Shown here one piece after another: positions 1 to 64,000 of a stretch of DNA of 64,000 bases. Origin of the DNA: Lachnospiraceae bacterium (lineage in GTDB: Bacteria > Bacillota > Clostridia > Lachnospirales > Lachnospiraceae); contig JAAWEL010000042.1 in assembly GCA_022794255.1 (NCBI GenBank), forward strand, positions 26,107 to 90,106. Reading direction: 5' to 3'. Position 1 is the stretch's first letter; every line of letters begins with the position of its first letter. Both the position numbers and the translations under genes were made by a program. The notes beneath the pieces are model-generated. The model did not search any database and was not told where the DNA came from. It saw nothing but the letters and a program-made list of their open reading frames with translations.

Positions 1-1
1 G

Positions 2-1566
2 TTAAACTGGCAGAGCTGGGTGGGGATTATTCTTGGGCTTTTAATGGGGGCTGTGATCGGTGCAATTCCGGGCCTTGGCCCTAACACTGCGCTGGCCATT
101 GCCATACCCCTCTGCTATGGCATGGATCCCCTTTTTACCTTGCCCTTTATGATGGCTATCTATAAATCCTGCACCTTTGGAGGCTCTATTTCCTCCATAA
201 CCATCAACACGCCGGGTACAGCGGCCAATGTGGCTACCTGTTGGGACGGATATCCTATGAGCAAAGGCGGCAGGACAGGAAGGGCTTTGATGCTTTCTTT
301 GTATTCCTCCACTTTTGGAGATATGTTCAGCAATCTGGTGCTGATCTTTCTGTGCCTGCCATTAGCTTCTTTTGCCTTGAAATTCGGCGCTGCGGAGTTC
401 ACGGGAATCTACGTGTTTTCTCTCTTGATCACGGCCACCCTGGCCGGGGGAGGCTCTGCGGTCAAAGGCTTTTTAAGCACGCTTTTGGGGTTGCTGTTCG
501 CCTGTGTGGGAATGGATCCGGTGATCGGACTACCCCGGTTTGATGTGTTTGGCCTGGGGAAATTTGACCGGATCGACACAGTGGCCTTTCTTTTGGGGGC
601 ATTTGCCCTGACAGAAGTCTTTGAGCAGACGGTCCATGTGAAACGGAAGGAAGACAGATTCCGGAAAATGACGGAAGTGGAAAAAGAGGCAGACAGGAAG
701 GAGGCCTCTAAGGCTTTCCGGATTGCGAAGGAATCGATCAAAAATGCCAACAAGGATCTGACCTGGCGAGAGCTGATTACAAAATACTGGCATGTGCTGC
801 TTCAGGGAAGCGCTGTGGGGGCAGTGATCGGAATTATACCTGGTATCGGAAGCAATGTGGGAACGCTGTTCTCCTATGCATTGACGAAAAGCATTTCCAA
901 ATATCCGGAGAAATTCGGTACTGGTATTGAGGAGGGGATTATCTCTCCTGAGGCAAGCAACAATGCGGTGTGTGGTGCGAATATTCTGCCCTTAGTTACT
1001 CTGGGGATTCCCGGCAATCCCATTGCGGCACTGTTTGGAGCCGCCATGTTAATGAATGGTATCATTGTGGGACCCAGCGTGTTTGAGAAGAGCGGGGATA
1101 CATTGTATGGTCTGTTTGTCTGCATGGTGATAGCCACTATCGGCATGTTTTTGGTGGGGAAATATGTGTTTGTCCGCTTAAGCAGTTATATTACTGTGGT
1201 TCCCTTAAAGCTTTTATATCCTGGGATACTGATTCTTTCTCTGGCAGGCACTTATTCTGTGAACCGGCGCAGAGTGATGTGGGAGTTATGGTGTTTGTAG
1301 CCATTATCAGCTGTCTGATGCGGCGCTGGGGGATTTCTGTGGCGCCTATGGTTATCTCCTTTGTGCTGGGGCGTTCCATTGAGTCCAGTATGAGACAGGC
1401 GCTGATTATCTCCGGAGGAAAAACAGGGTATTTCTTTTCCAGCCCTATTGGAAATGTGTTTTATATATTGAGTATGGTGATTCTTTTGATGCCTTTCATA
1501 CGGGGGACTCTGGCAAAGCGCAGTGGAGCCATGCAGATGCTTAAGGAATATGATGAGGTGGAATAG
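2..1566 (+). pseudogene. TctA-family tripartite tricarboxylate transporter permease, 5' end cut by the window, frameshifted near its 3' end
   Basis: This is the large membrane subunit of a TTT-type (TctABC) carboxylate importer. The reading frame is already open at base 2, so the start, and presumably the TctB and TctC partners, lie to the left. The family hallmarks are present twice: GAIPGLGPNTALA near the start and the repeat-related GIIPGIGSNVG in the middle, plus a GIPGNP loop. Hydrophobic segments span the whole length. The first frame carries LAGTYSVN and then runs into an early stop at 1298-1300. The expected continuation (SDVGVMVFVAIISCLMRRWG) sits in the next frame, from about base 1267 to the stop at 1566. 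One missing base close to 1265 would rejoin them. It is therefore a recently broken gene or a sequencing error. It ends directly at the ATG of the following activase, so it heads or continues that operon. Confidence 0.85.
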
Positions 1567-2457
1567 ATGGTTTGCGGGATGATATTGAACATTCAGAGAC
1601 ATTCTGTTCATGACGGCCCGGGATTAAGGACTACTGTGTTTTTTAAAGGATGTCCTCTGCGGTGCAGATGGTGCTGCAATCCGGAATCTCAGAATTATAA
1701 GCAGGAGTTTTTGTATGTGAAGGCACGGTGCATTCAATGTGGGGCCTGTGAGTCAGTCTGTCCGGAAAATGCCTGCCAGGAGGGAAGGATAGATCCTTTG
1801 CAATGTAAAAATTGCGGGCTGTGTGCAGGGGAGTGTTATGCGGGCGCCTTAAAGCGTGTGGGCAGAATGGTATCGGTTTCCCAGGTGATGGATGAGATAT
1901 TAAAGGATGAAGGATATTATGAGAGCAGCGGTGGTGTGACAGTTAGCGGGGGAGAGGCCTTTGCCCAGCCGGAATTTTTAAAGGAACTGCTAAAGGCCTG
2001 CAAAAGAGAACAGATTCATACCCTGGTGGAGACCTGTGGCTACTTTGACTGGAAAAAGGGCAAAGAGGCGGCAGTATGGGCGGACAGGATCTATTTTGAC
2101 ATCAAGCATGGGGATGATGAGGGATACCGAACCTATACGGGAGTATCCATCAAGCTAGTTCTTCACAATCTGAGGCGTTTTCTCGCATCAGAAAAAAGTG
2201 TGACTGTGCGGATACCTATAGTCAAGGGCTGCAACAGCGATGAGAAAACTATGGAAAAAATGGCAGCCCTGCTTCATGCCTGCGGCTATCAGGGGCCAGT
2301 ACATCTTCTGCCGTACCATGCCTATGGCTCTGTAAAATATGAGCAGCTGGGGAGAAGATATGGCTGTGAGGAGGCAAAGCGTCCTTCAGGGGAAGAGATG
2401 AAAACCTGCGCTTCTTTCTTTGGAAGAAAGGGATTTGAAGCCGTCTGCTACGGGTAG
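1567..2457 (+). CDS. Glycyl-radical enzyme activating protein (radical SAM, PFL-activase family)
   Basis: A 296-residue radical-SAM activase that would install the glycyl radical on a partner pyruvate-formate-lyase-like enzyme in the cytoplasm. The cluster-binding CxxxCxxC is Cys29, Cys33 and Cys36 (CPLRCRWC). Two ferredoxin-like 4Fe-4S motifs follow, at Cys55/58/61/65 and Cys80/83/86/90, as in activases of the glycerol/choline/hydroxyproline-dehydratase type rather than the short PFL activase. A GGE motif (SGGEAF), which binds the SAM amino group, lies near residue 129. The ATG directly abuts the stop of the preceding transporter gene, so the two are co-transcribed. No glycyl-radical enzyme is found in this window; the partner is probably upstream, beyond base 1. 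The alcohol, hydroxyacid and aldehyde dehydrogenases that follow suggest it feeds a carbonyl or alcohol intermediate into oxidation. Confidence 0.92.
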   Translation: MVCGMILNIQRHSVHDGPGLRTTVFFKGCPLRCRWCCNPESQNYKQEFLYVKARCIQCGACESVCPENACQEGRIDPLQCKNCGLCAGECYAGALKRVGRMVSVSQVMDEILKDEGYYESSGGVTVSGGEAFAQPEFLKELLKACKREQIHTLVETCGYFDWKKGKEAAVWADRIYFDIKHGDDEGYRTYTGVSIKLVLHNLRRFLASEKSVTVRIPIVKGCNSDEKTMEKMAALLHACGYQGPVHLLPYHAYGSVKYEQLGRRYGCEEAKRPSGEEMKTCASFFGRKGFEAVCYG

Positions 2458-2528
2458 GATGCCCGTTTGTATAAGGTGTTTTTCGCACAAAATTTTAAAG
2501 GAAACAGGAAAATGGAGGAGGAAAAGAA

Positions 2529-3545
2529 ATGGAAGCAAGAGTTGTGACGATCATGGACAAGGGGATTGTACAGTTGACAAAGGAGAACCTAGAGCCAAAG
2601 GAAAATGAAGTTTTGGTGAAAACAAAATTTTCCTCTATCTGCGGCACGGACAAAAATTATTTTAAAAAGATCGTTCCCCCGGTGACGCACATCATCGACC
2701 CATCTCATAGCAACACGGAGGCAAAGTATGCGTATCCCCTAAAGGTGGGACATGAGGGAGCTGGCGAGGTGGTGGCAGTGGGAAAGCATGTGACGGATTT
2801 TAAGGTGGGGGATCCAGTCATGAATTTTGGATGGTGCAATACCATGTCGGACTACTTTGTACAGAAGCTTTCCCATGACGGGTATGGGGTGATGCACATG
2901 ACCGAGGGGCTTACCTGGGAGGAGGCGGCTCTGGCAGAGCCTACTGCCTGCGCGATTTTTGCCGGGATGAATTCAGGGATTAAACTGGGGGATACGGTGG
3001 CTGTGGTGGGTTCCGGGTATGCAGGACAGGTGATGATGCAGGTGGCCCGCCGCATGGGGGCAAAAAAGATTATTGCAGTGGATTTAATTCCCGGAAAGCT
3101 TGAGCTGGCAAAACGGATGGCAGCAGATATTGCCATCGATGCCACAGATCCCAAGGAGGCGATGGAGCAGATTATCCAGGAGACAAAGGGATATGGGGTT
3201 GACGTAGCCCTGGAGGTGGCCGGAAACAGTGATTCTATTGATTTTTGCAGTAAAATCCTGAAGCATGGAGGGATATTAGGCCTTTACAGCTGGATTATCA
3301 ATCCGATCACCATCTATGTGAACCGCTGGCACAACAATGGATTTGATATCCGTACTCTGGCATTGATGCACCGCATTATGAATGATAAGTTCTGGTGGAT
3401 TGAGAAGGCCTTAGGGAATGTGGCCAATGGAATGATTGACATTAAGCCCCTGATCTCTCATACATACGATCTTGAGGATTGCCAGGAAGCGTTTGAGATT
3501 GCTTCCCGGGACGATCACGCATGTAAGGTAATGCTCAGAGGATGA
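2529..3545 (+). CDS. Zinc-dependent medium-chain alcohol dehydrogenase
   Basis: A 338-residue NAD(P)-dependent MDR dehydrogenase interconverting a secondary or polyol-type alcohol and a carbonyl. Catalytic zinc ligands are visible at Cys38 (SICGTD) and His75 (GHEGAGEVVAVG), with an AEPTACA Glu later. The Rossmann motif is GSGYAG. The four-cysteine structural-zinc loop of classical ADH is absent, as in sorbitol/threonine-DH-like branches. A GGAGGA ribosome site sits just upstream of the ATG. The gene lies about 70 bases after the activase and is followed closely by a hydroxyacid dehydrogenase, so it is in the same operon. The substrate is unknown. Confidence 0.88.
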   Translation: MEARVVTIMDKGIVQLTKENLEPKENEVLVKTKFSSICGTDKNYFKKIVPPVTHIIDPSHSNTEAKYAYPLKVGHEGAGEVVAVGKHVTDFKVGDPVMNFGWCNTMSDYFVQKLSHDGYGVMHMTEGLTWEEAALAEPTACAIFAGMNSGIKLGDTVAVVGSGYAGQVMMQVARRMGAKKIIAVDLIPGKLELAKRMAADIAIDATDPKEAMEQIIQETKGYGVDVALEVAGNSDSIDFCSKILKHGGILGLYSWIINPITIYVNRWHNNGFDIRTLALMHRIMNDKFWWIEKALGNVANGMIDIKPLISHTYDLEDCQEAFEIASRDDHACKVMLRG

Positions 3546-3628
3546 GACAGAAAAGTCTGTGGCAGCCTGATTGGCCTAAGCTGCCGCGAAGAAGCATAAA
3601 ACAAGAAGGGCGGACAGGGGGAAAAGAA

Positions 3629-4543
3629 ATGCAGAAGGTGGGATTTATCGGTCTGGGAATCATGGGAGCCCCCATGGTACGGTGTCTTTTGAAAAGTGGG
3701 TATCTGGTCAATATATATGACCGGTCAGGGCTCCGGAGTGAAGAACTCTCTAAGGAAGGGGCGGTTTTACAAAAGAATCCCCGGCAGGTGGCTGTTTTTA
3801 GTGATGTGATTATCACAATGCTTCCCAATTCAGGGATCGTTGAGGAGGTAATGTTTGGCGAAAACGGACTCTATGAGGGAATGTCTGCGGGGAAAATCTT
3901 TATTGACATGGGTAGCTCGGATTACAAGAGCAATCAGCAAATCTGCGAGTGGCTAAAGGAAAAGGGGGCTAAGATGTTAGATGCTCCGGTGACCGGAAGC
4001 TTTAAGGGGGCACAGGAGGGAACGCTGACAATTATGGTGGGCGGTGATTCTCAGACTTTCGAGCAGGTGCGCCCCATTTTGGAGACGATGGGAGAAAAAA
4101 TCGTTCCTGTAGGTCCGGTGGGAACGGCAGATATTGCAAAAGCATGTAATCAGATGCTGTTTGCGCTCAACATTGCAGCAGTTTCTGAGGTTATGGCTCT
4201 GGCGGTGAAGGCCGGACTGGATCCGGAGGTGCTTTTATCCATTGTCAATGCAGGATCCGGGGAGAGCTATGCAGGCCGGGTGAAAATGGCAAACTTTGTC
4301 TTTAAACGAAATTTTAAACCGGGCTTTACCTTGCAGCTTATGGCCAAGGATGTGGATATTGCCCTGAATATGGGAAGAAGCCTTCAGGTTCCTTTACGCC
4401 TTGGCAATCTGGTGCGGGAAAATATAAGGATTGCCCAGAACAAAGGATATGAGCTGGATGACTGCAGTTGTGTCATCCGGATTGCTGAGGAGGACTCTGG
4501 TGTGGTGGTGGAACCCTTTTCACACAAAAACAGGGAAAAATAA
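3629..4543 (+). CDS. Beta-hydroxyacid dehydrogenase (3-hydroxyisobutyrate dehydrogenase / tartronate semialdehyde reductase family)
   Basis: A 304-residue NAD(P)-dependent oxidoreductase of the GarR/HIBADH/YihU superfamily. It has the N-terminal Rossmann motif GFIGLGIMGAPM, the substrate-binding segment DAPVTGSFKGAQEGTL, and the catalytic lysine in the ADIAKACNQM helix. The family includes 3-hydroxyisobutyrate dehydrogenases, tartronate-semialdehyde reductases and sulfolactaldehyde reductases, and I cannot tell which this is. I chose the ATG at 3629 because it has an AGGGGG site eight bases upstream and starts exactly at the conserved fold. The frame is open back to 3542, but that part is not family-like. 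Neighbours are an alcohol dehydrogenase and an aldehyde dehydrogenase in the same operon. Presence of a methylmalonate-semialdehyde dehydrogenase downstream would fit hydroxyisobutyrate- or malonate-semialdehyde-type intermediates; that is inference. Confidence 0.88.
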   Translation: MQKVGFIGLGIMGAPMVRCLLKSGYLVNIYDRSGLRSEELSKEGAVLQKNPRQVAVFSDVIITMLPNSGIVEEVMFGENGLYEGMSAGKIFIDMGSSDYKSNQQICEWLKEKGAKMLDAPVTGSFKGAQEGTLTIMVGGDSQTFEQVRPILETMGEKIVPVGPVGTADIAKACNQMLFALNIAAVSEVMALAVKAGLDPEVLLSIVNAGSGESYAGRVKMANFVFKRNFKPGFTLQLMAKDVDIALNMGRSLQVPLRLGNLVRENIRIAQNKGYELDDCSCVIRIAEEDSGVVVEPFSHKNREK

Positions 4544-4558
4544 GGAGGATATTTTATT

Positions 4559-5995
4559 ATGCAAATGATCATCAATGGAAAAAGAACCGACTCATCGGAT
4601 GGAAAGACAATGAATGTATACAATCCGGCAACGAATCAGGTGATCGATACGGTGCCTGTGGCCACGAAGGAAGATGTGGACTATGCGGTGGACTGTGCAG
4701 TGGCCGGGCAGAAGATCTGGGGCAGCGTACCCCTTTATAAGCGGGGACCTATTGTGGAAAAGTATGTGGAGCTGGTAAAGGCTCACAAGGAGGAGCTGGC
4801 CAGAATGGAGTCAGAGGAGGTGGGAAAGACCATTCCGGAGGCAGCCAATGAGATCAACAATGTGATTGCTTTTTTTACGGGATTTTTGGAGAAGGCAAAG
4901 CATGAGTATGAGGAGAGCTATCCAGTGGGAATGGAGCCAAACACGGAGGAGCGGATGCAGATCGTGATCCGGGAGCCAGTAGGAGTGATTGCCTGTATTA
5001 TTCCCTACAATTTTCCGGTCAGCTTGTTTACTCACAAGGTAGCACCAGCGCTGGTAGCTGGAAATTCCGTGGTGGTTAAGCCGGCCAGCGACTGTCCCAG
5101 AACCTTGATCCGCCTGTGCGAGTTGTTGGTGGAGGCAGGGTTTCCGGACGGTACGGTCAATATTGTCACCGGCAAAGGCTCTGAGGTGGGAGCATGGCTG
5201 GTAGGCAATGGAAAGCTGGGTTCTGTCAGCCTTACAGGCAGCACGGCGGTGGGAGCAAAGATAGCGGCCCTGGCCGGACAGAATATCACTCCCGTCACAC
5301 TGGAGCTGGGAGGAAATGACCCGTTTATTGTCTGTGACGATGCGGATGTGGACATGGCGGTACATGAGGCGGTTTTAGGGCGTCTGGTCAATGCAGGACA
5401 GATCTGTGTTGCCAGTAAGCGGTTTATTATCCATAATTCTGTGAAGGAGGAATTTATTAGTAAGCTGGTGGAGAAGGTCAGCGCTTATGTGATCGGAGAT
5501 CCCTCTGACCCCAAAACACAGATGGGATGTCTGATCAATGAAGAGGCGGCAAAGAAGGTGGACCGCCAGGTAAAAAGGTGTGTGGACCAGGGGGCCAGAC
5601 TTCTGTATGGAGGCGAGAGAAACGGAGCATTTTATACTCCCACGGTTCTGGTGGATGTGACAAAGGAGATGGATATCATGCGGGATGAGGAGGTGTTCGG
5701 GCCGGTGTTTCCCATAATCGGGTTTGACACAGTAGAGGAGGCCATTGAGATTGCCAATAATACCATGTATGGTCTGTCTAGCGGTGTGTGCTCAAGAGAT
5801 ATCGGCAAAGCAATAAAGATCGCCCGCCGGATTGAGGCCGGCACAGTGGTGATCAACGGAGGCGGCCGCCTCCGCTCTAGGGAAATGCCTTTTGGAGGCC
5901 GCAAGAAGAGTGGAATCGGAGCCGAGGGGGTAAGCTGTACATTGCGTGAGGTGACAGCGCCGAAAAATATTATTCTGAAAAATATATTAAAGTAA
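4559..5995 (+). CDS. NAD(P)-dependent aldehyde dehydrogenase
   Basis: A 478-residue soluble ALDH oxidising an aldehyde to the carboxylate. The general base glutamate lies in LELGGNDPFIV and the catalytic cysteine in GQICVASKR. The cofactor-binding segment SLTGSTAVG and the C-terminal EVFGPVFP motif are present, so the enzyme looks intact and full length. It resembles the lactaldehyde/glycolaldehyde/succinate-semialdehyde group. It starts 15 bases after the hydroxyacid dehydrogenase with an AAGGAGG site, and is the last gene of the operon, ending at a strong bidirectional terminator. The physiological aldehyde is not deducible. Confidence 0.9.
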   Translation: MQMIINGKRTDSSDGKTMNVYNPATNQVIDTVPVATKEDVDYAVDCAVAGQKIWGSVPLYKRGPIVEKYVELVKAHKEELARMESEEVGKTIPEAANEINNVIAFFTGFLEKAKHEYEESYPVGMEPNTEERMQIVIREPVGVIACIIPYNFPVSLFTHKVAPALVAGNSVVVKPASDCPRTLIRLCELLVEAGFPDGTVNIVTGKGSEVGAWLVGNGKLGSVSLTGSTAVGAKIAALAGQNITPVTLELGGNDPFIVCDDADVDMAVHEAVLGRLVNAGQICVASKRFIIHNSVKEEFISKLVEKVSAYVIGDPSDPKTQMGCLINEEAAKKVDRQVKRCVDQGARLLYGGERNGAFYTPTVLVDVTKEMDIMRDEEVFGPVFPIIGFDTVEEAIEIANNTMYGLSSGVCSRDIGKAIKIARRIEAGTVVINGGGRLRSREMPFGGRKKSGIGAEGVSCTLREVTAPKNIILKNILK

Positions 5996-6025
5996 AATTC
6001 TGGTTTGCTAAAATTCCGATTTACA

Positions 6026-6079
6026 AAAAGAGACTGCTGTTCCAACTTATCAAAATTTTGTGGAACAGCAGTCTCTTTT
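6026..6079. terminator. Bidirectional intrinsic terminator between convergent genes
   Basis: A perfect 19-base inverted repeat (arms 6026-6044 and 6061-6079; core AGACTGCTGTTCCA) with a 16-base loop. Runs of A on the left and T on the right make it a terminator for both the aldehyde dehydrogenase and the convergent mmsA-like gene that ends at 6082. Confidence 0.93.
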
Positions 6080-6081
6080 CA

Positions 6082-7605
6082 CTATATGCTTCCGCCGACA
6101 GAGCCTTCCCAGGTGTCAACCTTTACTGCCTTTTTCTCTTCCTCATCAAACCAGTGGGAGGTGACAGCCTTGATTTCCGTAAAAAAGCGAACCCCGTCTT
6201 TGCCAAGACAGTGAAGATCACCGAAAAAGCTGTCTTTATGGCCACTGAACGAGAAAATGCCCACAGGCACCGGGATTCCTACATTGACACCCACCATGCC
6301 TCCATGGGTGCGGCGGACAAATTCGTCAGCATAGTATCCGCTCTGGGTATAGATGACAGAGCCATTGGCAAAGGGACTGGCATTCATGACAGAAAGACCC
6401 TCTTCAAAGTCCCGGCAGCGCTTGACACATAGAACCGGACCGAAAATTTCATCCCGACCAATGGACATATCTTCCGTCACATGGTCAAAAATTGTGGGGC
6501 CGAGATAAAATCCTTTTTCATAACCTTCAACGGTCACATGACGGCCATCCAAGACCAGATCAGCGCCTTCTTTGATGCCTGTCTCGATCCAGCGGATCAC
6601 CCGTGCCTTATGCTGTGCATCCACCATAGGTCCTAAGTCAGTGGATTTGTCATAGGCCGGTCCGATCTTCATCTCCCTTGCATATTGGACAATCAGCTTC
6701 ACCAGCTTATCGGCAATGCTTTCCTGGACCACCACCACAGGCAGCGCCATGCAGCGCTCTCCGGCACATCCGAAGGCACTGTTGATCAGACCGCGGGCTG
6801 TGCGCTCCAGGGCGGCATCCTCCAGAACCAGGGCGTGATTTTTGGCTTCGGTCTGTGCCTGCACCCGTTTGCCGTGGGTTGCCGCCAGACTGTAGATGTG
6901 TTTGCCCACACCGGTGGTACCTACAAAGCAGATCCCCTTTACATCCGGATGAGTTAAAAACAGCTCAGCCTCGTGACGGCTGCAGGAGATCAGATTGAGC
7001 ACTCCGTCCGGCAGCCCGGCTTCCTGCCAGAGCTCGGCACAGCGCATGGCTGTCAGAGGGGTCTTGGAAGCCAATTTTAGGATGATTGTATTGCCTGTGG
7101 CGATGCATAAAGGGGTCATCCAGCCCATGGGAATCATCCCGGGAAAGTTAAATGGTGAGATACCGGCAAACACCCCTAAAGGCTCCCGGTAGGTGACGGT
7201 ATTGTAGCCTTTGGAGGTGTCCATCAGGGATTCTCCCATCATCAGGGAAGGGGTGCCGCAGGCCAGCTCCACAGGTTCTTTGATTTTGGCAATGTCGCCG
7301 GCTGCCTCTGCCCAGTTTTTCCCATGCTCCCGGGCACAGCACATGGTAAGCTCATCCCAGTGCCGGATCAAAAGATCCCGGAATTTATAAAGAATCTGCA
7401 CCCGCTTCATCACAGGAGTGTCTCGCCATGCAGGAAATGCCTTCTGGGCACAGGCAATGGCATAGGATACCTCCTGGGATGAGCAGTTGGGAATATAAGC
7501 CTGGATTTCTCCGGTGCTGGGGTTATAGACAGGCGTGTAGTCTCCTGTGGTGGAATCCAGCCATTTTCCGCCGGCGAAATACTTCATTTTTTTGACTTCA
7601 CTCAT
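6082..7605 (-). CDS. mmsA: CoA-acylating methylmalonate-semialdehyde / malonate-semialdehyde dehydrogenase
   Basis: A 507-residue ALDH-superfamily enzyme of the MmsA/IolA branch, which converts (methyl)malonate semialdehyde plus CoA and NAD to propionyl- or acetyl-CoA and CO2. The branch-specific catalytic segment FGCAGERCMALP carries the nucleophilic Cys, and the usual general-base Glu of hydrolytic ALDHs is replaced (EAKNHALVLEDA), as expected for CoA-acylating members. The start has an AAGGGGGAA site. A well-matched promoter lies at 7660-7688 on this strand. It is divergent from an IclR regulator and convergent with the dehydrogenase operon, so all three probably serve one catabolic route under IclR control. 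Biochemical specificity is inferred from family. Confidence 0.9.
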   Translation of the reverse strand: MSEVKKMKYFAGGKWLDSTTGDYTPVYNPSTGEIQAYIPNCSSQEVSYAIACAQKAFPAWRDTPVMKRVQILYKFRDLLIRHWDELTMCCAREHGKNWAEAAGDIAKIKEPVELACGTPSLMMGESLMDTSKGYNTVTYREPLGVFAGISPFNFPGMIPMGWMTPLCIATGNTIILKLASKTPLTAMRCAELWQEAGLPDGVLNLISCSRHEAELFLTHPDVKGICFVGTTGVGKHIYSLAATHGKRVQAQTEAKNHALVLEDAALERTARGLINSAFGCAGERCMALPVVVVQESIADKLVKLIVQYAREMKIGPAYDKSTDLGPMVDAQHKARVIRWIETGIKEGADLVLDGRHVTVEGYEKGFYLGPTIFDHVTEDMSIGRDEIFGPVLCVKRCRDFEEGLSVMNASPFANGSVIYTQSGYYADEFVRRTHGGMVGVNVGIPVPVGIFSFSGHKDSFFGDLHCLGKDGVRFFTEIKAVTSHWFDEEEKKAVKVDTWEGSVGGSI

Positions 7606-7659
7606 AAGTAAGTTCCCCCTTCAATGTTTAATGTTCAATGGTGTTAAGGCTCCATCGCA

Positions 7660-7688
7660 ATTATAACATTGCGTGGAATTGAAGTCAA
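7660..7688 (-). promoter_or_regulatory. Promoter of the mmsA-like gene with an overlapping palindrome
   Basis: On the minus strand, TTGACT (7688-7683) and TATAAT (7665-7660) are separated by exactly 17 bases. The palindrome GCAAT-N6-ATTGC (7657-7672) covers the -10 box and could be the operator of the divergent IclR regulator. A direct repeat TTCAATG (7620-7626 and 7634-7640) lies in the transcribed leader. Confidence 0.75.
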
Positions 7689-7801
7689 TAAAAACAAAAT
7701 TTAATTTCAAAAAAATATAAATATATAAATAAATGAAATAAAATATATAAAAATAAAATTACAGAACAAAAATTATCCAGGTTTTCAAAGGGTTTGCGAA
7801 A

Positions 7802-7830
7802 TTGACACGGTTTTTGAAATATGATAATAT
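7802..7830 (+). promoter_or_regulatory. Promoter of the IclR regulator gene
   Basis: TTGACA at 7802-7807 and TAATAT at 7825-7830 with a 17-base spacer (an alternative -10, GATAAT at 7823, gives 15). It is placed about 40 bases before the regulator's ATG. The stretch between the two divergent promoters is very A+T-rich. Confidence 0.7.
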
Positions 7831-7871
7831 GAAAGAAGTTTTGGAATAAAAAATACCAGGGTGGATTACTT

Positions 7872-8711
7872 ATGGCAGATGATGAAAAAGAGATCAGTGT
7901 AAATGATAAGCCGTCTAATCAATTAGTTTTAAAACTGTTTCAGTTGATTTCCTTTCTTGCAAAAAGCAAGGCGCCTCTTCGCCTGCAGGAAATAGCGGCA
8001 GGTACAAAGATTCCCCAGCCAACGGTTCTCAGATATCTGAATGCTCTGATTCAGGAGGGCTTTGCCTATCAGGATGAATTTCTGGGCCGTTATGCACTTA
8101 CATGGCGGATATGCAGCATCGGTGTCAATGTGCGGAATCATTTGACGATCCGGACCTTGACCGGGGAGCTGATCAATGATTTGTCCAGCCAGCTGGGGTT
8201 GGGGTGCAGCATTGTGGTGGAGCACGATATGGAATGTGTCTATTTGGACTGTGTGTATGAGCCGGATATGATGGGGCCGACTCTGCAACGGATCGGCAAG
8301 CAGTCTCCTCTTTATTCCACCAGCTCCGGCAAGCTGTTTCTTTCCCAGTATTCGGAGGCAGAGATTGACCAGATGATAGAAAAGAAAAAGCTAAGAGAGC
8401 TTACGCCCAACACGATTCGGACAAAGGAAAGACTGATGGAGGAGATTGAGAAGGTAAAAAAGTGCGGCTTTGCCATGGACAATGAAGAATGTGAGAGAAA
8501 TTTACGATGCATTGCCTATCCAATCTACGATTACAGCGAAAAGCTTGTGGCTGCAATAAGCTGTTTTGGATCTGTGGAGCGAATGACTGATCCATATGTG
8601 GAGGAGGTCATCAAACCAGTTTTGTACCGGGCATCCTTAGAGGTGTCCTTCCGCATGGGAAGCAACAGAAAAAACAGAGTGAAGGAAAATGGCGGATTAT
8701 TTGAAATATGA
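7872..8711 (+). CDS. IclR-family transcriptional regulator
   Basis: A 279-residue DNA-binding regulator. The winged helix-turn-helix spans about residues 20-80 (LQEIAAGTKIPQPTVLRYLN is the recognition region), and the C-terminal IclR effector-binding domain follows, including the conserved YSTSSGKLFL segment and an FAMDNEE motif. Such proteins bind small aromatic or short-chain acids and repress or activate neighbouring catabolic operons. The gene is divergent from the mmsA-like gene across a 266-base A+T-rich region, the standard arrangement for local control. It ends at a hairpin. The effector is unknown. Confidence 0.92.
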   Translation: MADDEKEISVNDKPSNQLVLKLFQLISFLAKSKAPLRLQEIAAGTKIPQPTVLRYLNALIQEGFAYQDEFLGRYALTWRICSIGVNVRNHLTIRTLTGELINDLSSQLGLGCSIVVEHDMECVYLDCVYEPDMMGPTLQRIGKQSPLYSTSSGKLFLSQYSEAEIDQMIEKKKLRELTPNTIRTKERLMEEIEKVKKCGFAMDNEECERNLRCIAYPIYDYSEKLVAAISCFGSVERMTDPYVEEVIKPVLYRASLEVSFRMGSNRKNRVKENGGLFEI

Positions 8712-8717
8712 TGGAAC

Positions 8718-8758
8718 ACGGTTAAATATCCCCGGATTGCTGCGGGATATTTAACCGT
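8718..8758 (+). terminator. Hairpin after the IclR gene, probable weak terminator
   Basis: Perfect 15-base arms (8718-8732 and 8744-8758, ACGGTTAAATATCCC) with an 11-base loop, starting seven bases after the stop codon. The T-run is poor, so termination is likely but not certain. Confidence 0.6.
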
Positions 8759-8798
8759 ATTTACATGAAGCTTAGCAGGCAGGAGAAGGGGAAAGCAA

Positions 8799-10178
8799 AT
8801 GAGATTGCCAGAGTTGTTTCTGGAGCAGATGAAGGGGCTTTTGGCGGATACGTATGATTCCTGGCTGGAGACCTGCGGACAGGCAGCAGTACAGGGAATC
8901 CGGGTAAATCCGGCGAAGCTTATGCCGGGACAGTGGGAGCGGATCAGTCCCTGGGAGATCAGCCCCGTTTTGTGGAATGAGAACGGCTATTACTGTCAGG
9001 AGGGAAGCCGGCCTGCCAGGGATGTGTACTATTATGCCGGGCTTTACTATATTCAGGAGCCAAGTGCCATGGCCCCGGGGGCAGTCTTGGGAGTGGAGCC
9101 GGGACAAAAGGTTTTGGATCTGTGTGCTGCCCCTGGGGGAAAGAGTACTCAGCTGGGGGCAGAGCTTCAGGGAGAGGGGCTTTTGGTGGCCAATGATATC
9201 AGCGCTTCCCGGGCAAAGGCCCTCTTAAAAAACCTGGAAATGGCAGGAATTAAAAATATCTGTGTGACAGCGGAGGAGCCAAAGCGGCTGGCCCAGGTGT
9301 TTGAAGGCTTTTTTGACAAGATTCTGGTGGATGCACCCTGTTCCGGAGAAGGGATGTTTCGCAAGGAGCCGGAGCTTATCAAAAGCTGGCAGGAGCGAGG
9401 ACCAAAATATTATGTACCAGTTCAGAGAGAGATCCTAAAGCAGGCAGTGAGGATGTTAAAGCCAGGGGGAGAGCTGGTCTACTCCACCTGCACCTTTTCC
9501 GTGGAGGAGGACGAGGAGGCTGTAGACTGGATTTTGGCAGAGGAACCAAGGATGGAGCTGGTGGCTTTAAAGCCCTGGGAGGGAGCCTGTACAGGGGTGG
9601 CCCAAAAGCCGGTGATCCGGCTTTTTCCTCACCGGATCCGGGGGGAAGGGCATTTTGTGGCAAAGCTTCGAAAAAGAAGGCAGACAGAGGAGGAGCCGGG
9701 GCAGGAGAAGGCGTGTTGGATAAGGGAAAAAGACAAAAGAAAAGAATCCTTAAAGCTTCTGGAAAACAGCGGTTATCTGGAATGGGAGGGGCTTTTAGCC
9801 CAGCCTTTTGACCGGGATCATCTCATGGTGCAGGATGAACAGGTGTACTTGCTTCCTGAGGGTTTTGATAAAAGCTGGAGGCTGCGATATCTGCGGACCG
9901 GGCTGTTAGTGGGAAGTGTAAACCGGGGCAGGTTTGAACCATCTCAGGCATCTGCCATGGCTTTAAGGCAGGGGGACTTTGCCAGAAGTTTTTCCATGAG
10001 CCGGGAGGATGAGCGGGTGATCCGGTATCTGAAGGGAGAGACAATATCCTTAAAAGAAGGAGAAAGCTTTTCGAAGGGATGGGTGTTAGTCTGTGTGGAT
10101 GGCTTTCCCTTAGGCTGGGCAAAGGCAGCAGGCAGTGGGTTGAAAAACAAATATTATCCGGGATGGCGGTGGATGTAA
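8799..10178 (+). CDS. RsmF-type 16S rRNA (cytosine-C5) methyltransferase
   Basis: A 459-residue SAM-dependent RNA m5C methyltransferase of the RsmB/RsmF (NOL1/NOP2/Sun) family. The SAM-binding motif is CAAPGGKSTQLGAEL near residue 110. The active-site cysteines are in VDAPCSGEGMF and YSTCTFSVEEDEEAV. The C-terminal third matches the RsmF_methylt and PUA-like RNA-binding extension that separates YebU/RsmF and its Gram-positive relatives from RsmB, so the product probably modifies 16S rRNA. A GGAGAAGGGG site precedes the ATG. Its stop codon overlaps the start of the next gene (TAATG), the beginning of a translationally coupled RNA-modification operon. Confidence 0.92.
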   Translation: MRLPELFLEQMKGLLADTYDSWLETCGQAAVQGIRVNPAKLMPGQWERISPWEISPVLWNENGYYCQEGSRPARDVYYYAGLYYIQEPSAMAPGAVLGVEPGQKVLDLCAAPGGKSTQLGAELQGEGLLVANDISASRAKALLKNLEMAGIKNICVTAEEPKRLAQVFEGFFDKILVDAPCSGEGMFRKEPELIKSWQERGPKYYVPVQREILKQAVRMLKPGGELVYSTCTFSVEEDEEAVDWILAEEPRMELVALKPWEGACTGVAQKPVIRLFPHRIRGEGHFVAKLRKRRQTEEEPGQEKACWIREKDKRKESLKLLENSGYLEWEGLLAQPFDRDHLMVQDEQVYLLPEGFDKSWRLRYLRTGLLVGSVNRGRFEPSQASAMALRQGDFARSFSMSREDERVIRYLKGETISLKEGESFSKGWVLVCVDGFPLGWAKAAGSGLKNKYYPGWRWM

Positions 10179-10963
10179 TGGGGAAAATGATACGTCTGGA
10201 TAAGTTTCTTGCGGATATGGGAAAGGGGAGCCGGTCCCAGATTCGGGAAGGAGCGAAAAAAGGACGGGTTGAGGTCAATGGGCAGACGGAGAAAAAGCCG
10301 GAGAGAAAGATTGACCCGGACCGGGATGAGGTGGCTTGGGACAAAGTGGTGGTGGAGTACCGGATGCTGGAATATTTTATGCTCTGCAAGCCTCAGGGGG
10401 TGGTATCAGCCACAGAGGACAAGCGTTACCCCACAGTGGTTGAGCTTTTGAAGGGAGAGGGCAGAAAAGATCTGTTTCCCGTGGGAAGGCTTGATCTGGA
10501 TACAGAGGGACTGTTGATTTTGACCAATGACGGGGAGCTGGCTCACCAATTATTATCTCCCAAAAAACATGTGGATAAGACCTATTATGCCAGGGTGGCA
10601 GGGATTCTTCCAAAAGACGCAAAGGAGAAGATCGCGTCAGGGATGACACTGGGGGACGGAACGTTAGTGCAGCCGGGAAAGCTTGAGATAGCAGGAGAGA
10701 AAACACTGGCATTGCCGGGCGAATTTGCGATGGCAGAAGATGGGATGCAGGGAGAGACCGAGGTTTATTTGACGATTCAGGAAGGAAAGTTTCATCAGGT
10801 CAAGCGGATGTTTGAGGCCCTGGGATGTAAAGTCACCTACTTAAAACGAATATCCATGGGCACACTGACTCTGGATGAGAGCCTATGCCCGGGAGAGTAC
10901 CGCAGATTGACAGAAGAGGAGCTTGCTGGTTTAAAGGGAAACGGGGAGATAAGAGGATTATGA
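10178..10963 (+). CDS. RsuA/RluB/E/F-family rRNA pseudouridine synthase
   Basis: About 261 residues: an N-terminal S4 RNA-binding domain (RLDKFLADMG...REGAKKGRVEVNG) and a pseudouridine-synthase domain with the catalytic aspartate in VGRLDLDTEGLLILTNDGEL. The RsuA-type spacing and HQVKRMFEALG motif place it with the 16S U516 / 23S RluB group. I chose the ATG at 10178, which overlaps the preceding TAA (TAATG coupling). An ATG at 10187 is also possible; the longer frame from 10079 lies inside rsmF. The stop overlaps the next ATG (ATGA). Confidence 0.9.
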   Translation: MGKMIRLDKFLADMGKGSRSQIREGAKKGRVEVNGQTEKKPERKIDPDRDEVAWDKVVVEYRMLEYFMLCKPQGVVSATEDKRYPTVVELLKGEGRKDLFPVGRLDLDTEGLLILTNDGELAHQLLSPKKHVDKTYYARVAGILPKDAKEKIASGMTLGDGTLVQPGKLEIAGEKTLALPGEFAMAEDGMQGETEVYLTIQEGKFHQVKRMFEALGCKVTYLKRISMGTLTLDESLCPGEYRRLTEEELAGLKGNGEIRGL

Positions 10964-11673
10964 AGAGAGTGAGCAGAGAATGGAGAAATGACGGACAGAA
11001 GGTCAGGCAGGAGCTTTTAAAAAAGGAAGCAGTGATCTTTGACTTAGACGGGACGCTGGTGGACTCCATGTGGATGTGGAAAGCGATTGATATGGAATAC
11101 CTGGGAAGATATGGTTATGACTGTCCGGATTTTCTTCAGCGGGAGATCGAGGGCATGAGCTTTTCTGAGACAGCTGCCTATTTTAAGAATACCTTTCAGC
11201 TGCCAGACACTGTGGAGGAGATCAAAAAAGCCTGGGTGGACATGAGCATTGAAAAATACCGCTGGGAGGTTCCTCTAAAGGAGGGGGCAAGGCGGTTTTT
11301 GGAATTTTTGAGAGATTCTGGGATCCGGGCAGGTATTGCCACCAGCAATGGCAGAGAGATGGTGGATGCGGTAATGCGGTCTCTGGGGATTTCCTCTTAT
11401 TTTCAGGTGGTAGCTACAGCCTGTGAGGTGGCGGCAGGAAAGCCGGCTCCGGATATCTACTTAAATGTGGCAGAACGTTTGGGCGTTGCCCCAAAGCAGT
11501 GCATGGTATTTGAGGATGTGCCTGCAGGCATACTGGCAGGAAAGGCAGCCGGAATGACCGTATGTGCCGTGGAGGATCATTTTTCCATCCCCATGCGGGA
11601 GGAGAAGCGGCAGCTGGCTGACTTTTACATCCAGAATTATTATGAGCTTCTTGTGAGAGGGGCGGCTTCATAG
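10960..11673 (+). CDS. HAD-superfamily phosphatase (beta-phosphoglucomutase / PGP-like)
   Basis: A 237-residue HAD hydrolase. Motif I is VIFDLDGTLVDS (nucleophile and acid/base Asp pair), motif II is the Ser/Thr in IATSN, motif III the Lys in AAGKPAPDIYL, and motif IV FEDVPAGILAGKAAGM. The helical cap between residues about 40 and 100 is the small C1 type. Members remove phosphate from sugar phosphates or mononucleotides, and the real substrate cannot be inferred. The start overlaps the stop of the rsuA-like gene by four bases (ATGA), so it is coupled to it. Unlike typical family members there is a 22-residue N-terminal extension before motif I. Confidence 0.87.
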   Translation: MKRVSREWRNDGQKVRQELLKKEAVIFDLDGTLVDSMWMWKAIDMEYLGRYGYDCPDFLQREIEGMSFSETAAYFKNTFQLPDTVEEIKKAWVDMSIEKYRWEVPLKEGARRFLEFLRDSGIRAGIATSNGREMVDAVMRSLGISSYFQVVATACEVAAGKPAPDIYLNVAERLGVAPKQCMVFEDVPAGILAGKAAGMTVCAVEDHFSIPMREEKRQLADFYIQNYYELLVRGAAS

Positions 11674-11701
11674 GAATACAAAGAATATAAGGGAGTGGCG
11701 T

Positions 11702-13702
11702 ATGGGGGATTATTTGCCAATCAGCCGGCAGGACATGGAAAGGCGGGGCTGGGAACAGTGCGATTTTGTCTATGTGACAGGGGATGCCTATGTGGACCAC
11801 CCTTCCTTTGGGACAGCCATAATAAGCCGTGTTTTGGAGCATTATGGATACCGGGTGGGAATCATTGCCCAGCCGGACTGGAAGGACAAGGAGAGCATAC
11901 GGATTTTTGGAAAGCCCCGTCTGGGTTTTTTGGTGTCAGCAGGCAACATGGATTCCATGGTAAACCATTACTCTGTATCAAAAAGGCGGAGACAACAGGA
12001 TTCCTACACTCCGGGCGGAGTTATGGGGAAAAGGCCGGACTATGCCACCATTGTGTATGGCAACCTGATCCGCTCGGCTTATCGGGATGTGCCGGTGATT
12101 ATCGGGGGGATTGAGGCCAGCCTGCGGAGAATGGCTCACTATGATTACTGGTCAGACCGGTTAAAACGGTCCGTGCTTCTGGATTCTCAGGCTGATATTC
12201 TCTCCTATGGTATGGGGGAGCATTCCATTGTGGAGATCGCACAGGCCTTGGATGCAGGAATCGATGTGAGGATGATCACCTTTGTGGACGGGACGGTTTA
12301 CCGGACAAGGAGTCTTGAAAATGTGTATGACTATCAGCTTTTGCCGGACTATGAGGACATGAAGAGGGACCGAAGAGCGTATGCCCGCAGTTTTGGCATA
12401 CAATACAAAAACACGGACCCGTTTTCAGGGAAAAGGCTGGTGGAACCCTACAGCGGCCGGGATTATGTGGAGTATGTGGTGCAGAATCCTCCTTCGAAGC
12501 CCTTGTCTGAAGCGGAGATGGATCAGGTGTATGGCCTTCCCTACATGCGCAGCTATCACCCCTCCTATGAGGCGGCCCAAGGAGTCCCGGCTGTCCGGGA
12601 GATTAAATTCAGTCTGATCAACAACCGGGGCTGCTTTGGGGCATGCAGTTTCTGTGCCCTGACCTTTCATCAGGGCCGGATTATCCAGTCCAGAAGCCAT
12701 GAATCTCTGGTGGAGGAGGCGAAACAGCTTACGGAGGACCCGGATTTTAAAGGGTATATTCACGATGTGGGAGGGCCTACGGCCAACTTCCGTTTTCCGG
12801 CCTGTGAGAAGCAAAAGAAGAAGGGGGCCTGTGTGGACCGGCAGTGTCTGTTCCCTGAGCCGTGCAAAAATCTGAAGGCAGATCACAGCGACTATATTGC
12901 TCTTTTAAGAAAGCTTCGGGAGATTCCCGGGGTGAAAAAGGTATTTATCCGGTCAGGGATCCGATTTGATTATCTTTTGGCAGACAAAAGCAGGGAGTTT
13001 TTGCGGGAGCTGTGTGAATACCATGTCAGCGGCCAGCTGAAGGTGGCGCCGGAGCATGTGTCGGATGAGGTGCTGGCCCGGATGGGAAAGCCGGCAAATA
13101 AAGTGTACCGCCGGTTTGTCCGTGAGTATGAGCAGATGAATAAGCGGCAGGGGAAGGATCAGTATCTGGTTCCTTATCTGATGTCCTCTCATCCAGGCTC
13201 CACCTTACAGGCAGCGGTAGAGCTGGCGGAGTATCTGCGGGAGTTTCCATATATGCCGGAGCAGGTTCAGGATTTCTATCCCACTCCATCAACCATCTCT
13301 ACCTGTATGTACTACACAGGGCTGGATCCCCGGACCATGGAGCCGGTGTATGTTCCGGTAAATCCCCATGAGAAGGCGATGCAGCGGGCCCTGATTCAAT
13401 ACCGGGATCCCAGGAATCACAAGCTGGTGGTGGAGGCCCTGAAAAAAGCAGGGCGGACGGATCTGATCGGTTACGATAAAAAATGTCTGGTGCGGCCTCT
13501 GGGCGAGGAGCAAAAAGGAATCGGAAAAATCAACAAAGGGAATAAACCTGGAGGAGAAAAGAAAAGCACACAGCATATGGCCTGGGAGGACAAGAAAAAC
13601 AGGGACCGGGACAAGGGGGAGGGAAAGAAGCACACCATAAGAAATGTGCATAAAAAAAGGACGGCAAAGGATAGACAGACGGAGCGCTCTAAAACCAGAT
13701 AG
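11702..13702 (+). CDS. YgiQ-family radical SAM protein
   Basis: A 666-residue protein of the UPF0313/YgiQ family. An N-terminal domain (DYLPISRQDMERRGWEQCDF is typical) is followed by the radical-SAM core with Cys311, Cys315 and Cys318 (CFGACSFC), and by the family-specific DUF3362-type C-terminus (YPTPSTISTCMYYTGLDP). The function of YgiQ proteins is not established. The last about 60 residues, from about 13530, are a highly charged Lys/Arg/Glu tail that looks disordered and may bind RNA, which fits the RNA-modification neighbours. It begins 28 bases after the HAD gene. Confidence 0.92.
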   Translation: MGDYLPISRQDMERRGWEQCDFVYVTGDAYVDHPSFGTAIISRVLEHYGYRVGIIAQPDWKDKESIRIFGKPRLGFLVSAGNMDSMVNHYSVSKRRRQQDSYTPGGVMGKRPDYATIVYGNLIRSAYRDVPVIIGGIEASLRRMAHYDYWSDRLKRSVLLDSQADILSYGMGEHSIVEIAQALDAGIDVRMITFVDGTVYRTRSLENVYDYQLLPDYEDMKRDRRAYARSFGIQYKNTDPFSGKRLVEPYSGRDYVEYVVQNPPSKPLSEAEMDQVYGLPYMRSYHPSYEAAQGVPAVREIKFSLINNRGCFGACSFCALTFHQGRIIQSRSHESLVEEAKQLTEDPDFKGYIHDVGGPTANFRFPACEKQKKKGACVDRQCLFPEPCKNLKADHSDYIALLRKLREIPGVKKVFIRSGIRFDYLLADKSREFLRELCEYHVSGQLKVAPEHVSDEVLARMGKPANKVYRRFVREYEQMNKRQGKDQYLVPYLMSSHPGSTLQAAVELAEYLREFPYMPEQVQDFYPTPSTISTCMYYTGLDPRTMEPVYVPVNPHEKAMQRALIQYRDPRNHKLVVEALKKAGRTDLIGYDKKCLVRPLGEEQKGIGKINKGNKPGGEKKSTQHMAWEDKKNRDRDKGEGKKHTIRNVHKKRTAKDRQTERSKTR

Positions 13703-13724
13703 GAAAGGGGACAAAAGGACTGAA

Positions 13725-14510
13725 ATGAAAATCGCAATTGTGACAGGGGCATCCTCCGGCATGGGACGGGAGGCAGTGATTCAGTTAGCAGACCGATTTG
13801 CCGGGCTTAGAGAGATCTGGGTGATTGCCAGGAGAACCGGACGGCTGGAGGAGCTTCGCAAAGAGGTGCCGGTTCCCCTGCGGATTTTGGGACTGGACCT
13901 GACGGAGGAAGATTCCCTGGATATGCTTTTTTGGGAGCTGAAAAACAGGAGGCCAGAGGTGAAAATCCTGATTCATGCAGCCGGATATGGAAGGGCCGGG
14001 AAAGTGGGGGATGGGAAAATCTCCGGGGAGACGGGGATGGTGCGGTTAAACTGTGAGGCACTGTGCGGGGTGACTCATTTGGCACTTCCTTATATGTCTG
14101 ACCATGGAAGGATTCTTCTGTTTGCCTCAGCAGCAGGCTTTCTTCCTCAGCCTGAGTTTGCTGTTTATGCGGCCACAAAGGCCTTTGTGATCAGCTTTGG
14201 ACGGGCTTTAAACAGAGAACTTTATCCCAGGGATATTGTAGTGACCTGTGTCTGTCCCGGGCCGGTGGACACAGAATTTTTTGCGGCGGCAGGTATGGAT
14301 TGGGAGCTTCCTTTCTACAAAAAGATATGCATGGCAAATCCAGAGCGGGTGGTTCGCCGGGCCATCCGGGACAGTATGATGGGGAAGGAGCTTTCGGTGT
14401 ATGGTCTTTTTATGAAGCTTTTTTGTTTGGGATGTAAGATACTTCCTCACAGCTGGATTCTTTGGGGAATGGAACAGATGAAAGGAAAGGACGGGCAAAA
14501 GGATTCGTAG
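13725..14510 (+). CDS. Short-chain dehydrogenase/reductase (SDR)
   Basis: A 261-residue classical SDR. It has the cofactor motif TGASSGMGRE, the NAG-like HAAGYG, the catalytic Ser in LLFASAAGF, and Tyr/Lys in YAATKAF. The C-terminal region (PGPVDTEFF) is typical of the DltE/YqjQ-like group. The ATG at 13725 starts right at the fold; the frame is open further up but overlaps the YgiQ tail. No pathway partner is recognisable, so the substrate is unknown. It is in the same transcription unit as the upstream genes by spacing (22 bases). Confidence 0.88.
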   Translation: MKIAIVTGASSGMGREAVIQLADRFAGLREIWVIARRTGRLEELRKEVPVPLRILGLDLTEEDSLDMLFWELKNRRPEVKILIHAAGYGRAGKVGDGKISGETGMVRLNCEALCGVTHLALPYMSDHGRILLFASAAGFLPQPEFAVYAATKAFVISFGRALNRELYPRDIVVTCVCPGPVDTEFFAAAGMDWELPFYKKICMANPERVVRRAIRDSMMGKELSVYGLFMKLFCLGCKILPHSWILWGMEQMKGKDGQKDS

Positions 14511-14573
14511 CGGGAGAGTGAAGGAAAAACAGAGCAGAAAAAGAAAAGGAAGAGAAAGAACGAGGGCAGGCAT

Positions 14574-15140
14574 ATGAGGAAGGAAAAGGGGGAGTATGGG
14601 TATCGGGACAGCAGCCGCCGGATGCGTATAGGGATTACGTCTATTCTTGTAGCTGCGATTCTGGCGCAGGTGGGAGCCCGGTTTCTTGTGCGGGAGCAGG
14701 CGGCAAAGAATATTTTGACGGTTATGGCGATTCTGACGGTGCTTCCTATGGCAAATATGGCATCGCCTCTTTTGGCATCCTGGCGGTACCGGACGCCGCC
14801 GGAAGCATTTCATCAGAAAATGATGGCCTATGAGGGAAAGTGCGTGCTTCTCTATGATCTGATTCTTACCACGAAGGAATTTGTACTTCCCATGGATGCC
14901 ATAGCAGTTCATCCCGGCGGGGTTTATGCTTACTGCACAGCAGGAAGGGTGGATTTGGCTAAGGCGGAAAAATCGTTGAATGATTTGTTTTCTGCCAGTC
15001 ATTTAGAGCCTTGTGTGAAGGTGTTTGGGGAAGAGAGAAGCTTCTTGAAACGGTTAGACAGCTTAAAGGCAGCAGAGAAGCCGGAGGGGGATGGGGTGCT
15101 TGCGTATGAAACAGGAGTTTTAAAGAGTATGTCTATGTAA
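14574..15140 (+). CDS. Conserved membrane-anchored protein of unknown function
   Basis: I do not recognise a named family. The 188-residue protein has a basic N-terminus, two hydrophobic segments (about residues 19-37 and 47-64) and a soluble C-terminal domain with alternating strands and helices and no clear catalytic motif. It is preceded by a GAGGGCAGG site. It ends four bases before the alternative start of an RluA-type pseudouridine synthase, so the two are probably translated together. The sequence is evenly coding and has no frameshift. Confidence 0.75.
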   Translation: MRKEKGEYGYRDSSRRMRIGITSILVAAILAQVGARFLVREQAAKNILTVMAILTVLPMANMASPLLASWRYRTPPEAFHQKMMAYEGKCVLLYDLILTTKEFVLPMDAIAVHPGGVYAYCTAGRVDLAKAEKSLNDLFSASHLEPCVKVFGEERSFLKRLDSLKAAEKPEGDGVLAYETGVLKSMSM

Positions 15141-15153
15141 GGGCATGGGAGAG

Positions 15154-16149
15154 ATGAGAGAGATCAGGATAAATCAGAATGAGGCCGGACAGAGGCTGGA
15201 TAAATTCCTGGGAAAGTATTTAAAGCTTGCCCCCAGGGCTTTTCTCTACAAAATGATGCGGAAAAAGAACATTACCCTGAACGGAAAACGGTGTGACGGG
15301 TCAGAAAGGCTTGAAAACGGGGATGAAGTGAAACTTTTTCTGGCAGAGGAGACTATTGAAAAGTTTTCTAAGATAAAGGTGCAGAAGGTAAAAAAGAAAA
15401 AGCTGGATATTATTTATGAGGATGATCATGTACTGCTGATCAATAAGCCGGCAGGGATGCTGTCCCAGAAGGCGAGGGATACGGATGAATCCCTGGTGGA
15501 GTATGTGATTGATTATCTTCTGGCTTCAGGACAGCTTAAAGAACAGGAGCTGCGCAGCTTTCGGCCATCGGTCTGCAATCGGCTGGACCGGAATACCAGT
15601 GGTCTTGTTGCAGCGGGAAAATCTTTAGCAGGCCTGCAGATTTTATCGGAGATCTTAAAAACCCGGTCTCTTGAAAAATATTATCTCTGCGGGGTGGCAG
15701 GGAGAGTAGGGGAAAAAAGCCGGATAGACGGGTTTTTGATAAAGGATGAAAAAAAGAACCAGGTAAGGATTTACCCGTCTGCAGCCCAGGGGGCAAATCA
15801 GGAGGCCGGGGCGCCAATCTCTACAGAGTATGAGCCTCTTGGATGGGAAAACGGCTATACCCTTTTGCGGGTCAAGCTGATTACAGGAAAAACCCATCAA
15901 ATACGCGCGCATCTGGCGTCTGTGGGACATCCCCTGGTTGGGGATAATAAGTATGGGGACAAGGATGTTAATGAAGAGGCCAAAAGGCGCTACGGAATCC
16001 TTTTTCAGATGCTCCATTCCTATGAAATGGTTTTCCCTTCTTTGCCAAATCCTCTCTCCTTTCTCGGGGGAGAAAGTTTTGCAGCTCCTGTGCCGGCAGA
16101 ATTTTACAGGGTATTTCCTTCTTTTGACTGGTCCGGCTTAAGGAGGTAG
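15154..16149 (+). CDS. RluA-family 23S rRNA pseudouridine synthase
   Basis: About 331 residues: an S4 domain at the N-terminus (AGQRLDKFLGKYL) and an RluA catalytic domain with the active-site aspartate in NRLDRNTSGL, plus KTHQIRAHLASVGHPLVGD. It matches RluC/RluD-type synthases that modify 23S rRNA; exact sites are inferred. The ATG at 15145 is only two bases past an AAGGG, while the ATG at 15154 has proper spacing, so I prefer the latter. Second pseudouridine synthase in this run of genes. Confidence 0.9.
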   Translation: MREIRINQNEAGQRLDKFLGKYLKLAPRAFLYKMMRKKNITLNGKRCDGSERLENGDEVKLFLAEETIEKFSKIKVQKVKKKKLDIIYEDDHVLLINKPAGMLSQKARDTDESLVEYVIDYLLASGQLKEQELRSFRPSVCNRLDRNTSGLVAAGKSLAGLQILSEILKTRSLEKYYLCGVAGRVGEKSRIDGFLIKDEKKNQVRIYPSAAQGANQEAGAPISTEYEPLGWENGYTLLRVKLITGKTHQIRAHLASVGHPLVGDNKYGDKDVNEEAKRRYGILFQMLHSYEMVFPSLPNPLSFLGGESFAAPVPAEFYRVFPSFDWSGLRR

Positions 16150-16154
16150 AAAAG

Positions 16155-17357
16155 ATGGACAGAAAAAAGCTGGACGGGGCAGTTGACGAAGTTTTTCAGG
16201 CAGCCAGGTACATGCACCTGATTTTGCTCCGTTTCCTGACAGGGGTGCTGACTTTATTTCTTATTCTTGTGCCGGCAACCGGAGGATGGATGATTCTTGG
16301 GATTTGGAGTGGCTCTCATCGCGGGCAGGTGATTGCCTCTCTGGTGATTTTTCTTCTGTGCTATGGGGGGATGTTTGGGGCGCTTTTCGGGCTCTGTATT
16401 GTCTGCCGGCGGCTGCGCATTGTAAAACGGCTGCTTGTGTGGAGCATGATCTGGGTTCCTTTTCTCAATTACGGTCTGGCTTTGTATGTGCGGGGATTGG
16501 CCAGGCAGGAGATCGACCATCATATTCATAAGATTCGTTTGGATGATGTTCGGGCGGAACATCAGGTCTGCAGTACCAGGTATCCTCTTTTGCTGGTCCA
16601 TGGAGTGGGTTTTCGGGACTTTCACTATTTTAATTATTGGGGAAGGATTCCCAGAGAGTTAAAAAGAAACGGAGCACAGGTTTACTACGGCCATCAGGAG
16701 GCCTGGGGAACGGTGGAGGATAATGGAGAGATCCTTCGGGAGAAGATTTTGGAGATCCTTCGGGAAACCGGGGCAAAGAAGGTGAATATTATTGCCCATT
16801 CCAAGGGGGGACTGGACTCCCGTTACCTTATAAGCGGTCTTTTGATGGGATCATATATTGCGAGCCTTACCACCATCAACACGCCTCATCATGGATCTGC
16901 CCTGGTGGAATTTCTCATGAGGCTGCCGGAGGAGCTTTACCGGCGGATCTGTTATTTGATTGACCGGTATTTTGGAAAGCTGGGGGACAGAAAGCCCAAT
17001 GCCTATGTGGCCAGCCGCCAGCTGTCTTGCGGTTATGCACAGGAGTTTAATAAGAGATATCCGGATGATCCGCAGGTATTCTACCAGAGCTACGGAAGTC
17101 TGATGAAGCATGGCTTTAGCAGCAAGCTTCTTTGTGTTCCCTACTGGATTTTAAAGGCACTTGACGGGCCTAACGATGGACTGGTGACGGCAGAGTCGGC
17201 TCAGTGGACCAATTTTCGGGGGATTTTGACAAACCGGTATCTTCGGGGAATCTCCCACGGGGATATGATTGATTTGACCAGGGAGGATTACCGGGATTTT
17301 AAGGTTTTAGAGTTTTACATACAGCTGGTGAAGGAGCTGGCAGAGAAAGGTTTTTAG
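16155..17357 (+). CDS. Membrane-anchored lipase-like alpha/beta hydrolase
   Basis: A 400-residue protein. Three hydrophobic segments lie in the first 115 residues (about 20-50, 58-82, 92-112). The rest is an alpha/beta-hydrolase domain like triacylglycerol lipases/esterases. The oxyanion segment is LLLVHGVGFRD, the nucleophile elbow is AHSKGG (Ser; the first Gly of GxSxG is Ala), and the likely acid and base are Asp in GPNDGLV and His in ISHGDMID. TTINTPHHGS is a family signature. It likely acts on acyl lipids at the membrane. It starts five bases after the RluA gene with an AGGAGG site, and a small membrane protein follows in the same operon. Confidence 0.82.
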   Translation: MDRKKLDGAVDEVFQAARYMHLILLRFLTGVLTLFLILVPATGGWMILGIWSGSHRGQVIASLVIFLLCYGGMFGALFGLCIVCRRLRIVKRLLVWSMIWVPFLNYGLALYVRGLARQEIDHHIHKIRLDDVRAEHQVCSTRYPLLLVHGVGFRDFHYFNYWGRIPRELKRNGAQVYYGHQEAWGTVEDNGEILREKILEILRETGAKKVNIIAHSKGGLDSRYLISGLLMGSYIASLTTINTPHHGSALVEFLMRLPEELYRRICYLIDRYFGKLGDRKPNAYVASRQLSCGYAQEFNKRYPDDPQVFYQSYGSLMKHGFSSKLLCVPYWILKALDGPNDGLVTAESAQWTNFRGILTNRYLRGISHGDMIDLTREDYRDFKVLEFYIQLVKELAEKGF

Positions 17358-17371
17358 AGAGGGGATTTGCC

Positions 17372-17905
17372 ATGAAAGAAAGGAAGCAGAAGGAGAAAAG
17401 GCCTGTTTTACAGGAGCAGGAGCTGACAGAGAGAAAGCTTGCCATGGAGAAGCTTCATCCCGGGTATATAGACATGGAGCTGCGGCTGGGAGTATGGCTG
17501 GGGTTTGTGATGATCGGGAGGATATTTCTTTATGGGCTGAATATTGTTCTGGGAGTGCAGAGAGGGATATTTTTGATACTTCTTCCCTTTGGCCTGCTGA
17601 TGTGCTTTGCTTTTTACTCTGTATGTATCCGGCAGCAGTGGAAGCTTTCCTGGGCGTTTCTGATTTTTCGGGTGAAGGAGTTTTCGGAGTTTTTATATAA
17701 AACCATACCGGAGATTATTTATCTGAATTTCTGGGGAGATATATGGTGGGTGACTACAGTGGGAGTTGTAATTTTGGATATCAGCTTTCTTATGGCTGTG
17801 GCCTTCTCTCCTTCGATTCACCGCTTTGTGGAGAATGATAAAATTGTTTATTCCAGGCAGGTGATTGGAAATATGGAAGAGGACAAGGGCTTTACCGGGA
17901 TATAA
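17372..17905 (+). CDS. Small integral membrane protein, unknown function
   Basis: 177 residues, not recognised. A charged N-terminus (Lys/Glu/Arg-rich, about 35 residues) is followed by about three to four hydrophobic segments (about 42-62, 66-88, 92-104, 128-150). No catalytic motif is seen. It follows the lipase-like gene by 14 bases with a GAGGGG site and is probably co-transcribed and possibly a partner of it. It is the last gene before a new promoter at 17914. Confidence 0.72.
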   Translation: MKERKQKEKRPVLQEQELTERKLAMEKLHPGYIDMELRLGVWLGFVMIGRIFLYGLNIVLGVQRGIFLILLPFGLLMCFAFYSVCIRQQWKLSWAFLIFRVKEFSEFLYKTIPEIIYLNFWGDIWWVTTVGVVILDISFLMAVAFSPSIHRFVENDKIVYSRQVIGNMEEDKGFTGI

Positions 17906-17913
17906 ATGGTTCC

Positions 17914-17942
17914 TTGCCGAAAAGCGACATTCGTGCTATAAT
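17914..17942 (+). promoter_or_regulatory. Promoter of the activase/dehydratase-like pair
   Basis: TTGCCG (17914-17919), a 17-base spacer ending in TGC (extended -10), and TATAAT (17937-17942). It leaves about an 80-base leader before the TTG start at 18027. Confidence 0.78.
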
Positions 17943-18026
17943 GTGTTTCGCGGCTGTAAATAAGCTGCATCGGCAGCGGTTTCAGCTTGTGTTTTACATC
18001 AGATTGGACGATTAGGAGAGGATTAC

Positions 18027-20942
18027 TTGAAAATCGGATTGGATGTTGGTTCCACAACCATTAAGACCATTGTTTTGGATGACAGTGGAAAAATTACATA
18101 TTCTTCTTATGAGCGCCATTTTTCCCAGATCACGGCAAAGACGGGGGAGGCTCTTTTGAAGGTGAAAGAGGCTTTTCCGGAGGATACTAGCTTTTGTCTC
18201 ACGATTTCCGGATCCGCAGGCATGGGGATGGCGGAGAGCTGTCAGGTGGATTTTGTTCAGGAGGTCTATGCCACGAAAGTGGCGGCAGAGAAAAACGCAC
18301 CGGATACAGATGTGATCATTGAACTTGGAGGGGAGGATGCCAAGATTATCTTCCTAAACGGCGCCATGGAAGCACGGATGAACGGTTCGTGCGCCGGCGG
18401 AACAGGGGCGTTTATTGATCAGATGGCGACCCTCCTTGGCATCACGCCTGATGAGATGAACGACTATGCCAGAGAGAGCGTAAAGCTTTACACAATTGCA
18501 TCCCGGTGTGGGGTGTTTGCCAAAAGCGATATTCAGCCCCTGATCAACCAAGGGGCGGACAAGAGAGATATTTCTGCCAGTATATTCAGTGCAGTGGTGA
18601 ATCAGACCATTGGCGGTCTGGCCCAGGGACGGGCCATTGAGGGAAATGTGCTCTATCTGGGAGGCCCTCTCACTTTTATGCCTGAGCTTCAAAAAAGCTT
18701 TGACAAGGCCCTGGCATTAGAGGGAATTTGTCCGGAGAACTCTCTCTATTATGTGGCCTTAGGAGCGGCTTTATGTGCCCGCAGTCCGGTGGATTTGGAC
18801 CAGGTGATTAAGGCCCTTTCCCGGTATGAGTCTGTCAGTGATTTCCAGACTCTTCCGCCACTTTTTGCTGATGAAGCTGAATATGAGACGTTTCGGAGGC
18901 GCCATAGCCAGGCGGATGTGGAGTATGGAACTCTTGAAGGGTACAAAGGCCTGACCTGGCTGGGCATTGATGCCGGTTCCACCACGGTGAAGGCGGTGGT
19001 GATCGGGGAAAAGAAAGAGATATTAGACAGCACCTATTTGTCTAACAGCGGGAACCCGGTTCCCATTGTGCGGGAATATTTGACTCATGTGTATGAGCGC
19101 TGTCCGGATATCCGGATCGCCGGCTCCTGTGTGACCGGATACGGGGAGGACATTATCAAAAACGCCTTTTCCATTGACTGGGGACTGGTGGAGACCATGG
19201 CCCATTTAAAGGCGGCTCAGGCTTTTATGCCGGATGTGGAATTTATCATTGACATTGGCGGCCAGGATATGAAGTGCTTTAAGATTCACAATTCGGCCAT
19301 TGACAATATATACTTAAATGAGGCCTGTTCTTCTGGTTGCGGTTCCTTTCTTCAGACTTTTGCCGGGGCTTTAAACTACTCTTCGGAGGAGTTTTCCAGG
19401 TTGGGGCTGTTTTCCAGAAATGCAGTGGATTTAGGTTCCCGGTGTACGGTGTTTATGAATTCCTCTGTAAAGCAGGCTCAGAAGGACGGAGTATGTACAG
19501 AGGATATCTCCGCAGGGCTTTCCATCAGTGTGGTGAAAAATGCCATTTATAAGGTGATCCGGCCAGCCAGCATGGACGAGCTGGGAAAGCGGATTGTGGT
19601 TCAGGGGGGAACCTTCCTAAACGATGCAGTGCTGCGGGCCTTTGAGCGGGAGATGGGATTTTCGGTGGTCCGGCCGGTGATTGCCGGGCTGATGGGCGCC
19701 TATGGATGTGCTCTTCATGCTATGGAGAAAACCGGAAGCAAAAAGGCAGGCTCCATGATTACCATGGAAGAGCTTAAGTGCTTTGATCATCAGGTGAAAA
19801 ATATAAATTGTGGCCTTTGCAACAATAACTGTCTTTTGAGTGTCAATACTTTTTCAGGCGGAAGGAAATACATAGCGGGCAATAAGTGTGAGCGGCCGGT
19901 GACAAAGCGTTCTTCTGACGCAGATCACAATATTTACAAATACAAGCAGGAACTGCTGGAAGGATACTCCTCTGTGAAAGGGAGACGCAAGGAGATAATC
20001 GGACTTCCTTTGGGGCTTAATTACTATGAGCTGGTGCCCTTCTGGCACAGATTTTTCACAGCCCTGGGTTTTGGGGTGGAGGTGTCGCCTTTTTCCAACC
20101 GGGAGCTGTATCTGGCAGGGCAGCACTCCATCCCCAGCGATACGGTGTGCTTTCCGGCAAAGATGCTGCACGGACATATTCAATACTTAAAGGAAAAACA
20201 GGTGGATGCCATTTTTTACCCCTGTATGAGCTTTAATTTTGATGAGGGACTGGGGGACAACAACTATAACTGTCCTGTGGTGGCCTATTACCCGGAGGTC
20301 ATTGCCGCCAACATGAAATTTGAAAATAAGCCAGTTCTGATCAATGATTATGTAGGCCCTCATAAAAAGAAGTTCTTTCCCCAGAAGATGACTGAGCTTT
20401 TAGGCCATTATTTTGAAGATATCGACATAAAGGCAGTGAAAAAGGCCAGCGAGCTGGCTTTCAGGGAGCGGGATTTATACCTTTTAAAGGTCCGGAAAAA
20501 GGCCTGGCAGATTATTGAGGGGGCCAGGCAGGAGGGGCGCCGGATTCTTGTTTTAGCCGGGCGACCTTACCATGTAGATCCGGAGATCAACCATGGGATT
20601 GACATGCTGATCAATGGCTTTGGGGTGTCGGTGATCTCGGAGGACTGTGTAAGCCATCTGGTACACAAATTTCCGGTTCGGGTGCTGAACCAGTGGATGT
20701 ACCATGCAAGGCTCTACGCTGCCGCTAAGTATGTCTGCACACAAAAAGACATGGAACTGGTGCAGTTAGTCAGCTTTGGCTGTGGGCTGGATGCGATCAC
20801 CACCGATGAAGTGCGTTCAATCATCGAGGGAGGCGGGAAGATTTACACTCAGATAAAGATTGATGAGATCACCAATCTGGGTGCAGTGAGAGTACGTCTC
20901 AGAAGCCTTTTGGCTGCTCTGGACAGGCAAAACTTTACGTAG
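18027..20942 (+). CDS. Double 2-hydroxyacyl-CoA dehydratase activase (HgdC-like) with DUF2229-type C-terminus
   Basis: A 971-residue iron-sulfur ATPase with two tandem ASKHA activase domains (about residues 1-255 and 308-560). Each has DxGSTT (LDVGSTTIKTIV; IDAGSTTVKAVV) and its own cluster cysteines (NGSCAGGTGAF and NEACSSGCGSF). From about residue 593 comes a Cys-rich stretch (CGLCNNNC) and the DUF2229 domain. Such proteins use ATP hydrolysis to push low-potential electrons into a dehydratase-like partner, here the next gene. The start is TTG at 18027, chosen because AGGAGAG lies six bases upstream and the fold begins at once. In many Clostridia the same domains plus the partner form a single protein of about 1400 residues; here they are split. 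The substrate is unknown. Confidence 0.88.
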   Translation: MKIGLDVGSTTIKTIVLDDSGKITYSSYERHFSQITAKTGEALLKVKEAFPEDTSFCLTISGSAGMGMAESCQVDFVQEVYATKVAAEKNAPDTDVIIELGGEDAKIIFLNGAMEARMNGSCAGGTGAFIDQMATLLGITPDEMNDYARESVKLYTIASRCGVFAKSDIQPLINQGADKRDISASIFSAVVNQTIGGLAQGRAIEGNVLYLGGPLTFMPELQKSFDKALALEGICPENSLYYVALGAALCARSPVDLDQVIKALSRYESVSDFQTLPPLFADEAEYETFRRRHSQADVEYGTLEGYKGLTWLGIDAGSTTVKAVVIGEKKEILDSTYLSNSGNPVPIVREYLTHVYERCPDIRIAGSCVTGYGEDIIKNAFSIDWGLVETMAHLKAAQAFMPDVEFIIDIGGQDMKCFKIHNSAIDNIYLNEACSSGCGSFLQTFAGALNYSSEEFSRLGLFSRNAVDLGSRCTVFMNSSVKQAQKDGVCTEDISAGLSISVVKNAIYKVIRPASMDELGKRIVVQGGTFLNDAVLRAFEREMGFSVVRPVIAGLMGAYGCALHAMEKTGSKKAGSMITMEELKCFDHQVKNINCGLCNNNCLLSVNTFSGGRKYIAGNKCERPVTKRSSDADHNIYKYKQELLEGYSSVKGRRKEIIGLPLGLNYYELVPFWHRFFTALGFGVEVSPFSNRELYLAGQHSIPSDTVCFPAKMLHGHIQYLKEKQVDAIFYPCMSFNFDEGLGDNNYNCPVVAYYPEVIAANMKFENKPVLINDYVGPHKKKFFPQKMTELLGHYFEDIDIKAVKKASELAFRERDLYLLKVRKKAWQIIEGARQEGRRILVLAGRPYHVDPEINHGIDMLINGFGVSVISEDCVSHLVHKFPVRVLNQWMYHARLYAAAKYVCTQKDMELVQLVSFGCGLDAITTDEVRSIIEGGGKIYTQIKIDEITNLGAVRVRLRSLLAALDRQNFT

Positions 20943-20957
20943 GAAAGAGAAACAGTG

Positions 20958-22229
20958 ATGGCAAAGATCAAGCGAGCAAAAAACGGAAGAATCATTTTCA
21001 CAAAAGAGATGAAAAGGGATTACACGATTCTGGTTCCTGATATGCTCCCTATTCATTTTGAGATTATGAAATATGTGTTTCTGAATGAGGGATATAAGCT
21101 GGAGCTTTTGCGCACGGCAAAGCCGGAGATCAAGCAGCTGGGACTCCGGTATGTCCACAATGACACCTGCTACCCGGCCCTTTTGGTGATCGGGCAGTTT
21201 CTGGATGCTTTGGAGAGTGGAAATTATGATCCCCATAAAACAGCCCTGATGATCATGCAGACCGGAGGCGGCTGTCGGGCATCCAACTATATTCATCTTC
21301 TGCGCAAGGCCTTGGAAAAGGCCGGATATAGTCAGGTGCCGGTGATCTCCTTTAATCTTTCAGGGGTGGAATATAACAGCGGTTTTTTCCTGACACTGCC
21401 AATTATACGGAAATGTATTGCCGGGGTGATCTACGGTGATCTTTTAATGCTTCTCAGCAATCAGATCAAGGCCTATGAGATCCATAAAGGGGATGCCAAC
21501 CGGATGATTGAAAAGTGGGTGAATCGGATCACGGAGCAGTTTAAACAGTCCAGAGGCTTTGCCTTAAATGCCATGAAGGGGAACTTTGACCGGATCATTG
21601 CCTCCTTTGCAAAGATTCCCATCAACAAGGTGCCAAAGGTAAAGGTTGGGATTGTGGGAGAAATCTATGTAAAATATGCTAGCTTTGCCAACAACAATCT
21701 GGAGGAATTTCTGGCAGAGCAGGACTGTGAGGTGATGGTGCCAGGGCTTTTGGGCTTTTTGATGTTTAAGGTGGATGCAAGGATTCAGGATGTGAAACTT
21801 TATGGGGGAAGCCGGGTGAAGCTTGCCATAGCCACTTTTTTGCTGAATTATTTTAAGAAGGTGGAGAAGGCATTTATGGAATGTGTGGACAAGTATCCGG
21901 TGTTTACCCAGCTCTCCTGTTTTGAGGCCACCAAGCCTTTGGTGGATGGCCTGATCGGGGTTGGCAACCGGATGGGGGAGGGATGGTTTTTGCCGGCGGA
22001 GATGATTGAGCTTGTGAATCATGGCTATGAGAATATTGTGTGTACCCAGCCTTTTGGCTGCTTGCCCACTCATGTGTGCGGTAAAGGAATGATTCACCGG
22101 ATCAAGGATTTGTACCCTCAGGCCAATATTGTGCCCATTGACTATGATCCGGGGGCAACCAAGGTGAACCAGGAGAATCGGATCAAGCTGATGCTTTCCG
22201 TGGCTCGGGAAGCTATGGAGACAAGATAA
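20958..22229 (+). CDS. 2-hydroxyacyl-CoA dehydratase-like (HgdB / double-cubane-cluster type) protein
   Basis: A 423-residue HgdB-like subunit holding the iron-sulfur centre that receives electrons from the activase encoded just upstream (gap 15 bases). Cysteines in family positions are in NDTCYPALL, GGGCRASNY, LSCFEATKP and CTQPFGCLPTHVCGKGM, enough for one or two clusters. No acyl-CoA biosynthetic or beta-oxidation gene is nearby, so a role other than classic amino-acid fermentation, such as the ATP-driven double-cubane reductases, is more likely; that is inference. GTG at 20955 directly precedes the ATG at 20958. I prefer the ATG. Confidence 0.87.
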   Translation: MAKIKRAKNGRIIFTKEMKRDYTILVPDMLPIHFEIMKYVFLNEGYKLELLRTAKPEIKQLGLRYVHNDTCYPALLVIGQFLDALESGNYDPHKTALMIMQTGGGCRASNYIHLLRKALEKAGYSQVPVISFNLSGVEYNSGFFLTLPIIRKCIAGVIYGDLLMLLSNQIKAYEIHKGDANRMIEKWVNRITEQFKQSRGFALNAMKGNFDRIIASFAKIPINKVPKVKVGIVGEIYVKYASFANNNLEEFLAEQDCEVMVPGLLGFLMFKVDARIQDVKLYGGSRVKLAIATFLLNYFKKVEKAFMECVDKYPVFTQLSCFEATKPLVDGLIGVGNRMGEGWFLPAEMIELVNHGYENIVCTQPFGCLPTHVCGKGMIHRIKDLYPQANIVPIDYDPGATKVNQENRIKLMLSVAREAMETR

Positions 22230-22234
22230 GATGA

Positions 22235-22280
22235 AAAACGGCTCTGCAATCTGTCTGAGAACAGGAGGCAGGGCCGTTTT
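22235..22280. terminator. Bidirectional terminator between convergent genes
   Basis: Arms 22235-22247 and 22268-22280 (AAAACGGCTCTGC with one G-T pair), flanked by A and T runs, placed between the dehydratase-like gene and the convergent isomerase that ends at 22288. Confidence 0.88.
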
Positions 22281-22287
22281 GATGGAA

Positions 22288-23094
22288 TTATTTATATAAT
22301 TTGTCCCGGAGCCGGCATCCCCTCTCATAGGCAATGGCCAGGTAAGCCTCCGTGGACATTGTGTGGTATTCGGAAAGATTCTGGTCCGAGACTTCTAAAG
22401 TTACAGGGCCATCATAGTGGTATTCATTGAGCTTTTCTGCAAACCAGTCCCAGTCCAGTACTCCGTCAAAGGGAAGCAGGTGAAGGTCATCCCGGTAGTC
22501 GATGTTGCCGGGCTGAGTAACCCCCCGATTATCATGAATGTGCAGACACATCAGGCGGTTTCCATACAGCTCCATCATATCAATATGGGGAGTATAGCAG
22601 ATATTGTGTCCGATATCCCAGCAGAATCCATGAAAGGGATCGGTGATATAGTCCATCACTGCCTTTAGATGAGGAAGAGGTTCAATATTCTCAAAGCAGA
22701 TATGGACTCCCAGAGCTTTGGCATAATCACACAATTTCTGAAAGCGGGAGAGGCCTTTTTGAGACACATCCGGAGCATGGTTTCCCACCGTGGTGTGCAG
22801 AATGAATTTGTCCACCTGGATTAGATGACAGGCATCGATGCATCGTTTTAAAAAATCCAGATAATCATCACCAGCTGTTCCAGGCTCCCACATACGGTTG
22901 GCATACTGGAAAGGGCCGTGGATGGTCTCAAAGTCCAGTTTCCATTCCTTTGCAAGAGAAGCCCAGGCTTTTAAAGGCCCGGTTCCTGTGTATAGGGTGA
23001 AAAATCCGTCAAAACCGGCTTTTTGGATCATTGGCAGTTGCTCTTCAACAGGAAGATCGTTTCCTACAATCGTGGAAATATGTATGTTGTGCAT
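22288..23094 (-). CDS. Sugar phosphate isomerase/epimerase (AP-endonuclease-2-like TIM barrel)
   Basis: A 268-residue xylose-isomerase-like TIM-barrel protein. Likely metal ligands are Glu in CFENIEPLPH, Asp/His in CWDIGHNI, His in CLHIHDNRG and Glu in TLEVSD, so the site looks complete. Members isomerise or epimerise sugars, keto-sugars or inositols in the cytoplasm. A GAGGAAAA site precedes the ATG. It is divergent from the sugar-binding lipoprotein operon at 23466 across 371 bases, suggesting a shared sugar-utilisation role. The substrate is unknown. Confidence 0.87.
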   Translation of the reverse strand: MHNIHISTIVGNDLPVEEQLPMIQKAGFDGFFTLYTGTGPLKAWASLAKEWKLDFETIHGPFQYANRMWEPGTAGDDYLDFLKRCIDACHLIQVDKFILHTTVGNHAPDVSQKGLSRFQKLCDYAKALGVHICFENIEPLPHLKAVMDYITDPFHGFCWDIGHNICYTPHIDMMELYGNRLMCLHIHDNRGVTQPGNIDYRDDLHLLPFDGVLDWDWFAEKLNEYHYDGPVTLEVSDQNLSEYHTMSTEAYLAIAYERGCRLRDKLYK

Positions 23095-23465
23095 GATTTT
23101 TCCTCTTTTCTATTATATCTGTGAGTGTATACTTAATTCATAAAAAAATCAAGAATGAATTTTACCGTTTTTCTTTTTTACATTATTTTAGTTTTTTTGT
23201 ATTAAATTAATGGGTTTTATTACATAAAAAATATACTAAAAATAAACATATGTTAAGAAGTTATGTAAATTAATAGATATAATATACAAAATTAATGTTT
23301 TTTTACCAGAAATGATTGACATAATAACAATAATATGATAAGGTAAAGCTACAGAAACAAAGTAATATTTCAACAATTTCAATTTTGCATAACTCTTTAG
23401 AAGGGAAACATTACATAAAAATCGTAATGAATGGTAGGGGGAAATGCAAGGAAAAGGAGAGAAAG
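23095..23465. promoter_or_regulatory. Divergent intergenic region, very A+T-rich
   Basis: 371 bases without a gene. TTGACA (23316-23321) followed by TATGATAAGG (from 23334) is the best promoter-like signal for the transport operon, but its -10 spacing is poor (15 at best), so an activator may be needed. An AAGGAG site at 23453 serves the lipoprotein start. No riboswitch or clear operator is recognised. Confidence 0.45.
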
Positions 23466-24791
23466 ATGAAAAAAAGCGTAGCATTGCTATTGGCAGGTGT
23501 AATGGCACTGTCACTGACAGCATGTGGAGGAGGTTCTCAGAGCGCTGATGCGACAGCAGCAGGGGGAGCAGCTCAGGGGGAAGCAAGTAGCAGTGCATCA
23601 TCAGGAGGTGCAGCTGCGGAGGGAAAGACGAAGATCACTTTTATCAATGGATTCACTGGCGGTGACGGTCCGTTTATGAGCAAGATCGTGGATGGTTTTA
23701 ACGAGTCCCAGGATCAGTACTTTATTGAGCAGCTTCAGGATTCTGACCATTATACAAAGTTTAAGGCGGACAATTTTGATATGCTGATTATCCATGCGGA
23801 CTGGATTTCCACCTATCATGCGCTGGGACTTTTAAGGGAAGTCTCTGATCTGTATGAGAAGGCAGGACTTTCCTTTGAAAACGATTGGCATCCCATCACT
23901 CAAACCTACGCCAAATATGATGACGGTGTGTTTGCTTTCCCACTGGATTTGTATGCAGAGACCTTCTTCTATAATAAGGAGCTGGTGGAGACTCCGCCGA
24001 AGAATTATGCAGACATGATCGCTTTAAGGGATAAGCTGGATTCAGAAAATACTCAAGTCTATCCCATCGGTTTGCCGCTGACTGGCGATCATCAGTGGGC
24101 ATGGATGACTGCCCTTGGACAGTCCGGTTGCAACTGGGTGGAAGGCGAGCACATCAAGATGGATACAGATGAGGTCTGCGATGCCTTTATGAAGGTTCAT
24201 GATTTGATCTATGTAGATCATTTAAGCGCTTCCGGTCTGGGTGATCAGGATCATTACAATACCTTTGTCAATGAGTCTACAGACAATGCCAATGTAAAGG
24301 TTGCCATGAGCCTGACTGGTCCCTGGAAGTATGTGACAGCCAAAGAGATTTTAGGCGACAACTTAGGAATCGGCACCCTTCCTCAGATCTACGGCGATAT
24401 TCCTTGTGTGCCGGCTGGCGGACATACCTTTGCAGTGTCTGCGGACGTGACAGACGAGGCAAAGCTGGAGGGGATTGCTGCTTTCATGAAGTATGCTTAT
24501 CAGCCGGATGTAATGCTCAACTGGGCAGATTCCGGACAAGCGCCTATTCATCTGGCTACCATGGAAAAGGTAAAGGCTGATCCGGAGAAATACCCGGTGG
24601 CAGCTGTGAACTATGAGATTTTTGATGATGCTATGATTCTTCCGGCCATCTACAACATTCGGGAACAGGTAAAATATGTCAATGCAAACGTATGGTCTTT
24701 GGTTTTGCAGACACCGGACCTGACAAGAGACCAGCTGATGGAAGAGCTTAAGAACGCAACCGAGATTGCAACCGAGCTGTCAGAGTATTAA
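23466..24791 (+). CDS. ABC transporter extracellular sugar-binding lipoprotein (CUT1 type)
   Basis: A 441-residue family-1 solute-binding protein. The signal peptide is MKKSVALLLAGVMALSLTAC with lipobox LTAC, followed by a low-complexity Gly/Ser/Ala linker of about 35 residues and a mature domain starting KITFINGFTGGDGPF. It captures an oligosaccharide outside the cell and hands it to the two permeases that follow. The ATG at 23466 is preceded by AAGGAG; an open frame further up has no ribosome site. The genes downstream include a GH2 glycosidase, suggesting a glycoside whose cleavage that enzyme performs. No ATPase is encoded here, so a shared MsmX/MsiK-type ATPase is presumably used. Confidence 0.92.
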   Translation: MKKSVALLLAGVMALSLTACGGGSQSADATAAGGAAQGEASSSASSGGAAAEGKTKITFINGFTGGDGPFMSKIVDGFNESQDQYFIEQLQDSDHYTKFKADNFDMLIIHADWISTYHALGLLREVSDLYEKAGLSFENDWHPITQTYAKYDDGVFAFPLDLYAETFFYNKELVETPPKNYADMIALRDKLDSENTQVYPIGLPLTGDHQWAWMTALGQSGCNWVEGEHIKMDTDEVCDAFMKVHDLIYVDHLSASGLGDQDHYNTFVNESTDNANVKVAMSLTGPWKYVTAKEILGDNLGIGTLPQIYGDIPCVPAGGHTFAVSADVTDEAKLEGIAAFMKYAYQPDVMLNWADSGQAPIHLATMEKVKADPEKYPVAAVNYEIFDDAMILPAIYNIREQVKYVNANVWSLVLQTPDLTRDQLMEELKNATEIATELSEY

Positions 24792-24801
24792 GCATTGCCA
24801 C

Positions 24802-24832
24802 ACTCCGGCGGGGTCCATTGGGCCCCCGGAGT
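24802..24832 (+). terminator. Intercistronic GC-rich hairpin, possible partial terminator
   Basis: ACTCCGG (24802-24808) pairs with CCGGAGT (24826-24832), with further G/C pairing inside, in the 80-base gap between the binding-protein and permease genes. The short T-stretch suggests partial termination or 3'-end protection, which would raise binding-protein dose over permeases. Confidence 0.55.
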
Positions 24833-24871
24833 TTATGAGGCTGCACGGCAGCCGGAAAGGGTAGGTAAAAG

Positions 24872-25765
24872 ATGAAAAAGAAAACAACGACAGCCGTTTT
24901 GTTTGTACTACCTTTCATTTTGTTTTTTATGATGTTCTGGCTGATACCATTTGTTTACGGGATTGTGATGAGTGTGAGCAAATACAGTCTTGTAAAGGGA
25001 AATCAGGGCTTTGTGGGATTGGATAATTATATAAAGATTTTATTTTCTTCTTCCATGTATCATAAGTCATTCTGGCTTGGAATGAAGAATACCGTGATTT
25101 TTGTGATATTGACCACACCGTTTCTGGTATTGGGAAGCCTTGCGCTGGCCATTCTTTTGGATCGCCTTCCGGACCGGGTAAAGGGGATATTCCGGACCAT
25201 TTATTTTGCATCCTATGCAGTTTCAGTAACTGCCGTTGCAGCCGTGTTTGTCTGGCTGATGAAGGGGAACGGCGGATATCTGAATAATCTGATGATGAAT
25301 CTGGGGATTATTGACAAGGCGATTCCCTGGATGGAACAGCAGCCTTTTGTGTGGGTGTCTCTGACCGTGGCAACAATCTGGTGGACCATTGGCTACAATA
25401 TGATGCTGTTTGTCAATGCGTTAAATGAGATCGACACCCAGCTTTATGAGGCATCGTCCATTGATGGGGCAGGTTTTGGAACCCAGCTTCGGTATATTAT
25501 TTTCCCGGGAATCAAAAATGTGTTTTTCTTTGTGCTGATGACCACAATTATTGCTTCCTTTAATGTATATGGTCAGACCCGCCTGATGACCCAGGGGGGA
25601 CCAGGAGAGACCACTAAGCCTATGATTATGATGATCACGTCCACGATTATGGACCGGAACGATCTGGGTGTGGGAAGTGCCATGACGATCCTGATGGGAC
25701 TTGTCATTGTGCTGTGCTCGGTGGGACAGTATTATCTGACCAAGGAAAAAGAAGAATTTAGGTAG
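24872..25765 (+). CDS. Sugar ABC transporter permease (MalF/UgpA type)
   Basis: A 297-residue inner-membrane permease with six predicted hydrophobic segments. The conserved EAA loop for ATPase contact is EASSIDGAGFGTQLRYIIFP. The first segment near residues 8-30 also acts as the membrane signal. It pairs with the next permease and the upstream lipoprotein to form a CUT1 importer. It starts after an AAGGGTAGG site. Confidence 0.92.
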   Translation: MKKKTTTAVLFVLPFILFFMMFWLIPFVYGIVMSVSKYSLVKGNQGFVGLDNYIKILFSSSMYHKSFWLGMKNTVIFVILTTPFLVLGSLALAILLDRLPDRVKGIFRTIYFASYAVSVTAVAAVFVWLMKGNGGYLNNLMMNLGIIDKAIPWMEQQPFVWVSLTVATIWWTIGYNMMLFVNALNEIDTQLYEASSIDGAGFGTQLRYIIFPGIKNVFFFVLMTTIIASFNVYGQTRLMTQGGPGETTKPMIMMITSTIMDRNDLGVGSAMTILMGLVIVLCSVGQYYLTKEKEEFR

Positions 25766-25777
25766 GAGGAGGAGACT

Positions 25778-26608
25778 ATGAAAGCAAAGAACGCTACAAA
25801 GATATTTTTGATTATCATTGCCTGTATTGTCGCATATATATTTCTCCTGCCATTGATGTTCATGGTTTTTACCAGCTTTAAGGGGATTGCAGAGTCAGTT
25901 ACCTCCACAACGCTCCTTCCAAAGAACTGGACCATGGAAAACTACCGGGAGCTGTTTATGAACACTTCCACCTCGCCGGTGATGCGATGGCTGGGAAATA
26001 CGGCGATTGTCACCTGTGCAGGCACAGCTCTTAGGATTGTTACCAGTGTTCTGGCGGCCTATGCTTTGGCAAGGCTTCCAGTGCCTGGAAAGAAGTTTAT
26101 TCTGGTGGCGCTTATCTGGGCCATGGCCATACCGGAGATCGTGACATTTTTTCCGCTGTTTTACATGTTTAAGCAGGTGGGAGGGCTCAATACCTTTTGG
26201 CCGCTGATTCTGCCATCCGGGTCCGGTGTGATGTGCATTTATCTGATTTATAACTTTCTTCTGGCCTTTCCAAAGGAATTAGAGGAAGCTGGTTTTGTGG
26301 AGGGGGCCAATGTATTCCAGGTGCTGTGGCACATTGTAGTTCCATCTGTGAAGCCGGTGATTGTGACCCAGGCATTTATCACTTTTCTGGGTCTGTACAA
26401 CAGCTATCTGTGGCCGTCCCTGGTAATCAGCAGGAATGAGAACAGAACGATTACACTGGGGATAGCAGCTCTGGTGTTAGGAGAGAATTATACCAATCCG
26501 GGGCTGATGATGGCTTCGACCGTAGTTTCGGTGCTTCCGGTCATGCTGATCTTCATGTTTGCAAATAAATACATCGTCAGGGGCTTTACACAATCAGGAA
26601 TCAAATAG
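25778..26608 (+). CDS. Sugar ABC transporter permease (MalG/UgpE type)
   Basis: A 276-residue permease with six hydrophobic segments; the EAA loop is EEAGFVEGANVFQVLWHIVV. The C-terminus IVRGFTQSGIK is typical of MalG-type subunits. It starts 12 bases after the partner permease with a GGAGGAGG site, and the glycosidase gene follows 11 bases after its stop. Confidence 0.92.
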   Translation: MKAKNATKIFLIIIACIVAYIFLLPLMFMVFTSFKGIAESVTSTTLLPKNWTMENYRELFMNTSTSPVMRWLGNTAIVTCAGTALRIVTSVLAAYALARLPVPGKKFILVALIWAMAIPEIVTFFPLFYMFKQVGGLNTFWPLILPSGSGVMCIYLIYNFLLAFPKELEEAGFVEGANVFQVLWHIVVPSVKPVIVTQAFITFLGLYNSYLWPSLVISRNENRTITLGIAALVLGENYTNPGLMMASTVVSVLPVMLIFMFANKYIVRGFTQSGIK

Positions 26609-26619
26609 GAGGTCGGAAG

Positions 26620-28383
26620 ATGAGAGAGGAATATCCACGTCCGGAATTTGTCAGAGAAGAATGGATGAACTTAAATGGACGCTGGTTCTTTGCTTACGGC
26701 AGTGAGCAAACGGAGATTCAGGTTCCGTTTGTATGCCAGAGCAGGCTCAGCGGAATTGGGAAGAAGATTAGGGAAGACCATGTGGTCTATGAGAGAAGCT
26801 TTAAGGTTCCAAAGGAATGGAAGGACAGAGAGATCCTGCTGCATTTTGGCGCAGTGGATTACAAATGCAGCGTCTTTATCAATGAGAGATGCGTAGGTCA
26901 TCACACAGGCGGCCAGACATCCTTTCATTTTGACATTACCCGGTATCTAAGCTGGGAGCAGGAGGTGATCCGGGTAGAGGTGGAGGATCCCCTGAATGAT
27001 GAGAGCATTCCGAGAGGAAAGCAGTTCTGGGAGGAGGAGTCCAAATTTATCTGGTATACTCCAAGTACCGGGATCTGGCAAAGTGTATGGCTGGAGCCTG
27101 TATCCAAAACCAGTCTTTGCTGGGTGCATTTCACACCAGATATTGATGAGGGCACCGTAAAGATTGATTATCAGCTTTCTGAGTCCACGGTCCTTCCGTG
27201 CCGGGTTCACGTGAAGGTTCGGTTGGGGGAACAGGAGGTTTTCCATGGAAATATGCTGTGCAATACGGTGAGAAACAGCCTGACTGTGGATGTTTTCCGA
27301 AAAAAGGCTATGGAGGGTTCTTTCCACTTTACGGGGAATTACTGGAGTCCGGAGAATCCTATATTGTATGATGTGCTGATCCAGACCGATGACGGGATCA
27401 CCGGGGAGCCGGCAGATTTGGTGAAGGCTTATTTTGGGATGAGAAAGATTCATGTGGAAAACGGAAAGCTGTATCTGAACAATCAGCTCTACTATCAGAA
27501 GCTGCTTTTGGATCAGGGATATTGGGAAGACGGGCTGGTGACAGCTCCTACAGACCAGGATTACGTGGATGATATCTTAAAGTCCAAGGCAATGGGCTTT
27601 AACGGTTGCCGAAAGCATGAGAAGGTGGAGGATCCCAGGTTTTTATACTGGGCAGACAAGCTGGGATTTTTGGTGTGGGAAGCCATGGCCAGCTTCTGGT
27701 CCTATACGCCTCAGGCAGCAGAGGCCTTTACAAGAGAGTGGATGGATGTGATTCACAGGGACTACAATCATCCCAGCATCATTGTGTGGGGAATGCTCAA
27801 TGAGAGCTGGGGAGTGCCAAGAATCTACAGCAATAAACAACAACAGGATTTTTCCCGGGCTCTTTACTATCTGGCCAAAGGTTTAGACACCACCCGGCTG
27901 GTCATTTCCAATGATGGCTGGGAGATGACAGAGACGGATATCTGCGCTTTTCACAGCTATAAGCACGGGGAAAAGGAAGAATATGGGCAGCATGAGGTGT
28001 TCAGGGATTCCCTTAAGAAGGTGGAGACGCTTCATCTGGTGATGGAAAAGCTTCTCTTTGCCAAGGGATCGGTTTACAAGGGCCAGCCGGTCGTGCTGAC
28101 TGAGTGCGGCGGGATTGCTGTGGAAAATAGCCAGCCGGAAAGCGGTCAGAATCCAGATGGAGACGGGAAGCAGGACTGGGGATATACTTTTGCTTCAGAA
28201 ACGGATTTTCTGGATGAGTATGGCCGGATAATCGATGCCATCTATGAGTCGGAACTTTTGGGAGGATTTTGCTATACCCAGCTGACGGATGTGGAACAGG
28301 AGACCAATGGGCTTCTTACCTGCGGACATCAGTATAAGTTTGATCCGGAGGAGATCCGGAAAATAAATGAGAGGAAAAAATAG
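26620..28383 (+). CDS. Glycoside hydrolase family 2 (beta-galactosidase/glucuronidase-like)
   Basis: A 587-residue cytoplasmic GH2 enzyme with no signal peptide. It has an N-terminal jelly-roll sugar-binding domain (about 10-165), an immunoglobulin-like domain (about 170-280) and a TIM barrel (about 285-585). The acid/base is Glu in WGMLNESWG and the nucleophile Glu in VLTECGGIA. It is shorter than LacZ and lacks its C-terminal domains, like the compact GH2 members. It most likely hydrolyses the glycoside imported by the three upstream gene products. I cannot state the sugar. The gene ends about 80 bases before a terminator. Confidence 0.9.
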   Translation: MREEYPRPEFVREEWMNLNGRWFFAYGSEQTEIQVPFVCQSRLSGIGKKIREDHVVYERSFKVPKEWKDREILLHFGAVDYKCSVFINERCVGHHTGGQTSFHFDITRYLSWEQEVIRVEVEDPLNDESIPRGKQFWEEESKFIWYTPSTGIWQSVWLEPVSKTSLCWVHFTPDIDEGTVKIDYQLSESTVLPCRVHVKVRLGEQEVFHGNMLCNTVRNSLTVDVFRKKAMEGSFHFTGNYWSPENPILYDVLIQTDDGITGEPADLVKAYFGMRKIHVENGKLYLNNQLYYQKLLLDQGYWEDGLVTAPTDQDYVDDILKSKAMGFNGCRKHEKVEDPRFLYWADKLGFLVWEAMASFWSYTPQAAEAFTREWMDVIHRDYNHPSIIVWGMLNESWGVPRIYSNKQQQDFSRALYYLAKGLDTTRLVISNDGWEMTETDICAFHSYKHGEKEEYGQHEVFRDSLKKVETLHLVMEKLLFAKGSVYKGQPVVLTECGGIAVENSQPESGQNPDGDGKQDWGYTFASETDFLDEYGRIIDAIYESELLGGFCYTQLTDVEQETNGLLTCGHQYKFDPEEIRKINERKK

Positions 28384-28461
28384 CAGTTGTATGATTTGGG
28401 ACAGATCAAGGATGGAAAAAGCAAAGAGTCTGTCTTTGGGAATGGTTTATATAGATAAAAC

Positions 28462-28510
28462 AGGGGAGCTGTCTGGATCCGGAGGGGTGAGGACAGCTTC
28501 CCTCTTTATT
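28462..28510 (+). terminator. Terminator of the GH2 transport operon
   Basis: AGGGGAGCTGTC (28462-28473) pairs with GACAGCTTCCCT (28492-28503), followed by CTTTATT. It lies in the 252-base gap between the glycosidase and the MgtC-like gene, which otherwise shows no convincing gene. Confidence 0.75.
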
Positions 28511-28635
28511 AATGTATCTCAAAAGCAGTGTCCCGGAAACAGAGAAAGGAAATGTTTTGGGAGAATTTGCCTAAGGGGATTGATTAACAGAAGGGTATGT
28601 GTTAGTATTGACTAATTATAAGCGTGGAGGTGGAA

Positions 28636-29316
28636 ATGTTTTTTACATCTTTGACCGAGTGGTCGCCGGGAAATGTGATGATCAGGATTTTGGCCTCTTT
28701 GGTGTTAGGAGCTTTGATTGGGATTGACCGGGGGGCAAAGAGACGGGGCGGAGGAGCCAGGACGGATGCGGCTGTTTGTCTGGGAGCTACCATGGTGATG
28801 CTGACAGCCCAGTATATGTATCTTATGTTTCCGGAAAAGACGAATATTGCCCGGATGCCGGCTCAGGTGGTCAGCGGGGTCGGCTTTTTGGGAGCAGGTT
28901 CTATTCTGGTGTCCAGAAACCAGGTGAAAGGACTGACTTCAGCGGCAGGGGTGTGGCTCTGTGCCTGTGTGGGGCTGGCGGTGGGGATTGGGTTTGTGGA
29001 TGGAGCTGTGATGATCACATTGGTGCTTTTGGCAGGACTTCATATTCTCCCTTTTTTTGAGCACAGGATTTATCAGTACTCCCGGTATGTGACACTGTTT
29101 GTGGAAGCGGAGGATGGCAGGACTGCGGCGTTTCTGATCCACAAGCTGAAAAAGGACGGATGTACCATTGATATGTATAATGTGGAGCGGATGGGAACAG
29201 GGGGACAGTCCTTTACCATTTGGGCTACGGTTTGTATCGACAAGAATCTGAAAAAAGAGGAATATTTAGAAAGCCTGTCCCATCTTCCGGGGATTGTATC
29301 TGTGGATGAGCTGTAA
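28636..29316 (+). CDS. MgtC/SapB-family membrane protein
   Basis: A 226-residue protein with four to five hydrophobic segments in the first about 140 residues. The conserved MgtC features are LGALIGIDRGAKRRGGGARTDAAV and GVGFLGAGSILVSRNQVKGL. A C-terminal ACT-like domain follows (about 150-226). Family members support growth in low magnesium or acid and can modulate the F-type ATPase; the role here is inferred. The ATG at 28636 has a GGAGGTGG site. A GTG at 28624 in frame is less likely because it would sit on top of that site. It is transcribed towards the histidine kinase gene on the other strand with only 13 bases between stops. Confidence 0.88.
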   Translation: MFFTSLTEWSPGNVMIRILASLVLGALIGIDRGAKRRGGGARTDAAVCLGATMVMLTAQYMYLMFPEKTNIARMPAQVVSGVGFLGAGSILVSRNQVKGLTSAAGVWLCACVGLAVGIGFVDGAVMITLVLLAGLHILPFFEHRIYQYSRYVTLFVEAEDGRTAAFLIHKLKKDGCTIDMYNVERMGTGGQSFTIWATVCIDKNLKKEEYLESLSHLPGIVSVDEL

Positions 29317-29329
29317 AATACCAAAATTA

Positions 29330-30613
29330 TTAGAGAGGCAGGGTCAGGGAAAAGACGCTGCCTCCTTTAGGATTGTCAGAGAGAGTCAGGGCTGCATGGT
29401 GAAGAATGGTAAGCTCTCTGGCAATGCTAAGACCTAAGCCAAAGTGGGATTTGTCGCTGCGGGAAGGGTCGGCCCGGTAAAATCGGTCAAAAATAAAGGG
29501 TTTTAAGTTATCCGGGATGCCGCAGCCTTCATCTTTGACCTGAAGGGTAAGGGCTTTGGAGGTGAAAAAGGCACAGATATGGATGGATTTGCCTGCGGGC
29601 GTGTAGGACAGGGCATTGTCTGTCAGAATGGTGAGTATCTGGCGGATGCGCTGGGGGTCAACAGACAGGACTGGCAGGGGAGAGGAAGGCAGCTGTAAAT
29701 GGAGGGAAATCTGTTTTTGACGGCAGAGAGGGAGGAAGGATTCGTAGGTCTCAATGAGAAGGGTATCCATGTCTGCCTCCTCCAAATGGAGCTGCCAGGT
29801 TTTAGCATCTGCCGCTGCAAGCAGGAGAAGGTCATCGATCAGGCTAGACAGGCGGGCAAATTCCGAGTCCATGGAAGCCATCAGAACTTCTTTTTCCTGG
29901 GGAGCGGAAAGAATGACAGAGATGCCAGAGCGCAAAACTGCCAGGGGAGACCGCAGCTCATGGGAGGCGGCAGCGATAAATTCTGCCTGTTTTCTTTGAT
30001 TTTCTTCTACTGGAATCAGAGACCAGCCTACAAAGTGCCAGCTGACAAAAGCCAGGCATAAAATTCCTGTCAAATCAACAACTCCAAGACCCCAAATAAT
30101 CTTTTTGAGCGATTTTAGAATGGAGGGACGGTAATATATGACACACAGACTCTGGGGGCCATTTTTTTTTGCCAGAACAAGGATCCTTGCATAATACTGA
30201 TCTTTGCTTTGGCCGGTTATATGCATCAGAGAGCTGGTGGCAGATGAGGAGGAAATGGGGGATACATTGGTGAAAACTCCCTGTTTTTCTGCCAGCTTTT
30301 TGGCGGTGTCGATTAAGATTTTCCGGTCTGTGGGGGGAGTCCAGGAGCCGGAAAAGAAAAAGGGGATTCCGTTTTCTTCAATATGGATGAGGAGCTGGTT
30401 TCTGGCCTCTGTCCGGGATAAATAACTGTGGGAGATCACGGTATCGGACTGAAGACGGAAGCAGAGAGAATTCCAGAGCTGATAAAAATCATCCAGCTGT
30501 GCCTGGCGGGTTTGTCTCATTTGGAACAGGAATAGAACCGTCAGAGCCAGGGTCAGGATGACGCTGGCGGTTATGGTGTAAAGCCACGTCAGGCGGCAGC
30601 GCAGATGCTTCAT
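29330..30613 (-). CDS. Sensor histidine kinase (HisKA type)
   Basis: A 427-residue membrane kinase with TM1 (about 10-31), an extracellular sensor of about 130 residues, and TM2 (about 168-195). The phosphorylated His lies in AASHELRSPLAVL (about residue 220). Then come the N-box LTDNALSYTP, G1 DEGCGIPD and G2 FGLGLSIA. It lies downstream of its response regulator (gap 37 bases). A HAMP domain is short or absent. With the divergent lipoprotein/permease/adaptor operon at 31483 it probably forms a sensing unit for whatever that operon handles. Confidence 0.92.
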   Translation of the reverse strand: MKHLRCRLTWLYTITASVILTLALTVLFLFQMRQTRQAQLDDFYQLWNSLCFRLQSDTVISHSYLSRTEARNQLLIHIEENGIPFFFSGSWTPPTDRKILIDTAKKLAEKQGVFTNVSPISSSSATSSLMHITGQSKDQYYARILVLAKKNGPQSLCVIYYRPSILKSLKKIIWGLGVVDLTGILCLAFVSWHFVGWSLIPVEENQRKQAEFIAAASHELRSPLAVLRSGISVILSAPQEKEVLMASMDSEFARLSSLIDDLLLLAAADAKTWQLHLEEADMDTLLIETYESFLPLCRQKQISLHLQLPSSPLPVLSVDPQRIRQILTILTDNALSYTPAGKSIHICAFFTSKALTLQVKDEGCGIPDNLKPFIFDRFYRADPSRSDKSHFGLGLSIARELTILHHAALTLSDNPKGGSVFSLTLPL

Positions 30614-30650
30614 GGGGAAATCCTTTCTTGGGAGATATTGATGAAACTTG

Positions 30651-31325
30651 TCAGTCTGTGTCCAGTCGGTAGCCAGTCCCGTGGATGGTGGTCAGACGGA
30701 CGGGGGCGCCAATGGATTTTAAGCGCCTTCTTAAAAAGTAGATATAATTGTCCAGATTTCCCTCCTCCACCTCGGAATCAGAGCCCCACACGTAGGAGAG
30801 GATCCGGCTTCTGGGAAGAATCTGACCGGGATTGCGCATGAAAAATTCCAGGGCGGCCGATTCCTTTTTTGATAAGGTGAGGGCCATGTCCTGATATTTC
30901 AGCAAATGCTGCTGAGGGTCTAAAGAAAGCCCGGACAGGGTAAGAGCAGGGGAGAGCTGCAGGTTTTTTGACCTTCTGGCAATGGCTCTCAGCCTGGCCA
31001 TCAGCTCTTCCACTGCAAAGGGCTTCACAATATAGTCATCAGCGCCTGCATCCAGCCCATCAATCCGGTCTCCCAGGCGGTTAAGGGCAGTGGCCAGGAT
31101 CACAGGGGTGGTGTTATGCTGGCGGCGCAGGGACGCTAACAGAGTCAGTCCATCCATCTCCGGAAGCATCCGGTCTAAAATAATGGCATCATAGGAGTGG
31201 CTTTTGGCAAGAAAAAGTCCGTCTGTGCCTGTGTGACAGCTCTCGGTAATGTAGCCGGACTGATTTAAAGCCAGGACGATATTGCGGCATAGGTCTTTGT
31301 CATCTTCGATCAATAATATTTTCAT
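30651..31325 (-). CDS. OmpR/PhoB-family response regulator
   Basis: A 224-residue regulator. The receiver domain (1-115) has the acidic pair in LLIEDDKDL, the phospho-Asp in IILDRMLPEMDG and Lys in YIVKPF. The C-terminal winged helix (about 130-220) ends with YFLRRRLKSIGAP and TIHGTGYRLD. An AAGGAG site precedes the ATG. It heads a two-gene operon with the kinase at 30613, and is divergent from the 31483 operon across a region holding a TCTCTAAAA inverted repeat. Confidence 0.93.
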   Translation of the reverse strand: MKILLIEDDKDLCRNIVLALNQSGYITESCHTGTDGLFLAKSHSYDAIILDRMLPEMDGLTLLASLRRQHNTTPVILATALNRLGDRIDGLDAGADDYIVKPFAVEELMARLRAIARRSKNLQLSPALTLSGLSLDPQQHLLKYQDMALTLSKKESAALEFFMRNPGQILPRSRILSYVWGSDSEVEEGNLDNYIYFLRRRLKSIGAPVRLTTIHGTGYRLDTD

Positions 31326-31359
31326 GATTTTTCTCCTTATCTATAGTGTATCACACAAT

Positions 31360-31410
31360 TCTCTAAAAAATCTTTAAAAATTTCCTTGATTTTTCCAGTT
31401 CTTTTAGAGA
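31360..31410. promoter_or_regulatory. Candidate binding site of the adjacent response regulator
   Basis: TCTCTAAAA (31360-31368) and TTTTAGAGA (31402-31410) form a perfect inverted repeat. A second copy, TCTTTAAAAA (from 31371), is exactly 11 bases after the first, the spacing that OmpR-type dimers prefer. TATGAT at 31420-31425 could be the -10 of the rightward operon, so the right half would overlap the -35. Confidence 0.55.
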
Positions 31411-31482
31411 CTTAAAGGGTATGATGAAAATATAGCTTTACGGATAAAACCAATGAATTTAGATCAGGAAGGAAGTCGAGAA

Positions 31483-33861
31483 ATGGGATTACTGAAAAAT
31501 TTGACAAATGGCTGTGTGCCTGATGCAAAAGAAAGGTGCAAAGAAAGTGTGAAGATGGAGAAGGTGAAAGGGCGAAGAGCAGGCAGACTGGCGGTGCTTT
31601 GTCTGTTTGTGGGGATTGGGGCAGGGATTTTGGGTGGCTGCAAGGGAGGAGGACAAAGGGAGGTTCTGTCTCCGGCGTTACTGCCCGGACAGGAATTACC
31701 TGCAAGCCCGAACCAGGATTTTGGGGATGTGCCGGAAGCTGTGGGAAGGTACATAGAGACAGCGGTAGAACTCCCTGAGATTGGGGCAAATGATCGGTTT
31801 GTGTCCTTTTTTAAAGGAAAGGATAATGAGATGGAGCTGTATATAGCCTCTGGGGATGATTTGGGCCGTCCTGCGGGTGCTAGGCGGTTTGTGTGGGAGA
31901 ATAATGGGTGGCGACAGGATGAGGGATGGTGGGATCAGGTGAAGCCCGGAGATATTTCAGTGGAGATCCGAAGGGTGTTTTACGGCTTAGACGGCAAATA
32001 TTATTTCAGCGCCATGGGCACTGAGGAATATATCTATCACCTGTATCAGATTAATGAGGAGGGAGAATCGGAGGAGCTTTTGAAAGAATTATTCCTTCCC
32101 GGGGCAGGGAAGAATTATGGTATGATTCCTCCAAAAGCAGAGGTTAGCAGGGATGGAAAGATTCTCATTTATGGGATGGATGAAGCCACCTTGTATGAGC
32201 CAGATGGAAAAAGACTGTTTTCTATGGAAAAGTCCTGGGGCGGTACCTCTGAGAACAGCATCGGATATATGACGGAAGAAGAATTTGTCACAATGACTGA
32301 GGAGGGGGTAATCCGATACCGGCTTAGTGACGGACAACCGATCCAGGTGATTTCCTTTGATGGGGGGAATCGTCTGCTGTCTGAGGAGCATTGCATATTG
32401 TTCGGTGATGGGGATGGCGGTATCTATGTGGCCGGCGAGAAGGGGCTGGCTCATGTGGGGGCAGAGGGGAGTTTGTGGGAGCTTTTGATGGATGGGAGTC
32501 TTAACGCCATGGGGATGCAAAACATTTATTGCCAGGAGTTTTTACAGGGGAATGAGAAGGATTACTATGGGGTCTATGTGTCAGATGGGGGAGTGGGAAT
32601 TGAGATGTATCACTATACCTATGACCCGGATATGGCGGCGTCTCCTCCTGTGACCCTGACGGTGTATGGACTGAAGGATAATTCCACAGTCCGTCAGGCA
32701 GCAGCTCTTTTTCAGAAATCCCACTCAGATGTGAGAGTGGAGGTGTTAAGCAGTGTGGAGGAGAGAGGGACCCCATCAGAGGAGATGATCCGGGCCCTCA
32801 ACACAGAGCTTTTAAACGGAAAAGGAGCAGATGTGCTGATTTTGGACGGTTTGCCATGGAAATCCTATGAGGAGAAAGGAATTTTGGCAGATATGAGACA
32901 GATCTTTACAGACATTCAGAAAGAGGAACCTATGATGGAGCAGGTGGTATCGGACTTTACCAGGGAGGATGGAGGGATTTATCAAATGCCGGCAAGAATC
33001 GGCATACCAGTTGTGATCGGGAATGAACTGGCGAGACAGGCCTTTGACAACATAGAGACTATGGCTGGCTATAAGGGAGAGAAGCCCTTGATGGCAGCAG
33101 ATACCTATGAAAATCTTTTATGTCTTATGGCAAATCTTCAGTATCAACAGTTGTTTGACAGCAGGGAGGGGGATATCACGGAGGATTTGCTGGTGAGATA
33201 TCTGGAGACAGCCAAGGGGATTGGGGAAGAAAACGGATCCAGAACAATGTTCACAGAAGAGGAGATGGAACGGCTGTGGGTCAGCAACAACAAGATGCCC
33301 TATGGGATCCGCGGTACCAGCATAAATTATGATTATGGGAGCTGTGCCTGCGGGGTAGAAAATATGCTTGGTCTTTATGACCTTATAATTCCTAAGGCGG
33401 TTTTAAAGAAACATCCCGAAGCATCCATGGAAAGCATTCACAGGATCTATTTTCCAAGAATATTGATCGGGGTGAATCAGGGAAGTTCTAAACCAGAGCT
33501 TGCCCGGGAATTTGTCCGCTGTCTGTTTTCTGTGGAGGTACAAAAGGAAGAGTTTTTTGACGGCTTTCCGGTAAATTTAAGGGCCCAGGAGGAGAACTGC
33601 ATTTCCACCGGCAAAAATGACATTTCCATTGGAAGCGGTATAGGAGATTATCATATTTCCGGGGAGTGGCCAAACACACAGGAGAGAAGGGAACTTTATG
33701 AAATCATTCGCAGTGTGTCGGTCCCGGTGATGATGGATGAGACGATTATGAACATGATCGTGGATGGAGCCAGGGATTATTTTGACGGAAAGGTAAGCGC
33801 CCGGGAGGCGGCAGCTTTTATCTGCCGGAAAATCACTCTCTACAGGGCAGAGCAGGGATGA
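31483..33861 (+). CDS. Very large extracellular solute-binding-protein-like lipoprotein
   Basis: About 792 residues, nearly twice the usual size of a sugar-binding protein. The signal peptide ends in a lipobox (GILGGC, Cys at base 31639). Residues about 60-390 are a strand-rich region with repeated short blades (propeller-like). Then a family-1 solute-binding domain begins (VTLTVYGLKDNSTVRQAAAL), with the usual inter-lobe pattern to the C-terminus. The ATG at 31483 has AGGAAGG ten bases upstream. ATG 31555 would give a more normal signal peptide, and 31453 has no ribosome site. Two permeases follow, the first overlapping by four bases. The extra N-terminal half is unusual and may bind another surface partner. 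Confidence 0.82.
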   Translation: MGLLKNLTNGCVPDAKERCKESVKMEKVKGRRAGRLAVLCLFVGIGAGILGGCKGGGQREVLSPALLPGQELPASPNQDFGDVPEAVGRYIETAVELPEIGANDRFVSFFKGKDNEMELYIASGDDLGRPAGARRFVWENNGWRQDEGWWDQVKPGDISVEIRRVFYGLDGKYYFSAMGTEEYIYHLYQINEEGESEELLKELFLPGAGKNYGMIPPKAEVSRDGKILIYGMDEATLYEPDGKRLFSMEKSWGGTSENSIGYMTEEEFVTMTEEGVIRYRLSDGQPIQVISFDGGNRLLSEEHCILFGDGDGGIYVAGEKGLAHVGAEGSLWELLMDGSLNAMGMQNIYCQEFLQGNEKDYYGVYVSDGGVGIEMYHYTYDPDMAASPPVTLTVYGLKDNSTVRQAAALFQKSHSDVRVEVLSSVEERGTPSEEMIRALNTELLNGKGADVLILDGLPWKSYEEKGILADMRQIFTDIQKEEPMMEQVVSDFTREDGGIYQMPARIGIPVVIGNELARQAFDNIETMAGYKGEKPLMAADTYENLLCLMANLQYQQLFDSREGDITEDLLVRYLETAKGIGEENGSRTMFTEEEMERLWVSNNKMPYGIRGTSINYDYGSCACGVENMLGLYDLIIPKAVLKKHPEASMESIHRIYFPRILIGVNQGSSKPELAREFVRCLFSVEVQKEEFFDGFPVNLRAQEENCISTGKNDISIGSGIGDYHISGEWPNTQERRELYEIIRSVSVPVMMDETIMNMIVDGARDYFDGKVSAREAAAFICRKITLYRAEQG

Positions 33862-34754
33862 GGATGGACAGGGATTGTCAAAATATCCGTTGCCGAAAAG
33901 CCAGACATCCGGCCAGAATGGCTTATTTGTTTTTGACGCCCAGCTTTTTGGGGGTGACAGTGTTTTTTGTCCTGCCTTTTCTTGATGTGGTGCGCCGTTC
34001 CTTTTCCGATGCCATGGGCCGTTTCTTTGTGGGATTGGAAAACTATGAGAGTGTGTGGAACAACCAGGCATTTCGCTTAGCAGGAGGAAACACTATCTGC
34101 TTTCTGGCAGCGGCCCTCCCCTTGTTGTTTACAGGTTCATTGGTTCTTTCTCTTATGGTATATGAGACGAAGAACTGCAAAGGGCTTTTTAAGACCAGTC
34201 TGATTTTGCCTATGGCGGTACCTGCTGCCGCCATGGTGCTGGTGTGGAAGCTTCTTCTCTGCCCAGACGGGGCTGTCAATCAGCTGCTCATGGCACTTAC
34301 CGGGCAGATCTGGGACAGGGATTGGGTAAATGGCAGAACAGCTTTTCCAATGTTGGTTGCAACTTACCTGTGGAAAAATACGGGTTATGATATGCTTTTG
34401 TGGCTGGCTGGTTTGGGGGCGATTCCGGACAGTCTTTATGATGCGGCAAAGATGGATGGGGCAGGATTTTTTGACAGACTTCGGTATATCACTCTGCCGA
34501 ATCTTAAAAATACCATGGCTCTTGTGTTGATTCTTTCCGGGGTGAATGTTTTCCGGGTTTATCGGGAGGCATACCTTCTAACAGGGACTTACCCGGATCC
34601 TTCTATCTATATGATCCCTCATCTGTTTGGCCACTGGTTTCTGACGCTGGATATTCAGAAGATGAGTACAGGAGCTATGTTTTTGGTGATGTTTCTGGCG
34701 GCGGTCTGGGGAGTGGCCTTTGTGGGGAGAGGGAAAGGAAGGAGGACAGAGTGA
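33858..34754 (+). CDS. Sugar-type ABC transporter permease (MalF/UgpA-like)
   Basis: A 298-residue membrane protein with six hydrophobic segments and the EAA loop YDAAKMDGAGFFDRLRYITL. The N-terminus is basic (RCRKARHPARM). Its ATG overlaps the stop of the lipoprotein gene (ATGA). It is the first of two permeases in an operon without an ATPase. Confidence 0.9.
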   Translation: MRMDRDCQNIRCRKARHPARMAYLFLTPSFLGVTVFFVLPFLDVVRRSFSDAMGRFFVGLENYESVWNNQAFRLAGGNTICFLAAALPLLFTGSLVLSLMVYETKNCKGLFKTSLILPMAVPAAAMVLVWKLLLCPDGAVNQLLMALTGQIWDRDWVNGRTAFPMLVATYLWKNTGYDMLLWLAGLGAIPDSLYDAAKMDGAGFFDRLRYITLPNLKNTMALVLILSGVNVFRVYREAYLLTGTYPDPSIYMIPHLFGHWFLTLDIQKMSTGAMFLVMFLAAVWGVAFVGRGKGRRTE

Positions 34755-34808
34755 AATACAGGAAAGAAATTCAGGAAGGGAGAATGGATTACAGGGAGGG
34801 ATAGGAAC

Positions 34809-35660
34809 ATGAGAAAAATAGTTCAGACACGGATACAATGGATCATTCTTTTTGGGGCGTGTTTGCTGATCTGGCTGCCGCTTTTGCTTATGGCGGCAGC
34901 TGTTTTTATGCCTGAGGATGAGCTTTTGTGGCGCTACCTTTCTCCTTTGGGGATCGGAAGGGCTCCGGTTCGTGCGGCTTTGATTCCTTCTTATCCGTCC
35001 TGGGAGGCGCTAATGGAACTCCTTTTTCACTCTCCTGGCTTTTTTGTCATGTTCTGGAATTCCTGTATTCAGGTGATTCCCATGCTTTTGGGACAACTCT
35101 TGGTAGGAGCACCGGCGGCATGGGCTTTTGCACAGTTTTCCTTTCCGGGGAGACGTCTTATTTTTTGCCTGTATGTTTTGTTAATTGTCCTTCCTTTTCA
35201 GGTGACACAGGTATCCAATTATCTGGTATTGGATAAGCTGGGGCTTCTGGATTCCCACTGGGCTATGATTTTACCTGGAATCTGGTCTGCCTTTCCGGTT
35301 TTTATTATGACACGTTCTTTTCAGGCAATTCCAAAATCTCTTTTGGAGGCAGCTTATCTGGATGGGGCCGGAAAGGTGGAGACTTTTTTTCTGGTGGGGA
35401 TTCCGGTTGGTTATCCGGGGATTGTAACGGCTTTGCTTTTGGGGTTTATGGATGGGTGGAATGCTCTGGAGCAGCCAATGGCATATCTGCGGGACATAAG
35501 CCTTTGGCCTCTGGCTTTGTATCTGCCGGATATTGTACAGGACAAAGCGGCTGTGGCTTTTGCGGCGGGAGCTGTGATGATGGTGCCGCCGGTGCTTTTG
35601 TATCTGAATGGGCAGGGAGAGTTAGAGGAAGGAATGGGAGGATATGAGGGGAAGGAATGA
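34809..35660 (+). CDS. Sugar-type ABC transporter permease (MalG/UgpE-like)
   Basis: A 283-residue permease with about six hydrophobic segments and EAA loop EAAYLDGAGKVETFFLVGIP. Compared with MalG proteins the first extracellular loop is enlarged. The C-terminal tail is acidic and Gly-rich and overlaps the next gene by 17 bases, so translation of the efflux-adaptor-like protein is coupled to the permease. Confidence 0.88.
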   Translation: MRKIVQTRIQWIILFGACLLIWLPLLLMAAAVFMPEDELLWRYLSPLGIGRAPVRAALIPSYPSWEALMELLFHSPGFFVMFWNSCIQVIPMLLGQLLVGAPAAWAFAQFSFPGRRLIFCLYVLLIVLPFQVTQVSNYLVLDKLGLLDSHWAMILPGIWSAFPVFIMTRSFQAIPKSLLEAAYLDGAGKVETFFLVGIPVGYPGIVTALLLGFMDGWNALEQPMAYLRDISLWPLALYLPDIVQDKAAVAFAAGAVMMVPPVLLYLNGQGELEEGMGGYEGKE

Positions 35661-37401
35661 AGTGGTTTTGATGAGCAGAGAAAAGGGGAAAGGGCTGGGG
35701 GGCGTTTACAGGAGATGCCTTGTGGGATTTTTTGGGATTATGGTGGGGTGTACTTTGATATCCCGGGTTTATGACAGCATTGTGGTTCCTAAAGTGGTTT
35801 GTGAGAGGATGAGGGAAAAGGCCGTGGAAACAGTGATTGAGGGAACCGGGTCTGTGAGGGAGACGGATCGGGCTTTTTGCCAGGTGGTGCCCGGACTGCG
35901 GATTTTGTCCGTGAGAGTGGAGCCAGGAAGCGAGATAAAAGAAGGACAGGTGCTGTTTATCTATGATCTGAAAGGGTTAGAGGAAAGGCTGGAGGACTTG
36001 GAGGGGGAGCTTCGGCGGCTGAGGCTGGATCTGGAAGAGGAGAGGATTTCTGGAGAGATTTATCCGCAGGTTTCGGAGACAGAGCTGGCGGAATGGGAGC
36101 TCTTTATGACACAGAGGATGTTGGAGGAGGGGCAGCAGGAGTATGAGGAGAAGCTGGCAGAGCATGAAAAAGAGCTGGAAAGACTGAAAGATGAATATGA
36201 GAGAAGGAAAAATATGACCAGGGAGGAGCTGTGGCTTTTGCAGGATCAGGAGGAGGAAGCTGCCAGACAAGAGCTTTCCTCGGCCAGAAATTCGAGAGAT
36301 TCTTCCCTCAGGGAGGCAAGGAGGAGGGTGGAGGATTTGGAGGAGAAACTGACCGATATGAGAGAGGGGGAGTGGGAGGAAAAGGAGCTTGCCAGAGCTG
36401 AGAGGGAGCTTTCCAGGGCAAGAGAGGATCTGGAGGCTCTGGAGGAGGAGTGGGAGGATCGGATTGATGATGTGGAATCTCGTATGGATTTGATAGATGA
36501 TAGAAATGCGCGGATCCTTTCCGGGGAAACCACTTCCCAGGCTGCATTGCTGGAAGCCTATGAGGAATCTGTGAGACAGAAGAAAGAAGCGTGGAGGGAG
36601 GAGGAAAAGGGATTAAAGGAATTAAAAAGGGATGTTGAGAAGGCCCGGCGGGATCTGGAAATCGCTGCAAGAAAAGATGATGTTACATGTCTGGAGAATG
36701 AGCGGAGGCAGAGATTGTCTGCGGTGGCAAGGCAGAAGCTGGAGCTGGATATCCAGGAGAAGGAGAGGCAGGCAGAAAAGATTGCCGGACTGATTTTTGA
36801 TCAGGGGCAGGTTTTGTCTGAAATGGAGGGCACGGTTGTGGATCAGGAGCTTGTGGCGGGAAAAACAAGTACCGGCGAGGAGAGGCTTTCGGTGGCATCC
36901 GGGAATTTTTGTTTTGAAGGGGAGTTTGAAAAGGAGGAACAGAAGCTGGCTGTGGGCGATTGTCTTACTGTTCAGATTCCAGGAAGGAACCGGACAACGG
37001 AGGCGGTGGTCCAAGAGATCCGCCTGCTGGGGGAAAAGGGGGTTTTTCGCGGGGAGATTTCTGACGGGCATCTGCCTCTGGGAAGCGTGACGGGGTATAC
37101 GTGCAGAAAACAGTCAGAGATTTATCAGCAGGTTATCCCTGTGCAGGCTCTGCGCAAGGATACCAAGGGGTATTACTGTCTGGTGGCCCGGATAAGGAAT
37201 GGTATTTTGGGGGAGGAATTTCGGGCAGAGCGGATTGATGTGCGGGTAATGTATGAGGGCAGCAAAGAGGTGGCTGTGGAGGGAGGACTGCAGACAAAAG
37301 ATGATATTATTGTCCGCAGCAATCAGGTGATAGAAGGCGGGGACCGGGTGCGGCTGACAGGAGAGTGGGAGAAGGAGGAAGGAAGCTTTGGAGGAAGATA
37401 G
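35644..37401 (+). CDS. HlyD/MFP-like membrane adaptor with a long coiled coil
   Basis: A 585-residue protein. An N-terminal membrane anchor (about 22-42) is followed by a lipoyl-like half (VEPGSEIKEGQVLFIYD, about 90-107), and then about 270 residues of Glu/Lys/Arg/Leu heptads forming a coiled-coil hairpin. The second lipoyl half and beta-barrel lie at about 395-570. That order is the membrane-fusion-protein (HlyD/AcrA) plan. Such adaptors normally belong to efflux pumps, yet here the gene overlaps a sugar-type permease gene. The low-complexity coil has a purine-rich coding strand. ATG 35644 follows GGAGG closely; ATG 35671 is the alternative start. Confidence 0.83.
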   Translation: MRGRNEVVLMSREKGKGLGGVYRRCLVGFFGIMVGCTLISRVYDSIVVPKVVCERMREKAVETVIEGTGSVRETDRAFCQVVPGLRILSVRVEPGSEIKEGQVLFIYDLKGLEERLEDLEGELRRLRLDLEEERISGEIYPQVSETELAEWELFMTQRMLEEGQQEYEEKLAEHEKELERLKDEYERRKNMTREELWLLQDQEEEAARQELSSARNSRDSSLREARRRVEDLEEKLTDMREGEWEEKELARAERELSRAREDLEALEEEWEDRIDDVESRMDLIDDRNARILSGETTSQAALLEAYEESVRQKKEAWREEEKGLKELKRDVEKARRDLEIAARKDDVTCLENERRQRLSAVARQKLELDIQEKERQAEKIAGLIFDQGQVLSEMEGTVVDQELVAGKTSTGEERLSVASGNFCFEGEFEKEEQKLAVGDCLTVQIPGRNRTTEAVVQEIRLLGEKGVFRGEISDGHLPLGSVTGYTCRKQSEIYQQVIPVQALRKDTKGYYCLVARIRNGILGEEFRAERIDVRVMYEGSKEVAVEGGLQTKDDIIVRSNQVIEGGDRVRLTGEWEKEEGSFGGR

Positions 37402-37402
37402 G

Positions 37403-38059
37403 ATGACAGGGATTTTGGATGAAAAAAATAGAATATGGGGGAAGCTGGGGGTGCGGGGAAGGGGACGGATGGTTTCCTGGATGATGTGGCTGGCATTTTT
37501 GATGGGAGCGGGAGGAATGACAGTTTCTGGGCTGCGGCTTACCTTCTTTTATACCCCATATCGGGTGGAGGTGGATTGTACCGGAGCAGGGTTGGATGTA
37601 GAAACCGTAAAAAGGTGGGAGAACAAAGAAAGCCTGAGGGATCTGGGGATACTGACCATGGCAGGATGGAGTGTGGGAAGCCCGGAGGAGGTTCTTTCTC
37701 TTGGGACAAAAAGGAGAGAAAGAGCACAGATTGTTAAGGTTTGGGGAAATATGGAGCTGGTATTTCCGGCAAGGATACTCTCCGGCACCTATGGGGTGGT
37801 GGGAAAGGAGGAGGGCTGTGTCTTAAGCAAAGGACTGGCGGAGGCTTTGTTTGGCAGTGTAGATGTGGCGGGGGAGCGGATTTGTTTCCAGGAGAAGGGG
37901 GAGGGGAGAAGGGAGCTTATTGTGGAGGGAGTTATTGACAAGGAGGGGGAGTATTTGCTGACCTTTGTGGAGAAGGGAAAGGTGGATTTTTTTGCTGCAA
38001 GGTTTCAATCCCGTTTTCAGGCAAGAGAGAAGCTTTGGGAGCTTTTGTCAGAGACCTGA
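37403..38059 (+). CDS. Stand-alone MacB-like extracellular (PCD) domain protein with one membrane anchor
   Basis: A 218-residue protein with a single hydrophobic segment at about 27-47 and an extracellular domain. Its core (GCVLSKGLAEALFGSVDVAG followed by a beta-rich ELIVEGVID segment) resembles the periplasmic core domain of MacB/FtsX-type ABC permeases. The four-helix FtsX membrane domain and the ATPase are missing. ATG 37403 has GGAGG eight bases upstream; a TTG at 37388 is possible but worse. It starts two bases after the adaptor gene's stop, so both are made together. It could be a remnant or a purposeful scaffold linking adaptor and transporter. Recognition of the fold is by eye only. 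Confidence 0.68.
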   Translation: MTGILDEKNRIWGKLGVRGRGRMVSWMMWLAFLMGAGGMTVSGLRLTFFYTPYRVEVDCTGAGLDVETVKRWENKESLRDLGILTMAGWSVGSPEEVLSLGTKRRERAQIVKVWGNMELVFPARILSGTYGVVGKEEGCVLSKGLAEALFGSVDVAGERICFQEKGEGRRELIVEGVIDKEGEYLLTFVEKGKVDFFAARFQSRFQAREKLWELLSET

Positions 38060-38168
38060 ATTTGCTGTTGCATTTTGGGGGGAAGTGGAGTAGAATCGGA
38101 TGGGCCGGGCCGCGAAAAATTACGCCTGTGTGGGCTTTTTTGCTGGTGAAGCTTTGAGAGGAGATTCT

Positions 38169-38534
38169 ATGGATATTTATAAAAGGATAGGGATGGTGTG
38201 CGGAAAAATCCCGGAAGGCAAGGTGGCCACCTACGGACAGATTGCCCTTCTGTGTGGGAAACCGAAAAATTCCCGCCAGGTGGGGTTTGCCTTAAACCGC
38301 GGCCTGTCAGGGGAAAAGACAAACGCTCACCGGGTGGTAAACAGAAGGGGCATTTTAAGCGGAGCCGCCAATTTTGAGACTTTTGACATGCAAAGGCTTT
38401 TGCTGGAGCAGGAGGGGATCCAGGTGACATGGACCCCAAAGGGGTGGCAGGTGGAGCTGAAACGCTTTGGGTGGAAAAGCACCATGGAGGATGCCGTCAT
38501 GTTCCGGAAGCTGTTTGAGAAAGAAGGAATTTAG
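38169..38534 (+). CDS. Alkyltransferase-like protein (MGMT/Ada-like domain without the acceptor cysteine)
   Basis: A 121-residue protein matching the DNA-binding half of O6-alkylguanine-DNA alkyltransferases: winged-helix segment GKVATYGQIALLCGKPKNSRQVG and the active-site loop. Where alkyltransferases have PCHRV, this has NAHRV, so the methyl-accepting cysteine is absent. Known Atl proteins of this type bind alkylated guanine and direct it to nucleotide excision repair; that role is inferred. ATG 38169 has a GAGAGGAG site. It ends at the convergent end of a histidine kinase gene (overlap four bases). Confidence 0.86.
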   Translation: MDIYKRIGMVCGKIPEGKVATYGQIALLCGKPKNSRQVGFALNRGLSGEKTNAHRVVNRRGILSGAANFETFDMQRLLLEQEGIQVTWTPKGWQVELKRFGWKSTMEDAVMFRKLFEKEGI

Positions 38535-39988
38535 TGTGCAGGAGGGGGACAGAAGGGGCAGGAAAACCAGAAATTTATCTTTCCCTTCTGACAATTTACA
38601 CCGTAATCCATTTCATGGGCATCCAGAATGGTTTTGACTATGGACAGGCCGATGCCGGTTCCTAACCGGCGTCCGCTTTGATGCTGGCTTCGGTGATACC
38701 GCTCCCATATCAGCTGGTGTTCAGCTTCCGGAATGGGGGTTCCGGGGTTTATAACAGATACACAGACCTGGTTTTTGTCTGTCTTTGCCAGTATGGTGAT
38801 GCTCTCCTTGTCCTTAGTGTGATTGATGGCATTGTAGAGAAGATTGCGGATAACCTGGCTGATTTTTAAGGCATCCAGATACAGCATAAGTTCTTTATCC
38901 GGGCAAATGAGTTCAAGGGAAATCTGGTATGGAGAGGCGCTGTGGCGGCAAAGTATAACCTCTGATTCCAAGATTTCATACAAATTGTACCAGTCCTTTT
39001 TCAGTTGAGTGTAGCCTGCCTGAAGTTGGGAATAATCCAGGATATCGCTGACCATCTCTCCCATGCGGCGGGCTTCGCTTATGATCAGATTTAAGCCCTC
39101 CTCCCGCTGGACATCGTCCTTCCAGGTGATGTCTCGAAGCATCTCTGCGTATCCTCCGATCACAGATAAAGGGGAGCGCAGCTCATGGGATACATTGGCA
39201 ATCACTTCTTTGCGGAGTACATCCACCTGCTGTAAGGATTGTCCTAACTGTTCCACAGAATCGGAAAGCTGCCCCAGTTCGTCTTTGCGGTTAAGGCCGG
39301 GGCGGGCACAAAAGTCATTGCGGGTGAGGCGGTCTACGGCCTCCTTGATCTGAAAGATTGGGCGGGTGAACTGACGGGACAGCAAAAAAGCCAGCACAGA
39401 GGCAATGACAGTGAGAAGAACTGTCAAAAGGATCAGCTGTCTCCGGTTAAAATCCAGGGTGGTTTTTAACAGCAGTATATTGTGGAGGATCACAAAGCAG
39501 GGCTCCTCCTCATAGGTGACAGGAATGCCCAGCTCAAATCCAAAGATCTTATCCCGGTGTTTATCCACCACCCGGTAGGGATGACCCTGCAAAAGCTCCA
39601 GAAACTCAGGCCTTCTTTTGATTCCATTCCAGATCATTTCCTCTTCTCGCTGATTTTTGATATCCACCTTATGGCCGGCAGAATACATCTCTAACAGCTT
39701 TCCCTGATGATTCATCAAGATCAGTTCCCCGCCTGCCATGCGGCTCAGACCAGAGAGCATACGTTCATCCTCAGCCAGATCCTGGGTGGTCAGATTTTTC
39801 ATGATAGGCTGAAGCCGTTTTTCTGTCTCCTCCAAAGCCATTTCGGTATAGCTATGTTCAAACAAAAGGATCTGTGCCACCCACATAAATCCGATTCCAA
39901 AAAAAACCAGTACCATCATAATGGACCAGAGACGAACCACAATCCGGCTTCCTGGATTGAAAATCTTATATTTCTTCTGTGTATTCAA
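38531..39988 (-). CDS. Sensor histidine kinase (HAMP/HisKA type)
   Basis: A 485-residue kinase with TM1 (about 20-42), an extracellular domain of about 130 residues, TM2 (about 183-203), and HAMP (about 204-256). HisKA has His in ANVSHELRSPLSVIGGYAEM, and the ATPase domain has NLLYNAINHT and GTGIGLSIVK. Its start is a TTG at 39988 that overlaps the regulator gene's end by 23 bases. The start is less certain than the rest because no ATG precedes TM1. It pairs with the regulator at 40640 and lies divergent from the RND efflux operon, which it probably controls. Confidence 0.9.
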   Translation of the reverse strand: MNTQKKYKIFNPGSRIVVRLWSIMMVLVFFGIGFMWVAQILLFEHSYTEMALEETEKRLQPIMKNLTTQDLAEDERMLSGLSRMAGGELILMNHQGKLLEMYSAGHKVDIKNQREEEMIWNGIKRRPEFLELLQGHPYRVVDKHRDKIFGFELGIPVTYEEEPCFVILHNILLLKTTLDFNRRQLILLTVLLTVIASVLAFLLSRQFTRPIFQIKEAVDRLTRNDFCARPGLNRKDELGQLSDSVEQLGQSLQQVDVLRKEVIANVSHELRSPLSVIGGYAEMLRDITWKDDVQREEGLNLIISEARRMGEMVSDILDYSQLQAGYTQLKKDWYNLYEILESEVILCRHSASPYQISLELICPDKELMLYLDALKISQVIRNLLYNAINHTKDKESITILAKTDKNQVCVSVINPGTPIPEAEHQLIWERYHRSQHQSGRRLGTGIGLSIVKTILDAHEMDYGVNCQKGKINFWFSCPFCPPPAH

Positions 39989-40640
39989 GCTTGTAGCCCA
40001 CCCCCCAGACAGTCTGAATCAATTTTCTGTATTCGCCCAGATGCTCCCGCAAGGATTTTATGTGAGTGTCCACGGTTCGCACATCTCCGTAATAGTTATA
40101 GCCCCACACAGTCTGTAAAAGCTTTTCCCGGCTGAGAACGATATTTTCATTCTGGGACAGCTTCAGCAGAAGATCAAATTCCTTGGGAGGAAGGTTTAGT
40201 TTTTGATTCTGGATAGTGACGGTGCGGGAGGAGGGAAGGATCGATAAGTCTCCAAAGGTAATGGAATCGGTCTGGATTTTGCCAGTGCGCCGCAGCACAG
40301 CCCGGATCCGGGCCATCAGCTCTTTGGGACTAAAGGGTTTTGGAACATAGTCGTCAGCGCCTAAGTCAAAGCCGGTCAGCTTATCGTACTCCTCATCTCT
40401 TGCGGTCAGCATGATAACCGGTACACGGCTGTCCTGGCGGATGGCTTCCAGTACCTGAAAACCGTCCATTCCAGGCATCATCACATCCAGGACGATCAGA
40501 TCAAAATCCTTTTTTTGAAAAATTTCCAGGGCTGATTCTCCGTCCTCAGCTTCATCGCAGGCAAAGCCTTCCAGCTCTCCGTAGGTCCTTACCAGTTTTC
40601 GTAAATGGGCATCATCATCGATGATCAGTAAATTGGGCAT
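39966..40640 (-). CDS. OmpR/PhoB-family response regulator, likely regulator of the RND operon
   Basis: A 224-residue regulator. The receiver domain has IIDDDAHLR, the phospho-Asp in VLDVMMPGMDG, and Lys in YVPKPF. The winged-helix domain ends in THIKSLREHLGEYRKLI and TVWGVGYKLEY. It is the first gene of the kinase/regulator pair. Directly upstream, in the gap shared with the divergent RND adaptor gene, are three TCACA repeats at 11-base spacing, a fitting binding site for this class of protein. Confidence 0.93.
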   Translation of the reverse strand: MPNLLIIDDDAHLRKLVRTYGELEGFACDEAEDGESALEIFQKKDFDLIVLDVMMPGMDGFQVLEAIRQDSRVPVIMLTARDEEYDKLTGFDLGADDYVPKPFSPKELMARIRAVLRRTGKIQTDSITFGDLSILPSSRTVTIQNQKLNLPPKEFDLLLKLSQNENIVLSREKLLQTVWGYNYYGDVRTVDTHIKSLREHLGEYRKLIQTVWGVGYKLEYTEEI

Positions 40641-40728
40641 AGGGACTCCTCACTGTTTGTTATTTTCCTTAAATATAACATGTTTTGGGGGCCAGGGGAA
40701 TGGGAGAACACAAATTCTGCGGATTTTC

Positions 40729-40755
40729 TCACAGTTCGTTCACAAAAAGCTCACA
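40729..40755. promoter_or_regulatory. Three 11-bp-phased TCACA direct repeats, candidate response-regulator box
   Basis: TCACA occurs at 40729-40733, 40740-40744 and 40751-40755, spaced exactly 11 bases apart, one helical turn. PhoB/OmpR-type regulators bind tandem half-sites with this period. The array lies between the divergent regulator gene and the RND adaptor gene, about 105 bases before the adaptor ATG. Confidence 0.65.
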
Positions 40756-40858
40756 AATTTTCAATATTCTGGGAGGAAAGAACAGGGATTGAAGGGAAAG
40801 TCTGTCTAAATTGGGATGAGAAGAAAAAAGAGCGCCGGGAAGATATAAGGAGGATTTA

Positions 40859-42091
40859 ATGACCATGAGGAAAAAAGTGATTGTTGCAGGAATTTGTGGA
40901 GCAGCCTTGGCGGCAGCTGTGGGAGGATATTTTTTGCTGGAAGGGAACCGGCAGGCTAAAGGAGGGATGAAAGGGGCAGGCGGAGCCCCGGGGGGAATGA
41001 CCCAGGAGGCATCGGTGACGGTTGTGAAGGCGTCTGTGCCTTCAAAGGGGGATTTGAGCCTGTCCACCGGGCTTACGGGGACTGTGGAGGCAGCAGATGT
41101 GGTCTATGTCTACGCAAAGACCACTGGGGATGTGACAGCCGTTCATGTGAAGGCCGGGGATGTGGTGACAGCAGGGCAGGTGCTCTGTGAGATTGACACA
41201 GAGCAGGTGGATTCTGCGCGCAATTCCATGGAGGCGGCTCAGGTGAGTCTGGCCCAGGCCCAAAGCAATTTGGACCGGATGCAGCTTCTTTACAGCAGCG
41301 GGGATTTGTCGGAACAGGAGTATGAGCAGTACAGTAATTCGGTGAAATCCTCCCGGCTTCAGTATGAGTCCGCGAAGCTGGCCTATGAACGGCAGGTGGA
41401 ATACAGCAGGATCACAGCGCCGATTGGAGGAAGGATTGAGAGCTGTGATGTGGAGATCTATGACCGGGTGAACCAGTCTGGGCAGCTTTGTGTGATCTCC
41501 GGGGAAGGAGAGAGCCGCATCACCTTTTTCGTGACGCAGAGAATGATGAAAAATATCCGGGAGGGGGATGTGGTGGAGGTGGAAAAAAACGGAGAGACAT
41601 ACCAGGGCCGCATCAGTGAGATCAGCAGTATGGTGGATGAGTCCAGCGGGCTTTTTAAGGTGAAGGCAGAACTGAATCATACAGAGGAGATCCCTATAGG
41701 AAGCACAGTGAAGCTGAATCTGGTGACAGAGCGGGCTGAAAATGCCATGCTGGTCCCGGTGGATGCCATCTATTACAGTGGTGGAGACGGGTATGTCTAT
41801 TTGTATCAGGACGGCACGGCAAAGATGACACCAGTGGAGGTGGGACTCTATGATTCTGAGTATGCCCAGATTCTGTCCGGGTTAAATGAGACGGATATGG
41901 TGGTCAGTACCTGGAGCTCCAACCTGTACGAGGGAGCGAAGATCCGCTTAAAAGGCGAGGAGGGACAAAAGAACGTCTCAGGCGGAGGAGAATTGCGAGA
42001 CAGTGGAGAAAGAGGAGATCAGGGAGAAAAGCCGGAAGGCGGAGTAAAAAGTGATGGTCCGGGGGCCGGGAAAAGACGGCCGGAAGCATAA
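40859..42091 (+). CDS. RND efflux adaptor subunit (MFP, AcrA/MdtA-like)
   Basis: A 410-residue adaptor. The N-terminal membrane anchor is at about 5-27 with no lipobox. A Gly-rich linker is followed by the lipoyl domain (HVKAGDVVTAGQVLCEID), a short coiled-coil hairpin (about 120-180), beta-barrel and membrane-proximal domains, and a 45-residue Gly/Glu/Lys-rich disordered tail from about 365. It starts after an AGGAGG site and is 18 bases before the pump gene. It should link the RND pump to the TolC-like proteins encoded downstream. Confidence 0.93.
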   Translation: MTMRKKVIVAGICGAALAAAVGGYFLLEGNRQAKGGMKGAGGAPGGMTQEASVTVVKASVPSKGDLSLSTGLTGTVEAADVVYVYAKTTGDVTAVHVKAGDVVTAGQVLCEIDTEQVDSARNSMEAAQVSLAQAQSNLDRMQLLYSSGDLSEQEYEQYSNSVKSSRLQYESAKLAYERQVEYSRITAPIGGRIESCDVEIYDRVNQSGQLCVISGEGESRITFFVTQRMMKNIREGDVVEVEKNGETYQGRISEISSMVDESSGLFKVKAELNHTEEIPIGSTVKLNLVTERAENAMLVPVDAIYYSGGDGYVYLYQDGTAKMTPVEVGLYDSEYAQILSGLNETDMVVSTWSSNLYEGAKIRLKGEEGQKNVSGGGELRDSGERGDQGEKPEGGVKSDGPGAGKRRPEA

Positions 42092-42109
42092 TCGGAGGAG
42101 GCAGAAGAA

Positions 42110-45100
42110 ATGGGAATTACAAGACTTGTATTAAAACGTCCGGTTACGGTATTTATGGCTCTTTTGTGCCTGATTGTGTTTGGAATTTCATCCGTGTTCC
42201 GTGCGGATTTGGAACAGATGCCGGATACGGATCAGCCAATGATGATCGTGTCGGCCAGCTACTCCGGTGTAGGGCCGGAGGACATGGATGAGCTGGTTAC
42301 TCAGCCGATTGAGGATCAGGTCAGCACTTTAGAAGGCGTGAAAAGCATGACATCAACCACCAGCGAGGGCCGCACTATGGTTATGCTGGAATATGATTAT
42401 GGCACGGACATGGATGAGGCATACGAGAATCTAAAACAAGGTCTGGACCGGATGCGGGGACTTCCGGAGGATGTGAATCCATCGGTGATGAGGATGAATA
42501 ACAATGCCAGTGCCAGCATGATGCTGTCGGTTTCCCACAAGTCCCAGGAAAATCTTTACGACTATGTGGATCAGGTGGTGCTGCCGGAATTTGAGCGTCT
42601 GATTACGGTGGCTGAGGTGGAAACCATGGGCGGCTCTTCTGAGTACATAAGGGTGGAGCTTTTGTCAGATAGGATGGAGCAGTACCAGGTGACTATGAAT
42701 CAGATCACCTCTGCCATGAGCGGAGCCAATGCCTCTTACCCGTCCGGAGAGGCAGTGGCAGGAAATCAGGAGCTTTCTGTATCCACCATGACAGAAAATG
42801 ATACATTAGAAGAGCTCTTACGGGTGCCGATTATCACCTCATCAGGAAAAATGATTTATCTGGAGGATATTGCTCTTGTGTATTATGCAGAGCAGCAGCG
42901 GGGCGGGGTATCCCGGTACAATGGACAGGAAACGATCTCCCTGTCTCTTACCAAACAGCAAAGCAGCACAGCCATGGCGCTTTCAGAGGAGGTCCGCAAA
43001 GCGATTGCCGCCTTGGAGGCAAGTGATGAGGATCTGGAGATCCGGGTGGCAAGAGATGAGGCAGATTCGATTTTGGAATCTCTTCAGGATGTGGCAGTGA
43101 CCATGGTTTTGGCAGTGATGATCTCCATGGTGATTATCTTTGTGTTTTTCGGGGATTTTAAGGCGTCCCTGATCGTTGGAAGCTCCATTCCCACTTCCAT
43201 CCTCCTGTCCCTGATTGTTATGACCCAGATGGGATTCTCCTTAAATGTGATCACCATGAGCGGACTGGTTCTGGGGGTTGGAATGATGGTGGACAACTCA
43301 ATTGTAGTGTTGGAAAGCTGTTTTAGGGCTATGGAGACAGCCGAGGATCAGGGAGCTTTAGGATACGCTAAGGCAGCTCTTTCAGGGACTGGTATTGTGA
43401 TCCAGTCGATTATCGGCTCCACGGTCACTACCTGCGTGGTATTTATTCCTCTTGTATTCTTAAACGGAATGACCGGGCAGATGTTTGGTTCCATGGGATA
43501 TACCATTGTATTCTGTATGTGCGCATCCCTTTTATCAGCTATGTCTGTGGTGCCTCTGACCTATATGCTCTACAAGCCAAGGGAGAGAGCGCAGGCGCCT
43601 ATGTCCCGGCCGGTGATAGGGCTGCAGAATCTGTACCGGAAAATCATGCCTGTTCTTCTGAATCATAAGGGGATTGTCATGGGGTTTTCCTTAGTGATTC
43701 TTGTGGCTACGGTAATACTGGCCAACGGCATGGAGACGGAGCTTATGACAGCAGATGATACAGGAACGATTACGGTCAGCATAGAGACACGTCCGGGACT
43801 TTTAAGTGAACTGGCCAATGAGATGTTAGAGCAGGCGGAGGGGATTGTGGCAGGGCATGAGGACGTGGAATCCTACATGCTTCGCTATAACAGCGGCAGT
43901 GGCTCAATCACAGCTTATCTGAAAGATAACCGGAAAATGAGTACCGATGGGATTGTAAGTCAATGGGAGGCAGAGCTGGCGGATATTGACAACTGCACGA
44001 TTACGGTGAAGGCTTCCACCTCCATGAGCTTTATGGGAAGAGGACGGGGGTACGAAGCTATATTGCAGGGAACCCAGTATGATGAGCTGCAGGAGGTCAG
44101 CAGCCAGATTGTAAAGGAGCTTATCCAGAGGGACGATGTGATGAATGTCCATTCCAGCATTGAAAATACGGCGCCGGTAGTGGCCATCCGTGTAGACCCA
44201 GTGACAGCGGCAGCAGAAGGGCTCACTGCCTCTCAGATCGGTTCCATGGTGAGTCAGTGTTTAAACGGTCAGGAGATCGCCACTTTGGAAGTAGATGGTC
44301 AGGAGATTCGGGTTCAGGCAGAATATCCAAAGGAGGAGTACCGGACGGTTCCTCAGGTAGAGCAGATGATTTTGAAAAAGCCGTCCGGCGGGTCGGTGGC
44401 TTTAAGCGATGTGGCAGAGATTTATTTCCGGGACAGCCCGGCTTCAATACGAAAGGCTGATAAAGCGTATCAGGTTACTATTACGGCAGACTATATTCGG
44501 GGAAATGTTCAGGCAGCCTTAGACCAGGAGGTGATAAGCCCTAATCTGACTGGAACCATTACCCGGGGAGTCAATTCCAGAAACCGGATGATGCAGGAGG
44601 AGTTTTCTGGCTTGTACCAGGCCATTGCCATTGCAGTGTTTTTGGTGTTTGTAGTCATGTCTGCCCAGTTTGAGTCACCCAAGTTCTCTTTCATGGTTAT
44701 GACTACCATTCCTTTCAGTCTGGTGGGATCTTTCGGGCTTTTAAAGCTCACTGGAGTGACGATCAGCATGACCTCTATTTTGGGATTTCTCATTTTGGTT
44801 GGAACGGTGGTAAACAACGGAATCCTCTATGTAGACACGGTGAACCAATATCGAATGTCCATGCCTTTGAAGGAGGCGCTGATTGAGGCAGGGGCCACCC
44901 GCTTAAGGCCGATTCTTATGACCAGTCTGACTACCATTTTGTCCATGATTCCTATGGCTCTGGCCATTGGCAGCAGCGGTTCCACTACCCAGGGACTTGC
45001 GGTGGTAAATATCGGTGGCCTGACGGCCGGCGTTCTGGTAGCATTGTTTATTCTTCCGGTTTACTATGGACTTTTAAACGGAAAACGACAGATGGTGGTG

Positions 45101-45112
45101 CTGGATATCTGA
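42110..45112 (+). CDS. RND-family efflux pump (HAE1 / AcrB / SwrC-like)
   Basis: A 1000-residue inner-membrane pump with the two-repeat RND layout: TM1 at about 10-30, a large extracellular loop (about 30-325), TM2-6, a second loop (about 560-825), and TM8-12. The TM4 motif is GMMVDNSIVVLES, in which the first proton-relay Asp is kept and the second position is Asn, as is common in Gram-positive SwrC-like pumps. The final block is GGLTAGVLVALFILPVYYGLL. It likely exports amphiphiles or drugs by proton exchange. Substrates are unknown. It follows the adaptor gene with a GGAGGAGG site. Confidence 0.93.
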   Translation: MGITRLVLKRPVTVFMALLCLIVFGISSVFRADLEQMPDTDQPMMIVSASYSGVGPEDMDELVTQPIEDQVSTLEGVKSMTSTTSEGRTMVMLEYDYGTDMDEAYENLKQGLDRMRGLPEDVNPSVMRMNNNASASMMLSVSHKSQENLYDYVDQVVLPEFERLITVAEVETMGGSSEYIRVELLSDRMEQYQVTMNQITSAMSGANASYPSGEAVAGNQELSVSTMTENDTLEELLRVPIITSSGKMIYLEDIALVYYAEQQRGGVSRYNGQETISLSLTKQQSSTAMALSEEVRKAIAALEASDEDLEIRVARDEADSILESLQDVAVTMVLAVMISMVIIFVFFGDFKASLIVGSSIPTSILLSLIVMTQMGFSLNVITMSGLVLGVGMMVDNSIVVLESCFRAMETAEDQGALGYAKAALSGTGIVIQSIIGSTVTTCVVFIPLVFLNGMTGQMFGSMGYTIVFCMCASLLSAMSVVPLTYMLYKPRERAQAPMSRPVIGLQNLYRKIMPVLLNHKGIVMGFSLVILVATVILANGMETELMTADDTGTITVSIETRPGLLSELANEMLEQAEGIVAGHEDVESYMLRYNSGSGSITAYLKDNRKMSTDGIVSQWEAELADIDNCTITVKASTSMSFMGRGRGYEAILQGTQYDELQEVSSQIVKELIQRDDVMNVHSSIENTAPVVAIRVDPVTAAAEGLTASQIGSMVSQCLNGQEIATLEVDGQEIRVQAEYPKEEYRTVPQVEQMILKKPSGGSVALSDVAEIYFRDSPASIRKADKAYQVTITADYIRGNVQAALDQEVISPNLTGTITRGVNSRNRMMQEEFSGLYQAIAIAVFLVFVVMSAQFESPKFSFMVMTTIPFSLVGSFGLLKLTGVTISMTSILGFLILVGTVVNNGILYVDTVNQYRMSMPLKEALIEAGATRLRPILMTSLTTILSMIPMALAIGSSGSTTQGLAVVNIGGLTAGVLVALFILPVYYGLLNGKRQMVVLDI

Positions 45113-45131
45113 CGGCCCACAAAGGTTTTAC

Positions 45132-45160
45132 AAAATCTTTAGAATATTGAAAGATTTTTC
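45132..45160 (+). terminator. A+T-rich hairpin after the pump gene, weak terminator candidate
   Basis: AAAATCTTT (45132-45140) pairs with AAAGATTTT (45150-45158), followed by TTC. With almost no G/C the stem is weak. It separates the pump gene from the TolC-like genes. Confidence 0.45.
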
Positions 45161-45241
45161 GTCACATAACTACTTGCAGGAAAAGGGTTAGTGTATTATC
45201 ATAAGTGTATTAGTATGATCCATACGGTTGGAGGTGGGAAC

Positions 45242-45283
45242 GCTCCGATTGTTCGGAGGAGGACGCAGGGTATCAATCGGAGC
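45242..45283 (+). promoter_or_regulatory. Leader region with two mutually exclusive hairpins before the TolC-like genes
   Basis: GCTCCGATTG (45242-45251) can pair with CAATCGGAGC (45274-45283) as a perfect 10-base stem, or its inner part CTCCGA (45243-45248) can pair with TCGGAG (45253-45258) across a TTGT loop. The two structures cannot coexist. The region lies 36-78 bases before the TolC-like start. No T-run follows, so control would be on translation or stability. Confidence 0.55.
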
Positions 45284-45319
45284 ATTGCTGGCAGAGATCA
45301 GAAAGGATGGAATGACAAA

Positions 45320-46501
45320 ATGATACAGGAAAGATGGATAAGGCAGGGCAAAAGGACGGCCGGCTTTTTGGCGGCAGTGATAAGTGTGTCCCTTCTGCCC
45401 TTTTCGGCACTGGCCCAGCAGAGCCCGGAATTTGCCTATTCGGCAGAAAAGTGGGCATCTCTGCGGGATGATAAGCTGGAATATGAGGAGATTGCGGATC
45501 TGGTTCACGAGTACAACAATACGGTGCTAAAGAACCATATTGCCTACCAGGATGAGCGGGATAAGAATAAGGACGATGTGGCACAGGATTACTATAACAC
45601 AGCCAATGATATTTACAGCAATATTCAGTATCCGGATTCAGACGATGCCAATTACGGAAGCCAGATGGCCGGTGTGTTAAACAGCCGCCTTCAGGCAGAT
45701 CAGCTGATGGAGCGGGGAGATGAGAGCACGGAGGATCATGAGACCATCAAGCTGGGTTATGACCAGACAGAAGCCGGCCTGGTAAAACAAGCCCAGGGTC
45801 TGATGATCCAGTACTGGAATCAGTATTATACCTTAGACAGCCTGCGTCAGAAAAAGATTCAGGCAGAGAACAGCTATCAGTCGGAGCAGAACCGGTTAAA
45901 TGCAGGCATGTCCACCCAGGCCAATGTGCTTAAGGCCAGGGAGGCAGTCAGCTCGGCAGAGGCCTCTCTTTTGTCAGCGGAGAGCAATCTTGAAAAGACA
46001 AAGGAAAGCCTGCTTTTGATGCTGGGCTGGAGTTATGGCAGCCAGGTGGAGATCGGGCAGCTTCCGGAGCCGGATTTGGCACAGATCGAGGCGATCCATG
46101 TGGAAGCAGATATACAGACGGCCCTGGATGCCAATTACAGTCTGAAGCTGACCAAAAAGAGGCTTTCTAATGCCCGTACTACCAAGGTGAAGGATACATT
46201 GACCCAGACCCAGAGCAATCAGCAGGAGGCGGTGGCTGCCAGTGTAAAGGATGGCTACAATAGCCTGATTCTGGCCCGGTCCAATTATGAACAGGCCAGG
46301 CAGGCTTTTGATCTGGAAAAGACCTCCATGGATGCGGCAGAGAGAAAGCTGGCGGCAGGAACCATAACCCGCAACGCTTATCAGACCCAGCAGACTTCTT
46401 ATCTGACAGCAGAGGTGACTGTCCGCACCAGACAGCTGGAGCTTTTAAAGGCCATGGTGGACTATAAATGGGCGGTGGACGGTTTGGCGTCAGCTTCCTG
46501 A
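45320..46501 (+). CDS. TolC-family outer-channel-like protein (first of a tandem pair)
   Basis: A 393-residue exported protein. The signal peptide ends LLPFSALAQ. The mature part is mostly long amphipathic helices arranged as two repeats with Ala/Gln/Ser-rich heptads, the TolC/OEP plan, with GWSYGSQVEIGQLPEPDL as the mid-linker. E. coli TolC is larger and has a beta-barrel; strand segments here are short. ATG 45320 begins the signal peptide; the open frame extends to 45191 but has no signal-like sequence. It is followed by a related gene. In a cell with one membrane its role would be a wall-spanning conduit or adaptor, which is inference. Confidence 0.82.
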   Translation: MIQERWIRQGKRTAGFLAAVISVSLLPFSALAQQSPEFAYSAEKWASLRDDKLEYEEIADLVHEYNNTVLKNHIAYQDERDKNKDDVAQDYYNTANDIYSNIQYPDSDDANYGSQMAGVLNSRLQADQLMERGDESTEDHETIKLGYDQTEAGLVKQAQGLMIQYWNQYYTLDSLRQKKIQAENSYQSEQNRLNAGMSTQANVLKAREAVSSAEASLLSAESNLEKTKESLLLMLGWSYGSQVEIGQLPEPDLAQIEAIHVEADIQTALDANYSLKLTKKRLSNARTTKVKDTLTQTQSNQQEAVAASVKDGYNSLILARSNYEQARQAFDLEKTSMDAAERKLAAGTITRNAYQTQQTSYLTAEVTVRTRQLELLKAMVDYKWAVDGLASAS

Positions 46502-46557
46502 CGTACCATAGCTTGTGGGAGATGGGGAGATTTTCAGGGAAAGGAAAAGACAGAATC

Positions 46558-47682
46558 ATGGGAAGAAGGAAAACTTTATTTTCCAGGCCAGGCAGGTATT
46601 TGTCAGGACTGTTGACGGCCCTGATGGTGGGATTGTGTCCCCTTTCGGCTTTTGCCCAGGAAAATATAACCGTGGAATACGATCAGCTAAGACAGCTTCT
46701 TTTGGACGGCAACCTGGATCTGAAAGAGGCCAATGACAGCTATGAGGCCACTAAGAAAAATTATCAGGATTTGATGGAACAGATGCGCCAGGAGCAGGAA
46801 TATATGAAGTTTCTGGCAGAAAAGTACGAGGACACAGAGGATGAGGCCTCCTATGCTGCCAGCGCCTCTATGCTGGGGGCGCAGGTTAGCCGGCTGGCCA
46901 AACAGATTGAGGCAATGAACCGGAAAACCCGGACCCTTACTGTAGAGGAGAATACAGATTCCTACACAATGGCGGCCCAGTCTGTGATGAATTCCTACAA
47001 CCAGATGGTATTAAATGCCGGGGCTAAAGAGAAGAGTGTTCAGGCGGCAGAAGCATCCTATGAAGCTGCGGTGAAAAAACAATTATCCGGTGCTGCCACA
47101 GCCGCCGATGTGATGGAGGCAGCAGACCGGCTGAGCCAGCAGCGAAACCTGCTCTCTGCCAGCCGTCAGCAGGTGGATCAGCTTAAGTTCCAGCTTTTGT
47201 CCATGCTGGGGCTTAAGGATGACGGCACAGTAATGATCGGCACGATTCCGGAGCCGGATTTGACGGAAGTGGACGGAGTCAATTATGAGGAGGATAAGCT
47301 TCGGGCAGTCAACAACGACAGCCAGGTTCAGAGTGTTCGCCACTCAAAGGCAGGAACCGCGGCTGAGATTGCCCGCAAGTCAAAAGAGGAGGCTGAGGCA
47401 GTGGGCAATGCAGAAGCTGAATTTCTCTCCATCTACCATCAGCTTAAGGAGGCGCGGCTTCAATATCAGGCAGCTGCGGATGCCTATGAGAGCGCCCGGT
47501 CGGTTTATGATTCTTTGCAGCTTAAAAAACAGGCGGGGATGCTCAGTCAGACAGATTATTTGGAAGGAGAAGCGGATTACTTGCAGGCAGTGGCAGACAG
47601 GGGAGGCGCTGCTATGAATCTGCAGCAGGCTTTGGAAAATTATCGGTGGGCCGTGAAGGGGACCCAGCAGATGCGGCAGTAG
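46558..47682 (+). CDS. TolC-family outer-channel-like protein (second of a tandem pair)
   Basis: A 374-residue exported protein with signal peptide ending LCPLSAFAQ and long alpha-helical hairpins. It is a diverged duplicate of the preceding gene: compare GTIPEPDLTEVDG with GQLPEPDLAQIEA, and the C-terminal ENYRWAVKG with VDYKWAVDG. A partly disordered Gln/Glu/Asp-rich coil (residues about 50-100) is extra. ATG 46558 follows an AAAGGAAAAG site. The pair may form hetero-oligomers with each other in the RND system. The operon ends at the hairpin 47692. Confidence 0.82.
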   Translation: MGRRKTLFSRPGRYLSGLLTALMVGLCPLSAFAQENITVEYDQLRQLLLDGNLDLKEANDSYEATKKNYQDLMEQMRQEQEYMKFLAEKYEDTEDEASYAASASMLGAQVSRLAKQIEAMNRKTRTLTVEENTDSYTMAAQSVMNSYNQMVLNAGAKEKSVQAAEASYEAAVKKQLSGAATAADVMEAADRLSQQRNLLSASRQQVDQLKFQLLSMLGLKDDGTVMIGTIPEPDLTEVDGVNYEEDKLRAVNNDSQVQSVRHSKAGTAAEIARKSKEEAEAVGNAEAEFLSIYHQLKEARLQYQAAADAYESARSVYDSLQLKKQAGMLSQTDYLEGEADYLQAVADRGGAAMNLQQALENYRWAVKGTQQMRQ

Positions 47683-47691
47683 TACTTTATG

Positions 47692-47729
47692 AGCAGGTGT
47701 TTCCTGGCGCAGGAGATGCCTGCTTTCTT
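47692..47729 (+). terminator. Terminator of the RND/TolC operon
   Basis: AGCAGGTGTTTCCTG (from 47692) pairs with CAGGAGATGCCTGCT (47710-47724), with three wobble pairs or mismatches, followed by TTCTT. It starts about ten bases after the second TolC-like stop codon. Confidence 0.75.
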
Positions 47730-47824
47730 ATGGCGTAATATGTGTTTACAACCAGTAGGGGATTATGATAGGATAAATGCATCAGAAGGGCAAGGATGCT
47801 GCTGAGAGAGGAGAGAAGAATACC

Positions 47825-49159
47825 ATGGATCTTGTGTGTTCTTTGGCAGGCATTGTGAATCCTGCCATCCCCAGACAGGGGATTCGGGATTTGTCTAATG
47901 CCGGATTTGAGAATGTATTTTTAGACATGGGGATCGTCTGCGGGGCCGGTGAGCTGGAGCGCTTTGGAAAACCGAAGAGTCCTGGCTGGGGGCCGTTAGA
48001 CAGAGCAGCTGTCACAGAAGGAACGGCAAAAGGGAAACCTGTAAAAGAAAATGGATGTCCGGATGAGAAAGAGACTGTGGCAGAAAATCCGTCAATGCTT
48101 GGCAGCTGCTTTGAGAAGCTGTTTGTTCAATGTCAGGAAAACCGTCTTTCCATTCCGATTGCCCGGGCACCTTATCTTTACCGGGATACAAAGCGTGCAG
48201 ATTTAAACGGGCTCCTTACCCGGATTGTCTGGGAAAGTATCCGCTACTGCGGCCGGGTTGGCTGTCCAAAGCTGATCGTCCGTCCTTTATTTTCGGGAAT
48301 TTCTCATGGAAAGGAATGGGAGATGAACCAGGAATATTATCTTAGATTAACGGATCTTGCCCGGGAAAATCAGGTAATGATCCTGTTGGAAAATCAGTGC
48401 CGGGCTTTTAACGGCCATATGGTAAGAGGGATCTGTTCGGATGGAAGGACGGCGGCGGACTGGGTGGATCGGCTCAATGAGGCAGCGGGGGAGGAGCGCT
48501 TTGGTTTTTCCATGGATGTGGGAGTGTGTAATCTGTGCGGTCAGGACATGCATGAATTTGTTGGTGAGCTGGGAGATCGGATAAAGGCTGTCCTTTTGCG
48601 GGACTGTGACGGACATCAGGAGAACTCTCTGCTTCCATTTACCTGTGTGGGGGCAGGACAGCCTCAGACAGACTGGCTGGGGCTGATTCGAGGGCTGAGG
48701 AGAATCCGTTTTGACGGTCCTCTTATTTTGGATGCATCTGCAACAATCGGGGCCTTTTCCCCGCTTCTTCGGCCCCAGGTTCTCACATTGGCGAAAATGA
48801 CAGTCGGGTATTTGAAATGGCAGGTGGAGATGGAAAGTCTGTTAAAGAAATATGCTTCCATTGTCCTTTTTGGGGCAGGGAATATGTGCCGGAATTATAT
48901 GAAATGTTACGGCCAAACCTATCCGCCTCTGTTTACCTGTGACAACAATCCCCAGCTGTGGGGGACCTCTTTTTGCGGGTTGGAGGTAAGGCCGCCCGAA
49001 GTGTTGAAGGAGCTTCCAGAGGACTGTGTGGTGCTGATCTGTAATATCTATTACCGGGATATTGAGAGCCAGCTTAGAAAAATGGGGATCCAAAATATCG
49101 CATTTTTTAATGATGAATATATGCCGTCCTTTCCTTTTGACCGGCTGAAGGAGGTGTGA
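47825..49159 (+). CDS. Degenerate sugar-isomerase-like TIM barrel fused to a Rossmann-like domain
   Basis: A 444-residue protein. Residues about 1-340 form an AP-endonuclease-2 TIM barrel related to the next gene. Metal-ligand positions are changed: where the neighbour has DTGHANL, HIHDNDG and FETAP, this has DVGVCNL, LRDCDGH and LDASAT; only Glu in LENQCR and the first Asp are kept. Residues about 350-440 are a nucleotide-binding-like domain (VLFGAGNMC, CDNNPQLWGTS) of the kind fused to sugar-modifying enzymes. The protein is probably not a normal isomerase and may bind a sugar or serve as partner of the next product. ATG 47825 follows AGGAGAG. Confidence 0.78.
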   Translation: MDLVCSLAGIVNPAIPRQGIRDLSNAGFENVFLDMGIVCGAGELERFGKPKSPGWGPLDRAAVTEGTAKGKPVKENGCPDEKETVAENPSMLGSCFEKLFVQCQENRLSIPIARAPYLYRDTKRADLNGLLTRIVWESIRYCGRVGCPKLIVRPLFSGISHGKEWEMNQEYYLRLTDLARENQVMILLENQCRAFNGHMVRGICSDGRTAADWVDRLNEAAGEERFGFSMDVGVCNLCGQDMHEFVGELGDRIKAVLLRDCDGHQENSLLPFTCVGAGQPQTDWLGLIRGLRRIRFDGPLILDASATIGAFSPLLRPQVLTLAKMTVGYLKWQVEMESLLKKYASIVLFGAGNMCRNYMKCYGQTYPPLFTCDNNPQLWGTSFCGLEVRPPEVLKELPEDCVVLICNIYYRDIESQLRKMGIQNIAFFNDEYMPSFPFDRLKEV

Positions 49160-49162
49160 TAT

Positions 49163-50179
49163 ATGGTTAGGATTGGCGTGCAGACAAAGAACGTGGTGGA
49201 GGATGAAAGGCCTGAGAAAGGCTTTGAAATGTTGAGAAAGACCGGCTTTTCCTGTGTGGATTTCAGCCTGAATTATTATCTGACCAACACCTCTTTATAC
49301 CGTATGGAGAGAAATTCGTTTTTCGATAAAACAGACCAGGAACTGGAGGAATATTTCACGCCTCACCGGGCAGGGGCTAAGGAGGCAGGGATACGGATTC
49401 ATCAGATGCACATGCCCTATCCAATCTATATTCCCAATGGGAAAGAGGAGCTCAATGATTATCTGTGGCAGGTGGTTGCGCCTAAAAGTATGAGGCTGTG
49501 TGCCTTTTTTCAGTGTCCGTATATTGTGATTCATGGGTTGAAGCTGGCCCGCCACTTAGGTTCAGAGGAAGCAGAGTGGCAGCAGACTGAACGCTTTATC
49601 CACTCCATTGCGCCTTTGGCTAAAGAGCTTGGGATCACCATATGTATTGAGAATCTTTATAGCAGCGTGGGAAGGCATATCATAGAAGGGCCCTGCTGCA
49701 ATGGAAGAAAAGCAGCGGATCGGATTGACCGGATCAATGAGGAATATAGGGCGGAGGTTTTAGGATTTTGCTTTGATACAGGCCATGCTAATCTGGTGGG
49801 GCTGGATTTTGAGGATTTTATCACTGACTTAGGGGACCGGCTGAAGGTGCTTCATATTCACGACAATGACGGGACCGGGGATCTGCACCAGATTCCCTTT
49901 ACTTTTACGAAAACCCGGGAGAACAAGGCTTCTACGGACTGGGAAGGCTTTGTGCGGGGACTTCGGGCCATTGGGTTTGACCGGGTTTTAAGCTTTGAGA
50001 CAGCACCAGTGTTAAGCAGCTTTCCGGGGGAGATGAAGGAGGATGTGTTAAGGTTGATCGGGAGAGTGGGGAAATATTTTGCAGGTGAGATAACAGGGAA
50101 AATACCGGTTGCCGGTTTGAGTTCGTCCATAGCCGTTGCAGATAAGCAAAAAATGACAAAGTTTCCAGGAAGTTCTTGA
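49163..50179 (+). CDS. Sugar phosphate isomerase/epimerase (TIM barrel)
   Basis: A 338-residue xylose-isomerase-like protein with likely complete metal site: Glu in CIENLYS, Asp/His in CFDTGHANL, His in LHIHDNDG, Glu in SFETAP. It is similar to the preceding degenerate paralogue, three bases away, and the two are surely co-transcribed and may form a complex. A short Ser/Lys-rich C-terminal tail is not conserved-looking. The sugar is not known; no transporter is adjacent. It is followed by a terminator. Confidence 0.87.
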   Translation: MVRIGVQTKNVVEDERPEKGFEMLRKTGFSCVDFSLNYYLTNTSLYRMERNSFFDKTDQELEEYFTPHRAGAKEAGIRIHQMHMPYPIYIPNGKEELNDYLWQVVAPKSMRLCAFFQCPYIVIHGLKLARHLGSEEAEWQQTERFIHSIAPLAKELGITICIENLYSSVGRHIIEGPCCNGRKAADRIDRINEEYRAEVLGFCFDTGHANLVGLDFEDFITDLGDRLKVLHIHDNDGTGDLHQIPFTFTKTRENKASTDWEGFVRGLRAIGFDRVLSFETAPVLSSFPGEMKEDVLRLIGRVGKYFAGEITGKIPVAGLSSSIAVADKQKMTKFPGSS

Positions 50180-50216
50180 AAAAACCGGAGTCCTGTTGTA
50201 TATTATTATAAGAAGT

Positions 50217-50254
50217 AAAGGCGCTCATCAGGTTTGTTTCGAGCGCCCTTTTTT
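50217..50254 (+). terminator. Intrinsic terminator after the isomerase pair
   Basis: GGCGCTC (50220-50226) pairs with GAGCGCC (50241-50247), followed by CTTTTTT. A second, weaker hairpin, GGTGTAC/GTACACC (50273-50312), lies in the leader of the next operon. Confidence 0.88.
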
Positions 50255-50340
50255 GTATCAAAAGGCTTTACAGGTGTACTGGCCTGGCTATGCTTCAGGG
50301 GATTGGTACACCAGGTTACAAAGAGAGGGGATTGTAGCGA

Positions 50341-51654
50341 ATGAGAGATATGGTAGAGCACATGGAGGGAATCAACCGGCTGATGGCCAGATATGGGGTT
50401 AAGTTTGGGATCTACAAAAACCGGGAGTTTTATGAGCAGTTGTTTCCGTTTGATCCGCTGCCCCGGGTGATTACAGCAAAGGAGTTTGCTTATCTAAAAA
50501 AGGGGCTTGCCCAGCGGGTGGATGCATTAAACTTTTTTCTGGCGGATATTTACGGGGAGAAAAAGATTGTGAAGGACGGGGTGATTCCTGAGGACTTTAT
50601 ATTTTCCTCCAAGGGGTATCTGCCTCAGTGCGAGGGGATGATGCCGCCAAAGAGAATTTTCAGTCATATTTCTGGTATTGATCTGGTTCAGGCAAAGGAC
50701 AAAAGCTGGTATATTTTGGAGGACAATCTGCGGATTCCCTCCGGGGCGTCCTATCCCATGATTGCCAGGGAGCTTACCAGGCAGGCATCACCCCGGACTT
50801 TTATGAGAAATCATGTGACAGACAACCGCAATTATGCAGGTATGCTAAAGGATGTCATGGACCATGTGAATACGGGCGGTATTAATGTGGTGCTGACTCC
50901 GGGGCGGTACAATGCGGCTTTTTTTGAACATTCCTATCTGGCAGAACGGTCTGGGGCCATTTTGGCTATGCCGCAGGATCTCTATGTGGAGGGCAACCGT
51001 CTTTACTATCGCCAGTATCAGGGAAAACAGCTTCCGGTTGGATGTGTTTACCGGAGGATTTCTGATGAGTATTTGGATCCTCTGTGCTTTGAGCCGGAGT
51101 CTTTGATCGGGGTGCCGGGGATTATGGACGTGTACCGCAGCGGCAATGTGGCATTGGTCAATGCACCAGGCAACGGGGTTGCTGATGACAAGGGGATCTA
51201 TTATTTTGTGCCGCATATGGTAAAATATTATCTGAATCAGGAGGCCATCTTAAAGAACGCACCAACTTATCTGGCTTTTTACGAGGAGGACAGACGGTTT
51301 ATCTTAGAGCATCTGAAACGTCTTGTAATCAAAGATGTGTCGGAGGCAGGAGGATACGGGGTGGTGTTTGGAAGCGACCTGACAAAGGAGAAGCTAGAAG
51401 AGCTGCAACAGATTATTATCGGGGAGCCAAGAAGATTTATCGCTCAGGAGGTTATTGATTTTATTGATCTGGATATTGTGGAGGGAGACGGAAGTGTTCC
51501 CAGAAAGGCAGATTTGCGGGCGTTTGTCTTAAGCGGCAAAACCACCCAGGTGTGGGCCAGCGGGTTGACTCGTTTTTCCAGGAATCCGGATTCGTTTGTA
51601 GTAAACTCATCACAGGGGGGAGGATTTAAGGACACATGGGTATTATCTCAATAG
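50341..51654 (+). CDS. Circularly permuted ATP-grasp protein (DUF404/DUF407 family)
   Basis: A 437-residue ATP-grasp ligase-like protein of the permuted type associated with alpha-E proteins. Visible markers are an N-terminal helical segment, WYILEDNLRIPSGASYP, and SEAGGYGVVFGSDL with the later ATP-site Glu/Asp-rich RAFVLSGK segment. ATP-grasp enzymes form amide, peptide or similar bonds using ATP. Its stop overlaps the alpha-E gene by 19 bases, so the pair is made together. The product of such clusters is unknown. Confidence 0.9.
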   Translation: MRDMVEHMEGINRLMARYGVKFGIYKNREFYEQLFPFDPLPRVITAKEFAYLKKGLAQRVDALNFFLADIYGEKKIVKDGVIPEDFIFSSKGYLPQCEGMMPPKRIFSHISGIDLVQAKDKSWYILEDNLRIPSGASYPMIARELTRQASPRTFMRNHVTDNRNYAGMLKDVMDHVNTGGINVVLTPGRYNAAFFEHSYLAERSGAILAMPQDLYVEGNRLYYRQYQGKQLPVGCVYRRISDEYLDPLCFEPESLIGVPGIMDVYRSGNVALVNAPGNGVADDKGIYYFVPHMVKYYLNQEAILKNAPTYLAFYEEDRRFILEHLKRLVIKDVSEAGGYGVVFGSDLTKEKLEELQQIIIGEPRRFIAQEVIDFIDLDIVEGDGSVPRKADLRAFVLSGKTTQVWASGLTRFSRNPDSFVVNSSQGGGFKDTWVLSQ

Positions 51655-52310
51655 AAAAGGCGGATCATCTGTTCTGGCTGGGCCGGTATACGGAGCGGGT
51701 GTTTACCACCTTGCAGACATTTTTTAAATATTTTGACAGGATGCTGGATAGGGATGAGCAGGCCTACAAGGGGTTTTGCGAGAGTCTGGCCATTCCGGTG
51801 ATTTATGAAAACATGGATGATTTTATTGACAAGTACCTGTTTTCCCTGGAGGATCCCAATTCCATATATAGCAATATGATGCGGGCTTTTGACAATGGAG
51901 TGATTCTGCGGGATGAGCTGAGCAGTGATACCTTGTCTTACATACAGATGGCTTTAGACTGTATTGAGTATGCCAAAAAGCACGCCAATGCCCTGGTGTA
52001 TGATCTGCAGCCGGTGAAGGACTATCTTTTTGCTTTCTGGGGGTGTCTGGATGACAATGTGGAGGATGAGGAGTGCCGCAATATTATCAAGTGCGGCAAG
52101 TATCTGGAACGGTTGGATCTGTATATGCGGCTGGATTATCCCTATCCTTATGTGGAGAAGGAGTTTAACAAGTTTTTAAACCGCCTTCACAAGATTCGGA
52201 TTGGGTATAATATCGGGGAGGCAGACAAGCTGATAGAGGTTATGGGCCTGAAGGAGAACTGGGTGGAAAGGCGGCAGGACGGGTTGAATGCCCTGTGGAA
52301 TATATTTTAA
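51636..52310 (+). CDS. Alpha-E domain protein (DUF403)
   Basis: A 224-residue all-helical protein with the family signature SIEKADHLFWLGRYTERV at the N-terminus and NIIKCGKYLERLDLYMRL in the middle. Alpha-E proteins have no known fold-based activity and occur almost always with the permuted ATP-grasp and transglutaminase-like genes, as here. It overlaps the ATP-grasp gene by 19 bases and ends 32 bases before the transglutaminase start. In this operon it may carry or bind the peptide-like product; that is inference. Confidence 0.92.
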   Translation: MGIISIEKADHLFWLGRYTERVFTTLQTFFKYFDRMLDRDEQAYKGFCESLAIPVIYENMDDFIDKYLFSLEDPNSIYSNMMRAFDNGVILRDELSSDTLSYIQMALDCIEYAKKHANALVYDLQPVKDYLFAFWGCLDDNVEDEECRNIIKCGKYLERLDLYMRLDYPYPYVEKEFNKFLNRLHKIRIGYNIGEADKLIEVMGLKENWVERRQDGLNALWNIF

Positions 52311-52342
52311 AAATCATTGATTTGCAGCGGAGGTGACGGGTT

Positions 52343-53215
52343 TTGAAAAGACTGCGTTTCCGGTATGAGCTGGATCTGAAGTGGGATCAGGCAGTGTGGG
52401 ATCATCATTTTCTGATCCGCTGTCTGCCTGTGGAGAACGGGTGCCAGCATCGGGAAGCTCTGGATGTGAGAATAGAACCGGCGGAAACCATTGATGTGGT
52501 TCGGGACGGATTTGGCAATGAGGGTTATGCGGGGGCGATTCGCAGGCCTCATGACCGGCTCTTTTTTGAGGCTAAGGGGGTGGTGCAGGTGGATCGGAGT
52601 GGAGAGACGGAACCGTTTCACCCCATGTACCGTTTCCCTTCTGCCTATACAATGCCGGACGAGGGAATCCGGCAGTTTTTTGGGGAAATCGGTAAAGAGC
52701 TGGGCATGGAATCTGTGTCAGAAGGGTTAGGGCCAGTTCAGGAGGAGCCATTTGTGTCAGGAGCGCCCCGTCTGGCGCCGCAGAGAGAGCATGAAAAAGG
52801 AAGAATTAGTCAGAGTAAGCTGGAATATGTGATGAACCGTCTGTATGGACGGTTCGTTTATATGCCTGGGGCCACTACGGTGAAAACCACAGCGGCAGAG
52901 GCTTTGTCTCTGGGGCAGGGAGTTTGCCAGGACTATGCCCATGTATTTATCAGTCTGTGCCGTCTGGCAGGAGTTCCGGCCCGGTATGCGGCGGGGATGA
53001 TGCTGGGGGAAGGGGCCAGCCATGCATGGGCAGAGGTGTGGCTTTTTGATCAATGGCTGGGTATGGATCCAACCAATAACCGTATTGTGGATGAAACCTA
53101 CATCAAATTGACCCACGGCCGGGATTTTGGAGATGGGGCGATTGACCGGGGATGCTTTTTGGGATTTGCCGGACAGAGTCAGGAAATAAGTGTAAAGGTG
53201 GAAGAAATCCTATGA
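52343..53215 (+). CDS. Transglutaminase-like cysteine protease/transferase
   Basis: A 290-residue protein with an N-terminal beta-rich Bact_transglu_N-like domain (about 1-100) and a papain-fold transglutaminase domain. The triad is Cys in GVCQDYAHVF, His in SHAWAEVWL and Asp in GMDPTNN. The start is a TTG at 52343, with GGAGGTG seven bases upstream; no ATG is suitably placed. The family partner of alpha-E and permuted ATP-grasp genes, probably processing or cross-linking the peptide made by the ligase. Stop overlaps the next ATG (ATGA). Confidence 0.9.
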   Translation: MKRLRFRYELDLKWDQAVWDHHFLIRCLPVENGCQHREALDVRIEPAETIDVVRDGFGNEGYAGAIRRPHDRLFFEAKGVVQVDRSGETEPFHPMYRFPSAYTMPDEGIRQFFGEIGKELGMESVSEGLGPVQEEPFVSGAPRLAPQREHEKGRISQSKLEYVMNRLYGRFVYMPGATTVKTTAAEALSLGQGVCQDYAHVFISLCRLAGVPARYAAGMMLGEGASHAWAEVWLFDQWLGMDPTNNRIVDETYIKLTHGRDFGDGAIDRGCFLGFAGQSQEISVKVEEIL

Positions 53216-54150
53216 TCAAGGAAGTGGTTTCTGTTAAGATGGCAGTGGACGAATGTTTGCGGGTCAAAAAAAATGTACTGGAGCCTCAAGTGCTTAACGG
53301 GGAGGAAAAGCGGATTTGTATTGTCACCGGAACGCACGGGGATGAGTTGGAAGGCCAGTATGTGTGCTATGAGATAAACCGGATTATAAAGGAAAACAGG
53401 GACTCTTTAAAGGGAATTGTGGAGATCTATCCGGCTTTAAATCCCTTGGGGGTGGATTCCATTTCCCGAGGGATTCCTATGTTTGATCTGGACATGAACC
53501 GGATCTTTCCAGGCGATGAGAAGGGGGCGGTGGCAGAGCATGTGGCTTCCCGGATTATGGAGGACATTGCCGGCGCAGATCTTTGCATTGATATTCATGC
53601 CAGCAATATTTTTCTGCGGGAGATTCCCCAGGCCAGGATCAATGTAAACACAGCTCAGGATCTGGTGCCCTACGCCCGCAGGCTGAATTTGGACTTTGTG
53701 TGGATCCACGAGGCGGCCACAGTACTTGAGTCCACTCTGGCTCACAGTCTGAACCGCATTGATGTTCCCACGATTGTTGTGGAGATGGGTGTGGGGATGC
53801 GGATCACGGAGGAGTTTTGTCATCAGCTGACGGCCGGGATCTTTTGTGTGATGAAGGATATGGGCGTATGGGACGGGGAGGTGATTACCCCGAAGGAGCC
53901 GATTATCTCCCGGGATGGGGAGGTGGGCTTTGTCAATGCGGAGGCTCCCGGGATTTTTGTGCCCTGTGTGGAGCATTGGAGAAATGTGCAAAAAGGGGAG
54001 CGGATCGGAAGAATCCTCAATTCTTTGGACGGATCGGTGGAGCAGGAGGTTTGTGCCCCCATCCACGGTATGCTCTTTACCCTGCGGGAATACCCGGTGG
54101 TCTCCTGCGGTTCTCTGATTGCCCGGGTACTGGGAGGTGATTTTGAATGA
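53212..54150 (+). CDS. M14-family metallocarboxypeptidase-like enzyme (AspA/AstE-type)
   Basis: A 312-residue zinc hydrolase of the succinylglutamate desuccinylase/aspartoacylase group. Zinc ligands are His and Glu in GTHGDELEG and His in CIDIHAS. The substrate-binding Arg is in DMNRIFPG, and the catalytic Glu is likely in VVEMGVG. A lipoyl-like beta domain follows in the last third (about 235-310). It should remove an acyl or amino-acid group from a small amide. Overlaps both neighbours by four bases (ATGA). I chose ATG 53212, since the upstream frame lies inside the transglutaminase gene. Confidence 0.9.
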   Translation: MIKEVVSVKMAVDECLRVKKNVLEPQVLNGEEKRICIVTGTHGDELEGQYVCYEINRIIKENRDSLKGIVEIYPALNPLGVDSISRGIPMFDLDMNRIFPGDEKGAVAEHVASRIMEDIAGADLCIDIHASNIFLREIPQARINVNTAQDLVPYARRLNLDFVWIHEAATVLESTLAHSLNRIDVPTIVVEMGVGMRITEEFCHQLTAGIFCVMKDMGVWDGEVITPKEPIISRDGEVGFVNAEAPGIFVPCVEHWRNVQKGERIGRILNSLDGSVEQEVCAPIHGMLFTLREYPVVSCGSLIARVLGGDFE

Positions 54151-55082
54151 AGCGGGAGTGTATCTATACCCTGAAAAAACTGTATCGAGATGACTTGAAT
54201 ATCTATGGCTATCGATTCGGCAAGGGAGAAAAAGCGGCATGTATTGTGGGAAGTATCCGGGGAAATGAGGTGCAGCAGCTTTATATCTGTTCTCAGCTGG
54301 TAAAAACCTTAAAGCGCCTGGAGGAAAAGGGAGCGATTGTGGGAGAAAATGAGATTCTGGTGATCCCGTCTGTGAACCACAGTTCCATGAATATTGGCAA
54401 ACGTTTCTGGGCCACAGACAACACGGACATCAACCGTATGTTTCCCGGCTACAATGGAGGGGAGACCACCCAGCGGATTGCGGCCGGGCTGTTTCAGGTG
54501 ATTGAAGGGTACAGCTATGGGATTCAGTTTCCCAGCTTTTATCTTCAGGGGGATTTTGTGCCTCATGTGCGGATGATGGAGACTGGATTTCAGAGTCCCA
54601 GTCTGGCCAATCTTTTTGGGATGCCTTATGTGGTGATCCGCAAACCAAAGCCCATTGACACCACTACCTTGAATTATAACTGGCAGATTTGGAATACCAA
54701 TGCATTTTCCCTTTACACCAGCGCCACGGACCGGATTGACGAAGCTTCAGCCCGGCAGGCAGTGGCAAGTGTGCTCCGGTTTCTGACTCGCATGGGGATC
54801 CTGCGCTATATGAGTCACAGCGGCTATCTGGCCAGTGTGATCCATGAGGAGGATCTAACCAATGTGAAAAATGATCTTTCCGGAATATACCGCCGGTATG
54901 TGGGGCCCGGGGAGGAGGTTCACCGGGGACAAATCCTTGCCTCTGTCATTGATCCGATGGAGGGGGAAGAGATCAGTCGGATCTTATCTCCCACAGACGG
55001 AATTATATTTTTTGCCCACAATGCACCTTTGGTGATGGAGGGGACGATTATCTTTAAAGTCATTCGAAGGCTCCATGAATAG
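54147..55082 (+). CDS. Degenerate M14-like paralogue lacking zinc ligands
   Basis: A 311-residue duplicate of the preceding protein with the same domain order. Where the intact enzyme has GTHGDELEG, this has GSIRGNEVQ (His to Arg, Glu kept). The DIHAS segment is replaced by YGIQFPSF, so the third ligand is lost. The DINRMFPG substrate-binding block is retained. The predicted catalytic Glu region is also changed. It is likely a non-catalytic partner or regulatory binder of the intact enzyme. The last gene of the five-gene operon; it overlaps the previous stop by four bases. Confidence 0.83.
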   Translation: MKRECIYTLKKLYRDDLNIYGYRFGKGEKAACIVGSIRGNEVQQLYICSQLVKTLKRLEEKGAIVGENEILVIPSVNHSSMNIGKRFWATDNTDINRMFPGYNGGETTQRIAAGLFQVIEGYSYGIQFPSFYLQGDFVPHVRMMETGFQSPSLANLFGMPYVVIRKPKPIDTTTLNYNWQIWNTNAFSLYTSATDRIDEASARQAVASVLRFLTRMGILRYMSHSGYLASVIHEEDLTNVKNDLSGIYRRYVGPGEEVHRGQILASVIDPMEGEEISRILSPTDGIIFFAHNAPLVMEGTIIFKVIRRLHE

Positions 55083-55209
55083 CAGAAGGGTTTGTACCAA
55101 GAGAAAAGCGGGGTAAGGTGGTTTTTGATACAAAATTATATATATTGCATAAAAACAGAATGAAAATATGGAATGAATTTGTGAAAATGTAAGAAAATGA
55201 ATTTGGGAG

Positions 55210-55238
55210 TTCACAGAACCCGGAACCTGTGCTATAAT
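55210..55238 (+). promoter_or_regulatory. Promoter of the tRNA-Ala gene
   Basis: TTCACA (55210-55215), 17-base spacer ending TGC, and TATAAT (55233-55238), 18 bases before the tRNA. Confidence 0.85.
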
Positions 55239-55256
55239 AGGCCTCGTGATTGACAT

Positions 55257-55329
<73 letters not shown>

Positions 55330-55332
55330 TCC

Positions 55333-55364
55333 AAAAAGTCTTGAGAGATCAAGGCTTTTTTGTG
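55333..55364 (+). terminator. Terminator of the tRNA gene
   Basis: AAGTCTTGA pairs with TCAAGGCTT (one G-T pair) across a GAGA loop, followed by TTTTG, starting four bases after the tRNA. Confidence 0.88.
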
Positions 55365-55384
55365 TTATAGTAGAATTTGGGAAT

Positions 55385-55415
55385 TTGCCCAGACGAGCTT
55401 TTGCCGTCTGGGCAA
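55385..55415. repeat. Perfect 11-base inverted repeat without T-run
   Basis: TTGCCCAGACG (55385-55395) and CGTCTGGGCAA (55405-55415) with a nine-base loop. It lies in the 360-base gap between the tRNA and the YesN-type regulator. No gene is seen in the rest of that gap except the leader ORF at 55625. Its role is unknown: a weak terminator, a small-RNA stem or a protein site. Confidence 0.6.
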
Positions 55416-55556
55416 TTCAGATACAAAAAAAGAAATGGAAAATAAAAAAGGCTATAATTTACAGAAGAGATAACTTTTTAAAAATAAGGCTCTACTCCTA
55501 TTCCGGATTTAGCTTTATAGCCTAACTAACGGACCTTATATTTGAACAGTAACCGT

Positions 55557-55585
55557 TTGAAAAAATGAAAAATATGATTTATAAT
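55557..55585 (+). promoter_or_regulatory. Promoter of the YesN/YesM regulator operon
   Basis: TTGAAA (55557-55562) and TATAAT (55580-55585) with a 17-base spacer, placed about 40 bases before the leader ORF and 105 before the regulator. Confidence 0.85.
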
Positions 55586-55624
55586 GATTCATAAAAGTTC
55601 AATTCATTTTTAAGGAAGGGTAAG

Positions 55625-55696
55625 ATGAATGGAAAAGGTTCCCAATACAAAAGTGGAACCGCAGGATATTTTTACAAAAAGGAGCTGCCATGCTGA
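55625..55696 (+). CDS. Putative 23-residue leader peptide overlapping the regulator start
   Basis: An ATG at 55625 preceded by AAGGAAGGG opens a short frame ending in TGA at 55694-55696. It overlaps the regulator's ATG (55690) so that the two share ATGCTGA. The peptide begins MNGKGSQYKS and ends YKKELPC; it has several Lys/Tyr and no clear family. The regulator also has its own AAGGAG site inside this frame, so translation of the leader could modulate regulator synthesis. Only coding potential and ribosome-site quality support it. Confidence 0.45.
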   Translation: MNGKGSQYKSGTAGYFYKKELPC

Positions 55697-57297
55697 AAAT
55701 ATTAATTGCCGATGATGAACAGAAAATCTGCCAGCTGATTGAAAAGCTGATTAATTGGTCTGAGCTGGGGATGCAGGTGATTGCCACAGCCGGGAACGGG
55801 ATTCAGGCTTTGGAGCTGATCCGCACCTGCCGGCCGGATATTGTGATCACGGATATCCGGATGCCAGGCTGTGACGGCCTGGATCTGGTGCGCTTAGGCA
55901 AGGAGAGCAATCCCAGGATGGAGTTTATCATTATCAGCGGCTACCGCCATTTTGAATATGCCCAGACCGCCATCCGTTATGGAGTCAATGCCTACATATT
56001 AAAGCCAATTAAAAAGGAAGAGCTGACAGATACTCTGAAAAAGCTGGGAGGAAAGTTTCGCCAGGAGACAAAGCAGCTTTCTGACGAAGAGCAGATGAAG
56101 CTGACGATTAAGACCGATGAGGAGACTTTGCGACAGACCTTCCTCTCGGATCTGATATACCGCAGGAATAAAGAGCGGCTTAGCTATTCTTTAGAACGGA
56201 TTCATCAGGAGTATCATTATTCCTTCTGTCCTGGGGCCTTCTGTATGGCTATTATGAAAATCGATGGACGTGTACTGGATGACAGGGAGAATCAGCAGTT
56301 TATGGCAGACAAGGTGCGCAGCATTTTAGGAAGTTTGTCAGGAGATTGTGTCCATGAATATGAGATGACAGGTATGGGAGGATTCTTTTATTTCCTTTTG
56401 AATTTTCAAAGGGAGCAATGGGGGGATGTGCGGCGTCAGATGAAGATGCTTTTGGATGAGATGCGGATCCAGGGAGAGATTTTAAAGGATACCGCCGTGA
56501 CAATGGCTTTAGGAACGGTCTGTTTTAGTCCAAAGGAGCTGGGAGAATCTTTAAAAAATGCCCGCCTTTGGATTGAGGAGCGACTGGTTATAGGGACAGG
56601 TAAGCTTTTGGAGGGGGAATTTTCCAAAAGGGAGGATTTTTCAGAAAGTGTTTTGTTTGCAGACTTTAATCAGAAAATGGCAAAGGCTTTGGAGAGCCTG
56701 GAGGTATTTCCGGTGCGGGATGCCATGACGGAGTTAAAAAAGGGGATGCTTAGCTGGCCTGGAATCACGGGTCATGAGATTCTTCAGATGACAAAAGAGG
56801 TATGTAACCTTTATCTCTTTTCTATGAAGAATTACCGGATTCGGGTTGAGGAGGATTTTTTGGAAAGCTTCCTTATGGGGGCGGATAACTGTGCCTCGGC
56901 CTCGGAGCTGTTTGATTATCTGATTCGCAGGGTAACTGCTTCTTATGAGAAAGCGGCCCACCTCAAAAGGCAGGATGAAAATCGTCCCATAAGAGTTGTA
57001 AAACAGTATATGGCAGAGCATTACAGGGAGCCATTGACCTTAGAGCAGGTAAGCGCCATCGCAGAGCTCTCCCCGGCTTATTTGAGCACCATTTTTAAAA
57101 AGGACACAGGCATGACTTTTTTAGAATATCTTTCCAAAATCCGGATGGACACGGCAAAACAGCTTTTGAAGGAGACTAACCGGACGGTTGCGGATATATG
57201 CGGGATGGTGGGTTACAATGATGTGCGTTATTTTACAAAAACATTTACAAAATACTCGGGATTAAAACCCAATGAGTATAGAAAGCTGTATTCATGA
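55690..57297 (+). CDS. YesN-type response regulator with AraC DNA-binding domain
   Basis: A 535-residue regulator. The receiver domain (1-120) has ILIADDEQK, the phospho-Asp in VITDIRMPGCDG, and Lys in ILKPIKKEEL. A long middle region (about 125-420) of unknown function follows. The C-terminal AraC double helix-turn-helix spans about 435-535 (LEQVSAIAELSPAYLSTIFK and ICGMVGYNDVRYFTK). Such proteins activate sugar ABC operons. It overlaps the kinase gene (ATGA) and begins after AAGGAG. Target is probably the operon to its right. Confidence 0.93.
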   Translation: MLKILIADDEQKICQLIEKLINWSELGMQVIATAGNGIQALELIRTCRPDIVITDIRMPGCDGLDLVRLGKESNPRMEFIIISGYRHFEYAQTAIRYGVNAYILKPIKKEELTDTLKKLGGKFRQETKQLSDEEQMKLTIKTDEETLRQTFLSDLIYRRNKERLSYSLERIHQEYHYSFCPGAFCMAIMKIDGRVLDDRENQQFMADKVRSILGSLSGDCVHEYEMTGMGGFFYFLLNFQREQWGDVRRQMKMLLDEMRIQGEILKDTAVTMALGTVCFSPKELGESLKNARLWIEERLVIGTGKLLEGEFSKREDFSESVLFADFNQKMAKALESLEVFPVRDAMTELKKGMLSWPGITGHEILQMTKEVCNLYLFSMKNYRIRVEEDFLESFLMGADNCASASELFDYLIRRVTASYEKAAHLKRQDENRPIRVVKQYMAEHYREPLTLEQVSAIAELSPAYLSTIFKKDTGMTFLEYLSKIRMDTAKQLLKETNRTVADICGMVGYNDVRYFTKTFTKYSGLKPNEYRKLYS

Positions 57298-58313
57298 AAG
57301 AAAAAATGCGGTATTTATCTTTTCGGCTGTTTTTGTTTGCCTGTGGGGGCATGGTTCTTTTGGCAGCTGTTTTAGTAGTTTTGTGGAGTTTTTGTATACG
57401 GTCCGGACTGGGAGGATTTCTGGCCGGAGGCCTGACTCTGACGGCAGTGGGGTATGCTTTTTTTGTGTACCGGCTGGTTGTGGTGCCCTACCGGGAGACG
57501 AGAAAGATCTATGAGCAGTTTGTTATGGGATATGTGCTCAATGATTTGTTCCACCTGCGTCACCCTCTGACCTGTGAGGAAGAGCGGGTGCTCTTAAAGT
57601 TGAACGAAATGATTGACAGGAATAACCTGATCAATGTGTCAAAAAAGCAGGCAGAGTATCTGGCTTTGCAGAATCAGATCAACCCCCATTTTCTGTACAA
57701 TACGCTGGAAGGGATCCGCAGTGAGGCACTGCTTGCAGGACTGGAAAGTGTTGCGGAGATGACAGAGGCCCTGGCTACCTTTTTTCGCTACACTATCTCC
57801 CAGGTGGAGCATCTGGTGACCTTGGAAGATGAGCTGGCCAATATTGAGAATTATTATTATATTCAGCAGTTCCGGTTTGGAGATAAACTGGCTCTCAGCA
57901 TTGAATATGATGAGGAGGATGACCTGGACAAGCTGGATATTCTTCAGTATTGCCTGCCAAAGCTGACTCTGCAGCCGATCGTGGAAAATTCGATCTACCA
58001 TGGGATTGAGCGGAAGATCGGAAAAGGAAATCTGGTGATCCGGATTGGAGTGAGCGATGAGCGGCTGAGAATCCGGGTGTCTGATGACGGGATGGGCATG
58101 AAGGAGGAGACCTTAAGGCATCTGAATGAACGGCTGAGCCGTCTGGCTCTGGATGATGTGGATGGAGGAAGCAGCAAAAAAGGCGGAATTGCGGTTGTGA
58201 ATGTAAATAATCGGATCAAGCTTCTTTTTGGGGAGGAGTACGGGGTGGTATTTTACAGCAAGGAGGAGGTGGGAACGGATGTGGTTCTTACTCTTCCCCT
58301 GGTGAGAAAGTGA
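57294..58313 (+). CDS. YesM-type sensor histidine kinase lacking an extracellular sensor domain
   Basis: A 339-residue kinase. Two hydrophobic segments close together (about 10-32 and 38-62) leave almost no extracellular loop, unlike typical YesM kinases with a large sensor. The His-kinase motif is QINPHFLYNTLEGI and the HATPase has PIVENSIYHGIE, DDGMGM and GGIAVVNVNNRI. Signal input probably comes from a partner, perhaps the periplasmic binding protein and degenerate ATPase encoded downstream. It overlaps the regulator gene by four bases. Confidence 0.9.
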   Translation: MKEKMRYLSFRLFLFACGGMVLLAAVLVVLWSFCIRSGLGGFLAGGLTLTAVGYAFFVYRLVVVPYRETRKIYEQFVMGYVLNDLFHLRHPLTCEEERVLLKLNEMIDRNNLINVSKKQAEYLALQNQINPHFLYNTLEGIRSEALLAGLESVAEMTEALATFFRYTISQVEHLVTLEDELANIENYYYIQQFRFGDKLALSIEYDEEDDLDKLDILQYCLPKLTLQPIVENSIYHGIERKIGKGNLVIRIGVSDERLRIRVSDDGMGMKEETLRHLNERLSRLALDDVDGGSSKKGGIAVVNVNNRIKLLFGEEYGVVFYSKEEVGTDVVLTLPLVRK

Positions 58314-58380
58314 AAGCATTATGGTTTGTACAGGCAGGGGAGACATTTTCAGGATATAGGAGAGAATAAGCGGGGGATGT

Positions 58381-59826
58381 ATGAGACGGGAGCTTTTGCG
58401 GATGGATCATGTAAGTCTGATCCAAAATGGGGAAACCTTGCTTGACAATCTGAATTTTCAAATGTTTGCCGGAGAGATTATGGGACTTTTGACTGGCCGT
58501 AACAAAGGCCATGACCAGCTGATTAGTCTGGTGCGAAGAAATCTTCCCATTTCTTTTGGAACGGTGTGGTATGACGGGAGGATTGTCAACAACTATGCTT
58601 ATAGTGACGGGAGCGCCAACCGGGTCTGTGTGATTGAGCAGGCCAGTCATCTGGTGGAAAGCTTAAGCGTGGTGGATAATCTTTTTATTTTGCGGAAGGG
58701 TTTTAAAAAATATTTCATCAATGAGCGAATCCTTCGGGAGCAGGCAGAATCCTTTTTAAAGGAGAACGAGATTGAAGTCAATGTAAAAAAACGGGTGTCA
58801 GCCCTGACAAATCTGGAGCGTTGTCTGGTGGAGCTGGGAAAGGGGCTTCTCTCTGGCTGCCGTCTGATTATTGTAGACAACCCAGGAAATTTCCTCAGTC
58901 ATCAGGAGCTTGTCTGGTTTCAGGAAATGCTAAAGAGGGTGAGAGATGAGGGGATTTCTGTGTTGTATGTGGCGAACCATCACCAGGAACTGTTCCGAAT
59001 CGTGGATCGGACCACGTTGTTTTTTGACGGGCGGATTATGAAAGTGTTTGAGCGGGATGAGATGACGGATGAGAGGATGGCGCCTTATATCACAGATTGG
59101 TTCGTTCCCAAGGCGGAGGCGGAAGGGGAGCCGGAGGAAGGAGTGCTTCACTTTCACAGCGTTCATACGGAATTTCTTCACGGCCTGTGTTTTGTGCTTC
59201 ACCGGGGAGAGTGTCTGACGATTCTCGATATGGACAATCGGATAGCCGGGGATATTGTGTCATTGATGACCGGGGATGGGGGATGCATACGGGGAAGGAT
59301 CACTCTGGAACACAGTGAATACACTCCAAAGCAGGCGGAACATTATCTGGAAGCAGGGATTGCAATCATACCTCAGGATTGTGCAAGAACACTTCTGTTT
59401 AAAGAGAGAAGCTATATGGAGAATCTGACTTTTCTTTTGGACCGGAAGCTGAGAAAGAGTGTGATTCCCTCCAAGATATACAAAAGTATACGCAATGAGT
59501 ATGGACCGGTGGTGGGTGAGGTGATCGATGAACCTATGGTGGCCGGGCTTCCCTTAGAGGAGCAGATTGCTTTGATCTATCACCGGATCCGGCTTTTTAA
59601 GCCCCGGGTGCTGATCTGTATACAGCCCCTGGCAAAAGGGGATATGTTTGTGCGGATGAGAATCCTGGCACTTTTAAGGGAAATCTTAAAAATGGGCACA
59701 GCTGTACTGATTCTCACATCCAATGTGTCTGACACCTTGGATATCTCAGATCGGCTTATGGTGGTGGAGAACGGAGACTGTGTGGTTTCCTATGAAAAAA
59801 ATGAATTTGATCAGGTGGACTGGTAA
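58381..59826 (+). CDS. ABC sugar-importer ATPase homologue (RbsA/MglA type) with degenerate nucleotide-binding motifs
   Basis: A 481-residue two-domain protein in the RbsA family arrangement. In domain 1 the Walker A is GLLTGRNKGHDQ rather than GxxGxGKST, the signature region is SALTNLERCLVE, and Walker B is LIIVDNPGN with Asn replacing Glu. Domain 2 is further eroded (TILDMDNRIAGDI, CIQPLAKGDMF). Hydrolysis is therefore unlikely. It sits between the YesM kinase and the ROK/sugar-ABC genes, and an intact RbsA follows at 60952. A regulatory or sensory role, or a hetero-dimer with the intact ATPase, is possible. Confidence 0.84.
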   Translation: MRRELLRMDHVSLIQNGETLLDNLNFQMFAGEIMGLLTGRNKGHDQLISLVRRNLPISFGTVWYDGRIVNNYAYSDGSANRVCVIEQASHLVESLSVVDNLFILRKGFKKYFINERILREQAESFLKENEIEVNVKKRVSALTNLERCLVELGKGLLSGCRLIIVDNPGNFLSHQELVWFQEMLKRVRDEGISVLYVANHHQELFRIVDRTTLFFDGRIMKVFERDEMTDERMAPYITDWFVPKAEAEGEPEEGVLHFHSVHTEFLHGLCFVLHRGECLTILDMDNRIAGDIVSLMTGDGGCIRGRITLEHSEYTPKQAEHYLEAGIAIIPQDCARTLLFKERSYMENLTFLLDRKLRKSVIPSKIYKSIRNEYGPVVGEVIDEPMVAGLPLEEQIALIYHRIRLFKPRVLICIQPLAKGDMFVRMRILALLREILKMGTAVLILTSNVSDTLDISDRLMVVENGDCVVSYEKNEFDQVDW

Positions 59827-59861
59827 ATATAAATCTAAAGATTGTCCACCTTAACCGAAAG

Positions 59862-59890
59862 AATGCCTTCTTTTTGAAGGCATTTTGTTA
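59862..59890 (+). terminator. Terminator between the degenerate ATPase and ROK genes
   Basis: AATGCCTTC (59862-59870) and GAAGGCATT (59876-59884) with a TTTTT loop, followed by TTGTTA. The regulatory operon ends here, so the ROK gene has its own promoter (TATACT at about 59894). Confidence 0.85.
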
Positions 59891-59924
59891 TGTTATACTA
59901 AAGACAATGTAAGGAAGAGAGGCT

Positions 59925-60797
59925 ATGAGAGAGTATATTGGAATCGACATTGGCGGAACCAAGTGCGGGGTGGTGCGGGGAGATGAGAAGGGAATTGTCT
60001 TAGAGCGGCAGTCCTTTCCCACCACAGACCGGGATCAGACGCTGAATCGGATTTTTGAGGCTGTAAATAAGCTGTGGACAGAGCAGGTGAAAGCCATAGG
60101 GATAAGCTGCGGCGGGCCTTTGGATAGTAAAAAGGGGCTGATTTTAGGGCCGCCCAATCTGCCGGGATGGGACCGGGTTCCTATTACAGAGCTTTTGCAG
60201 GAACGCTTTTTGGTGCCAACGTATCTGGAAAATGATGCGGATGCATGTGCAGTGGCGGAGTGGAGATTCGGGGCCGGGCACGGGTGTGAAAATATGATTT
60301 TTCTCACCTTTGGTACTGGACTGGGAGCAGGTCTGATTTTAAACGGAAAACTGTATAAGGGAACCTGCGGCATGGCCGGAGAGGTAGGACATGTGCGCCT
60401 CTTTGATCAGGGACATATAGGTTACGGAAAGAAGGGATCCTATGAGGGCTACTGCAGCGGTGGGGGGATTGCCCAATATGGTCTGGGCAGCGCCAGAGAG
60501 CTGGCCGGATTAGCCGGAGAAAAGGATGAGCAGGCCCTGAAGGTGTGGCAGGAGACCGGAGAGTGTCTGGGCAGATTGCTTGCCATACTGGTGGATATGC
60601 TGAATCCGGAGCGGATTGTGATTGGAAGTATCTATGTGCGGGCCGGACAGTATATGAGAGATACCGTGGAAGATGTGCTGAAGAAGGAGGCATTGGCGAA
60701 AAGCCGTGAAGTATGCAAGGTGGTGCCGGCCGGACTAGGAGAGTCCTTAGGGGATATGGCATCTTTGTGCGTGGCCATGAACCTTTTTGAAGAATGA
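59925..60797 (+). CDS. ROK-family sugar kinase or regulator without the zinc cysteines
   Basis: A 290-residue ROK protein with the phosphate motif GIDIGGTKCGVV, the catalytic-type Asp in ENDADACAV, the GTGLGAG motif, and EVGH. No N-terminal helix-turn-helix, so it is more likely a kinase than a repressor. The usual CxCGxxGCxE zinc loop is altered: the three cysteines are replaced (IGYGKKGSYEGYCSG). A glucose/fructose/allose/ribose-like substrate is expected from the neighbouring importer. AGGAAGAGAGG precedes the start. Confidence 0.85.
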   Translation: MREYIGIDIGGTKCGVVRGDEKGIVLERQSFPTTDRDQTLNRIFEAVNKLWTEQVKAIGISCGGPLDSKKGLILGPPNLPGWDRVPITELLQERFLVPTYLENDADACAVAEWRFGAGHGCENMIFLTFGTGLGAGLILNGKLYKGTCGMAGEVGHVRLFDQGHIGYGKKGSYEGYCSGGGIAQYGLGSARELAGLAGEKDEQALKVWQETGECLGRLLAILVDMLNPERIVIGSIYVRAGQYMRDTVEDVLKKEALAKSREVCKVVPAGLGESLGDMASLCVAMNLFEE

Positions 60798-60951
60798 CTG
60801 AGAAAGAAACAGGGAACAGAAAGCTTTGGGAAAGCAGGAAAACTAAGATGTCCAGACAGTAAAAATATTCTTTTTGAGCAAGAAAAAGATAAGTCTTGAC
60901 TGGGAGAATAGAAGCGCTGTCTTGAAATAAGAAAAGAAAGCGGGGGAGCAG
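60798..60951 (+). promoter_or_regulatory. Leader of the ribose-type importer operon, no clear promoter
   Basis: 154 bases without a gene. TTGACT occurs at 60896-60901 but without a -10 at correct distance. A GGGGGAG ribosome site lies before ATG 60952. Regulation by the YesN-type protein is possible and its site is not recognised. Confidence 0.3.
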
Positions 60952-62469
60952 ATGGGAGAAGTAATTGTATCAATGAAAAATATTGTCAAGAATTTCCCAG
61001 GCGTGAAGGCCCTTGACAATGTGAATTTTGAGCTGCGTTCTGGTGAGGTCATGGCTCTTTTGGGAGAAAACGGAGCAGGTAAGTCTACTCTGATGAAGAT
61101 CTTAAGCGGCGTGTATGTGAAGGATGGGGGAACCATGACCATCTTTGGAAAGGAGTACAATGCCCTGACACCGAAGCAGGCCCAGGAGGCCGGGGTGGCT
61201 ATTATCCATCAGGAGTTAAACATGTGCCGCCATTTATCAGTGACAGAAAACATGTTTTTAGGCCGGGAAAAGGTCAATGGCATGGTTTTAAAAAACAGCG
61301 AGATGGAGGCTGAGGCAGCTGAGATTTTGGGAGAGTTAAAGATTGATCTGGATCCTAGGCAGACGGTAGGGGATTTGCCGGTTTCCAAGCAGCAGATGGT
61401 GGAGATAGCAAAGGCTCTTTCTATCCATGCAAGGATTTTGATCATGGATGAGCCCACCTCTTCCCTTACGGCAAAGGAGATCGAGGAGTTGTTTCGGATT
61501 ATCCGGAAGCTGAAGGCCGATGGCTGTGGAATTGTGTACATATCGCACCGTTTGGAGGAACTTAAGTCTATTGTGGACCGGGTGACGATCATGCGGGATG
61601 GCCAGTACATTACAGACGGGGATTTTGCCAGTATGACCATGGATCAGATCATTGCCAACATGGTAGGACGGGAGATCAAGGAACAGTTTCCACGGGTGTC
61701 TTGTTCTAAGGGCAAAAAGGTGTTTGAGGTAAAGAATCTGAATGCAGGAAAGCTGGTCCGCGATATCAATTTTTCCCTGTATGAAGGAGAGATTGTAGGC
61801 TTTGCCGGGCTTATGGGAGCAGGAAGAACCGAGACCACCCGGGCGATCTTCGGAGTGGATCCGAAAAACAGCGGAGAGATTTTTTTAGATGGAGAGGAGA
61901 TCCACATCAACTGTCCCATGGATGCCATCAGGGCGGGAATCGTGCTGGCTCCGGAGGACAGGAAGAAGGACGGCCTTTGCACAAAGCTCAGCATCCGCCA
62001 GAACCTTGCCCTTCCCAACCTTGACTTACTCTGTAATGGCTTAGGCGTTATCAGCAGTCATAAGGAAGAAAAGCTCTGCGGGGAGGCGGTGAAGAATCTG
62101 ATGATCAAGACTCCCAATGTAGAGATCAATGCAGCGAATCTTTCCGGGGGAAACCAGCAGAAAGTTGTGGTGGGAAAATGGCTGGCCCGCAACTCACGGG
62201 TCGTGATTTTTGATGAGCCTACCCGGGGTATTGATGTGGGAGCCAAGGTTGAGATCTATAACCTGATGAACAAGCTGAAGCAGGAAGGCATTGCCGTTAT
62301 GTTCGTGTCCTCGGAGATGCCGGAGGTACTTGGGATCGCAGACCGGGTGATTGTTATGTGTGACGGGCGGATTACCGGCGAAGTTATGGCCCGGGATACC
62401 ACCCAGAACGAGGTGTTAAAATACGCCACAGAGTTTGAGAAGAAGGATAAGGGGAGGATAGAAGGATGA
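60952..62469 (+). CDS. Sugar ABC transporter ATPase (RbsA/MglA type)
   Basis: A 505-residue cytoplasmic two-domain ATPase. Domain 1 has Walker A GENGAGKSTLMKIL, the short signature LPVSKQQ, and Walker B ILIMDEPTSSL. Domain 2 has GLMGAGRTETTR with the LSGGNQQK signature and VIFDEPTRGIDVGAK, as is normal for CUT2 ATPases. It drives uptake through the permease encoded next, whose start overlaps its stop (ATGA). Confidence 0.94.
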   Translation: MGEVIVSMKNIVKNFPGVKALDNVNFELRSGEVMALLGENGAGKSTLMKILSGVYVKDGGTMTIFGKEYNALTPKQAQEAGVAIIHQELNMCRHLSVTENMFLGREKVNGMVLKNSEMEAEAAEILGELKIDLDPRQTVGDLPVSKQQMVEIAKALSIHARILIMDEPTSSLTAKEIEELFRIIRKLKADGCGIVYISHRLEELKSIVDRVTIMRDGQYITDGDFASMTMDQIIANMVGREIKEQFPRVSCSKGKKVFEVKNLNAGKLVRDINFSLYEGEIVGFAGLMGAGRTETTRAIFGVDPKNSGEIFLDGEEIHINCPMDAIRAGIVLAPEDRKKDGLCTKLSIRQNLALPNLDLLCNGLGVISSHKEEKLCGEAVKNLMIKTPNVEINAANLSGGNQQKVVVGKWLARNSRVVIFDEPTRGIDVGAKVEIYNLMNKLKQEGIAVMFVSSEMPEVLGIADRVIVMCDGRITGEVMARDTTQNEVLKYATEFEKKDKGRIEG

Positions 62470-63479
62470 ATGAGAATAAACAGAACACTGTCAAACGGCT
62501 TCTCAGCACCCGGGGAATGGGCGCGGTGGTTACGGCCTTTGCAGGACTGATTGTGATCTATGTGGCCTTTGGATTGATTGACAAAAACGTATTTTCCGGA
62601 CAGAATGTGATGAATCTTCTCCGTTCCATGTCCAAATATCTTCTGATTGGTGTGGGGCAGAGTTATCTTCTTATCACCGGAAACATCGACTTGTCTATCG
62701 GCTCCATGGTAGGGATGAGCGCTATGATCTCAGCCACTCTGATGACCATGGGAATCACTCCCATAGTTGCCATGGCAGTAGCTTTGGTGTGTTGCCTCTG
62801 CTGCGGTGTGGTCAATGGAATCCTGGTGGGTAAGTTTAAGCTTCCGCCTTTTATCGCCACACTGGGAACCATGTTTGTGACCCGGGGCGCCGCCTATATG
62901 GTCAACAACAACCGAAACACGGATGCCATTGCCACTGGTATCGGCAAAGAGGCAGGGGACAGCTTCCAGAACTTTTTCTACTACGGAAAAACCCTTGGAA
63001 TTTTTAATACTTTCTGGATTGCCCTGATTTTGTTTCTTGTATTTTTCTTCCTGCTGTCCAAAACCAGGACCGGGAGACATATCTATGCCATTGGCTCTAA
63101 TGTGGATGCTGCCAAGCTTTCTGGTGTCAATGTGGTTACTACCACCATCAAGGCTTACTTAGTCAGTGCTGTCTGTGCCTGTGTGGTAGGACTGATCCTC
63201 TGTGCCCAGGCCGGCATGGGAAATATGGAAGCAGGAAACATGTATGAGATGTACGGTGTTGCCGCAGGCGTAATCGGAGGCATCTCCCCCTTAGGCGGGA
63301 CCGGCCTTCTTCTTGGAACCTTTGCAGGCGCTGCTGTATGGCAGACATTAGAGAATGGATTAAACATGATTGGCGCCCAGGTGGGAATCCAGCGGTTGGT
63401 AATCGGTATCATCGTGGTGTTCTCTGTGCTGTTGGATGTGGTGGTTCGCTCGGGAAATTTTGGAAAGAAATCCAAGTGA
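62466..63479 (+). CDS. Sugar ABC transporter permease (RbsC type)
   Basis: A 337-residue CUT2 permease with about eight to ten hydrophobic segments. The family motifs LLITGNIDLSIGSMVGM and GGISPLGGTGLLLG are present. It overlaps the ATPase gene by four bases. After it lies a 136-base gap with a small hairpin (AACTGGTT/AACCGGTT, 63559-63581) before the binding-protein gene. Confidence 0.94.
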   Translation: MNENKQNTVKRLLSTRGMGAVVTAFAGLIVIYVAFGLIDKNVFSGQNVMNLLRSMSKYLLIGVGQSYLLITGNIDLSIGSMVGMSAMISATLMTMGITPIVAMAVALVCCLCCGVVNGILVGKFKLPPFIATLGTMFVTRGAAYMVNNNRNTDAIATGIGKEAGDSFQNFFYYGKTLGIFNTFWIALILFLVFFFLLSKTRTGRHIYAIGSNVDAAKLSGVNVVTTTIKAYLVSAVCACVVGLILCAQAGMGNMEAGNMYEMYGVAAGVIGGISPLGGTGLLLGTFAGAAVWQTLENGLNMIGAQVGIQRLVIGIIVVFSVLLDVVVRSGNFGKKSK

Positions 63480-63614
63480 GATTGGAAAGAAGGCAGCTTT
63501 TTCTGATAAAAAGGGCGACTGTCCCTGTCTGGAAGGCAGAGGAAAGCAACAGATATTTAACTGGTTATGAGACAACCGGTTATCTATAAAACCTATTAAA
63601 AAGGAGGATGTTTT

Positions 63615-64000
63615 ATGAAGAAAAGGTTACTTGCCATGTTAAGCTGCGCAGTACTTCTGGCAGCGTCTGTCACAGGGTGCAGCAGCTCCAAGCCTGCCGA
63701 GTCAGCGGCGGCTCCCGCAGGAAGCGAGGCGGCTACCGAGGAAGCCACCCAGGCAGCCGAAAAGCCGGCAGAGGGAGATGTAAAGATTGCTCTTATCACC
63801 ATGGATTCCATTGACCAGCACTGGGTTACTTTAAATGAAGGCGCCCAGAAGGCAGCGTCTGAGCTGGGAGTGACAGTTACTTTTATGTCCCCCAACACCA
63901 AGGACGATGCACAGCAGATCGAGTGTGTCAACAATGCAGTGGCCGGAGGATATAAGGCGATCATTGTGGCCGCTAATGGCCCGGATGCAATTTCCTCTGC
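63615..64000 (+). CDS. Sugar-binding lipoprotein (RbsB/MglB type), 3' end beyond the window
   Basis: An ATG at 63615 (AAGGAGG upstream) begins a signal peptide MKKRLLAMLSCAVLLAAS with lipobox VTGC, then an Ala/Glu-rich linker. The pattern KIALITMDSIDQHWVTLNEG follows, with ECVNNAVAGGYKAIIVAANG, the start of a periplasmic-binding-protein fold for pentoses or hexoses. The frame is open to the right edge. It completes the ATPase/permease/binding-protein set of the importer operon. Confidence 0.92.
   Translation, partial: MKKRLLAMLSCAVLLAASVTGCSSSKPAESAAAPAGSEAATEEATQAAEKPAEGDVKIALITMDSIDQHWVTLNEGAQKAASELGVTVTFMSPNTKDDAQQIECVNNAVAGGYKAIIVAANGPDAISS

Follow-up and report, generated by a model that had tools for sequence, protein, structure and literature searches.

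Why would a sugar-type ABC importer be encoded together with an adaptor of the efflux-pump type, and do the two sets of parts work as one? The question is raised by a Lachnospiraceae contig (JAAWEL010000042.1), of which we analysed a stretch of 64,000 nucleotides, here called the window. Positions 31483 to 38059 hold five genes, encoding a binding lipoprotein, two permeases (PermA and PermB), a coiled-coil adaptor and a MacB-like ectodomain. As the original prediction had stated, these genes are tightly coupled: the lipoprotein gene overlaps PermA by 4 bp and PermB overlaps the adaptor gene by 17 bp, 54 bp separate the two permease genes, and 1 bp lies between the adaptor gene and the better-placed MacB-like start, ATG 37403. 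A facing two-component system had also been proposed, and an OmpR-type response regulator and a histidine kinase are indeed encoded divergently from the operon. The features are as follows.

29330..30613, minus strand: histidine kinase with HisKA and HATPase_c domains; transmembrane domains (TMs) at about residues 6-24 and 172-190 by hydropathy
30651..31325, minus strand: OmpR-type response regulator, divergent from the operon
31360..31410, no strand: conserved operator-like dyad, TCTCTAAA-N35-TTTAGAGA, 51 bp
31420..31425, plus strand: -10-like TATGAT of the operon promoter
31483..33861, plus strand: binding lipoprotein, 792 aa (768 from ATG 31555), lipobox Cys53
31732..32652, plus strand: N-terminal all-beta, propeller-like half of the lipoprotein (residues 84-390, predicted model)
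32653..33858, plus strand: solute-binding half (residues 391-792), oligosaccharide-binding-protein fold
33858..34754, plus strand: PermA, MalF/UgpA-type permease, BPD_transp_1, EAA loop retained
34809..35660, plus strand: PermB, MalG/UgpE-type permease, BPD_transp_1, EAA loop retained
35644..37401, plus strand: adaptor with one TM, lipoyl and barrel parts, and a coiled-coil-like stretch at about residues 109-385
37403..38059, plus strand: MacB-like ectodomain with one N-terminal TM, 218 aa from the ATG or 223 aa from TTG 37388

Importer and efflux-type components

The lipoprotein, which starts at either ATG 31483 or ATG 31555, scores 26.6 bits against Pfam SBP_bac_1 (cut-off 26) and classes as a sugar-type solute-binding lipoprotein of the CUT1 kind. 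Its solute-binding half matches CbpC (7x0o) in fold with an E-value of 8.7e-15 (Foldseek); mean identity is 0.48 over residues 391-500 and 0.27 over residues 501-640, and the second lobe is poorly conserved. The predicted extra propeller-like half fared less evenly. Residues ~84-390 are all-beta in the model (mean pLDDT 83), with a mean pairwise identity of 0.26 over residues 84-384, and the strand layout, together with weak Pfam matches in one or two relatives each, suggests a propeller. However, the best 50 Foldseek matches listed are all binding proteins or fusions of them, so the half keeps the name propeller-like. By length alone, 74 of the 83 nearest binding proteins reach at least 650 aa. 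Both permeases exceed the BPD_transp_1 cut-off of 26.4 bits (PermA 38.4, PermB 38.1), and an EAA-like motif is present in 32/32 and 31/31 of their respective sequences, which bears out their description as sugar-type and places them among CUT1 permeases.

The window adaptor and MacB-like protein both score under their Pfam cut-offs (17.3 and 18.8 bits). The adaptor family profile nevertheless matches solved adaptors (best E-value 1.9e-13; MacA, 5nik, 4.9e-8), which classes the protein as a periplasmic-type adaptor, in keeping with the membrane-fusion adaptor originally proposed. Folded back once, its coiled coil would give about 138 residues per arm and hence a length of about 20 nm. Of the 26 aligned MacB-like members, 23 match MacB_PCD with E-values no higher than 1 (best 6.9e-12), which identifies a MacB-like ectodomain, and the predicted model of a longer relative resembles MacB and YknZ.

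The description of a stand-alone MacB-like domain holds for the window's clade (8 loci), whose members are ectodomain-only, but most relatives carry a longer protein with further membrane helices. The C-terminal membrane half was lost in the window's clade, one change on a quick tree; the window protein, with its single TM, has no four-helix MacB/FtsX membrane part. When the C-terminal 144 residues of the L018 protein were searched against the genome of the window itself, without a positive control, no match emerged at E up to 1. No FtsX Pfam match was found among the 26 MacB-like members, though the longer ones have further helices. In the L018 model 7 residues connect TM2 and TM3, but the 19 long members have 60-70 residues across the TM2-to-TM3 stretch. 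Set against the MacB coupling helix described in PMC5985334, this short predicted link is therefore only a hint.

Conserved association and the ATPase

Are the five genes accidental neighbors? We surveyed 109 + 11 = 120 loci, restricting counts of adaptor and MacB-like genes to loci with enough sequence. A full adaptor gene and a MacB-like gene adjoin PermA in 80 of 97 such loci, window included. Conservation of the gene set reaches past the family to dozens of related bacteria and many families of the phylum, with importer and efflux-type genes intermixed in at least three orders; loci of the L172-L177 type have a six-gene operon. This conserved association rules out chance neighborhood, against which correlated divergence counts more weakly, and the comparison of gene order suggested at the outset thus favors the unity of the operon. 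Reduced forms occur among the relatives, ranging from a long MacB-like protein through the ectodomain only and a short adaptor to no adaptor. Some wider-family importers are of the last kind (L132, L139, L140, L142, L143, L178-L182), so the adaptor is not required for import as such.

There is no ATPase gene in the window operon, as first described, nor in the cassette at most loci. Some relatives' cassettes do carry one, however: 13 of the 120 loci have an in-cassette ATPase whose best match is every time UgpC, an importer family (11 over its cut-off). The suggestion that an ATPase might join the genes elsewhere is therefore borne out, and it points to an importer. Two UgpC-type ATPases over cut-off are encoded elsewhere in the window's genome, and we assume that such an ATPase is shared in trans. 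CUT1 importers that share an ATPase are known, as PMC7658222 describes, so an operon without one is not strange in itself.

Could the adaptor and MacB-like protein instead expel something as a MacAB-like pump, with the importer genes merely co-regulated neighbors? Their folds would suit this, and at one locus, L145, an ATPase-adaptor-MacB-like cassette lies beside the hybrid. Such a separate, complete efflux cassette, named originally as the finding that would make the operon's unity accidental, is not the rule. Inside the cassettes of the 109 + 11 loci no efflux-type (MacB/LolD-type) ATPase was found, fused or adjoining, with a UgpC-based profile whose matches extend to further ABC ATPases, the 233-residue protein of L145 being an example. 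Moreover, FtsX matches are lacking among the 26 members, the window's clade has no C-terminal membrane half, and the two kinds of genes are intermixed. Cut down to its ectodomain there, the base is hardly able to pump independently with ATP. The pump is thus not supported, and we consider it quite improbable.

The flanking genes are not conserved. No family recurs in 83 flank proteins (of 99 candidates; commonest MatE, in 6) among the 25 of 96 families listed, or in a second set of 104 (of 152; commonest Radical_SAM, in 5) among the 25 of 135 listed. Among these listed families no sugar-degrading or catabolic family recurs, and no polymer-synthesis family. Neighboring genes thus point to no particular substrate, which could be other than a sugar. 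These flanks also bear on whether PermA/PermB and the adaptor export a surface polymer, one of three functions first suggested, or a peptide. Adaptors usually serve export, but the permeases, the binding protein and the in-cassette ATPases all belong to importer families, and with no recurring polymer-synthesis family listed, export is very improbable indeed.

A proposed composite importer

Of the three suggestions, an importer docking on an efflux-type tube fits best. The operon probably encodes one composite machine: a CUT1 importer that would be driven by a UgpC/MsmX-type ATPase in trans, and a MacA-like adaptor that would dock on it via the MacB-like ectodomain. The lipoprotein, with its oligosaccharide-binding-protein fold, would catch its ligand outside the cell and pass it to PermA/PermB, which retain their EAA loops and would be driven by the ATPase supplied in trans. 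The adaptor's coiled coil would extend into the wall, where it would hold the binding protein in place or guide it, and the MacB-like part would serve as its base, as MacB does for MacA.

No such system, and none with this mix of parts, was found described in the full-text literature searched, as the original prediction had also held. Among known systems, CUT1 importers that draw on a common ATPase (MsmX in Bacillus subtilis, MsmK in Streptococcus pneumoniae) come close: they share the sugar-type binding protein, the MalF/MalG-type permeases with EAA loops, and an operon without an ATPase while UgpC-type ATPases lie elsewhere in the genome. They are not known to have an adaptor or MacB-like partner, whereas here both recur and most of the nearest binding proteins are long. 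Two Gram-positive MacAB-like pumps, YknWXYZ in Bacillus and Spr0693-0694-0695 in Streptococcus pneumoniae, share the adaptor and MacB-like ectodomain and rank high among the structural matches. Each works with an efflux-type ATPase of its own and is not known to include a binding protein or permeases of the MalF/MalG kind; here the reverse holds.

Export and sensing are the settings in which adaptors and MacB-like proteins are known, yet at these loci, across many families of the phylum, they accompany an importer and importer-type ATPases. If the parts act together, an efflux-type assembly would serve uptake, or would steady a binding protein in the thick wall, and the annotation of both kinds of gene in these bacteria would change. 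The further step, that these loci represent a new and widespread class of ABC importers spanning the wall, in which a MacA-like tube, seated on its MacB-like base, is reversed for uptake and feeds a MalFG-type gate across the thick wall, with efflux parts recruited to work inward, is rather doubtful. The reduced-form series offers natural material for asking what each part does.

The two-component pair and shared promoter

The remaining suggestion was an envelope sensor: an importer-like complex and adaptor would report a ligand or the state of the wall to the facing kinase, in a Bce-like manner, with transport secondary or absent. Indeed, among the 54 loci of group I whose sequence suffices, the response regulator lies within the stretch in 43 and regulator and kinase together in 39, and their divergence tracks that of the five proteins. 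The genome contains one exact copy of the dyad's 19-bp left half, and the lack of a recurring catabolic family among the listed flank families would also suit a sensor. However, in group II, 31 of the 35 loci with sufficient sequence keep the adaptor and MacB-like gene without a match to this regulator, and the retained EAA loops and the 13 cassettes with an importer ATPase speak for transport.

Bce-type modules likewise set a transporter beside an OmpR-type two-component pair. In contrast, neither an ATPase of the Bce type nor an FtsX permease turned up beside the kinase in a Pfam scan of 9 window proteins (28624 to 38531), and importer parts are present. By hydropathy about 147 residues, an outside domain, separate the two TMs of the kinase, whereas BceS is not known to have such a stretch. 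A sensor is therefore unlikely.

For the composite importer, the facing kinase and regulator would likely govern the operon through the conserved dyad. It is present in 26 of 59 group I (near) loci, which is 26 of the 45 with the regulator, and in none of the 40 loci of group II. Its left arm recurs, with one change, after 11 bp. Of the 7 near sequences aligned, the window among them, 6 have the -10-like TATGAT.

Gene content of the operon and the binding lipoprotein

The layout of open reading frames at 31483-38059 (+ strand) agrees with the original prediction: a sugar-type binding lipoprotein (SBP; SBP_bac_1, 26.6 bits against a Pfam cut-off of 26), two permeases (PermA and PermB, each matching BPD_transp_1), an adaptor with a weak lipoyl match, and a MacB-like protein with a weak MacB_PCD match, which has one transmembrane (TM) segment and ends at 38059. 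In NCBIfam, the closest profiles are UgpA/GlcT/MalF for PermA, UgpE/GlcU/MalG for PermB, and RND and HlyD adaptors for the adaptor; none of these matches reaches its curated cut-off. Hydropathy gives the adaptor one TM, and its residues 109-385, a stretch of 277 residues with one Pro and eight Gly, read as a coiled coil.

The predicted SBP model (pLDDT 83.4, pTM 0.80) joins an all-beta N-terminal half to a classic binding fold, which a structure search places closest to CbpC and other oligosaccharide-binding proteins. Across 28 sequences, mean pairwise identity is higher at residues 391-500 (0.48) than in the N-terminal half (0.26) or at residues 501-640 (0.27). At one other locus, L135, PermA and PermB are separated by a distinct protein of 452 residues (7699-9054), whose NHL and propeller matches are weak.

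At 23385-28383, two permeases resembling PermA and PermB accompany a lipoprotein-like gene, for which Pfam gave nothing at E 1e-5, and a gene for a family 2 glycoside hydrolase; this locus, too, has no ATPase.

Conservation of the gene set

Scanning genome contigs with PermA yielded 46 loci. In the 31 at 44-68% identity (L002-L032), PermB is present in 31, the adaptor in 30, the SBP in 29 and the MacB-like gene in 27; the four loci that miss it (L012, L020, L024, L029) all stop at a contig edge. Matches above 150 bits to the response regulator (RR) and histidine kinase (HK) of the divergent two-component pair occur in 26 and 23 of the 31, respectively. No adaptor or MacB-like gene was seen in the 15 loci at 23-28% identity (L033-L047). 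In L023, the SBP and HK are each broken into several ORFs, perhaps by sequencing errors.

Within the family, 81 of 299 genomes gave 98 PermA matches (E <= 1e-60), of which at least 82, a lower bound that leaves out adaptor fragments and the weakest rows, have a same-strand adaptor match no more than 6 kb away; two of these lie elsewhere than downstream. PermA matches at E <= 1e-55 were found in 45/391 genomes of the class and 13/398 of the phylum. From these we sampled 60 family stretches (taking in 13 of the 16 PermA matches that have no adaptor match), 20 class and 11 phylum stretches. The main survey covered 109 loci: the window itself, L002-L032 and the 80 family and class stretches, with the duplicates L092-L094 dropped. 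By their PermA profile score they fall into group I (>=340 bits, n=59), group II (260-340, n=40) and group III (<260, n=10).

In ninety-seven of these loci, the sequence runs on for 4.5 kb or more downstream of PermA. The adaptor is 400 residues or longer in 83, shorter in nine and missing in five; a MacB-like match accompanies 80 of the 83 long adaptors (L146 and L147 have no MacB-like gene after the adaptor, and L170 no profile match) and, among the nine short ones, those of L160 and L168. The profile may miss some members, since the gene next to the short adaptor of L136 has a weak MacB_PCD match. No MacB-like match occurs without an adaptor in the 97 loci. Five phylum stretches with PermA at 191-200 bits (L178-L182) show neither gene. 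That the gene set forms one unit is a well-supported conclusion. In two other phylum stretches, only two TM segments were detected in the MacB-like proteins (L176, 2627-3733; L177, 10382-11404), perhaps a second, independent reduction.

Source of energy and role of the adaptor

An ABC ATPase lies inside the cassette or within 350 bp in 7/109 loci (L016, L027, L031, L104, L105, L155, L159) and 6/11 phylum stretches (L172-L177). UgpC is the best NCBIfam match for all 13, and 11 exceed its 432-bit cut-off; those below are L031 (416 bits) and L155 (387 bits, first 245 positions), the latter with an adaptor match of only 122 residues and no MacB-like match. No efflux-type ATPase was found inside any cassette of the 109 loci and 11 phylum stretches. 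An importer-type energy source is well supported. Not counted were an ATPase and multi-TM protein between SBP and PermA in L118, an importer-type ATPase in L129 that lies ~1.4 kb upstream of the SBP, and a separate cassette of ATPase (233 aa), adaptor and MacB-like gene downstream beside the hybrid cassette of L145 (12228-15835), possibly a picture of the adaptor pair's origin.

The genome of the window has two UgpC-type ATPases above cut-off, on other contigs, and all 15 near-complete genomes hand-picked from the family genomes searched with PermA have one (E <= 1e-100; 14 above cut-off). PMC7658222 describes operons that lack an ATPase and rely on an orphan MsmX or MsmK; for a CUT1 importer, then, the missing ATPase of the window operon is nothing unusual.

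Adaptors remain with the importer genes where no MacB-like gene was found (L146 and L147, and L133-L135, whose adaptors are short, 231-240 aa, and without coiled coil), and we therefore argue that the adaptor works for the importer. Assembly into one complex and the direction of transport are predictions; the main rival reading is that the whole set acts as a sensor. Spr0693 is described as a hexameric tube, modelled at ~154 A in height, that docks on a MacB-like base (PMC5768738); the coiled coil of the window adaptor is longer and would reach further.

Shared promoter and neighboring efflux genes

The shared promoter holds a 51-bp dyad, TCTCTAAA-N35-TTTAGAGA, a probable binding site of the RR; 9 bp separate its end from a TATGAT box. 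Allowing one mismatch and a free spacer, the dyad recurs in the promoter region of 26/59 group I loci (26/45 of those with RR), at exactly 51 bp in 16, and in 0/40 group II loci; there was no match elsewhere in 1.0 Mb, and reversed dyad sequences gave four. The window's genome holds one mismatch-free copy of the 19-bp left half. Tolerating up to three mismatches gives six matches, but the control gives nine, which leaves the exact copy as the only notable one.

We assume a thick, Gram-positive cell wall from the names of relatives in the PermA scan. Yet in this genome with Gram-positive-looking relatives, the region next to the operon (38531-47682) encodes an AcrB-type pump (642.6 bits) together with an RND-type adaptor and another two-component pair; outer-membrane-efflux (OEP) domains score above the cut-off of 22 in two further genes there (44.3 and 29.4).
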